Positions 1-33,929 of a DNA stretch of 33,929 bases are shown piece by piece; the first letter of the stretch is position 1, and each line of letters begins with the position of its first letter. The notes beneath the pieces are model-generated. The model searched no databases, was not told the origin of the DNA, and was given only the letters and a program-made list of their open reading frames with translations. A program made the translations under genes and the position numbers. Source of the DNA: Candidatus Fimenecus excrementigallinarum (lineage in GTDB: Bacteria; Bacillota; Clostridia; Oscillospirales; Acutalibacteraceae); assembly GCA_018714805.1 (NCBI GenBank), contig DVMW01000011.1, forward strand, positions 1 to 33,929, in the 5' to 3' direction.

Positions 1-157
1 TCAGGCCCTCTCGCGGTGCCCAAAATTTGCCGGCTTGGAGCGCACGGCAAATTTTGACCGCTTCGCCGCCCTCGCCTCGCTTTTTCCGCCACCGGCGGCG
101 CTTCGGCGACGGCGCCCGTCAGAGGGAGGAAAAGGGTTACTTCTGACTTTTGGTTTC
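1..157. repeat. 157-bp repeat, copy 1 (core of island A)
   Basis: This stretch is repeated almost exactly at 20851-21007; by eye I count about four mismatches, at offsets near 18, 135, 141 and 154. It contains a perfect 12-bp inverted repeat (21-32 against 45-56, arm CAAAATTTGCCG) around a 12-base loop, then a GC-rich stretch and a GTCAGAGGGAGG segment that is half of the common island hairpin. It is noncoding: the frames through it are short and carry no recognisable protein. The window begins inside the element, so its left arm is missing. Confidence 0.9.
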
Positions 158-660
158 ATTGCGGCCGGGACGTGTGCCCGTGTCGGGCTGGTTTTGCGGC
201 GGGAGCAAGCCCCCGCCCTACGGTATGCGCGCAATTGCCGATTCTTACACAGCCGGGACGTGTGCCCGTGTCGGACTGGGTATGGCGGGCATGGAAGCCC
301 GCCGCTACGCGGTCTAACATCTAATATCTAACAGCTGATGTCTAACAGGGGAGCAAGCCCCCGCCCTACCGTTCTGACTTCTAACATCTGTATTCTGATT
401 TCTGCCCGGGAAGCCCGCCACTACGCGTTCTAACATCTGATTTCTGAACTCTGAATTCTGACAGGGCTTATCTCTCCCTCCGGCTTTTGCCTGCGGCAAA
501 ACCCACCTCCCTCGTCAGAGGGAGGAATAGTTGTATCTGACTTTTGACTTTGTCCTCCTAACCCGGCATTTAACCTCTGACCTCTGACTTCTGAACTCTG
601 AATTCTGACAGGGGAAGCCGCCGCTGCGCGCACGATTTCGGGTATCCGCTCCCGCTCGCG
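158..660. repeat. Intergenic repeat island A (right arm)
   Basis: This is a mosaic of short modules with no credible gene. Heptad tracts of the form TCTRANN lie at about 314-348, 374-405, 427-464 and 567-612. Between them are hairpin-forming GC-rich modules: 198-217 (GGCGGGAGCAAGCCCCCGCC), a related one at 349-366, GGCTTTTGCC-TGC-GGCAAAA at 482-499 and CCTCCCTC-GTCA-GAGGGAGG at 506-525. A 51-bp module at 249-299 recurs in inverted orientation at 28884-28934 with about six mismatches. All heptads read TCTRANN on the plus strand, as expected for the right arm of an island. Confidence 0.85.
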
Positions 661-710
661 GCCTTCTACGGCGCGCGGCGGGCGCATAGAGATAAGGGGG
701 AGGGGTCGCG

Positions 711-1472
711 ATGCGGTATCTGGTTATCACGCGGAAAACGGCGCTGGCCGTTTTCCTGGCTGTCTTGGGGCTGTCCTTTGCGCTCGCGGGCGTGTCGCAG
801 CGGCTGTCCGCGCGGCCCGCGTCGGCCGGGGGCGGCGAAACGCCGGTCTATTGCGTGGAAACGGACGAAAAAAAGCTCGCCGTGACCTTTGACGCGGCCT
901 GGGGCGCCGAGGACACGGGCGAGCTTTTGGAAATTTTGGCGGAATTTGACGCGCGGGCGACGGTCTTTGCCGTCGGCGACTGGGTCCGGCAGAACCCGCA
1001 AAGTGTCCGCGCGTTTTACGAGGCCGGGCACACGATAGGGAATCACTCGGATACGCACAAGGCCTACGGCTCGCTCGCCTTAGAGGCGCAGCGCGCCGAC
1101 ATGGAGGCCTGCTCGGACGCGGTGGAGGCCTGCGTCGGCGTCCGTCCCAAGGTGGTGCGCGCGCCGTCGGGCGACTGGAACGCCGACACGGTCCGCGCCG
1201 CCGCCGCGCTCGGGATGCAGGCGGTGCAATGGTCGGTGGACAGTCTCGACTGGCAGGGGCTGTCCGCCGCGGAAATGGTCGAGCGCGTCACGGCCGCCGC
1301 CGAGCCCGGCGCCATTCTGCTGTTCCACAACGGCGTCGAAAACACGCCCGCGGCCTTGCGCGAAATCCTGCGCATTTTATCGGCGGACGGCTACCGCTTT
1401 GTCCCGGTGGAGGAGCTTTTGTACGGCGCAGACGCGCGCGTGGACAGCGCGGGGCGGCAGTACCCGGCGTAA
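711..1472 (+). CDS. Polysaccharide deacetylase (NodB domain, PdaB-like)
   Basis: A 253-residue metal-dependent carbohydrate esterase of family CE4, probably removing N-acetyl groups from peptidoglycan or another surface glycan. Residues about 7-27 form one hydrophobic signal anchor, so the enzyme should face outside. The NodB motifs are visible: TFDAAWG (motif 1), NHSDTH (the HSxxH metal site) and RAPSGDWN (motif 3), ending in a typical LLFHNG segment. The second Asp of the usual TFDD is Ala, a substitution also found in PdaB-type members. The start follows a GGGGGAGGGG ribosome binding site. It stands alone between island A and the convergent fucosidase gene; no clear terminator is seen at 1473-1546. 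Substrate is inferred only. Confidence 0.88.
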   Translation: MRYLVITRKTALAVFLAVLGLSFALAGVSQRLSARPASAGGGETPVYCVETDEKKLAVTFDAAWGAEDTGELLEILAEFDARATVFAVGDWVRQNPQSVRAFYEAGHTIGNHSDTHKAYGSLALEAQRADMEACSDAVEACVGVRPKVVRAPSGDWNADTVRAAAALGMQAVQWSVDSLDWQGLSAAEMVERVTAAAEPGAILLFHNGVENTPAALREILRILSADGYRFVPVEELLYGADARVDSAGRQYPA

Positions 1473-1546
1473 GCTGTCGGGCGCCGAACCCAATATGGTT
1501 TTGGGCTGCCCGAAGCCGGGCCGGGCTCGATTCTCTTACCCCCGGC

Positions 1547-2902
1547 TCACCACGGCCGGTACGCCCCGGTCGCGCAGACCTCGGCGCGGTCGATGTACGG
1601 CTCGTTGCGGCAGCGCGTGATGCGCACCTCGAGCCGGTCGGTCGTGACGGGACGGTCGAAAATGGCAATCCGCGAAAAGCCAATCACCGTGCCGCGGAAC
1701 ACGCGTTGCCCGTTTGCGTAAATCTCAAACGCCTCGACGCGCTGGGACTTGGTCGTGTCCTCCGAAAGGCGCACGCGGTCCACGGACTGCCGGGGAAAGT
1801 CGAGCGCTACGGTAAAGCCGCCGTCCGCGTCCGTGCGCCGGGCGTCCAGCACCAGGCTGTCCTCTTTTTGCAGCCACGCGCCCATTTCCCGCAGCCGCTT
1901 GACGTCGGCCTTCGGCAAAAGGCCCTTGCGGTTGGGCGGGACGTTCAAAAGCAGCAGGGCGTTGCTGCCCGCCGAGGTGTAGTAAATTTTCATCAAATGC
2001 CGCAGGGATTTCAGCGTGTACCGCTGCAGCGGGTGGTAGAACCACCCGAGCCGGATGGACACGTCCACCTCCGCCGGGTACCACATGAAGTCGTCGTAGT
2101 TCGCGAGAAATTCCCGCGAGCCGAGGTCGGGGAGCATCGCGTCCTGGCAGCGCTTCTGGAATTTGCGCAGGTCGTCGTCCTGCTGGCAGTTGGCGGCCAG
2201 GTTCTGCTGGTCATAGGCGAAGCGCGGCACGACGTTCCATTCGCTTTCGCGCGTTTTGCCGCTTTCGTTGCCAATCCACCGCACGTCCGGCGCGCAGCCC
2301 GACATGACAATCTCCGGCTGCAGCTCGACCGCCGTGCGCCAGATGCGCTCGAAGTCGTATTTCTGCTTGGGCTGTCCGGCCGCGTCCGCGCCGCACGCGC
2401 CGTCGAGCCAGAGCATGAAAATGTCGCCGTAGTTCGTTAAAAGCTCGGTCAGCTGCGCGATGTAGAAGTCGTTGTAGGCGGGCGTGCCGTACAGCGGGCA
2501 GTTGCGGTCCCAGGGGGAAAGGTACACGCCGAATTTCAGTCCGTATTTGCGGCAGGCGTCGGAAACCTCGCGCACCACGTCGCCGCGCCCGCCCTTGTAG
2601 GGGCTGTTTTTGACGGAATGCGCGGTCGTTTTCGTCGGCCAGAGACAGAAGCCGTCGTGGTGCTTGCAGGTCAGGATAACGCCCTTCATGCCCGCGGCGG
2701 CAATCGCCTCGCACCATTGCTCGGCGTTTTGCGCCCTGGGGGCGAACACGCGCTCGGACTCTTTGCCGCTGCCCCACTCGCGGTTCGTAAAGGTGTTGAC
2801 CGTGTAGTGGACAAAGGCGTAAAAGCGCAGGTCCTGGATAAGGAGCTGGCGGCGGTTCGGGACAATGCTTGTGTACAAATCGATGCGTTCCTGTTCGGTC
2901 AT
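1547..2902 (-). CDS. Alpha-L-fucosidase family protein (GH29)
   Basis: A 451-residue glycoside hydrolase of family 29, which removes alpha-linked L-fucose from glycans such as mucin or milk oligosaccharides. The catalytic domain shows the family block TCKHHDGFCLWPT (His81-His82) and the nucleophile region FMLWLDGA (Asp167). A C-terminal beta-sandwich of roughly 110 residues follows. No signal peptide is present, so it is probably cytosolic. The start at 2902 follows an AGGAGG site with ideal spacing. A strong intrinsic terminator lies only about 22 bases upstream, at the end of the preceding lipoprotein gene, so its own promoter is not obvious. GH29 members vary in linkage preference, and the exact specificity cannot be read here. 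Confidence 0.9.
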   Translation of the reverse strand: MTEQERIDLYTSIVPNRRQLLIQDLRFYAFVHYTVNTFTNREWGSGKESERVFAPRAQNAEQWCEAIAAAGMKGVILTCKHHDGFCLWPTKTTAHSVKNSPYKGGRGDVVREVSDACRKYGLKFGVYLSPWDRNCPLYGTPAYNDFYIAQLTELLTNYGDIFMLWLDGACGADAAGQPKQKYDFERIWRTAVELQPEIVMSGCAPDVRWIGNESGKTRESEWNVVPRFAYDQQNLAANCQQDDDLRKFQKRCQDAMLPDLGSREFLANYDDFMWYPAEVDVSIRLGWFYHPLQRYTLKSLRHLMKIYYTSAGSNALLLLNVPPNRKGLLPKADVKRLREMGAWLQKEDSLVLDARRTDADGGFTVALDFPRQSVDRVRLSEDTTKSQRVEAFEIYANGQRVFRGTVIGFSRIAIFDRPVTTDRLEVRITRCRNEPYIDRAEVCATGAYRPW

Positions 2903-2923
2903 GGCGGCCTCCTGTTCGGGTTT

Positions 2924-2958
2924 AAAAAAGCGCGTCCCAAAGCCTTGGGACGCGCTTT
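2924..2958 (-). terminator. Intrinsic terminator after lipoprotein gene
   Basis: A perfect 14-bp inverted repeat (2927-2940 against 2945-2958, arm AAAGCGCGTCCCAA) has a 4-base loop and is followed on the minus strand by a run of six U. It sits between the lipoprotein stop and the ribosome binding site of the GH29 gene, so it either ends that transcript or attenuates read-through into the fucosidase gene. Confidence 0.9.
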
Positions 2959-2985
2959 GCTGCGTGGGGGAAGGGTTCTGCGGTT

Positions 2986-4059
2986 TTAGGCGTCGGCGCG
3001 GTCGGCCCAGCCGAACTGGTAGTAGGTGTTCGCGCCGCAGTCGAACTCGACGGTCTGCGTGCCCAGGGGCGCGAGCGTGCCCTCGCCGGTGACGGTGGCC
3101 GTGACGTGCATCGTCCGGTCGTAGGAGAGCGTCAGCAGCTCGTCGGTCGCGGCGTCAAACGTCGCGGTGATGGTCAGCGAGGTGAAGGCCATCTCGTAGC
3201 CGTTTATCGTAAAGGAGTTTTCCGGCCGGTTGAGCTTCTCGAGCACGGCGGCCTCGTCGCGGACGTTTATCGCGCGCAGGATGCTCTGCGTTTCGGGCTT
3301 CACGTGCAGCTCCACCGTGCGGGTAAGCTCGGTGACGACGTCGTTTTCTTCCGAATCCTTTTCGGTCGTTTCGTTGACGGAGGAGTAGGCGGCCTCCAGG
3401 TCCGCGTCCGTCAGCGCGGTCAGGTCGTCGGAGCCGTAGAGGTACAGCAGGTCCGTCAGGTCCGTCCCGGCGGCGAGCGTCTCGTTTTCGGGCAGCACCG
3501 AGGAAATGCCCTGCATCGACATATCCTTAAACAGGCGCGCCGCCTTGGAGATGGGCGAGCCGTCGTCCTGCACGCTGCCCGCCTCGTCCGTAAAGGTGAT
3601 GGTGCCGTCGTCGACCCAGAAGCTTTCCGAACGGATGGTTTCGGGCTTCTGCGCCTTCACGGCGTTGGCGAGCTCCGTGTAATAGGCGAGCACCTCGGTG
3701 CGGTTGCCGTTGAGCGCGGCGAGGTCCGCCTCGTCCAAAAGCCCCATGACGGCGTTAAACACGTCCTCCTTCTCGCCGAAGCGCGCGCGCAGGTCGTAGT
3801 ACCCGAGCTCGACGGTCACGTCGTCGGTCTTGTTTTCGTAATCCTCAAACAGGTTGGAGAGCGTCTCCGCGTCAATCAGGTCGCGCAGCTCCCCGTAGGT
3901 AAAGGTAAAGCGCGCGTCGCGCAGGTCCGTCTTCAAGGTGACCGCGACGGGCTCGGGGCCCGCGTTTGCGGACAGGCTCAGCTCGCAGCCGGAAAACGCG
4001 GCGGCGCACAGCGCCAGGACCAGAACCAGACAGCCAACTTTCCAAACTCTTTTTTGCAT
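2986..4059 (-). CDS. Putative lipoprotein of unknown function
   Basis: A 357-residue secreted protein. The N-terminus has basic residues (MQKRVWK), a hydrophobic stretch and a lipobox-like AAAFSGC, giving a lipidated Cys around residue 24. The rest is acidic and rich in Thr, Asp and Glu with repeated beta-type segments, and no enzyme motif is recognised. Two ATGs lie close together at 4065 and 4059; the AAAGGGGA site touches the first and is well spaced from the second, so 4059 is preferred. It follows the M28 peptidase by 16 bases and is probably cotranscribed with it, ending at the terminator at 2924-2958. The function is unknown; an extracytoplasmic role is inferred from the lipoprotein signal. 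Confidence 0.75.
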   Translation of the reverse strand: MQKRVWKVGCLVLVLALCAAAFSGCELSLSANAGPEPVAVTLKTDLRDARFTFTYGELRDLIDAETLSNLFEDYENKTDDVTVELGYYDLRARFGEKEDVFNAVMGLLDEADLAALNGNRTEVLAYYTELANAVKAQKPETIRSESFWVDDGTITFTDEAGSVQDDGSPISKAARLFKDMSMQGISSVLPENETLAAGTDLTDLLYLYGSDDLTALTDADLEAAYSSVNETTEKDSEENDVVTELTRTVELHVKPETQSILRAINVRDEAAVLEKLNRPENSFTINGYEMAFTSLTITATFDAATDELLTLSYDRTMHVTATVTGEGTLAPLGTQTVEFDCGANTYYQFGWADRADA

Positions 4060-4075
4060 AGTCATTCCCCTTTGC

Positions 4076-5347
4076 TTATTCCTGCGCCTTGGCGGCGTCG
4101 TGCGGAAGACCCTCTGCGTCATAGAGGAACGCGGTTTCCAGCAGCACGTCGATGCCCGCTTCCAGCGTTTTCAAATCCAGATTGTCGGCGGTGTCGCCCC
4201 GGGTGTGGTAGTACCGCGCGGGGGCGGGGTCCATCGCCGCAAGCGTCGCGGCCCGTAGGCCGCTCTGGGCGAGCGCGGCCGCGTCCGACGCGCCGAAAAA
4301 GACCTTGGCGTACGGCAGGTCGAGCCCGGCGTTCTTCGCGCCGCGCTGCACAAGCGCCGCGGCGCCCGCGTCGAGCCGCACAAGGCCGGTCATGTCCTTG
4401 TTGTAAACGCCGAGGAAGGCGTAGTCGCGCAGCGTGTCGGTTACGATGTAGACCGTCTCCACGCCGTCGTCGGGGTGCGCCCTGGCAAACGCCTTCGCCC
4501 CGCGCAGCCCCGCCTCCTCGCAGCCCATGGAGACCGCCGAGACCTCGGTGTGCGCAAAGCGAATGTCGTTGGCGGCGAAAAAGCGCAGCACCGCCATGGA
4601 GGCAAAGACGCCGGTCAGGTTGTCGTTCGCGCCGTCGACCGGGCGCTTCCAGTTGACGAAGAAGGCCCCGGGCAGCACCAGCAGCGTTGTGAGCGCCGCG
4701 AGGACGAGCAGCACGGTGTCCACGGCGCTTGAAAATTCGAAAAAGGCGAGCACGTCGAGCACGAGCTGCACAAAAACGGAGCCGAACGCCGCGCCGACCA
4801 CGGCGGCAAACAGCTTCCCGCCGCCGAGGCGCAGGTACGTCCACTCATAGGCGGAATCCATATGCCCGCAGAAAACGATGCGCCGGCGCACCTCCTTTTC
4901 GGGCGCGCGGGTGCAGATGACGTTCTGCGACCGGCGGCGCGGGAAAAGCGGGTCCAAAAGCGGCTTGTAAAGCAGGAATTCACAGACGAGGAAAAGAAGG
5001 GAAAGCACGGTCAGCGCCGTTGCGGCGGCGAGCGCGGCGGTGCGCCCCGCCCCGAACACGCCCGCAAGCGACAGGCACAGCAGCACCCCGGAGACGAGCA
5101 TCAAAACGACGTCCGTGAGCACCCAGCCCAGAAACGCCTTGGGGTGCAGCTCAAAATCCTCGACCTCCACGCGGTCGGCGACGGATTTCATGGATTCCGC
5201 GACATACGCCTGCGCCCGGCGCTCCGCCTCCTCGCCCGAGGGGCGCGGGCCGATTTCCTTGCAGACGCGCTTGATTTCCCGCGCGGCAAAATTGGCCATT
5301 TCGCGCCGGCGCGAGGGGTAATTTGCATTGCTTTCGCGAGCGAGCAT
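4076..5347 (-). CDS. Membrane-associated M28 family zinc peptidase
   Basis: A 423-residue peptidase of the M28 (aminopeptidase Y) type. The expected metal ligands appear in order: FCGHMDSA (His162), GANDNLTG (Asp242), MGCEEAGLRG (Glu277-Glu278), VTDTLRD (Asp304) and a late YYHTRGDT. Hydrophobic helices occur at about 74-97, 104-127, 177-203 and 208-231, the last two inserted inside the peptidase domain between the first and second ligands. A peptidase fold broken by two membrane segments is the unusual point. The start at 5347 is set by GGAGGT six bases upstream; the ATG at 5353 directly abuts that site. It heads a minus-strand unit with the lipoprotein gene. The substrate is unknown. Confidence 0.85.
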   Translation of the reverse strand: MLARESNANYPSRRREMANFAAREIKRVCKEIGPRPSGEEAERRAQAYVAESMKSVADRVEVEDFELHPKAFLGWVLTDVVLMLVSGVLLCLSLAGVFGAGRTAALAAATALTVLSLLFLVCEFLLYKPLLDPLFPRRRSQNVICTRAPEKEVRRRIVFCGHMDSAYEWTYLRLGGGKLFAAVVGAAFGSVFVQLVLDVLAFFEFSSAVDTVLLVLAALTTLLVLPGAFFVNWKRPVDGANDNLTGVFASMAVLRFFAANDIRFAHTEVSAVSMGCEEAGLRGAKAFARAHPDDGVETVYIVTDTLRDYAFLGVYNKDMTGLVRLDAGAAALVQRGAKNAGLDLPYAKVFFGASDAAALAQSGLRAATLAAMDPAPARYYHTRGDTADNLDLKTLEAGIDVLLETAFLYDAEGLPHDAAKAQE

Positions 5348-5419
5348 CGACATACCTCCATGGGAAACGGCCGTTTTCCAAAGCCCCGCCTGCGGGGCGC
5401 AAACGACCTACTATACGGT

Positions 5420-5448
5420 ATTGTATCATAAACTCGGGGCAAAGTCGA
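5420..5448 (-). promoter_or_regulatory. SigA-type promoter for M28 peptidase unit
   Basis: On the minus strand TCGACT (5448-5443) lies 17 bases from TACAAT (5425-5420), about 73 bases upstream of the M28 start. The -35 matches the consensus in four of six positions and the -10 in five of six. Prediction by eye only. Confidence 0.5.
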
Positions 5449-5517
5449 TAGAAAATTCCAAATTTCCCACCGGAAAATGTACGGCGCGCCGTCTTCGCCG
5501 CGGGCGCGAAAAAACGG

Positions 5518-5546
5518 TTGACAAAGCCGGACAGACCTTCTAAAAT
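5518..5546 (+). promoter_or_regulatory. SigA-type promoter for vanY-GH35 unit
   Basis: TTGACA (5518-5523), a 17-base spacer and TAAAAT (5541-5546) form a near-consensus housekeeping promoter, 44 bases upstream of the DD-carboxypeptidase start. Confidence 0.85.
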
Positions 5547-5589
5547 AGGGGCGAGCAAACGCCCGGTCCGGGCGGCGGGGAGGCAGGCC

Positions 5590-6438
5590 ATGGCAAAAAA
5601 ACCAATCCCGAAGCGCGTGATGCGCGCGCGGCTTTTGTGCGCGGGGGTGCTGCTGTGCCTGCTTGCCTCGACGGCGGTGGGCTACGCGGTTACCGAGCAG
5701 AGAAAGGCGGCCGCGCCGGCCGAACCCGTCCCGACGGCGACCTCGCCGGCCGCGCCCGCGGCCGAAATGCCCGAGACGACCGTGCCCGAAACGACCGCGC
5801 CGGCCGAAACCGAGCCCGCAACCGTCCCCGAGGGGCTGTTCCCCCGCGCCGGGGCGGACGAGGTGCTGACCGTCACGCCCGAGGGCGACAACTGGGCGCT
5901 GACGCCCGTGGGCTACCGCTACCGGCTGCCCGCCGACTATGTCCCGGAGCTTGCCGCGGCGGTGGAGGGGGCGGACGAGCAGCTGGACGCGCGCGTTGCG
6001 CCCGCCTATGCCGAAATGTATGCGGCCGCCAAGGCCGAGGGCTGCACGCTCACGCCCTACGCCGGGTACGTGACCCAGGCGCGCCAGGCGGAGCGCTATG
6101 CGAGCCGCGTGCAGACGCTGGTTGCCGCCGGGCAGGACGAGGCGTCCGCAAAGCTCGCGGCGGCGAAGCGCGTCGAGCCCGCCGGGGCGAGCGAGCACAA
6201 CGCGGGGCTCGCCATGGACGTCGGCTCGGCGTCGGCGGATTTCGTCAACACGGCGGAATACGCATGGCTTGCGGCCCACGCGTGGGAATACGGCTTCGTG
6301 GAGCGCTACCCGGCCGGCAAGACGGACGTGACCGGCATGGAGGCCGAGCCGTGGCACTGGCGGTACGTCGGGAAAGCGGCGGCGCGCGCCATGCATGAAA
6401 GCGGACAGTGCCTGGAGGAATACCTCGGGCTCATATAA
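5590..6438 (+). CDS. D-alanyl-D-alanine carboxypeptidase, M15B (VanY-type)
   Basis: A 282-residue zinc peptidase that trims the terminal D-Ala of peptidoglycan stem peptides. Residues about 11-33 form a signal anchor, followed by a Pro/Thr/Glu-rich low-complexity linker (about 40-82). The M15 domain has the metal motif SEHNAGLAMD (His203, Asp210) and EAEPWHWRYVG (Glu253, His256). No VanS/VanR or ligase gene is near, so this is probably cell-wall maintenance rather than vancomycin resistance. The start at 5590 has a GGGGAGGC site at 5577-5584. An upstream in-frame ATG at 5518 lies on the -35 box and is rejected. The GH35 gene begins 31 bases downstream. Confidence 0.92.
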   Translation: MAKKPIPKRVMRARLLCAGVLLCLLASTAVGYAVTEQRKAAAPAEPVPTATSPAAPAAEMPETTVPETTAPAETEPATVPEGLFPRAGADEVLTVTPEGDNWALTPVGYRYRLPADYVPELAAAVEGADEQLDARVAPAYAEMYAAAKAEGCTLTPYAGYVTQARQAERYASRVQTLVAAGQDEASAKLAAAKRVEPAGASEHNAGLAMDVGSASADFVNTAEYAWLAAHAWEYGFVERYPAGKTDVTGMEAEPWHWRYVGKAAARAMHESGQCLEEYLGLI

Positions 6439-6469
6439 AGCAAAGCACCAAAAACGACAGGAGTATCTT

Positions 6470-8260
6470 ATGCTGACCATCGAAAAAGGCCGGTTCCGAC
6501 TGGACGGCAAACCGTTTTCCGTTTACGCGGGCGCCATGCACTATTTCCGCGTCCCGCGCGAGCATTGGGCCGACCGGCTCGAAAAGCTGAAGGCGGCGGG
6601 CTTCAACACCGTGGAAACCTACGTCTGCTGGAACCTGCACGAGCCGAGACCCGGGCAGTTCGACTTTTCCGGCGGGCTCGACCTCGCCGCATACCTGCGC
6701 GAGGCGGCGCGGCAGGGGCTGTACGCCATTGTGCGGCCCGGCCCCTACATCTGCGCGGAATGGGATTTCGGCGGCTTCCCGGCGTGGCTTTTAAAGGACG
6801 AGAATATGCGCCTGCGCTGCAACTATCCGCCGTACCTTGCGGCGGTGCGCCGGTATTACGAAGCGCTCGCCGGCGAGCTGCGGCCGCTGCTTGCGAAAAA
6901 CGGCGGGAACGTGCTGATGCTTCAGGTGGAGAACGAGTACGGCTCCTACGGCAACGACCACGCGTACCTCGAGGCCGTGCGGCAGATTATGCTCGACGTC
7001 GGGCTCGACGAGCTGCTGTTCACCTCCGACGGCGACTGCGACTGGATGCTGTCGGGCGGGGGGCTGCCCGACGTGCTCAAGGTCATGAATTTCGGCTCGC
7101 GCGCGAAAACGCTTTTGAAAAAGCTCGACCGCTACCAGAAGGACCGGCCGTATATGTGCGGCGAGTTCTGGTGCGGGTGGTTCGACCACTGGGGCGACGT
7201 CCACCACACGCGCCCGTCGCAGCAGGTCGCGGGGGAAATTCAGGATTTCCTCGACATGGACGCGAGCTTCAATATGTATATGTTCCACGGCGGCACGAAT
7301 TTCGGCTTTACCGCCGGCGCGAATTACGGCAAGGGCTATGAGCCGACGGTCACAAGCTACGACTACAGCGCGCTGCTGAACGAATGGGGCGGGTACACCG
7401 CCGCCTACCACAGCGTGCGGCGGCTTTTGTGCGAAAAGCAGGGGATAGAGCTGACGCGCCTGCCCGACGAGCCGAAGCTGCAGGCGCCCGGGACGGTGCG
7501 GCTCACCGAGGCCGCGCCGCTGTTTGAGAACCTCGACGTCCTCGGCGAAACGCACGAAACCGCGAGCCCGCGCTCCATGGAGGCGTTCGGGCAGAATTTC
7601 GGCTACATCCTGTATTCCGTGACCGTCCGCGGCCGGTACGAGGCCGCCCGGCTGCGGGTAGAGGGCGTGCACGACAACGCGTACCTCTATATCGACGGCG
7701 ACCTCAAGGCGACCTATTACCGCACGGACAACCCGAAGCGGGAGGAAAACGACGGCTTTTCGGTGCGCCTGCCCGCCTTTTCGGGGGAAAAGCGGATTGA
7801 CATTCTGGTCGAGGCGATGGGCCGCGTCAACTACGGCCCGCACCTGTATGACCGCAAGGGGCTGCGCCGCGTCGCGCTCGGCAACCAGGAGCTGTTCGGC
7901 TTTACGGTGCGCACCCTGCCCTTCGAACGGCTCGACGGCCTGCGGTTCGAAAAGCCCGGTCGAAAGGACGGCCCGCGGTTTTTGCGCGGGACGTTTGACG
8001 CGAAAACGGACGCCGACACCTTCGCCGATATGCGGGGCTTCCAAAAGGGCTGCGTGTTCGTCAACGGCTTCAACCTCGGGCGGTACTGGGCGCGCGGCCC
8101 GCAGGCGACGCTGTATGTGCCCAGGGGCCTTCTGCGCGAGACCGGCAACGAGCTTATCGTTTTTGAGCAGGAGGGGACCGACCGCGACGGCGTGCCGCTT
8201 CTCGACCACCCGATTCTCGATATGCCGAAAAAACGCTGGTATCAATTCTTCCGAAAGTAA
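6470..8260 (+). CDS. Beta-galactosidase, GH35
   Basis: A 596-residue glycoside hydrolase of family 35 that removes terminal beta-galactose from glycans. Family blocks are clear: WNLHEPRPGQFDFSG (about 54-68), VRPGPYICAEWDFGGFPAWL (88-107), LMLQVENEYGSYG with the acid/base Glu (residues 154-156), YMCGEFWCGWFDHWG with the nucleophile Glu232, and FHGGTNFGFTAGAN. C-terminal beta-sandwich domains end in FNLGRYW, the usual jelly-roll segment. It lacks a signal peptide, so it should act in the cytosol on imported oligosaccharides. The start at 6470 follows ACAGGAG. With the fucosidase at 1547-2902 it suggests use of galactosylated and fucosylated host or plant glycans; that link is inference. Confidence 0.95.
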   Translation: MLTIEKGRFRLDGKPFSVYAGAMHYFRVPREHWADRLEKLKAAGFNTVETYVCWNLHEPRPGQFDFSGGLDLAAYLREAARQGLYAIVRPGPYICAEWDFGGFPAWLLKDENMRLRCNYPPYLAAVRRYYEALAGELRPLLAKNGGNVLMLQVENEYGSYGNDHAYLEAVRQIMLDVGLDELLFTSDGDCDWMLSGGGLPDVLKVMNFGSRAKTLLKKLDRYQKDRPYMCGEFWCGWFDHWGDVHHTRPSQQVAGEIQDFLDMDASFNMYMFHGGTNFGFTAGANYGKGYEPTVTSYDYSALLNEWGGYTAAYHSVRRLLCEKQGIELTRLPDEPKLQAPGTVRLTEAAPLFENLDVLGETHETASPRSMEAFGQNFGYILYSVTVRGRYEAARLRVEGVHDNAYLYIDGDLKATYYRTDNPKREENDGFSVRLPAFSGEKRIDILVEAMGRVNYGPHLYDRKGLRRVALGNQELFGFTVRTLPFERLDGLRFEKPGRKDGPRFLRGTFDAKTDADTFADMRGFQKGCVFVNGFNLGRYWARGPQATLYVPRGLLRETGNELIVFEQEGTDRDGVPLLDHPILDMPKKRWYQFFRK

Positions 8261-8272
8261 GGAGTTTTCCCC

Positions 8273-8536
8273 ATGACCTATACCTATCGCACGCGCGGGA
8301 CGTGCTCGCAGCAGATTGAAGTCGAGCTTGACGGCGACGTGATAAAAAAAGTGCGGTTTTACGGCGGCTGCAACGGCAATACGCAGGGCGTCGCCAGGCT
8401 TGCCGAGGGGCGGCGCGTCGAGGACGTTGTCGAGACGCTGTCCGGGATTCGCTGCGGGCTTCGCCCGACCTCCTGCCCCGACCAGCTCGCGCGCGCGCTC
8501 AGAGAAGCGCAAAAAGCGCAAAGGGAAGCGGAATAA
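8273..8536 (+). CDS. TSCPD domain protein (TIGR03905 family)
   Basis: An 87-residue protein of the small TSCPD-domain family that is found alone in many Firmicutes. The domain is related to the C-terminal region of some adenosylcobalamin-dependent ribonucleotide reductases, where conserved cysteines act in metal binding or redox. Visible features are RGTCSQ, the FYGGCNGNTQG loop, IRCGLRPTSCPDQLA and an Arg/Gln-rich tail. All four cysteines sit at family positions. It starts 12 bases after the GH35 stop with an AAGGAG site and ends before a strong terminator, so it is the last gene of the vanY-GH35 unit. The biochemical role of the stand-alone form is unknown. Confidence 0.85.
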   Translation: MTYTYRTRGTCSQQIEVELDGDVIKKVRFYGGCNGNTQGVARLAEGRRVEDVVETLSGIRCGLRPTSCPDQLARALREAQKAQREAE

Positions 8537-8583
8537 CACGCGGTTCAAAATGGCGGCAAAGGGAAGCCGCCGAACCGCAAAAG

Positions 8584-8627
8584 AAAAACGGGGCTGTATC
8601 CTGCATGCAGGACACAGCCCCGTTTTT
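8584..8627 (+). terminator. Intrinsic terminator after TSCPD gene
   Basis: AAAAACGGGGCTGT (8584-8597) pairs with ACAGCCCCGTTTTT (8613-8626) around an apex that includes CCTGCATGCAGG. The A and U tracts on both sides make it potentially bidirectional. Confidence 0.92.
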
Positions 8628-8816
8628 GCAAAACCGTCAGGGTCGGATAACAATTTCAATCTCGTCGCCGCATTTGGCGCGGCGCGCCTTAGCCCGTTGT
8701 TAGACCACGGCAGGGGCAAAAGAAAACGTGAAAACGGCCCGCTGCGCACAACCCACAATCCAAAGATACCTGCCCATTCCTTTACGGAGCCGGGCGGGTG
8801 TTTTATTTACGGAACA
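8628..8816 (-). other. Intergenic stretch with possible gene remnant
   Basis: There is no complete gene here. On the minus strand about 20 codons (8696 down to a TGA at 8637-8639) read like a protein C-terminus ending in GDEIEIVIRP, but an in-frame TAA lies just upstream and no start is available. It could be the tail of a gene lost when the neighbouring AT-richer block was gained, or chance. The remainder shows nothing I can name. Confidence 0.25.
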
Positions 8817-9062
8817 TCAGGAAGACGGCGCGAACTTTTCCTGTTGCTTTCCTGCCATTTCACGGATGTCGGTCCTTCCCAAAATGTAATCTGTGGAAAC
8901 ATTATAAAAATCAGCCAAACGAATTAAAATCTCGGTCGGGATATCCAAAACACCTCGTTCATAATCACTGTATACACGCTGACTGCAAAGCAGGATTTCA
9001 CCCATTTCCCGCTGCGTTAAATCCCGGTCTTCCCGCAAATCACGAATCCGCCGATAGAGCAT
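8817..9062 (-). CDS. XRE-family (HTH_3) transcriptional regulator
   Basis: An 81-residue DNA-binding protein, essentially only a Cro/C1-type helix-turn-helix. It spans about residues 4-60, with LTQREMGEILLCSQRVYSDY as the recognition segment and a typical ADFYNVSTDYILGR end. GGAGGTGG lies about five bases before the start. The gene is divergent from the collagen-like surface protein, and the shared 143-bp gap holds a perfect palindrome between the -35 and -10 of the surface gene. The simplest reading is that this protein represses the surface gene and itself. It is much less GC-rich than the flanking core genes, consistent with acquisition. Direct binding is inferred. Confidence 0.9.
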   Translation of the reverse strand: MLYRRIRDLREDRDLTQREMGEILLCSQRVYSDYERGVLDIPTEILIRLADFYNVSTDYILGRTDIREMAGKQQEKFAPSS

Positions 9063-9088
9063 ACAACCACCTCCGAATAATATGCCCT

Positions 9089-9144
9089 ATTATAGGTATA
9101 GCGGATATTACTCTATTGACTTTTAGCGGAAAATCCGCTAAAAT
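9089..9144. promoter_or_regulatory. Divergent promoters with palindromic operator
   Basis: Plus strand: TTGACT (9116-9121), 17 bases, TAAAAT (9139-9144), driving the collagen-like gene. The spacer is almost filled by a perfect 23-bp palindrome (9121-9143) with half-site TTTTAGCGGA around a 3-base centre. A further half-site TAGCGGA lies at 9099-9105. Minus strand: TATAAT (9094-9089), with a poor -35, faces the XRE gene, placing the extra half-site next to its -10. The layout fits repression by the adjacent XRE protein. Confidence 0.8.
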
Positions 9145-9205
9145 GGGTCTGTAAAACATTTATCCGCCTGTTGCGACGGGGAGAAAGAGCTTTAGGAGGA
9201 GAACG

Positions 9206-12199
9206 ATGGAAAACACAGTGAAAATTTCCACAACGAAAAGCGGGCGGAAGCATATCGCGCGTAAAATTCTTGCGGTGCTTCTCACGGTGTTGATTATGTT
9301 CGGCATAGCGTTTGGTGTAGCGACCTATGTGCACAGAAAGAGCGGCGCACAAGCCGTTTCTACGGTTAAAAACGGCCTGTCGGCATACGAGCTGGCTGTG
9401 CAGTACGGCTATACGGGTACGGTGCAGGAGTGGCTTAAATCCCTTTCGGGCAAGTCGGCCTATGACATTGCCAAGGAAAACGGCTATTCCGGCACGGAAC
9501 AGGATTTTGCCGCGTCCTTGGAAGCTGCCGCCGGGCAGGACAATGCCGGGATCAAAACCGCCGCATTTTCCGAAAACGGCGAGCTGCTTTTGACCTTGAC
9601 CGATGACCGGGTCATCAATCTCGGAAAGGCTGTCGGCGCGGATGGCAAAGACGGCGCACAGGGTGAAAAAGGCGACAAAGGCGATACCGGAGCCACAGGT
9701 GCGCAGGGGATTCAAGGCGAACAGGGCGAAAAGGGAGATACCGGAGCAACGGGTGCCCAGGGCGAAAAAGGGGAAGACGGCGTCGGTATCAGCGCGGCTG
9801 CTGTCAATGTGGACGGGCAGCTTGTGCTGACCTTTTCGGACGGAAGCCAGGTCAATCTGGATAAGGTTGTCGGTGAAAAGGGCGAGGACGGCGTTGGCGT
9901 GTCCGGCTCCGTTATCAATGAGAACGGCGAGTTGGTGCTGACCTATACCAACGGGCAGACTGCCAACCTCGGCAATGTCATTGGAGCCGAGGGCGAGAAA
10001 GGCGAAACCGGCGAGACCGGCGCGCAGGGCGTCCAAGGTGAACAAGGCATACAGGGTGAAAAGGGCGATGACGGTATCAGCGTCGTGAGCTCTGCCATCA
10101 ACGAAAAGGGCGAGCTTGTCCTCACCTATTCGGACGGCAATTCCGAAAACCTCGGCAATGTTATCGGCGCCAAAGGCGAAAAGGGTGAACAGGGCGAGAA
10201 AGGCGAAACGGGTGCGACCGGCGCCGCCGGTAAGGACGGCATCAGTGTGACGAAATCCGAAATCAACCAAAAGGGAGAACTCGTGGTGACATATTCGGAT
10301 AGACGCGTGGAAAATCTTGGCGTTGTCGTTGGCGCGAAAGGCGACAAAGGGGACAAAGGCGAGAAAGGTGACACCGGGGCAACAGGCGCTGCCGGCGCCG
10401 ACGGGGAAGACGGCGTCGGCATCCGGACGATCAACATCACGGCCGAAAACACGCTCGAGATTGCGTTGACCAACGGAACGCTTTTAAACCTTGGCAACAT
10501 CAAAGGCGACAAAGGCGATACCGGTGAAGCGGGCGCAGACGGCACGGACGGTGTCGGCATTACCCAAACGGAAATCAATGCAGCCGGGGAGCTGGTGCTG
10601 ACCTATTCGGACGGCAATTCCGTCAACCTCGGCAACGTGGTCGGCAAAGACGGCGCCAAAGGTGACAAAGGTGACAAAGGGGACAGAGGCGACAAAGGCG
10701 ATACCGGTGAAGCGGGCGCGGACGGCACGGACGGTGTCGGCATTACCCAAACGGAAATCAATGCAGCCGGGGAGCTGGAGCTGACCTATTCGGACGGCAA
10801 TTTCGTCAACCTCGGTAAAGTGGTCGGCAAAGACGGCGCCAAAGGCGAAAAAGGCGATACCGGCGCGGCGGGTGCCGACGGCGCGGACGGCGTGGGGATT
10901 ACCGCAGCGGAGATTAACAACGGCGGTGAACTGGTGCTGCGCTTCTCCAATTCCACCAGCATCAACCTCGGGCGCATTGTCGGGCAGAACGGCGCCGACG
11001 GGGAGAAGGGCGAAAAGGGCGATACCGGGGCAGCGGGCGCGAACGGCGTCGGCATTGCGGACGTGACCGTTACCGACGCGGGTGCATTGAACGTGACGCT
11101 GACCAACGGTACGATTCTGCAGCTGGGCAACATCAAAGGCGCCGACGGCATCGGGGTCGTCAAGTCGGAAATCAATACGGAAGGGCACCTGATATTGACC
11201 TATTCCACCGGGGAGACTGCCGACCTCGGCGCCGTTGTCGGCGCCGAGGGTGAGGACGGCGTGGGTATCAAAACCGTTACGCTTTCGGCGGCGGGCGAGC
11301 TGAGCGTTACGATGACCGACAATTCCGTGACCAACCTGGGCAATGTGAAAGGCGAGAAGGGTGACAAAGGCGACAAGGGCGACAAAGGCGATACCGGCGC
11401 GGCCGGCAGAGGAATCGCCAAAACAGAGCTCATCAACGGAGAATTGGTGATTACCTATACCGACGGGACAAGCGACAACATAGGCGTTATCGCATCCGAT
11501 GTAAACGATTCCATTTCCATGTTGAGCTTCGCCATGCTGGACGACGGCACCTGGGGCGTATCCATAAAAGAAGATTATAAAAACAGTGCGGAAAGAATTG
11601 TTATACCTTCCTCATACAACGGACGAACCGTAACACAGATTACCTCCTTCGTGGGCTGCGACTATCTGACGGAAGTGGTTTTGCCGAATACGATTACAGC
11701 AATTGGAGATGAGGCATTTTACAAATGCTCATCGTTAACGAGCATAAACATCCCGAACAGTGTGATTTCAATAGGGCGCTATGCTTTTGCGCGGTGCGAC
11801 TTGCGAGAAGTTGTGATTCCGCAAAGCGTCACCACGATAGAGCAGAGAGCTTTTGCCGACAACGCGAACTTGACGAAGGTTGTGCTTGAAAACGGTGTTT
11901 CTTACATCGGAGGTGTTGCATTTACCAACTGCCCGCTTCAAGAAATAACAATCCCGGCAAGCGTAACGCATATTGGTGGGCTCGCTTTTAAAAGCGAAGA
12001 TTTGAAAGCCGCGTATTTTGAAGAAACAAACGGGTGGGTAAGAACGGAATCAAACCCTAGAGACCATGATAAGACGATGGGTACGAAAAGGGAACTAAGC
12101 GCATCTGTACTATCAGACCCTGCGCAGGCAGCTGATGCGTTACAAGACACGGACCATACTAATGAAGGTTATCTTCAGGGTTATGTTTGGGAGCGATAA
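9206..12199 (+). CDS. Membrane-anchored collagen-like repeat protein with C-terminal LRR_5 domain
   Basis: A 997-residue surface protein. An uncleaved-looking N-terminal membrane helix (about 20-42) follows basic residues. Two related motifs come next, SAYELAVQYGYTGTVQEWL and SAYDIAKENGYSGTEQDF (about 59-105). Residues about 115-750 alternate Gly-X-Y collagen blocks (GEKGDKGDTGATG type) with 13 copies of a module of about 30 residues of the form GI..TEIN..GELVLTYSDG..VNLGNVVG. A BspA-like leucine-rich domain follows (about 795-945; repeats such as LTEVVLPNTITAIGDEAFY), then a tail ending in YVWER. Such proteins are usually adhesins or stalk-like surface fibres. No sortase signal is present; anchoring is N-terminal. 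The start follows TTAGGAGGAG. Its GC content is lower than in flanking genes. Confidence 0.9.
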   Translation: MENTVKISTTKSGRKHIARKILAVLLTVLIMFGIAFGVATYVHRKSGAQAVSTVKNGLSAYELAVQYGYTGTVQEWLKSLSGKSAYDIAKENGYSGTEQDFAASLEAAAGQDNAGIKTAAFSENGELLLTLTDDRVINLGKAVGADGKDGAQGEKGDKGDTGATGAQGIQGEQGEKGDTGATGAQGEKGEDGVGISAAAVNVDGQLVLTFSDGSQVNLDKVVGEKGEDGVGVSGSVINENGELVLTYTNGQTANLGNVIGAEGEKGETGETGAQGVQGEQGIQGEKGDDGISVVSSAINEKGELVLTYSDGNSENLGNVIGAKGEKGEQGEKGETGATGAAGKDGISVTKSEINQKGELVVTYSDRRVENLGVVVGAKGDKGDKGEKGDTGATGAAGADGEDGVGIRTINITAENTLEIALTNGTLLNLGNIKGDKGDTGEAGADGTDGVGITQTEINAAGELVLTYSDGNSVNLGNVVGKDGAKGDKGDKGDRGDKGDTGEAGADGTDGVGITQTEINAAGELELTYSDGNFVNLGKVVGKDGAKGEKGDTGAAGADGADGVGITAAEINNGGELVLRFSNSTSINLGRIVGQNGADGEKGEKGDTGAAGANGVGIADVTVTDAGALNVTLTNGTILQLGNIKGADGIGVVKSEINTEGHLILTYSTGETADLGAVVGAEGEDGVGIKTVTLSAAGELSVTMTDNSVTNLGNVKGEKGDKGDKGDKGDTGAAGRGIAKTELINGELVITYTDGTSDNIGVIASDVNDSISMLSFAMLDDGTWGVSIKEDYKNSAERIVIPSSYNGRTVTQITSFVGCDYLTEVVLPNTITAIGDEAFYKCSSLTSINIPNSVISIGRYAFARCDLREVVIPQSVTTIEQRAFADNANLTKVVLENGVSYIGGVAFTNCPLQEITIPASVTHIGGLAFKSEDLKAAYFEETNGWVRTESNPRDHDKTMGTKRELSASVLSDPAQAADALQDTDHTNEGYLQGYVWER
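10508..10853 (+). repeat. 183-bp tandem duplication inside the collagen-like gene
   Basis: The segment from 10508 recurs from 10691 with an offset of exactly 183 bases (61 codons); about 160 bases of each copy are nearly identical at the DNA level. Other modules of the gene differ much more at synonymous sites, so this is the youngest duplication. It keeps the frame and adds one collagen block plus one beta-type module. Confidence 0.85.
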
Positions 12200-12228
12200 G
12201 CCCGGATTGGGCAGAAAGGCGGACAAAA

Positions 12229-12459
12229 ATGGCAACTTCCCACGAAAATTCGGCGACCAATCTGTATGTCTACGAATATAAGGGGACACTCAGCGAAAAA
12301 ATCACATATCGCAAAAATTTGGTCAATGAGATACAGAGCCTTTGCGGGAACGCGCTGGATGCATTTAACGCCGACACCATGAATGAAACGAGCTTCAGAT
12401 TGTTTGCGGAAAGAGCGGAAGCGGAAGGGGTTGCGATTTACAGGCTCGTTCCCGTGTAA
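12229..12459 (+). CDS. Small protein of unknown function
   Basis: A 76-residue protein beginning MATSHENSATNLYVYEYKG. It is acidic, with a Tyr-rich N-terminus and a predicted helical middle (residues about 28-60), and has no signal peptide, membrane helix or known motif. The ATG at 12229 lies 29 bases after the collagen-like gene stop, with a GAAAGG site; the in-frame ATG at 12187 overlaps the upstream gene and is less likely. Its position before a strong terminator suggests cotranscription with the surface protein under control of the palindromic operator. I do not recognise the family. Confidence 0.6.
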   Translation: MATSHENSATNLYVYEYKGTLSEKITYRKNLVNEIQSLCGNALDAFNADTMNETSFRLFAERAEAEGVAIYRLVPV

Positions 12460-12517
12460 GGGTTTCGCATTTGCGCAAGCGGAGAAGGCAGAAAGCTTTC
12501 AAGACTGTATAAACCAA

Positions 12518-12560
12518 AAAGGACGGAACTGGGTCAACCGACACAGTTCCGTCCTTTTCT
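12518..12560 (+). terminator. Intrinsic terminator after surface-protein unit
   Basis: A perfect 14-bp inverted repeat, AAAGGACGGAACTG (12518-12531) with CAGTTCCGTCCTTT (12544-12557), is followed by TTCTG. The flanking A and T runs make it usable from both sides, so it may also serve the convergent XRE gene. Confidence 0.9.
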
Positions 12561-12584
12561 GCATGCCGCGCGATTATGGGCGCG

Positions 12585-12983
12585 TTATTCCTTTCCCGAA
12601 AGCTGTGCAATCGCCAAAGCGGCGAGGCCGATGCCCAGCATACCGATGGCGTCGGCGGTTTCAATCTCGTTTAGAAAGGACAGCACGGCAACGGCAACGC
12701 CCATCGCCAGCGCCACGCCCTTTAAGGCGAGCTGCACGAATTCCGAGATGCGGCTGCCTGCGGCGCGCTGTTTTATGTCCGTCTTCCCCTGCATGAGCTC
12801 GTCCACGGTCACACCGAAAATTTCCGCAAGCCTGGGGATGGTCTGGACGTCCGGGAACGACAAATCCCGTTCCCATTTGGAAACGGCCTTGTCCGTAACG
12901 CCCATTTTTTCGGCAAGGTCGAGCTGCGTCATGCCCTTTTCCCTGCGCAGCTCGGAAAGCTTTGTTCCGAATGTTTTTTTCAT
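12585..12983 (-). CDS. XRE-family regulator with C-terminal membrane helices
   Basis: A 132-residue protein. Residues 6-65 are a Cro/C1-type helix-turn-helix (MTQLDLAEKMGVTDKAVSKW as the core, VSKWERDLSFPDV typical of this subgroup). The C-terminal half is hydrophobic, with probable membrane segments at about 80-105 and 109-128, so the regulator may be tethered to the membrane. The start at 12983 has GGAGGAAC upstream. It faces the terminator of the collagen-like unit. Its upstream region has a 15-bp palindrome and a repeat of it 21 bases away, a likely operator for self-control. Whether it also acts on the surface gene is unknown. Confidence 0.88.
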   Translation of the reverse strand: MKKTFGTKLSELRREKGMTQLDLAEKMGVTDKAVSKWERDLSFPDVQTIPRLAEIFGVTVDELMQGKTDIKQRAAGSRISEFVQLALKGVALAMGVAVAVLSFLNEIETADAIGMLGIGLAALAIAQLSGKE

Positions 12984-13013
12984 GGCGGGTTCCTCCTTTG
13001 TTGGGATGGCATC

Positions 13014-13079
13014 ACCGTAACAGAGTTTTGCCCGATGCGCAACCGACCGTCGGTTTAGGCGGCTCGACCGATGGTTTAG
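13014..13079 (-). promoter_or_regulatory. Promoter and paired operator-like repeats of the second XRE gene
   Basis: A perfect 15-bp palindrome AACCGACCGTCGGTT (13041-13055) overlaps a plausible -35 (TTGCGC, 13042-13037), which is 17 bases from TACGGT (13019-13014). The motif CGACCGWYGGTTTAG occurs twice, at 13044 and 13065, 21 bases apart or about two helical turns, placing both on one DNA face. This fits binding by a dimeric XRE regulator. Confidence 0.6.
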
Positions 13080-13093
13080 CCCCGGTTGAGGAG

Positions 13094-13135
13094 AAAAAGG
13101 GCGGCGCTGCGCCTTCGCAAAGGCGCAGCGCCGCC
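13094..13135 (-). terminator. Intrinsic terminator after prfA
   Basis: A perfect 16-bp stem (13100-13115 against 13120-13135, arm GGCGGCGCTGCGCCTT) with a 4-base loop is followed on the minus strand by CUUUUUC. It closes the NUDIX-DUF951-prfA operon. Confidence 0.92.
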
Positions 13136-13145
13136 GCCGGAAAAG

Positions 13146-14225
13146 CTATTTTTCCGCGCCCGCGGCCTCCAGCTTCCGGGCGGCGTCGGCGGCGAGCAGG
13201 GCGTCGAGAATTTCGTCGAGGTCCCCGTCGAGCACGGCCTCCAGCTTGTAAAGCGTTAAGCCAATCCGGTGGTCGGTCACGCGCCCCTGCGGGAAATTGT
13301 AGGTGCGAATCCGCTCGCTGCGGTCGCCCGTGCCGACCTGCGCGCGGCGCTCGCCGGCGATTTCGGCCTCCTGCTTTTTGCGCTCTATCTCATACAGCCG
13401 CGCGCGCAGGACCGCGAGCGCCTTGTCCTTGTTGCGGTACTGGCTGCGCTCGTCCTGGCATTCGACGACCATGCCCGTGGGCAGGTGCGTCACGCGGATG
13501 GCGGAGGAGGTTTTGTTGACCTTCTGCCCGCCCGCGCCCGAGGAGCGGAACACGTCTATCTGCAAATCGGCGGGGTCCAGCGCAAAATCGACCTCCTCGG
13601 CCTCGGGCAGCACCGCGACGGTGGCGGTGGAGGTGTGGATGCGCCCGCCGCTCTCGGTCTCCGGCACGCGCTGGACGCGGTGGACGCCGCTTTCGAATTT
13701 CAGCCGCGAATACGCGCCCTCGCCCTCCACAAGGAAGCTGATTTCCTTCAGCCCGCCAAGCTGCGTCTCGGAGGCGCTGACCACCTCGAGCCCCCAGCTG
13801 TGCGCCTGGGCGTACATCGTGTACATCCGGAACAGCCGCGCGGCAAACAGGGCGGCCTCGTCCCCGCCCGCGCCCGCGCGGATTTCCATGACCACGTTTT
13901 TGTCGTCGTTTTCGTCGCGCGGCAAAAGCAGCACGCGCAGGCGCTGCGACAGCTCTGCGCACCGCGCTTCGGCCGCCGCCTGCTCCTGCGCCAAAAGCTC
14001 GTGCAGCGCGCGGTCGGCGCCGCTCTCTTTGGCGAGCGCCTGCGCCGCGTCGCGGTCGGCCTCGGCCGCGCGGTAGGCGGAAAACGCGTCCGCAATGGGG
14101 CGCAAGCGCTTGACCTCGCGCATGAGCGCGGCAAACCGCTTCGGGTCCGCCGCCGCCTCGGGCGCGCACAGGGCGCGTTCGAGCTCCGCAAGGCGCGCGA
14201 CGGCCGTCTCTACCGATTCAAACAT
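13146..14225 (-). CDS. prfA: Peptide chain release factor 1
   Basis: A 359-residue class I release factor that reads UAA and UAG stops and triggers hydrolysis of peptidyl-tRNA in the ribosome. The codon-recognition tripeptide PxT is PET (188-190, in [14 protein letters not shown]), and the catalytic GGQ is in [20 protein letters not shown] (232-234). [11 protein letters not shown] block (118-127) is also typical. The PxT motif rather than SPF separates it from RF2. The start at 14225 overlaps the end of the DUF951 gene by 8 bases (ATGTTTGA), which suggests translational coupling. A longer form from 14249 lacks a reason to be preferred. No prmC methylase gene is adjacent. Confidence 0.96.
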
Positions 14226-14415
14226 CCTCGTCCCCGTCTTCCCGCACAATCCGTTTGATGTGCTTTTCGATTTTCACGCGCGGCGCGAGAAAGGTCCGCC
14301 CGCAGGTCTCGCAGCGCAGACGGAAATCCATCCCGGCGCGCAGCACCCGGAACGTTTTGCCGCCGCAGGGGTGCGGCTTTTTCATTTCGAGCGTATCGCC
14401 CACGCGCACGTCCAT
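14218..14415 (-). CDS. DUF951 family protein
   Basis: A 65-residue protein of the DUF951 family, common in Firmicutes. It starts [19 protein letters not shown] and has the family pattern KKPHPCG followed by CETCGR (a CxxC pair) and KxEKxIK. Together with Cys17 the cysteines may bind zinc, giving a small ribbon or SH3-like fold. The gene starts one base beyond the NUDIX stop and overlaps prfA by 8 bases, so all three are cotranslated. Its role is unknown; genomic coupling to translation or housekeeping genes is usual. Confidence 0.88.
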
Positions 14416-14416
14416 T

Positions 14417-15157
14417 TCAGCGCGCCTCCTGCGCCGCGGCGCAGAGATAGGCCTGCGCCTTTTTCAAAATGGCCTTGTCGTTTTCGTAGTTGAGCGTCGC
14501 AAGGCAGCGGTCGTATTCGAGCCACAGGTAGTCCTCGATTTCGCTTTCCTGGATGACGGTTTTGGTGTCCGTCGTCGTCGCCAGGAAAATGAGCACGGTC
14601 TTGTCGATGCGGCCCTGAATCGTGTAGGTCGATTTTTCACAGAAGCCGTCGAGCAGCCGGATGTGCAGGCCCGTTTCCTCCAGCACCTCGCGCACGGCGG
14701 TCTGTTCGTCCGTCTCGCCGGCCTCCACATGGCCCTTCGGGAAGCCCCAATGGGTGCTGCGCTTGTTTTTAATCAGCAAAAAGCGGCGGCCGTCCGCGCT
14801 GTCGCGGAACACGACCGCGCCGCACGAGCGTTCGTAAAAGCATTCAATCTTCACGCCCTTGCCCTTGTGCCGGAAGGCGACGGCGGGGCGGATGTCCTGG
14901 ATGATGTAGCGTTTCGATTTCGGCGAGACCACAAGGTAAACGGCGTTTTCGCGCTTGTCGCGCACCGTGGCGACCACGCGGCCGTCAAAGCGGCGCACCG
15001 GGTGGTTGACGCCGAGGATATACGCGCCCGCAACGGGCACGCGCGACGGCGGGGCGCTTTCCAGGACGCCGAAGTTGAGCGGAAACCTTACGCCGGTCTC
15101 GCCGTCCAACCGGCCGAGGGGCTTTGTGACCCGCACTCTGACGATTTTTCCCAGCAT
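14417..15157 (-). CDS. NUDIX hydrolase with pyrophosphatase-like N-terminal domain
   Basis: A 246-residue two-domain protein. Residues 142-164 carry a complete NUDIX box, G-x5-E-x7-RE-V-x-EE-x-G-L (within KGHVEAGETDEQTAVREVLE), so it should hydrolyse a nucleoside diphosphate linked to some group, such as an Ap4A-type or damaged nucleotide. Residues 1-95 (MLGKIVRVRVTKPLG, FPLNFGVLE, AYILGVNHPV) resemble the small beta-barrel of clostridial inorganic-pyrophosphatase-like proteins. If so, the protein could split a nucleotide and then the released pyrophosphate, but I do not see a full set of pyrophosphatase acidic residues. The start at 15157 has GAGGAG upstream; a longer start at 15193 would fall on the promoter. 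Confidence 0.85.
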   Translation of the reverse strand: MLGKIVRVRVTKPLGRLDGETGVRFPLNFGVLESAPPSRVPVAGAYILGVNHPVRRFDGRVVATVRDKRENAVYLVVSPKSKRYIIQDIRPAVAFRHKGKGVKIECFYERSCGAVVFRDSADGRRFLLIKNKRSTHWGFPKGHVEAGETDEQTAVREVLEETGLHIRLLDGFCEKSTYTIQGRIDKTVLIFLATTTDTKTVIQESEIEDYLWLEYDRCLATLNYENDKAILKKAQAYLCAAAQEAR

Positions 15158-15191
15158 TTGTCCTACGACTCCTCTTAGAATAACTGAAACC

Positions 15192-15220
15192 ATTATACAG
15201 GAAAAGCCGCCCCGTTTCAA
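15192..15220 (-). promoter_or_regulatory. SigA-type promoter for NUDIX-DUF951-prfA
   Basis: On the minus strand TTGAAA (15220-15215), 17 bases and TATAAT (15197-15192) form a near-perfect promoter, 34 bases upstream of the NUDIX start. Confidence 0.9.
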
Positions 15221-15242
15221 GTATCTCCGCGGGAAATTGGGA

Positions 15243-15270
15243 TTGAAAATCGGGCGATTTTGTGATAAAC
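15243..15270 (+). promoter_or_regulatory. Possible promoter for beta-propeller lipoprotein operon
   Basis: TTGAAA (15243-15248) is followed after 15-16 bases by GATAAAC (15264-15270). The spacing is short and the -10 imperfect. It is the only candidate seen in the divergent gap. Confidence 0.4.
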
Positions 15271-15329
15271 TGGAGGCTGTATCCGTATTTGGAGTCGCGC
15301 CGCGGGGCGCAATGGCGGGAGGCGAGCGG

Positions 15330-17045
15330 ATGAAACGGGAAAAACGGCTGGTTCTGACGGCGGCGGCGCTGGCGCTTTGCGTGCTTATCGGGCTTTCCGC
15401 CTGCGGCAAGAACCGGGAAACGAGCGGCGCGGTCGCGCTGACCGACGCAAACGGCGTGCCGCTGACGGACGCGGACGGCAACGTGCTTTCCGCCGTTTTA
15501 CAGGGCGAGGTCGTGGAGCTGACCAACATCTACGGCGAAAAGATTTACGATGAAAACGGCGAGGTCCGCACGACCGTCGTCTACGGCGCGCAGCAGATTG
15601 CCGTGCCCGTCACCGACGAGGCCGGGAACCCGGTCTACGACGAGGCGGGGAACCTTGTGACGACGCTGGTCGACTATACGCCGACAACCTACGGCACGGG
15701 CGGCATTACGGGCGTGCCCATCACCGACGGCGCGGGACACGCCGTTACGCGCGCCGACGGCACGCCGCTGACCTATACGGCGGAATATACCGTCACCCCC
15801 GCCGTCCCCGGCGCGAACACCGCGAACTGGGGGACGACCTTCGGCGGCAGCGGCGGCGACCGGTTCGTTGCGGCGGCCGCCATGCCCGACGGCGGCTTCG
15901 CGGCGCTTGTCGAGGCGAATTCGAAGGACGGCCAGCTGTCCGCGCTTGCGGGCGGGGGCGGCTCTACGCCGGTGCTTTTGCGCTATGACAAAAAGGGCCG
16001 CGTCGAATGGACGCAGGCCATCCGCTCCGCCGCCGGGGTCGAGGCGACGGGCCTTGCCGCGGATGAGGACGGCAACCTCGCGGTCTGCGGGCAGACGCGC
16101 GCGACGGACCTCGGCTTCCAAAACGCGGGCGGCGCGGACGCGGTCGTGTTCTGCTTCAACAAAAAGGGCGAGGCGCTCTGGACGGCGCCCGTCGGGACGA
16201 GCCGCGCCGACGGCTTTACGCAGATTGCGGCCGTCCCGGGCGGCGGGTTCGCCGTGGCCGGCTATTCCGGCGCGCCGTTTGCGGCGAAGCTTTCCGCCGA
16301 CGGCGAGCTGCTCTGGCAGACGTTCGCGGGCAAGGCGGGCGACAGTTTGACGTGCGTCGCCGCCGATGAAAACGGGGCGGTGTACGCCGCCGGGAGCTTC
16401 AAATCGACCGGCGAGGGCAGCCTCTTTACGCCGTACGGCCGCACGGACGCGGGCGTCGTGAAATTTTCGGCGTCCGGCGAGCGGGAATGGACCGCGCAGT
16501 ACGGCGGCAGCAAGGCGGAGGAATTTTCGGCGATTACCCTCTCGCACGAGGGCGGCGTGGTCGCCGTCGGGCGGTCGGCGTCGGTGGACGAAAACCTGCG
16601 CCGCGTCGGCAACCACGGCGGCTTTGACGCGCTGGCGGTCTGCTTTACGCCGTCGGGCGAGGTCGACTGGCAGCGGGGCGTCAGCGGGCTTTTGGACGAA
16701 GCCTTTACCGGCGTCGCCCGCACCGAGACGGGCTATGCGCTTGCGGGCTATACAAGCTCGTCCGACAAGGACTTCCGCTCCGTCGGCAACCGCGGCGGCA
16801 CCGACGCCTTTACGCTCGAACTGACCGCGGACGGCAGATGGGTGGAAACGACCCTGCAAGCCTACGGCGGCACGCGCGACGACCGCTTCTTCGGCGTCTG
16901 CGTGCTGAAAAGCGGCGAAATGGTGCTCTGCGGCGAGACGCTTTCGGCGGACGGCGATTTGGTCGGCTCGCCGGCGCGCTCGGACGGGCAGCGCACGGTC
17001 GGCATGATTGCGCGCTTTGTGCCCGTGACGACGGAGGAAAACTAA
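15330..17045 (+). CDS. Lipoprotein with beta-propeller-like repeats
   Basis: A 571-residue exported protein. The signal peptide ends in a lipobox, IGLSAC (Cys about 25). Residues about 30-165 hold beta-rich segments with recurring D.xGxPVxDxxGN phrases. From about 170 a unit of roughly 50 residues repeats about seven times, with phrases such as GGDRFVAAAAMPDGGFAALV, DEDGNLAVCGQTR and GGSKAEEFSAITLSHEGGVV. Each unit alternates a KKGEALW-type strand with a GGFAVAGYS-type strand, as in PQQ-like or SBBP-type propellers. It probably binds a protein or glycan at the cell surface. The ATG at 15330 with a GGGAGGCG site is chosen. It heads a four-gene plus-strand run; no catalytic residues are evident. 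Confidence 0.82.
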   Translation: MKREKRLVLTAAALALCVLIGLSACGKNRETSGAVALTDANGVPLTDADGNVLSAVLQGEVVELTNIYGEKIYDENGEVRTTVVYGAQQIAVPVTDEAGNPVYDEAGNLVTTLVDYTPTTYGTGGITGVPITDGAGHAVTRADGTPLTYTAEYTVTPAVPGANTANWGTTFGGSGGDRFVAAAAMPDGGFAALVEANSKDGQLSALAGGGGSTPVLLRYDKKGRVEWTQAIRSAAGVEATGLAADEDGNLAVCGQTRATDLGFQNAGGADAVVFCFNKKGEALWTAPVGTSRADGFTQIAAVPGGGFAVAGYSGAPFAAKLSADGELLWQTFAGKAGDSLTCVAADENGAVYAAGSFKSTGEGSLFTPYGRTDAGVVKFSASGEREWTAQYGGSKAEEFSAITLSHEGGVVAVGRSASVDENLRRVGNHGGFDALAVCFTPSGEVDWQRGVSGLLDEAFTGVARTETGYALAGYTSSSDKDFRSVGNRGGTDAFTLELTADGRWVETTLQAYGGTRDDRFFGVCVLKSGEMVLCGETLSADGDLVGSPARSDGQRTVGMIARFVPVTTEEN

Positions 17046-17066
17046 CAAGCGGACGGGAGACGAACG

Positions 17067-17795
17067 ATGACAGACGCACAGCAGCCGGGCTACCTGCCCC
17101 GGCGCCATCAGATTCTCTGGTATGTTTTACGCGCCGGGATTCTCCTTTGGGGGATATACGGCCTGTTTCACGGCTCGGTCGTGGAATTTCTGGAGGCCGT
17201 ATTCGCCATCCTGTTTACCCATCTCTGGGATTTTTTCCAGGTGTTCGGCGGCCGGTCGTTTATCACGCGGGTCGACTACATTTCGGGCACGATGCTCAAT
17301 CTGTTCATTTTTATCGGGGTGGTCGTCGGCACCACGCTCAACAACCGCACCGATTTCCACAGCTTTGACATTGTCACGCACTTCTGCGCGGGGTTCATCG
17401 CCGCCTGGTTCGCCTATGATTTCGCGGTGCTTATCCAGGGCAGGCGCGGCGCCCTGTCGCCGGCGCTCGCGTCGCTTTTTGCGCTGTGCTTTTCCCTGGG
17501 GATTTCCGTCGGCTGGGAAATTTACGAATTCACCATGGACCGGCTTTACGGGCTGCACCTGCAATGCTCGGAGCCGACCTCGGAGGCCGGGCTGCTCGAC
17601 ACCATGGGCGACTTCATCGTCGCCGCCGCCGGGGCGATAGCCGGGATGTTTTTAGTCGCCTTTTACCGCAACGGCAAAATCGGCCGGCGCAAGCGGGAAA
17701 TTCGCGCGCGCCTTGCGCGGGAAAAGCGCGAGGAAGCGATAAAGCAGCAACTTTGGGAGGCCTATTGCCGTGAGCAGGACCATCATCTCGACTGA
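17067..17795 (+). CDS. Multi-pass membrane protein (DUF2238/YjdF-like)
   Basis: A 242-residue integral membrane protein with about five or six helices between residues 17 and 205. Motifs include FDIVTHFCAGF, SLGISVGWEIYEFTMDRLYG and LLDTMGDFIVAAAGA, the pattern of the DUF2238 (YjdF-like) family, in which acidic residues in helices (WEIYEF, DTMGD) are conserved. The C-terminus is a basic cytoplasmic tail. It starts 21 bases after the lipoprotein gene, and its end overlaps the DegV gene by 26 bases. Function is not established for the family. Confidence 0.75.
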   Translation: MTDAQQPGYLPRRHQILWYVLRAGILLWGIYGLFHGSVVEFLEAVFAILFTHLWDFFQVFGGRSFITRVDYISGTMLNLFIFIGVVVGTTLNNRTDFHSFDIVTHFCAGFIAAWFAYDFAVLIQGRRGALSPALASLFALCFSLGISVGWEIYEFTMDRLYGLHLQCSEPTSEAGLLDTMGDFIVAAAGAIAGMFLVAFYRNGKIGRRKREIRARLAREKREEAIKQQLWEAYCREQDHHLD

Positions 17796-18621
17796 CAGCC
17801 CCGCCGACGTGCCGCCCGCGCTCTGCGAGCGGTACGGCATCCGGGTTATCGGCCTGCACGTCGCCCTCGGGGACAAAAGCTTTACCGACGGCGTGGACAT
17901 CGGCCCCGACGACCTGTACGCCTATTACAGGGCGACCGGGGCGCTGCCGAAGACCTCGGCGGTTTCCATTGCGGAGTACCGGGACTTTTTTTGCGCGCTG
18001 ACCGCGGACGGCGCCGACGTCGTCCACGTGGCGTTTTCCTCCCGGCTGTCCGCAACGTACCAGAACGCGTGCCTTGCGGCCGGGGAGGTCGGGCGCGTGC
18101 ACGTCGTGGACTCCAAAAGCCTGACGACGGGCATTGCGCTGCTGTGCATTTACGCCGCGGAGCTCGCCGAAGCGGGCAAGGACGCGAACACCATCGTCCA
18201 CGAGCTCGAGTACCGGCGGGAAAAGGCCGTGACGACCTTTTTGCTGGACAAGCTCGAATTTCTGCGCAAGGGCGGGCGGTGCTCGGCGCTGACGGCGCTG
18301 GGCGCGAACGTGCTGGGCATCAAGCCCCAGATTGTCATGCGCGACGGGGCGCTGACGGTCGGCAAAAAGTACCGCGGCCGGCTGGAGACCTGCCAGCTGC
18401 AATACGTCCGCGACCTGCTTGCAGAATACGAGGGGCGCATCGACCTTTCGCGCTGCTTTCTGTCGCATACGGCGGGCGTTTCCGACGAGCAGCTGCGCGC
18501 GCTGCAGCGCGAGGTGCAGCGCCATGCGAAATTCCGCGAGGTGTTTGTAAGCACGGTGGGCTGCACCATCACCGCGCATTGCGGCGAGCGGACGTTTACG
18601 CTCGAATTTCTGTGCAAGTAA
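17770..18621 (+). CDS. DegV family fatty-acid-binding protein
   Basis: A 283-residue cytoplasmic protein of the DegV family, whose members hold a fatty acid; the FakB relatives present it to the kinase FakA. It shows the N-terminal ISTDSPADVPP, the KTSAVSIAEY loop, FSSRLSATYQNA and the KLEFLRKGGRCSA block, then IKPQIVMRDGAL. The start is a GTG at 17770 preceded by GGGAGG, inside the end of the membrane protein gene, which implies translational coupling. No FakA gene is in the window. The lipid ligand is inferred from the family. Confidence 0.92.
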   Translation: MSRTIISTDSPADVPPALCERYGIRVIGLHVALGDKSFTDGVDIGPDDLYAYYRATGALPKTSAVSIAEYRDFFCALTADGADVVHVAFSSRLSATYQNACLAAGEVGRVHVVDSKSLTTGIALLCIYAAELAEAGKDANTIVHELEYRREKAVTTFLLDKLEFLRKGGRCSALTALGANVLGIKPQIVMRDGALTVGKKYRGRLETCQLQYVRDLLAEYEGRIDLSRCFLSHTAGVSDEQLRALQREVQRHAKFREVFVSTVGCTITAHCGERTFTLEFLCK

Positions 18622-18634
18622 GGGAGGCGGCCGG

Positions 18635-19531
18635 ATGAAACGGACGGCTTTGGCGCTGGCGGCGCTGCTTTTGCTCGCGGCGTGCGGCTGCGGTCGGCAA
18701 AGCGGCGCGACGGTCGCGGGCACGAAGATAGACGCGCAGGTTTGCCGGTATTTTGACGACTGCGCGCGGCAGGAGGCCCCGGACGCCTCCGAGGCCGAGC
18801 AGACGGCGGCGGCGGACGCGATGCTTTCCGAATACGTCGCGGTCAATTCCGCGTTCGCGTCGCGCGGGCTGCAGCTGACCGCGCAGCAAAAGGCGGCGGT
18901 TTCGCAGACGGTCAACGACCTGTGGCGGCTGTTCGGCGATTATTATGCGGAGCTCGGCGTCACGAAGCAGACGCTTTGGAAAACGCAGACGAGCGAGGCC
19001 TACCGCGAGGCGCTGCTGCTCGACTACTACGCGCCCGACGGCGACGAGCCGGTTTCCGAGGATGCGCTGCGGACCTATTTCGGTGAAAATTACGTCGCGT
19101 TCCAGTCCATCACGGGCTTTTTGGTGACGGCGGACGACAGCGGCAACGCCGTCGCGCTCGACGACAGCGCCCGCGCGCAGCTGCTTTCGTCGTTCGAGGC
19201 CATGGCGAGCGCCGTTTCGGGCGGCTCCTCCGTCGCGGCGCAGGCGGCCAAGGCCGAAAACACGATTTCGAACCCCGAGACGGTGGTTGTCGCCCGCGGC
19301 GACCCGGCATACTCCGACGCGTTTTTCGCGCACGTCTTCGCCATGGAAAACGGCACGACCTCCGTCTTTACCGACGGCGACTACGTGTTCCTGGTCCTGC
19401 GCGAAAACATCGCCGACCCCGAGCGCGACCTGTTCGCCGACCACCGCACGGACTGCCTGGAAACGCTCAAGGGCGAGGCGTTCAACGCGGTTTTGCAAAC
19501 GTGGGCGCAAAGCTATCCGGTCGAGCGGTAA
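18635..19531 (+). CDS. SurA/PrsA-like lipoprotein (putative folding chaperone)
   Basis: A 298-residue lipoprotein with a short signal and lipobox LLAAC (Cys17). The helical N-terminal half (about 30-150, with an EYVAVNSAFASRGLQLT stretch) resembles the SurA/PrsA N-domain. The C-terminal half (ALRTYFGENYVAFQSITGF to DYVFLVLREN) resembles a degenerate parvulin-type region in which I cannot confirm active-site residues. It probably helps fold exported proteins. GGGAGGCGG precedes the ATG, 13 bases after the degV stop, so it closes the operon. No strong terminator is seen at 19532-19660. Confidence 0.72.
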   Translation: MKRTALALAALLLLAACGCGRQSGATVAGTKIDAQVCRYFDDCARQEAPDASEAEQTAAADAMLSEYVAVNSAFASRGLQLTAQQKAAVSQTVNDLWRLFGDYYAELGVTKQTLWKTQTSEAYREALLLDYYAPDGDEPVSEDALRTYFGENYVAFQSITGFLVTADDSGNAVALDDSARAQLLSSFEAMASAVSGGSSVAAQAAKAENTISNPETVVVARGDPAYSDAFFAHVFAMENGTTSVFTDGDYVFLVLRENIADPERDLFADHRTDCLETLKGEAFNAVLQTWAQSYPVER

Positions 19532-19663
19532 ACGCCCCGGTCTGTATTGAAACGGGAAAACGCCGCGGAAAAGGCGCGAATCCGGCCGCGGAATTTTCAC
19601 CCTGCACAAAACCGGTCTGTTTTTGACCCTCTAAAAATTCTTTGAAAATCTCAAGGATTTCGG

Positions 19664-19692
19664 TTGACTTTTACAAAAGGGCTTGCTATAAT
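19664..19692 (+). promoter_or_regulatory. Strong extended -10 promoter
   Basis: TTGACT (19664-19669), 17 bases, TATAAT (19687-19692) with an extended TGC just before the -10. It lies 67 bases upstream of the surface-protein start and is among the best promoters in the window. Confidence 0.93.
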
Positions 19693-19759
19693 AGCAAAGT
19701 AACATGGTGTTTTAACCGGTTTTACCTATTCTTTTTGGATGGAAAGGATTTGGAAAGAC

Positions 19760-20458
19760 ATGAAAAAGCTTTCTGCCTGCCTTTTGGCTCTGGTCATGAT
19801 GGTTGCGCTGTGCGTGCCTGCGTTTGCGGGCGACGCGGTCAACGCGCTGCCCGATGCGAACGCCAAGGAAGTTGCCGACGCGGTCGTGGCGTATGTCGCG
19901 GCGAACGGCGAGACCGTTTTCGCGGACGAAGCGGCGCGCACCCAGATGGTGACCTCCGTCGTGCGCGGGCTGACCATTGAAAATTACAGCGACGACCGTG
20001 CGACCGAGACCTCGCTGACCACGGCGTTCACCGCGCTGCAGGCCGACTATCCCGAAACCCTGACGGCCGACGACGCGGCGGCGCTCCAGGCGCAGTTTGC
20101 CGAAGCCATTGCAAAGGCCTATGCGGCGCGCCCGGGCGTTTCGACCTTCGACCCGAGCGAGGTCGGCGACAACATCGCGAGCGGCTTCTCGGACAGCGAC
20201 CTTTCCGGCCTGTTTGACTCCCTGCGCGGCGCGGTCTCCAGCCTCGGCGACCGGCTTCAGGACGTCCTGCGCGGCGACAGCAGCGGGAGCACGACCGACC
20301 CGGGCAGCGACGGGAACACCGACAGCGGCGACGCGGATGAAGAGGACAATATCTACGGCGGCGGCCCTCCAAACGGTGATACGGCAGTATTTGCCGTTGT
20401 CGGCGTTGCGGCGGTTGCCGGTGCGGCGCTGGTTCTGACCCGCAAAAAGAGCAAATAA
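19760..20458 (+). CDS. Secreted protein with C-terminal membrane anchor and degenerate sorting-like tail
   Basis: A 232-residue exported protein. It has a clear signal peptide (MKKLSACLLALVMMVALC, cleavage after VPAFA), an acidic helical middle (about 30-150) and a Ser/Gly/Asp-rich linker (about 170-200). The C-terminus is a helix, AVFAVVGVAAVAGAALVL, with a TRKKSK end. The residues before the helix read PPNGDTA where many clostridial sortase substrates have PKTGDT, so it looks like a sortase signal with changed residues. Monocistronic: strong promoter at 19664 and terminator at 20485. The start at 19760 gives the signal peptide; ATG 19739 has no ribosome site. The family is not recognised. 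Confidence 0.78.
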   Translation: MKKLSACLLALVMMVALCVPAFAGDAVNALPDANAKEVADAVVAYVAANGETVFADEAARTQMVTSVVRGLTIENYSDDRATETSLTTAFTALQADYPETLTADDAAALQAQFAEAIAKAYAARPGVSTFDPSEVGDNIASGFSDSDLSGLFDSLRGAVSSLGDRLQDVLRGDSSGSTTDPGSDGNTDSGDADEEDNIYGGGPPNGDTAVFAVVGVAAVAGAALVLTRKKSK

Positions 20459-20484
20459 GCTTTAAAAGTACGGCTTTACTGCAG

Positions 20485-20517
20485 ACCGCACCCCGGTAAG
20501 GGGTGCGGTTTTTTTGC
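20485..20517 (+). terminator. Intrinsic terminator after surface-protein gene
   Basis: ACCGCACCCC (20485-20494) pairs with GGGGTGCGGT (20500-20509) around GGTAA, followed by a run of eight U. Island B begins about 20 bases further on. Confidence 0.95.
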
Positions 20518-20534
20518 AAACGACAGGGAGACCC

Positions 20535-21122
20535 GTCCAGAAGTCAGAATTCAGAGGTCAGAGTTCAGAGGTCAGAAATTAAAAGTTAAAGCTTACCCTT
20601 TGCCCCCTCAGCAGTCAGAATTCAGAATACAGAGGTCAGAAGTCAGAACCGTAGGGCGGGGGCTTGCTCCCGCCGTTAGAATTCAAAATCAGAACAAACC
20701 CTTTGCCCCCTCTGACGAGGGGGCTGGCGAGCCGAATGCAATGAGGCGAGACTGGGGGAGAGATGAATTAGAACTAAGTGCGTGCTACGCGCCGTTCTCC
20801 GAACGGCGAGAAGGTTCTCTCCCTCCGTCACGCGCTGCGCGCGTGCCACCTCAGGCCCTCTCGCGGTACCCAAAATTTGCCGGCTTGGAGCGCACGGCAA
20901 ATTTTGACCGCTTCGCCGCCCTCGCCTCGCTTTTTCCGCCACCGGCGGCGCTTCGGCGACGGCGCCCGTCAGAGGGAGGAAAAAGGTTACATCTGACTTT
21001 TGGCTTTGTCCTCCTAATCCGACATTGAACATCTGACTGCTGACCTCTGACTTCTGAACTCTGAAATCTGACCAGGGCGACCAACGTCTAACGTCTAGCA
21101 TCTAAAATCTAAAATCTAGCAT
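20535..21122. repeat. Intergenic repeat island B
   Basis: The left arm has heptads in the NNTCAGA orientation (20538-20591, 20609-20647) and a GGCGGGGGCTTGCTCCCGCC module at 20656. The core holds a CCCCCTC-TGAC-GAGGGGG hairpin (20706-20723), a variant of the common one with both sides changed, a TCACG...CGTGCC stem near 20828 and the 157-bp repeat. The right arm has heptads in the TCTGANN/TCTAGNN orientation (21019-21073, 21082-21122), which run into the M18 aminopeptidase gene and supply its stop codon. No credible gene is present. Confidence 0.88.
20851..21007. repeat. 157-bp repeat, copy 2
   Basis: Near-identical to 1-157, same orientation, 20.85 kb away. The 12-bp hairpin arms are at 20871-20882 and 20895-20906 and are unchanged. 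Beyond about 21007 the two copies diverge into different heptad modules. Confidence 0.9.
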
Positions 21123-22518
21123 AGAACGCCGCGCAGGCTTGGTAGGTCATATAGACGTCGAGCTTGGAGACGACCTCGAACGGCGCGTGCATGGACAGCA
21201 CCGGCACGCCGACGTCCACGACGTCGATGTCCTGCGCCGCCAAAAACATGGCGACCGTCCCGCCGCCGCCCGCGTCCACCTTGCCGAGCTCGGCGCATTG
21301 CCAGTAAACGCCCGCGTCGTCAAGCGTCCGGCGCACCCACGCCATGTATTCGGCCGACGCGTCGGAGGTGCCGCTCTTGCCGCGCGCGCCGGAATACTTC
21401 ATCAGCGCGACGCCGCGGTTCAAAAAGGCCGCGTTCGCGCGCTCGTAGGCGTCGGGGAAGGTCGGGTCAAACGCCGCGGTCACGTCGGCGGACAGGCTTT
21501 TGGTGTTGGAGAGGGCGATGCGGACGTTCTCGCCGCGCGCAAGGCAGAGGTCGGTCAGGAAATGGCGCAGGTACGCGGAATTGAGCCCTGTGTTGCCGTC
21601 GGAGCCAATCTCCTCCTTGTCGGTGAGCACCGCCACGGCCGTATGGACGGGCGTGCCCTCTATGGCGAACAGCGCCTCGGCCGCCGGATACGCGCAGACG
21701 CGGTCGTCGTGGCCGTAAGCGCCAATCATGCTGCGGTCCAGGCCGATGTCGCAGGCGCGAAACGCCGGGACGACCTCCAGCTCGGCGCTCAGGAAGTCCG
21801 CCTCCGTCACGCCGTACTTTTGGAACAGAAGGTCGAGAATGTTGAGCTTCACAAGCTCCGAGGCCTCGTCGTCGGCAAACGGGCGGCTGCCCACAAGCAC
21901 GTTGAGCTCTTCGCCGCGCACGCCGTCGGCGAGCGTCCGCTTCATCTGCTCGTTTGCCAGATGCGGCAGCAGGTCGGTCACGACAAAGCGCGGCTCGTCG
22001 TCGCGTTCGCCGATGCAAACGGGCACCGCTTCGCCGTCCCGGCGGACCACGACGCCGTGCAGCGCCAGCGGCAGGCTCGTCCACTGGTACTTTTTGATGC
22101 CGCCGTAGTAATGCGTTTTGAAAAGCGCGAGCTCGTCGGCCTCATACAGCGGGTTGGGCTTTAGGTCGAGCCGCGGGGAGTCGATGTGCGCCGCGGTCAG
22201 GCGCAGGCCCGCCTCGAGCGGCTGCTCGCCCAGAACGGCGAGCACGACCGCCTTGCCGCGGTTGCAAAGGTAAACGCGGTCGCCGCTTTCGTACCGGCGC
22301 TTCGGGTCAAATTCCGAAAAGCCGCGCTCTTTTGCGCGCGAAACCAGAAAGGCCGCCGCCTCGCGCTCGGTCTTGCCCGCGTCCAAAAACGCCTTGTACC
22401 CCTCGCAGAACGCGTCCGCCGCCGCCTGCGCTTCGGCAGAGAGGGCCTTCGCCGCGTTCTGCCGCTTGTAAAACAGCGCTTCCTTTTTCATTTCCACCGT
22501 GCTTTTTTCTTCAGTCAT
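21109..22518 (-). CDS. M18 family aminopeptidase
   Basis: A 469-residue cytosolic zinc aminopeptidase of family M18, which removes N-terminal residues (often acidic) from peptides. Family features in order are RLTAAHIDSPRLDLKPNP (first metal His/Asp), YGGIKKYQW, GAYGHDDRVCAYPA (bridging Asp), VLTDKEEIGSDGNTGLNS (catalytic Glu-Glu) and a late VPVLSMHAPFEVVSKLD (metal His). The start at 22518 with AAAGGAGC is clear and overlaps the transglycosylase stop by 8 bases (ATGACTGA). The last residues ARF and the TAG stop are written by island B heptads, so the C-terminus may have been slightly altered when the repeat arrived. Confidence 0.93.
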   Translation of the reverse strand: MTEEKSTVEMKKEALFYKRQNAAKALSAEAQAAADAFCEGYKAFLDAGKTEREAAAFLVSRAKERGFSEFDPKRRYESGDRVYLCNRGKAVVLAVLGEQPLEAGLRLTAAHIDSPRLDLKPNPLYEADELALFKTHYYGGIKKYQWTSLPLALHGVVVRRDGEAVPVCIGERDDEPRFVVTDLLPHLANEQMKRTLADGVRGEELNVLVGSRPFADDEASELVKLNILDLLFQKYGVTEADFLSAELEVVPAFRACDIGLDRSMIGAYGHDDRVCAYPAAEALFAIEGTPVHTAVAVLTDKEEIGSDGNTGLNSAYLRHFLTDLCLARGENVRIALSNTKSLSADVTAAFDPTFPDAYERANAAFLNRGVALMKYSGARGKSGTSDASAEYMAWVRRTLDDAGVYWQCAELGKVDAGGGGTVAMFLAAQDIDVVDVGVPVLSMHAPFEVVSKLDVYMTYQACAAFYARF

Positions 22519-23107
22519 GGTTCAAAAGCTCCTTTTCATATAAAACTTCATATATGCGCACCGCCCGCCGCACCTTGCGCACGTAATGCGCCGTGGCGCG
22601 CGAGGGGATTGTGTCCAGATGTGTGCCGTCCGCCGAATACCGCCCGTCGGCAAGCCAGCGGTTGACCTGCCCGCGCCCCGCGTGGTAGGCGGCCGCGGCC
22701 GTCGCGGTATCGCCGTCGAATTCGTCAAGCAGCAGCCGCAGGAACACCGCGGTGTATTTTGCCGCAACGTCCGGCTCGAACAGCGCCTCCTTCGGCAGGG
22801 TCTCGCCGGTCTTGGTTTGCAGCCACGAAAAGGTTTCGGGCGTAATCTGCGTTAATCCCAGCGCCCCCGCCTCGGACACCGCCGACGGGTCAAAGCCGCT
22901 TTCGGTGTGGGCGACCGCATACAGCAGCGCGCGGTCTATGCCGCTGTCGTCCGCCGCCTGCTCGATTTCCGCCCGGTACGCAAGCGGGAACGCCGCCCGC
23001 AGCGCCGCATACGTCCCGAGCCCCGCCGCAAAAAGCAGGCCTGCCGCAAGCAGGAGCGCCGCCCACCGCCTGCCGCGCCGGCCGGGCCGTTTTACCGCCC
23101 GCCTCAT
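22511..23107 (-). CDS. Lytic transglycosylase (SLT domain, GH23)
   Basis: A 198-residue membrane-anchored enzyme that cleaves peptidoglycan between MurNAc and GlcNAc, forming 1,6-anhydro ends. After basic residues there is one membrane helix (about 15-38), then the SLT domain with catalytic Glu69 in AVAHTESGFDPSAVSEAGAL, the GLTQITPETF motif and AAAYHAGRGQV, which corresponds to the usual AYNAG with His for Asn. The start ATG at 23107 overlaps the coaE stop by four bases (ATGA), and its end overlaps the aminopeptidase start by eight. This is the conserved Firmicutes arrangement coaE followed by slt. Confidence 0.93.
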   Translation of the reverse strand: MRRAVKRPGRRGRRWAALLLAAGLLFAAGLGTYAALRAAFPLAYRAEIEQAADDSGIDRALLYAVAHTESGFDPSAVSEAGALGLTQITPETFSWLQTKTGETLPKEALFEPDVAAKYTAVFLRLLLDEFDGDTATAAAAYHAGRGQVNRWLADGRYSADGTHLDTIPSRATAHYVRKVRRAVRIYEVLYEKELLNHD

Positions 23108-23685
23108 GTCGGGAACACCCGGCGAATCTCGTCCTCGAGCGCGTAGGGCGGGTAATTGCGAATCACCGCGTCGCACCGCGCGAGGTACCAGTCGGCGGCG
23201 TGCTGCGCTTCTATGCGCCGGCGCGCCTGTGCCTCCGTTATGTCGTCGCGCGCCAGGATACGCGCCAGCCGGACGTCCGCGGGGGCGACGACGGCGACGG
23301 TGCGCGTGCAAAGCGCGTCCTGCCCGCTCTCAAACAGGGCGACCGCGTCGAGCAGGACCGTGTCGGTCCCGGCCTTTTCCAGGGCGCCGAGCTGTTCGCG
23401 GACCGCCGCCGTGACCGCCGGGTGGACAATCGCGTTGAGCGTTTCGAGCGCCTTTTTCGACGAAAACGCCGCCTTTGCCAGCGCGGGGCGGTCGATATGG
23501 CCGTCGGTAGTTAAAATTTGACTGCCGAACGCCGCCGCCAGCCGCTCGACGACCGGCGAGCCGGGTATGTACAGGTTTTTCGCCGTGCGGTCGGCGTCGA
23601 TGTGCGCCCAGCCGCGCTTTTGCAGCGCCAGGCAGACCGTGCTTTTGCCCGCGCCCGTCTGCCCCGTTATGCCGATGACTTGCAT
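23104..23685 (-). CDS. coaE: Dephospho-CoA kinase
   Basis: A 193-residue cytosolic kinase that phosphorylates the 3' hydroxyl of dephospho-CoA, the last step of coenzyme A synthesis. It shows the P-loop GITGQTGAGKST (5-16), the HIDADRTAKNLY segment with the substrate-site Asp, IVHPAV, LLDAVALFESG and the lid region RILARDDITEAQARRRI. It begins the coaE-slt-aminopeptidase operon. The start has a GGAAAGG site; directly upstream (from 23702) is island C, whose heptads end 16 bases before the start codon, so the promoter must lie inside or beyond the island. Confidence 0.96.
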   Translation of the reverse strand: MQVIGITGQTGAGKSTVCLALQKRGWAHIDADRTAKNLYIPGSPVVERLAAAFGSQILTTDGHIDRPALAKAAFSSKKALETLNAIVHPAVTAAVREQLGALEKAGTDTVLLDAVALFESGQDALCTRTVAVVAPADVRLARILARDDITEAQARRRIEAQHAADWYLARCDAVIRNYPPYALEDEIRRVFPT

Positions 23686-23701
23686 AAAAATCGCCTTTCC
23701 G

Positions 23702-24240
23702 GTTTTAGATGCTAGATTCTAGATGCTAGATTCTAGATGCTAGATGCTAGATGTTAGCTGTTAGATGCTGGATGGTAGATGCTGGATGCTGAAATAGGCA
23801 GATAAAGCCAAAAGTCAGCACCTACTTTTCCTCCCTCTGACGAGGGAGGTGGCTTTTGCCTACGGCAAAAGCCGGAGGGAGAGATACAGAAAAGTAAGAT
23901 TTGCCGTATCTCTCCCCCAGTCACGGTGTCGTTCCTCCACCGTGCCAGCCCCTGACGGGGGCCGTCCCCTTTGTCCGCTGCGCGGACATTTCCCCGCACC
24001 GCGGGGAATCACCCTCGTCAGAGGGGGCAAAGGGTAAACTTTAACTTTTAATTTCTGACTTCTAACCTCTGTATTCTGATTTCTGAAAGCTGAGGGGGCA
24101 AAGGGTGTGTTCTGACTTCTGACTTCTGCCCTCTGAATTCTGACAGGGCCCGCCACTACGCGTTCTAACGTCTAATATCTGGCATCTAGCATCTATCATC
24201 TAGCATCTACCATCTAATATCTAGCATCTAGCATCTAGAA
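23702..24240. repeat. Intergenic repeat island C
   Basis: The left arm (23702-23795) is a run of heptads of the form YTAGATG beginning GTTTTAGATGCTAG. The core (23830-24025) is a train of hairpins listed separately. The right arm has TCTGANN heptads at 24036-24088 and 24107-24145, then TCTAGNN heptads at 24158-24240, ending CTAGCATCTAGAAC, so the outer ends are inverted copies of each other. The right arm enters the GH13 gene and supplies its TAG stop at 24221-24223. Confidence 0.88.
23830..24025. repeat. Train of eight hairpins in the core of island C
   Basis: Consecutive perfect stems: CCTCCCTC/GAGGGAGG (23830-23849), GGCTTTTGCC/GGCAAAAGCC (23851-23873), GGGAGAGATAC/GTATCTCTCCC (23877-23916), CACGGTG/CACCGTG (23922-23944), CCCC/GGGG around TGAC (23949-23960), GTCCGC/GCGGAC (23973-23987), TTCCCCGC/GCGGGGAA (23990-24008) and CCCTC/GAGGG around GTCA (24012-24025). 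The first two, with part of the next, occur in reverse order and orientation at 470-525 in island A. Confidence 0.85.
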
Positions 24241-26089
24241 CAGCGCAGTCCATTGCGCCGACGCGCACGCAGGAGGTCACAGGGGCGCCGTGGAGCCGTT
24301 CGCGGGCGAAGTGCCATTCCTCGCGCAGGTTGTAGACAATGTCGTGCTCGTTGCGGTTGGCGATAACCAGCAGCGCGCCCGCCGGGGAGCGCCGGGCGTA
24401 GGCGACGCAGCCGAGCACATGGGAGACGAAATCCATCGTCCCGTCCCGCAGCACGGGCAGCGCGCGCCGCAGCGCGCCGAGCCGCCGGTAAAACGCCAAA
24501 AGGTCCTCGTCCTCGCTGCCCCACGGGTAGTATCCGCGGTTGAACGGGTCCTTATACCCCTGCATCCCGGCCTCGTCGCCGTAGTAGAGGCACGGCACGC
24601 CGGGCAGGGTGTATTGCAGCACGGCCGCAAGCTTCAGAAGCCGCTTCCCCTTTTCATACGCCGCGTCCGACAGCTTCTGCGCCGCCTGCCACGCGCGGTC
24701 GTGGAAGCGCGCGCGCTCGCCGGCAAGATAGGTGACGGCGCGCTCGGTGTCGTGCGTGCCGATGTGGTTCATCAAAACGTCGAGCACCGGCTTCGGGTAA
24801 TGCTCCAGGATGGGGCTCACCGCGCGGTAAAATCCGTCCGCGTCGCCGCCGCGGGCAAATTCGAGCACCGCGTTTGCGAACGGGTAATTCATCACGCTGT
24901 CGAGCTGCCCGCCCAAAAGATAGTGCCGCCGCGCGCCGTAGGCCCATTTCGTCGTCGCGTCCTCCCAGACCTCGCCGAGCACAAGCGCGTCGGGCTTTTC
25001 GGCCTTTGCGGCCCGGCGCAGCGCGTCGAGAAAGGCGTCGGGCAGCTCGTCGGCGACGTCCAGCCGCCAGCCGGACGCCCCGGCCCGAAGCCAGCGGCGC
25101 ACCACGCCGTTTTCCCCGGTGATGAATTCGAGGTACGCGGGGTCGGTCTCGTTGACCTCGGGGAGCGTTTCAAAGCCCCACCAGCTTTTGTAGGCGTCCG
25201 GGTACTGCGTGAAGCTGTACCACGAAAAATACGGCGACGCCTCGGAATTGTACGCGCCGACCGTGTCGTAGCGGCCCTCGCGGTTGAAATAGCGGCTGTC
25301 CGAGCCCGTGTGGGAAAACACCCCGTCGAGCACGACGCGCATCCCGTGCTTTTCCGCCGCGCGGCAGAGCTTGCGAAAATCCGCCTCGGTCCCGAGCAGC
25401 GGGTCGATTTTTTCGTAATCCGCGGTGTTGTAGCGGTGGTTCGAATGCGCCTCGAAGATTGGGTTCAGGTACAGGCACGTCACGCCGAGGCTTTCGAGGT
25501 ACGGGAGCTTTTCACAGATGCCCGCAAGGTCGCCGCCGAAATAGTCGTTGTTGCGGACCTCGCCGGTCTCGTCCGGCTGCCAGTAGGGCGGGTTCTGCGT
25601 GTCGGCGCGCAAAATGCGGTCGGCCGGCACGTTTTGCTTCGGCGCGCCGGAATTGTAAAAGCGGTCGGGGAAAATCTGGTACATCACGCCGCCCTTGAGC
25701 CAGTCCGGGGTCCGAAACGCCCGGTCGTAAACCGTCAGCTGCCAGCTTTGCCGCGCCTCGGCCGAGAGCAGCACGCCCACGCCGTCGCCGTTGTGGTAAA
25801 CGCCGCCGCGCCCCCAGGCGGAGTCGTATGCAAAATGGTAAAAGTAAAGCCCGGGCGCATCGACCGAAAGCGTGATGTCCCAGACCTCGTGGTCGTCGCC
25901 GTACATCCCCGCCCAGTACATCGCCCGGTCCGCGGCCGCCTCGCCGTCGCGCTGCAAAAGCAGGTGCGCCGCGCACACCCCGAAGGCGCGCGGCAAAACC
26001 AGGCGCAGCCGAAACGGCCGCTGCGTTTCGACGGCGCCCGGCACGTCCTTGTAGTAGCGGTCGGTCGGGAAATACGGGGTAGGGTTCAT
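24221..26089 (-). CDS. GH13 alpha-amylase family enzyme (neopullulanase/cyclomaltodextrinase-like)
   Basis: A 622-residue glycoside hydrolase acting on alpha-1,4 and possibly alpha-1,6 glucans. Residues 1-125 form a beta-rich N-terminal domain. The barrel shows GGVMYQIFPDRF (133-144), DGVFSHTG (255-262), GWRLDVADE with nucleophile Asp344, LGEVWEDA with acid/base Glu373, and NHIGTHDTER with Asp447. No signal peptide is present, so it should work in the cytosol on imported maltodextrins. The start at 26089 has a CAGGAGCG site; the longer frame from 26164 is island D sequence. The last residues VLDARC and the stop codon come from island C heptads. Confidence 0.93.
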   Translation of the reverse strand: MNPTPYFPTDRYYKDVPGAVETQRPFRLRLVLPRAFGVCAAHLLLQRDGEAAADRAMYWAGMYGDDHEVWDITLSVDAPGLYFYHFAYDSAWGRGGVYHNGDGVGVLLSAEARQSWQLTVYDRAFRTPDWLKGGVMYQIFPDRFYNSGAPKQNVPADRILRADTQNPPYWQPDETGEVRNNDYFGGDLAGICEKLPYLESLGVTCLYLNPIFEAHSNHRYNTADYEKIDPLLGTEADFRKLCRAAEKHGMRVVLDGVFSHTGSDSRYFNREGRYDTVGAYNSEASPYFSWYSFTQYPDAYKSWWGFETLPEVNETDPAYLEFITGENGVVRRWLRAGASGWRLDVADELPDAFLDALRRAAKAEKPDALVLGEVWEDATTKWAYGARRHYLLGGQLDSVMNYPFANAVLEFARGGDADGFYRAVSPILEHYPKPVLDVLMNHIGTHDTERAVTYLAGERARFHDRAWQAAQKLSDAAYEKGKRLLKLAAVLQYTLPGVPCLYYGDEAGMQGYKDPFNRGYYPWGSEDEDLLAFYRRLGALRRALPVLRDGTMDFVSHVLGCVAYARRSPAGALLVIANRNEHDIVYNLREEWHFARERLHGAPVTSCVRVGAMDCAVLDARC

Positions 26090-26103
26090 GAACAGCGCTC
26101 CTG

Positions 26104-26494
26104 TTTTAGATGCTAGCCGGTAGATGCTAGATGTTAGATGCCGGATGCTGAAATGGGCGGACAAAACCGAAAGTCGGCAGCAACTTTTCCTCCCTCAGCT
26201 GTCAGAAATCAGAATACAGAGGTCAGAGGTCAGATGTTCAATGCCGGATTAGAAGGAGAAGGCCGAAAGTCAGCAGCAACTTTTCCTCCCTCTGACGAGG
26301 GAGGAAAGGTTATATCTTACTTTTGGTTTTGCTGAAACCTATCCCCACGCGTTCTGACTTCTGAATTCTGACCTCTGAATTCTGACAGGGCAAGCCCCCG
26401 CCCTACCGTTCTGACGTCTAACTTCTAATATCTACCATCTACCATCTAACATCCAGCATCTATCATCTAGAATCTAGCATCTAATATCTAAAAC
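26104..26494. repeat. Intergenic repeat island D
   Basis: The left arm is heptads YTAGATG (26104-26152) then NNTCAGA (26197-26243). The core holds CCTCCCTC-TGAC-GAGGGAGG (26285-26304) and a GCAAGCCCCCGCCC module at about 26390. The right arm is TCTGANN (26350-26390) then TCTANNN heptads (26408-26490), ending ATCTAATATCTAAAAC. The outer ends GTTTTAGATGCTAG and its counterpart are inverted. The order of subtypes is mirror-symmetric. It runs 15 bases from the GH13 start and into the uracil-DNA glycosylase stop. Confidence 0.88.
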
Positions 26495-27050
26495 CCAAAT
26501 CGCCGAGCTTTTCGCGCAGGGCGCAGAAATCGGCGAGGGCGTCGCCCTTTTGCGCGGGGTTGCGCAGGAGGGCGGCGGGGTGGTAGGTGCCCATCACCCA
26601 CCGCCCGTCTTTTTGGTAAAACCGCCCGTGCTCGCGCGTGACGCGGAAATCCGGCCGGATGAGCAGCTGCGCCGCGATACGCCCGAGACAGACGAGCACG
26701 CGCGGCTGCAAAAGCCGAATCTGCTCGCGCAGCCACGGCGCGCAGGCCGCCTGCTCCTCCTCGCGCGGGTCGCGGTTCTGCGGCGGCCGGCACTTGACGA
26801 TGTTTGCAATATAGACGTTCGTCTCCCGGGACAGCCCGACGTGGTACAGGTATTTGTCCAACAGCTGCCCGCCGCGGCCGACGAACGGCTCGCCGGTTTT
26901 GTCCTCCTGCTCGCCGGGGCCTTCGCCGACAAACAGGATTTTGGCGTCCTGCGCCCCCGCGCCGAACACAACGTTCTGCCGCGTCTCGCACAGCCCGCAT
27001 TTGCGGCAGGCAAGGCATTCCGCGCGCAGCGCAGAGAGGGTTTCGGCCAT
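26481..27050 (-). CDS. Uracil-DNA glycosylase, family 4 (Fe-S type)
   Basis: A 189-residue DNA repair enzyme that removes uracil from DNA. Family 4 features are the iron-sulfur cysteines Cys15, Cys18 (CRKC), Cys87 (NIVKCRPPQNRDP) and Cys103, the active-site GEGPGEQEDKTGEPFVGRGG (41-60) and the HPAAL motif in GTYHPAALLRNP. Spacing matches the family. The start at 27050 follows AAAGGAGCC. It lies 91 bases after the radical SAM gene, and the two probably share a transcript. The C-terminal FRY and TAG stop are written by the first heptads of island D. Confidence 0.95.
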   Translation of the reverse strand: MAETLSALRAECLACRKCGLCETRQNVVFGAGAQDAKILFVGEGPGEQEDKTGEPFVGRGGQLLDKYLYHVGLSRETNVYIANIVKCRPPQNRDPREEEQAACAPWLREQIRLLQPRVLVCLGRIAAQLLIRPDFRVTREHGRFYQKDGRWVMGTYHPAALLRNPAQKGDALADFCALREKLGDLGFRY

Positions 27051-27057
27051 GGCGGAC

Positions 27058-27161
27058 GGCTCCTTTCGTGATAGTTAGAAATTATCTATCTGACGTAGCC
27101 GCCCGGTTCAGGCGGTTCCTTTCGCGATAGTTAAAAATTATCTACTCGGCGCTGCCGCCCG
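27058..27161. repeat. Tandem duplication of about 50 bp between radical SAM and UDG genes
   Basis: The block GGCTCCTTTCGTGATAGTTA at 27058 is repeated from 27113 with an offset of 55 bases; both blocks continue through AAATTATCTA to GCCGCCCG. The first copy contains the ribosome binding site of the glycosylase gene; the second ends inside the last codons of the radical SAM gene and includes its TAG stop (27142-27144). Each copy has an imperfect GATAGTTA/AAATTATC stem. Confidence 0.8.
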
Positions 27162-28602
27162 CTTCTCCGCCTTCCGCCCGCTTTTTCTCCGCCTCGGCGC
27201 GGCCCTCGGGCGTGTCGCGGTAATACTGGGTGTGCGTGTCGCGGTGCGGGGTCGAATCCCAGATGCGCTGCGCCTCCGGCGCCCAGGCCTTCGCAAAGGC
27301 GACGCATTTGTCACAGAGCGTGTCGACGTCCTCGGCGTGCAGCAGGTCCGAGCTTTTCGCGCCGCTGCGCTTGACCATCTCGCGCAGGCGCTCCGGGTTT
27401 TCCAGAAGCGGGCACGGGCGCAGGTGGTTGTCGTTGAAGGGCTGGTTGTGGTAGTATTCGGTGAACAGCGGGGACTTGAGCGCCTCCAAGAGCGTGTGCG
27501 TGCGGATGTTCGCGTCGGAAAAATGGATAAAGACGCACGGCTCGATGTCGCCCGCGGAATTGATGTGGAAATAGTTGCGCCCGCCGGCGATGCACCCGCC
27601 GACGTATTCGCCGTCGTCCTGGAAATCCATGACGAACATCGGCTTGCCGGTTTTGGAATTGCGCATTTTCTTAACCCAGCCGTACATATGCTCGCGCTGG
27701 GCGGGCGTCGGGATAAGCGCGGGGTCGGCGTCGTGGCCGACGGGCATATAGTTGAAGTACAGCCCGTATTTCACGCCCTTTTCGAGCGCCATATCGATAA
27801 AATCGTCGCTGGTGACCATGTCGACGTTTTTCGCGGTGTAGCAGACCGAAATGCCGAACAGGCACTTGTTTTGCTTTAAGAGGTCCATCGCCTCGAGCGT
27901 TTTTTTGTACGCGCCCTCGCCGCGCCGCCAGTCGTTGGAGGCCTCGGTGCCCTCGAGACTTAACGCCAGGCTGATGTTGCCGCAGTCGTTCATGTCCTCG
28001 CAGAACTTCTGGTCGACGAGCGTCGCGTTCGTGTAGATGACGAAGGTGCAGTCGCGGTTCTCGCGCGCCAGCGCCACGATGTCGTTTTTTCGGATGAGCG
28101 GCTCGCCGCCGGTGAGCATATAAAAATGCGTGCCCATGGCCTTGCCCTGCGAGACGATGGACTGCATCTCTTCATTCGTCAGGCTCTGCTTGTGGCCGTA
28201 TTCCGCCGCCCAGCAGCCTTTGCAGTGCAGGTTGCACGCGCTTGTCGGGTCAAACAGGATGATGAACGGCACGTTGCAGTGCAGCTCCTCGCGCAGCCGG
28301 CGCACGGTTTTGGTGCCGTATAGCCCCGCGTCCACGCCGAGCGACAGCAGCATCTGCCGCACGACGCGCGGGTCGATGTCGCGCAGGAGATTGACGGCGT
28401 ACTGCGTCCAGACGTTGTCGGGGTCGGACGCGGCCGCCTTGAATTTTTGGAAGTTTTCCGACGGGAACAGCCCCGAAAACAGCATGCCGACGCGGTCGGC
28501 CAGCTTTTCGAGGTTCGGGTACGGGTCCTTGTAGACGTATTTCAGAATCTTGTCGAGGGCAAGCGCGATAGCGGCGCGCTGCACCTTGTGGGAATTTGCC
28601 AT
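27142..28602 (-). CDS. Radical SAM protein with extra C-terminal cysteine region
   Basis: A 486-residue radical S-adenosylmethionine enzyme. A helical N-terminal region (1-115) precedes the cluster motif CNLHCKGC (Cys123, Cys127, Cys130), then MLTGGEPL (the SAM-binding GGEP), TNATL and LEGTEASND. The C-terminal part has further cysteines in GGCIAGGRNYFHINSAGDIEPC, RPCPLLEN and LCDKCVAF, as in SPASM-like auxiliary cluster domains. The substrate is unknown; no precursor peptide gene is visible nearby, so peptide maturation is not supported by context. The start at 28602 with AAAGGAAA is preferred over the longer frame from 28680, which would begin inside the promoter. Confidence 0.88.
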   Translation of the reverse strand: MANSHKVQRAAIALALDKILKYVYKDPYPNLEKLADRVGMLFSGLFPSENFQKFKAAASDPDNVWTQYAVNLLRDIDPRVVRQMLLSLGVDAGLYGTKTVRRLREELHCNVPFIILFDPTSACNLHCKGCWAAEYGHKQSLTNEEMQSIVSQGKAMGTHFYMLTGGEPLIRKNDIVALARENRDCTFVIYTNATLVDQKFCEDMNDCGNISLALSLEGTEASNDWRRGEGAYKKTLEAMDLLKQNKCLFGISVCYTAKNVDMVTSDDFIDMALEKGVKYGLYFNYMPVGHDADPALIPTPAQREHMYGWVKKMRNSKTGKPMFVMDFQDDGEYVGGCIAGGRNYFHINSAGDIEPCVFIHFSDANIRTHTLLEALKSPLFTEYYHNQPFNDNHLRPCPLLENPERLREMVKRSGAKSSDLLHAEDVDTLCDKCVAFAKAWAPEAQRIWDSTPHRDTHTQYYRDTPEGRAEAEKKRAEGGEAGGSAE

Positions 28603-28675
28603 TGCTTTGTTTCCTTTCTGCCGTGCGGCGGACCGCGGCCCGCACCGTTCCGGCGTCTGCGTACCAAGCGCTTCT

Positions 28676-28704
28676 ATCATACCACGAACCCGCGGGTTTG
28701 TAAA
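28676..28704 (-). promoter_or_regulatory. SigA-type promoter with spacer palindrome for radical SAM gene
   Basis: On the minus strand TTTACA (28704-28699), 17 bases, TATGAT (28681-28676). The spacer contains a perfect 12-bp palindrome AACCCGCGGGTT (28687-28698), which may be a repressor site. It leaves a leader of about 65 bases before the start codon. Confidence 0.82.
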
Positions 28705-28710
28705 CAGGCA

Positions 28711-29283
28711 AGCCCGGTCAGAATTCAGAGGTCAGATATTAGACACTAGATGCTAGATGCTAGATGTTAGACGCCAGATGCTGAAATGGGCGGACAAAAC
28801 CGAAAGTCAGCTGTCCCCGTTCCTCCCCGGTCAGAATTCAGAGGTCAGAGGTCAGAAGTCAGAAGTCAGAACGCGTAGTGGCAGGCTTCCACGCCCGCCA
28901 TACCCAGTCCGATACGGACACTCGCACCGGCTGTGATGAAAATAAATTCCTACAGCGGTAGGGGCGGGACTCCGTGCCCGCCCGTACACAGTCTGGCAAG
29001 GACACACGTTTCGGCTGTGATGAAAACCGAAAGTCAGCAGCAACTGTTCCTCCCTCTGACGAGGGAGGAAAGGTTATATCTGACTTTTGGTTTTGCTGAA
29101 ACCTATCCCCACGCATTCTGACTTCTGACATCTGTATTCTGATTTCTGACAGCTGAGGGAGGAAAAGTTATATCTGACTTTTGGCTTTGTCCTCCTAATC
29201 CGGCAACCCGCGTCTAACGTCTAGCATCTAGTGTCTAATATCTGACTTCTGATTTCTGAATTCTGACCTCTGCCTGCTGATTT
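28711..29283. repeat. Intergenic repeat island E
   Basis: The left arm has NNTCAGA then YTAGATG heptads (28717-28786) and again NNTCAGA (28829-28872). The middle has a 51-bp module (28884-28934) inverted relative to 249-299, a GGGGCGGGACTCCGTGCCCG stem near 28963, and CCTCCCTC-TGAC-GAGGGAGG (29049-29068). The right arm has TCTGANN (29116-29157) and then TCTAGNN followed by TCTGANN (29207-29280). The order of subtypes mirrors the left arm. A T-rich stretch (29281-29340) follows before the ymfF promoter. No gene is present. Confidence 0.88.
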
Positions 29284-29369
29284 TCCTCCCTGCCCTTTTT
29301 TATTTTCATTTTGCATTCTTCATTTTGCCTTTTTCTCTCCCCCTCTGCGCCCAAACTGTCAACTCCATA

Positions 29370-29398
29370 TGGAAAATTTGCGGGAACTGTGCTATACT
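29370..29398 (+). promoter_or_regulatory. Extended -10 promoter for ymfF operon
   Basis: TGGAAA (29370-29375), 17 bases, TATACT (29393-29398) preceded by TGC. The -35 is weak but the extended -10 compensates. It is 42 bases upstream of the ymfF start. Confidence 0.65.
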
Positions 29399-29439
29399 AT
29401 AGTTTGTATACGTTCCGGCGCGCTTATGCGCAAGAAAGG

Positions 29440-30732
29440 ATGAGCCAGTTGGAGAATTCCCCGAACATTCAGGCGCTGTCGCCCGGCGTGCGGCTGCTGG
29501 AGGCCCGCGCCGTCCGGCCGAAGACGACCTGCATTTCCCTGTTGCTTCTCACGCCGCTTTTGCAGGACCCCGCGGAAACCGCGGTGCTCGCGTCGTACCT
29601 GACGCACACCTGCAGGCGCTTCCCGACGCGCGCCGCGCTTGCGGCGAAGCTCGAAAGCCTGTACGGCGCGGAAATTTCCGGCGACTGCGGGCGCCTGGGC
29701 GAGGCGCGGTGCCTGCGGCTGTCGCTTGCCTGCCTCAACGACGCGCTCGCGCTGCAAAGGGAGGCCGTCAGCGTCGAGGCGCTCGAGCTGCTTTTGGATA
29801 TGCTGCTGGAGCCGTGCGCGGCGGACGGCGCGTTCGACGAGGCGCAGACCCGGCTGGAGCAGCGGCTGTGTCTCGAGGACATTGAAAGCGAGAAAAACGA
29901 CAAGCGCGCCTTTGCGCTGCAGCGGGCGCTGGAAACGATGTGCGCGGACGAGCCCTACGGCCTCTCGCGCGAGACGCTGACGGCCGGCGTGCGCGCCCTG
30001 ACGCCCGCGAGCCTGTATGCAGCCTGGCAGCGGCTGCTGCGGACGGCGCGCATCACCGTGCTCGTCTGCGGCGACGTGGACGCCGCGCCCCTGGAGGCGG
30101 CGCTTCAAGCGCGGCTTTGCGCCATTCCCGGCCGCGACCCCGCCGCGCTCGAGACGGTGTTTGTCGAGGCCTGCGAGGACGTAACCGAGCTTATCGAGGA
30201 GGAGGACGTCAGCCAAAGCAAGCTGGTTTTGGGCTTCCGCACGGGAATGCGCGACCGCGACGACGACTACGCGGCGTACCGCGTCATGGCGGACGTGTTC
30301 GGCGGCGGACCGTATTCGCGGCTCTTTTCGAACGTCCGCGAGCGGCTGAGCCTTTGCTACTACTGCTCGGCGCGGCTGGTGCGGCACAAGGGGCTTTTGC
30401 TGGTGCAAAGCGGCGTGGAGCGCAAAAACAGCGACGTGGCGAAGGCGGAAATTCTGCGGCAGCTGGCCGTCATGCAGGCGGGCGAATTTTCCGACGAGGA
30501 GCTGGCCGCCTCCAAAAAGGCGCTGTGCGACGCGTTTTCCGGCGTGGGCGACACGCCCGAGGGGCTCGACGCGTATTACGCCCAGTTTGCCGACGGGGAT
30601 TTCCTCGCCCCCGAACAGACGGCGGCCGCCCTGGCGGCGGTCACGCGCGAGGACGTCGTGCGCGCGGCGAGGCGCGTCACGCTTGACACGGTCTATCTAC
30701 TGGCGGGAAAGGACGGTGCGCCGGATGCGTAA
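29440..30732 (+). CDS. ymfF: M16-like protein YmfF/YfmF (inactive insulinase homologue)
   Basis: A 430-residue protein of the M16 peptidase fold, the partner of the next gene. It begins with the family-like NIQALSPGVRLLEARAVRPK and has FPTRAALAAKLESLYGAEIS and ADVFGGGPYSRLFSNVRERLSLCYY. The zinc motif HxxEH is absent, as expected for this member of the pair. Homologues are annotated as EF-P 5-aminopentanol modification-associated protein. The start is uncertain: the ATG at 29440 directly abuts the AAAGG site, while a TTG at 29449 has ideal spacing. It overlaps ymfH by eight bases. Confidence 0.88.
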   Translation: MSQLENSPNIQALSPGVRLLEARAVRPKTTCISLLLLTPLLQDPAETAVLASYLTHTCRRFPTRAALAAKLESLYGAEISGDCGRLGEARCLRLSLACLNDALALQREAVSVEALELLLDMLLEPCAADGAFDEAQTRLEQRLCLEDIESEKNDKRAFALQRALETMCADEPYGLSRETLTAGVRALTPASLYAAWQRLLRTARITVLVCGDVDAAPLEAALQARLCAIPGRDPAALETVFVEACEDVTELIEEEDVSQSKLVLGFRTGMRDRDDDYAAYRVMADVFGGGPYSRLFSNVRERLSLCYYCSARLVRHKGLLLVQSGVERKNSDVAKAEILRQLAVMQAGEFSDEELAASKKALCDAFSGVGDTPEGLDAYYAQFADGDFLAPEQTAAALAAVTREDVVRAARRVTLDTVYLLAGKDGAPDA

Positions 30733-32008
30733 TATGCGGGAAATTCGCAGCGAACGGCTCGGCGAGAGCTATTTTGAATTTCACCACCCCTCGGGGCTGA
30801 AAATCCTGGTGTACCCGAAGCCCGGCTACAAGGCGGCGTACGCGGTGTTCGGCACGCGCTACGGGTCCATTGACACGCAGTTCCGGCAAAAGGGGGACGC
30901 GGCGTTTACGGCGGTGCCCGAGGGCATCGCGCATTTCCTCGAGCACAAGCTGTTCGAGAGCGAGGAGCTCGACGCCTTCCAGCGCTACGCCGAAACCGGG
31001 GCGAGCGCGAACGCCTACACGTCGTTTGACAAGACCTGTTACCTGTTTTCGTGCACCGGGGACTTCAAGGCCTCTTTGGAAATTCTGCTCGACTTCGTCA
31101 CCCACCCCTACTTCACCGCCGAAACCGTGCAGAAGGAGCAGGGCATCATCGGGCAGGAGATTCGGATGTGCCGCGACGAGCCGGACTGGGAGGCGCTGTT
31201 CCTGCTTTTGCGCGCCATGTACAAAAACCACCCGGTGCGCATCGACATTGCGGGGACCGAGGAATCCATCTCCCACATCACCGCCGACCTGCTCTACAAA
31301 TGCTACCGCACGTTTTACAACCTCTCGAACATGGTGCTGTGCGTCGCGGGGGGCGTGCGTCCCGAGGACGTGCTCGCGGTCGCCGACCGGCTGCTTAAAA
31401 AGCAGGCGCCGGTGGAGATTGAGCGGAAATGCTTCGACGAGCCCGACGAGGTCGCCGCCGCCTATGCCGAGGAGCGGCTTGCCGTCGCGTCGCCCATCTT
31501 TTCGCTGGGCTTCAAGCAGCACATCGACTCGCCCGAGCGGCCGCTGCGCGAGATTCTGCTGTGGCGCGTCGTGCACGAGGCCGTCTGCGGCCGGACGACG
31601 CCGTTTTACAACGCGCTTTTGGAGGAGGGGCTTTTAAACACAAGCTTCGACTGGGAATATTTCTGCGGATACGGCTACGCGGCGAGCATTTTCACCGGCG
31701 AGACCCCGGACCCGAAGGCCGTCGAGCGGCGGCTGGTCGCGCGCATCGAGACGCTGCAAAAAGACGGCATTGCGCCGGACGATTTCGAGCGGATACGCAA
31801 AAAGCTGTACGGCCGCGCGGTCATGGCCTTTAACGACATCGACAGCATCGCCAACGCCCTGGTGAGCGCCGAATTCTGCGGCGAGGGGCTTTTCGACGAG
31901 GCCGAAACGCTCGGGACGCTTACGCTCGCCGAGGCGAACGACCTGCTTCGCACAAAGCTCGACACCGCGCGCCGGTCGCTTGCGGTCATTCTGCCCGGGG
32001 AGGAATAA
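30725..32008 (+). CDS. ymfH: M16 zinc peptidase YmfH/YfmH
   Basis: A 427-residue M16 peptidase with the inverted zinc motif HFLEH (His70, Glu73, His74, in EGIAHFLEHKLFE) and the downstream Glu region IIGQEIRMCRDEPDW. Later segments NLSNMVLCVAGGV and GLLNTSFDWEY match the family. It is presumed to form a heterodimer with the upstream inactive homologue. In B. subtilis the ymfF-ymfH neighbourhood is linked to EF-P modification and swarming; the role here is inferred. It starts eight bases inside ymfF, implying coupling, and lgt follows after one base. Confidence 0.93.
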   Translation: MRNMREIRSERLGESYFEFHHPSGLKILVYPKPGYKAAYAVFGTRYGSIDTQFRQKGDAAFTAVPEGIAHFLEHKLFESEELDAFQRYAETGASANAYTSFDKTCYLFSCTGDFKASLEILLDFVTHPYFTAETVQKEQGIIGQEIRMCRDEPDWEALFLLLRAMYKNHPVRIDIAGTEESISHITADLLYKCYRTFYNLSNMVLCVAGGVRPEDVLAVADRLLKKQAPVEIERKCFDEPDEVAAAYAEERLAVASPIFSLGFKQHIDSPERPLREILLWRVVHEAVCGRTTPFYNALLEEGLLNTSFDWEYFCGYGYAASIFTGETPDPKAVERRLVARIETLQKDGIAPDDFERIRKKLYGRAVMAFNDIDSIANALVSAEFCGEGLFDEAETLGTLTLAEANDLLRTKLDTARRSLAVILPGEE

Positions 32009-32009
32009 T

Positions 32010-33047
32010 ATGCGCTTTTTCACAGACGGCGTGGAGGTCGTTTTCACCGGCATCGACCACCCGTTCACCGCCTATTCGACCTTTGTCGAATTTTCGCTGT
32101 TCGGCCACGACTTCAGCATCAAATTCTACGGCCTTATCATTGCGTTCGGCTTCCTTCTGGCGGTGCTGTTCGGCGGACGGATGGCGTACAAATGGAAGCT
32201 GGACTTAAACAAGATGCTCGACGTGCTGCTGTTCGGCACGATTGGCGGCATTGTCGGCGCGCGGCTGTACTACGTCGCGTTCGAGTGGGACTACTACAGC
32301 CGCCACCTGTCCGAAATCCCGCAGATTTGGGAGGGGGGCCTTGCCATTTACGGCGGGCTTATCGGCGCAATCCTTGCGGCGTTTCTCACCTGCCGCAAAA
32401 ACGGCCTTAACTTCCTCAAGCTCATGGACCTTGCGGGCATGAGCTTCCTTATCGGCCAGGGCATCGGCCGCTGGGGCAACTACGCGAACCAGGAGGCGTT
32501 CGGCACCAACACGACCGGCTTTTTGGGGATGTCGAGCGACAAGGTCGAGCACTATATCCGGACGCACGAGGCCGAATTTTCGGCGCGCGGGTTTTCCATG
32601 GACCCGTCCTTACCCGTACACCCGACGTTCCTCTATGAATCGGTCTGGTGCATTTTCAGCTTTTTCGTGCTGTACCTCATCTGCAAAAAGGCCTACAAAT
32701 TCAGCGGCCAGCTCATTTTGGGCTACGGCATCCTCTACGGCGCGGAGCGCGCGGTGGTCGAGGGGCTGCGCACCGACAGCCTGTATATCGGCGAAACGAC
32801 GCTGCGCGTCTCGCAGGTGCTCTCCATGGCGCTCGTCGCCGTGTGCCTGGCCGTTTTGATTTGGAAGCTTGTAAAGCTGCACAAAAACCCCGTGCCGTTT
32901 TCGCCGGTCGAGACGCCCACAGAAACGCCGCCGGCCGAAAAAAAGCCCTCGCGCCGGGCGGTCCGCGCCGAGGCGAAGGCGGCAAAGGCAAAGCTCTTGG
33001 AAAAACAGGAAGGAGAGACGTCCGATGGCGACAATCTTAGACGGTAA
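32010..33047 (+). CDS. lgt: Prolipoprotein diacylglyceryl transferase
   Basis: A 345-residue integral membrane enzyme that transfers diacylglycerol from phosphatidylglycerol to the lipobox cysteine, the first step of lipoprotein maturation. About seven helices lie between residues 38 and 288. The signature GQGIGRWGNYANQEAFG (149-165) and GGLAIYGGLIGA (109-120) are clear. A lysine- and alanine-rich cytoplasmic tail of about 50 residues (from 295) exceeds most homologues. The start at 32010 has GGGGAGGA. Its substrates in this window include at least the lipoproteins at 2986, 15330 and 18635. It overlaps folD by 23 bases. Confidence 0.95.
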   Translation: MRFFTDGVEVVFTGIDHPFTAYSTFVEFSLFGHDFSIKFYGLIIAFGFLLAVLFGGRMAYKWKLDLNKMLDVLLFGTIGGIVGARLYYVAFEWDYYSRHLSEIPQIWEGGLAIYGGLIGAILAAFLTCRKNGLNFLKLMDLAGMSFLIGQGIGRWGNYANQEAFGTNTTGFLGMSSDKVEHYIRTHEAEFSARGFSMDPSLPVHPTFLYESVWCIFSFFVLYLICKKAYKFSGQLILGYGILYGAERAVVEGLRTDSLYIGETTLRVSQVLSMALVAVCLAVLIWKLVKLHKNPVPFSPVETPTETPPAEKKPSRRAVRAEAKAAKAKLLEKQEGETSDGDNLRR

Positions 33048-33879
33048 GGCGGTCTCGGCGCACGTAAAGGCCGAGGTAAAACGGGAGGTCGAGGCGCTCG
33101 CAAAGCAGGGCGTTTCGGTTTCGCTCGCGGTCATTCTCGTCGGCGACGACCCCGCCTCGCACACCTATGTGCGCAACAAGGAAAAGGCGTGCGCCGAAGC
33201 GGGCATCCGGTCGAAAACCTACCGCCTGCCGGCCGACACGACCGAACAGGCGCTGCTCGCGCTCGTCGAAACGCTCAACGCCGACAAGGCGGTCAACGGC
33301 ATCCTCTGCCAGCTGCCGCTGCCGAAGGGCCTGAACGAAGCCGCGGTGATTGCCGCCGTTTCCCCCGAAAAGGACGTCGACGCCTTCCATGCCGTCAACG
33401 TCGGCCGCATCATGCTCGGGAATTACGCGTTCCTCCCCTGCACGCCGGCGGGGATTGTCGAGCTGCTCGACTACTACCGCATCGACCCGGCCGGGAAGCG
33501 CTGCGTCGTAATCGGGCGCAGCAACATCGTCGGCAAGCCCATGGCGATGCTCCTTCTGCACCGCGACGCCACGGTGACGGTCTGCCATTCGAAAACCGAG
33601 GACCTCGCCGCAATTACCAAAACCGCCGACATCCTCGTCGCGGCGGTTGGCAAGCCGCGCTTTGTGACCGCCGATATGGTCAAGCCCGGCGCGGTCGTCA
33701 TCGACGTCGGCATGGACCGCGACGAAAACGGCAAGCTCTGCGGCGACGTGGACTTTGCCGCGGTCGAGCCGAAGGCCGCCTGCATCACGCCCGTGCCCGG
33801 CGGCGTCGGCCCGATGACCATCGCCACGCTCTTGAAAAACACCGTCACCGCCGCCAAGCTCCAAAACGGCCTGCGCTGA
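33025..33879 (+). CDS. folD: Bifunctional methylenetetrahydrofolate dehydrogenase/cyclohydrolase
   Basis: A 284-residue cytosolic enzyme that interconverts 5,10-methylene-, methenyl- and 10-formyl-tetrahydrofolate with NADP. It has the family sequences SHTYVRNKEKACAEAG with Tyr48 and catalytic Lys54, GILCQLPLPKG, KDVDAFHAVNVG, the cofactor loop VVIGRSNIVGKPMA and ITPVPGGVGPMT near the end. The length is typical. The start at 33025 lies inside lgt with a GGAAGGAGAG site, so it is translated from the same message. Island F begins at its stop codon with no separate terminator seen in the window. Confidence 0.96.
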   Translation: MATILDGKAVSAHVKAEVKREVEALAKQGVSVSLAVILVGDDPASHTYVRNKEKACAEAGIRSKTYRLPADTTEQALLALVETLNADKAVNGILCQLPLPKGLNEAAVIAAVSPEKDVDAFHAVNVGRIMLGNYAFLPCTPAGIVELLDYYRIDPAGKRCVVIGRSNIVGKPMAMLLLHRDATVTVCHSKTEDLAAITKTADILVAAVGKPRFVTADMVKPGAVVIDVGMDRDENGKLCGDVDFAAVEPKAACITPVPGGVGPMTIATLLKNTVTAAKLQNGLR

Positions 33880-33929
33880 CAGAATGCAGAGGGCAGATAT
33901 TAGACGCTAGATGCTAGATGCTAGACGCT
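33880..33929. repeat. Repeat island F (left arm, cut by window end)
   Basis: Directly after the folD stop the heptads CAGAATG, CAGAGGG, CAGATAT, TAGACGC, TAGATGC and TAGATGC follow in phase, the same subtype order and orientation as the left arm of island E. The rest lies outside the window. Confidence 0.85.

Follow-up and report, generated by a model that had tools for sequence, protein, structure and literature searches.

Inverted heptad islands around hairpins in a Clostridia genome, a variant of convergent heptamer repeats

Results

Heptad islands and genes in the window

The DNA examined, referred to here as the window, is a 33,929-nt stretch of contig DVMW01000011.1 (assembly GCA_018714805.1) from Candidatus Fimenecus excrementigallinarum, whose draft genome, G000, is 97% complete. 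The window carries islands of 7-base units of two subtypes, TCAGANN and YTAGANN (TCAGA and TAGA heptads below). With an array defined as at least three exact cores, the window holds 16 arrays, 12 of them within 20535-29283, while 100 Markov-1 simulated windows taken together gave 0. A comparison of the window with Rfam returned no match.

Island A begins with a left arm of five NNTCAGA heptads (20544..20576, + strand), followed by the hairpin 5' half TTTGCCCCCTC (20599-20609), which stands before a second left-arm TCAGA array with one degenerate unit (20615..20647, +). Its right arm consists of TCAGA heptads, one unit being degenerate (21032..21071, −), and of TAGA heptads (21087..21119, −) that enclose the stop codon of an M18 aminopeptidase gene (ORF 21109-22518). 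Island B has TAGA heptads in its left arm (23705..23765, +) and a constant frame, GGAGGTGGC...GCCGGAGGGAGAG (23845..23883, +), enclosing a hairpin that is variable between copies. The hairpin 5' half GAGGGGGCAAA occurs there twice, at 24021 and 24092 with a spacing of 71 bp (24021..24102, −), and is followed by right-arm TCAGA heptads with one degenerate unit (24111..24143, −), a GTAG hairpin 5' half without its 3' half (24148..24161, −) and TAGA heptads (24164..24238, −) that enclose the amylase stop codon (24221-24223).

The left arm of island C is composed of degenerate TAGA heptads (26106..26150, +) and of TCAGA heptads set on the tip of a hairpin half, CCTCCCTC (26202..26234, +). The hairpin core TTCCTCCCTCTGACGAGGGAGGAA (26283..26306, no strand assigned) separates these from a right arm with five TCAGA heptads (26353..26385, −), a GTAG hairpin 5' half (26390..26406, −) and partly degenerate TAGA heptads (26410..26491, −), the last enclosing the stop codon of a uracil-DNA glycosylase gene (26481-26483). 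An earlier note on this DNA had counted D, E and F as separate islands; they are instead one imperfect palindrome of ~550 bp (about 28716-29268), here called D-F. Its outer left arm has three TCAGA and then five TAGA heptads (28718..28771, +) and its inner left arm six TCAGA heptads (28831..28870, +), and two complete, REP-like GTAG hairpins (28875..28899 and 28958..28982, both +) precede a second copy of the TTCCTCCCTCTGACGAGGGAGGAA core (29047..29070, no strand assigned). The inner right arm carries TCAGA heptads with one degenerate unit (29117..29149, −), and the outer right arm TAGA and then TCAGA heptads (29213..29266, −), mirroring the outer left order. Two further islands touch the window outside 20535-29283, one with right arms (313..608, −) and one with a left arm whose heptads start at the stop codon (TGA) of a FolD-type gene (ORF 33025-33879) and run to the contig end (33877..33929, +).

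A stop codon thus lies in or at an array for four genes of the window, and a transcript from either side would meet purine-rich heptads, hairpins and then pyrimidine-rich heptads. These features are compatible with a selected function as large terminators that act in both directions or as structures at mRNA 3' ends, which cold-shock proteins, as 7-nt single-strand binders, might bind. CspB is reported to bind heptamer repeats (accessible text of PMC4679880), and the Xanthomonas heptamers lie close to the end of the upstream ORF (accessible text of PMC4692102). However, array presence at the same genes varies between sister species, and at the M18 gene of the kin species G024 and G025 the array stands, by eye, behind an intact terminator. 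Additionally, a crude ORF count of stop-codon distance in other genomes gave 33 sense and 33 antisense cases on genome contigs, and 37 and 67 on viral contigs. Since this count has no sense bias, the claim, first made by eye, that arrays always stand behind a stop codon in the sense direction was dropped beyond the window's genes. A selected function of this kind appears quite improbable.

Heptad orientation and pairing of the arms

The earlier note proposed that the two arms carry heptads in opposite orientation around compact GC-rich hairpins. Such hairpins are seen in the island middles, and islands A, B, C and D-F all have forward arrays at the left and reverse arrays at the right. Among the arrays listed, from which the window and 20 other stretches of G000 were chosen (21 in all; L numbers denote the others), forward arrays all preceded reverse ones in 22 of 24 clusters of at least two arrays. 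Randomised orientation gave a mean of 11.9 of 24 clusters and, in the best of 5000 trials, 19. Thus, the random mixture of orientations that the note had set against its own proposal is rejected. Of the two exceptions, L053 is real, and L038 is an artefact because its CTAG core is self-complementary. In the TCAGANN arrays, it is the purine-rich strand that points inward.

Symmetry beyond this rule is loose. A mirrored order of the heptad subtypes, also claimed in the note, is present in C and D-F and, among the other stretches, in L042 and L051. It is missing from A and B, where the arms differ in subtype content: the left arm of A has only TCAGA heptads and that of B only TAGA heptads, while both right arms contain both subtypes. 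At L043, three tandem units of an array plus a half-hairpin are confined to one arm.

The arms are also independent in sequence, with a heptad likeness of 0.781 between facing arms (n=18) and 0.783 between arms of different islands (n=879; p=0.60). We folded seven islands, leaving out two of more than 1000 nt, and compared each with 20 heptad shuffles. While the islands are able to fold into the long crowned stem that the note envisaged, an excess of arm pairing over shuffled heptads, on which the note had staked this idea, was absent in six of the seven; only the D-F arms paired better (z=-3.3). Given this lack of extra likeness between facing arms, and shuffles that fold equally well in six of seven cases, a fold-back origin in which one arm templates the other is unsupported for most islands. 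D-F is the exception, and its arm fit is what fold-back copying would give, which counts against the explanation we favour below.

A copied block at hairpin 5' halves

Exactly five units are found in 28 of the 48 TCAGA arrays of G000, and in 40 of the 48 the first spacer is AT. The recurrence of five units and one first spacer at many sites indicates copying between sites, which argues against pure polymerase slippage, meaning local origin and expansion at quasi-palindromes favoured by a purine-rich end of the new strand. Slippage would fit the predominance of period 7 among arrays of at least four units in 1.41 Mb (139 arrays, against 14 of period 6 and 10 of period 8) and the differing number of TAGA arrays between species, and the idea is already in print for the heptamer excess (PMC4692102, accessible text). 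As the sole origin of the islands, we regard it as very improbable.

A motif search for the element preceding each of the 48 TCAGA arrays recognised a hairpin 5' half in 27 cases, another array in 15 and neither in 6. In equal 60-nt windows, 0 of 17 GTAG hairpins 5' of TCAGA arrays in G000 were complete, compared with 19 of 28 on the 3' side; unequal windows gave 0/17 and 17/23. GTAG halves are found ahead of arrays on either strand and are not always paired. The half-hairpin rule is not general, as arrays of kin species also follow complete GTAG hairpins (4 complete and 10 incomplete in G038, 1 and 1 in G025) and, by eye, sometimes intrinsic terminators.

The islands combine older hairpins, some of them GTAG-tagged and REP-like, with a copied-in TCAGA block in a mosaic. 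We tentatively favour, at somewhat less than an even chance, an explanation in which they grow by accretion as composite palindromic repeats, non-coding and REP/REPIN-like, with the TCAGA block spliced in at hairpin tips. The scaffold would be the older hairpin modules, namely the GTAG-tagged hairpins, the CCTCCCTC-TGACG-GAGGGAGG palindrome and the GGAGGTGGC...GACGGAGGGAGAG frame. Dispersed copies would act as donors of a TCAGANN block, most often of five heptads, which would pass between islands by copying and come to lie after a hairpin 5' half in place of the 3' half, as the G000 junctions suggest. Template switching or gene conversion during DNA synthesis stalled on a hairpin tip is the likely route, and slippage could then alter the heptad number. 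The mirror plan would be a by-product of polarity and not a designed stem, since hairpins occur on both strands and the same rule applies on each side.

Turnover against sister and kin species

The sister species G037 has 2 TCAGA matches against 122 in G000, and 43 matches to the hairpin core at up to one mismatch. At the D-F site, G037 has the same flanking genes around 573 bp that lack heptad runs, and the L047 site measures ~113 bp in G037 and ~925 bp in G000. By direct reading of the island B site, G037 has CCCTTTGCCCCCTC|TGACGAGGG where G000 carries a 71-bp array-bearing unit, which ends with the second copy of the hairpin half and is confined to one arm. This difference is partly a replacement and not a clean insertion, and the global alignment of the two sites is poor. 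TAGA-type heptads are present at the amylase gene end in five species. The TCAGA block has spread recently and the sister is nearly without it; therefore gains can be dated and junctions read, making G000 a useful case.

Comparison with mobile elements

Similar to REP and REPIN sequences, the islands hold GTAG beside a GC-rich hairpin; REPs often form inverted pairs, and longer palindromes with REP dimers inside them are on record (PMC3733652, PMC3116915, in the text accessible). The islands might accordingly be non-autonomous mobile elements of the REPIN, MITE or SDR class, moved by a trans-acting enzyme that prefers hairpin targets, with nested palindrome insertion building them up. The dispersed similar blocks and the junctions at hairpins also fit such elements, as do some GGGAAAG heptad pairs of Nostoc calcicola that lie, by eye, between inverted GTAG hairpins. 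Among MITE or insertion-sequence features, we saw one 71-bp unit between hairpin-half repeats, in one arm only.

The enzymes searched for were Y1_Tnp (PF01797) and RVT_1 (PF00078). Y1_Tnp had no match at E<=0.001 in G000, G037 or G038 and one weak match in G025; RVT_1 had none in G000, G025 or G037. Of the 8 heptad carriers in a family sample, 1 had a Y1_Tnp match, compared with 69 of the 142 others (Fisher p=0.07), so that the co-occurrence with a REP-type transposase suggested in the earlier note was not borne out. These two profile searches thus leave a REP-type transposase or a reverse transcriptase unsupported as a resident engine, and the mobilising enzyme may have been lost from the genome or belong to another family. 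Additionally, unlike REPs and REPINs with a RAYT-like Y1 gene, for which G000 has no match, the hairpins of G000 are halved and the heptads continue them, and among the contexts listed no array was seen to have, on its far side, the missing 3' half of the GTAG hairpin that it interrupts. We therefore consider mobile elements of this kind unlikely, although they retain some weight. We also considered an autonomous element in the 4.2 kb between the distant forward and reverse arrays of L048; this interval contains a 976-aa ORF for which Pfam returned no match at E<=0.001, and the ORF therefore bears no mark of a transposase.

Inward polarity in other bacteria

Inward polarity is not special to Clostridia. 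Other bacterial groups gave 27 convergent and 0 divergent sites (15 genomes, with sites in 8), and viral contigs 15 convergent and 0 divergent stretches. In 1.41 Mb, 20 inverted pairs of period 7 split 18 to 2, the majority G-rich inward. In a separate count of inverted pairs without TCAGA or TCTGA in either arm, 17 were G>C and 3 C>G, with one tie. Inverted pairs of other periods served as polarity controls: of 69 pairs with period 5, 34 were G>C and 28 C>G; of the five with period 6, one was G>C and four C>G; period 8 had none, and period 9 had one G>C and no C>G pair. A period-8 control pattern yielded 32 stretches versus at least 120 at period 7. The control pattern AGACTNN yielded 80 but is a poor control, because much of what it hits is either TCAGACT heptads or a single phage sequence that recurs.

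In the interstitial telomere fusions of eukaryotes, the repeat strand likewise runs inward from both sides, through telomerase and end fusion. By analogy, a repeat-adding polymerase could extend 3' ends at breaks or hairpin cuts before the ends are joined, carrying the G-rich strand 5'->3' into the joint from both sides. The polarity counts above and the independent arms agree with this, and a bacterial telomerase-like reverse transcriptase that makes tandem repeats exists (DRT10, with a 9-nt period in one system; PMC12632851, accessible text). However, the RVT_1 profile found no reverse transcriptase gene in G000, as DRT10-type synthesis would involve; the TCAGA arrays of G000 are copies of one block; and the facing flanks are not always halves of one sequence, as in island C. 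End addition as the origin of the islands seems rather improbable.

Template switching, the step we favour for G000, explains neither period 7 nor why the purine-rich strand points inward in unrelated bacteria whose units differ, and the shared inward rule hints at a common, still unexplained DNA process. A broader and unlikely possibility is one conserved period-7 DNA synthesis at hairpin tips or broken 3' ends, with a telomere-like outcome, that would carry the G- or purine-rich strand 5'->3' into the axis across phyla and unit sequences; the islands of the window would then be a baroque, later recombined case. Polarity that is fixed relative to a symmetry axis while unit sequences differ means that the heptad-making process discriminates between ends. 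The heptamer excess in bacterial genomes is on record without a tested explanation in the accessible text of PMC4692102, and the fixed strand polarity in unrelated groups therefore makes it a testable question.

Relation to known heptamer repeats

The islands are a fresh variant of known, unexplained convergent heptamer repeats. Small dispersed repeats (SDR) of Nostoc (Elhai et al. 2008, as cited in PMC3116915) are reportedly very small elements of 21-27 nt, nested within one another as well as in heptameric repeats, with sequences differing from the units of the G000 islands; they are not known to have a mirror plan. A literature search, with most subscription journals outside it, found no description of such islands. 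The earlier note's view of an undescribed system in Clostridia is nevertheless only partly sustained, given the inward polarity in other groups, the REP-like GTAG hairpins and the convergent heptamer pairs in print for Xanthomonas (GGGAATC; 70 cases in one genome and 75 in the other; PMC4692102, accessible text).

Like these GGGAATC repeats and the G-rich heptamers of Nostoc (accessible text of PMC4692102), the islands have period 7, are degenerate and intergenic, lie near the upstream gene and form convergent pairs. They differ in that their units, TCAGANN and YTAGANN, lack G-tracts, with no run of three G for quadruplexes in the arrays listed, and in that the islands are long, combine several hairpin families in a mosaic and show block copying. 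Lastly, the TAACTGA heptamer repeats of Beggiatoaceae, Cyanobacteria and Bacteroidetes resemble the islands as intergenic arrays that are patchy across distant groups. Unlike the inverted islands, nearly all their sets in the main genome are direct (169 direct sets and one indirect), and these lie mostly before start codons (PMC4679880, accessible text).

Convergent orientation of heptad arrays

The window corresponds to contig 49 of G000, a draft genome of 1.87 Mb that is 97% complete. It contains 16 heptad arrays (runs of at least 3 exact cores), 12 of them inside 20535-29283, while 100 Markov-1 simulated windows gave no array by the same count. Across G000, TCAGANNTCAGANNTCAGA has 122 matches and its backward-read control has none. 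We collected arrays from the window and from 20 stretches fetched around TCAGANNTCAGANNTCAGA places, among the matches listed, obtaining 87 arrays (33 forward, 54 reverse), among which there are 24 clusters of two or more arrays within 700 bp. All forward arrays lie ahead of the reverse arrays in 22 of the 24 clusters, a number that includes single-orientation clusters, some ended by contig ends; random orientation averaged 11.9 such clusters, and its best result over 5000 trials was 19. The inverted plan proposed in the earlier note, with a forward left arm and a reverse right arm, is therefore borne out.

Island A (~20544-21119) is flanked by convergent genes, islands B (~23705-24238) and C (~26106-26491) by tandem genes, and the imperfect palindrome D-F (~28716-29268) by divergent genes. 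Thus, in the window the inverted plan does not track gene direction. The stop codons of three window genes fall inside TAGA-type (NNYTAGA) arrays and that of a fourth adjoins heptads at 33877; the stops at 21109, 24221, 26481 and 33877, all in or next to heptads, belong to four unrelated genes. The repeats consequently encode some C-terminal residues, such as FYARF in the M18 protein of G000 and FFEEK in kin. Neighbouring genes that matched Pfam encode ordinary proteins (M18 aminopeptidase, SLT transglycosylase, dephospho-CoA kinase, alpha-amylase, uracil-DNA glycosylase, radical-SAM protein and M16 peptidase), and 2 of the 9 neighbour proteins submitted had no match. Rfam gave no match in the window and ARAGORN no tRNA.

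Relationship between facing arms

Facing arms are not copies of one another, as heptad likeness was 0.781 between facing arms versus 0.783 between arms from different islands (p=0.60). Nor did the expected excess of arm pairing over shuffled heptads appear in six of the seven islands folded. When heptads were shuffled within arrays (20 shuffles each), fold energy stayed within 1.4 SD for A, B, C and the islands of three other stretches (L043, L047, L056), and D-F alone beat its shuffles (z=-3.3); L051 and L054, at >1000 nt, were left out of this comparison. Flipping the right-arm arrays weakened the fold in 7/7 islands, a mere restatement of the polarity.

Hairpin modules and the TCAGA block

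Three hairpin families recur in the islands. In one, GTAG precedes a GC-rich hairpin. Another is the palindrome TTCCTCCCTC-TGACG-GAGGGAGGAA, which has longer arms, and the third is a frame, GAGGGAGGTGG...GGAGGGAGAG, whose enclosed hairpin varies between copies. GTAG REPs and REPINs are treated in PMC3733652 and PMC3116915. Among 25 matches to the frame (e.g. 23845-23883) in 21 G000 stretches there are ten hairpin forms; by eye, the variants are still able to pair, and they look exchangeable as cassettes.

The TCAGA-type (NNTCAGA) arrays are copies of one block: exactly five units are present in 28 of the 48 arrays, and the first spacer is AT in 40 of the 48. By motif search, their 5' neighbour is a GTAG hairpin half in 18 cases, another hairpin half in 9, another array in 15 and none of these in 6. 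Within equal 60-nt windows, GTAG hairpins of G000 are complete in 0/17 cases 5' of TCAGA arrays and in 19/28 cases 3' of them. This rule of incomplete 5' hairpins is weaker in kin species, where hairpins 5' of arrays are complete in 4/14 (G038) and 1/2 (G025) cases.

History of the islands across relatives

The amylase protein was matched in 39/39 congeners, only distantly in G030. We compared its gene end in G000, the sister species G037, the kin G024, G025 and G038, and the outgroups G036 and G033. TAGA-type heptads, worn in some species, cross the stop codon in the five clade members and are absent from this gene end in both outgroups; the interior of the site varies among the species compared. 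In island B, the hairpin tip where G000 has a 71-bp array unit is intact in G037; a neighbouring stretch, bearing the 3' half of a GTAG hairpin, has been replaced (global alignment is poor here). At the D-F site (738 bp in G000, 573 bp in G037) gene flanks and hairpins are alike, and G037 has not even a two-heptad run. The L047 site measures ~113 bp with four worn TAGA units in G037 versus ~925 bp in G000. At the M18 gene, by eye, heptads lie behind an intact terminator in G024 and G025, and the terminator is absent in G000 and G037. Genome-wide, G037 has 43 hairpin-core matches (≤1 mismatch) but 2 TCAGA matches. Together, these site comparisons and counts indicate that the hairpins and some TAGA arms are older, and that the TCAGA block either has recently spread in G000 or has been lost from G037. 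TCAGA matches occur in 4/39 genomes of the genus, G000 included, and in 8/150 genomes drawn evenly from the family.

Two genes that adjoin each other in G037 (stretch L608) lie on separate G000 contigs (L054, L056), each next to an island; islands may mark points of rearrangement, or the separation may come from breaks in the assembly.

Possible routes of island growth

The earlier note had looked to a co-occurring REP-type transposase. We searched for two enzyme families, Y1_Tnp (PF01797) and RVT_1 (PF00078, reverse transcriptase). Y1_Tnp gave no match in G000 (a 97%-complete draft), G037 and G038, with a single weak match in G025; RVT_1 gave none in G000, G025 and G037, with one match in G038. 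In the family sample, Y1_Tnp occurs in 1/8 heptad carriers (G119, weak) versus 69/142 non-carriers (Fisher p=0.07), so the proposed association did not emerge. That mobile elements lie behind the islands seems unlikely to us, by a shade less than at the outset. DRT10 is described in PMC12632851. Another stretch (L048) has, at 2192-5122 between two islands, a 976-aa ORF without a Pfam match at E≤0.001.

We tentatively favor growth by accretion, through template change at hairpin tips, although we hold its chances to be somewhat below even. DNA synthesis would stall at a hairpin tip, and the nascent strand would switch to another island. There it would copy an array block, together with the hairpin half that follows, and then return. 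Accretion would account for the position of arrays after hairpin 5' halves and for the repetition of such halves. It would also explain the independence of the arms, the identity of the blocks, and turnover with no transposase resident in the genome. We lowered our estimate slightly because arrays in kin also stand 3' of complete hairpins. Intrastrand triplex repeats have been tied to instability (PMC4666352), and PMC4692102 passes on a polymerase-slippage idea for heptamers.

Polarity of heptads in distant bacteria

A four-unit TCAGANN pattern occurs in at least 115 genome stretches and at least 120 viral stretches, with carriers among the matches listed in Cyanobacteria, Bacteroidota, Acidobacteria, Verrucomicrobia, Planctomycetes, Chloroflexi and Proteobacteria. 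Inverted array pairs (≥2 units, ≤600 bp) among the matches listed are convergent, with heptad strands pointing inward, by 10 to 0 in genome loci and by 12 to 1 in viral contigs. Two paired-pattern scans of viral contigs, possibly including near-duplicates, gave 15 convergent stretches and no divergent ones. Eight of 15 whole genomes, chosen via named loci carrying the heptad pattern, have convergent sites (27 distinct, counted by hand from 45 overlapping forward matches; a few internally mixed), and none of the 15 has a divergent site. G000 and three kin do not match the close-spaced pattern used here.

The polarity extends to other units. Of 23 inverted pairs whose left arm lacks TCAGA/TCTGA, 19 have the G-rich strand running into the axis (G>C) and 3 the opposite (C>G); with both arms lacking these motifs the split is 17 to 3 among 21 pairs from 14 loci, although these pairs, from loci fetched for TCAGA, AGACT or period-8 patterns, are not all independent. 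A 1.41-Mb sample (round-position stretches, contigs partly from match lists, seven groups of genomes picked as heptad carriers) yielded 20 inverted heptad pairs, 18 to 2 in polarity, of which one Nostoc genome supplies 16 (15 to 1); by eye, inverted GTAG hairpins flank some of the Nostoc pairs. One Planctomycete of the sample has no heptad array. The polarity controls gave 34 to 28 for period 5 and 1 to 4 for period 6. Arrays of at least 4 units numbered 139 for period 7, 14 for period 6, 10 for period 8 and, by a lax test, 75 for period 5.

Two Xanthomonas genomes contain 70 and 75 convergent pairs of GGGAATC, according to PMC4692102, which also states that heptameric repeats were without detailed literature as of 2015. 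TAACTGA heptamers were found in distant groups (PMC4679880). A unit-independent polarity rule for heptads was not found stated in the portions of text reached by our literature search. Accretion does not explain the period of 7, nor why distant bacteria whose units differ show equal polarity. This leaves room for one shared process behind both, which we put forward as a possibility.

In four stretches (L168, L174, L187, L238), unlike period-7 units stand side by side (e.g. GCATGGA, GGATTGC, CCAGTAA, GATCGGT). In L220 and L222, by eye, TCAGA heptads seemingly lie within a long open frame, which presumably resembles a rhamnosidase-type protein.
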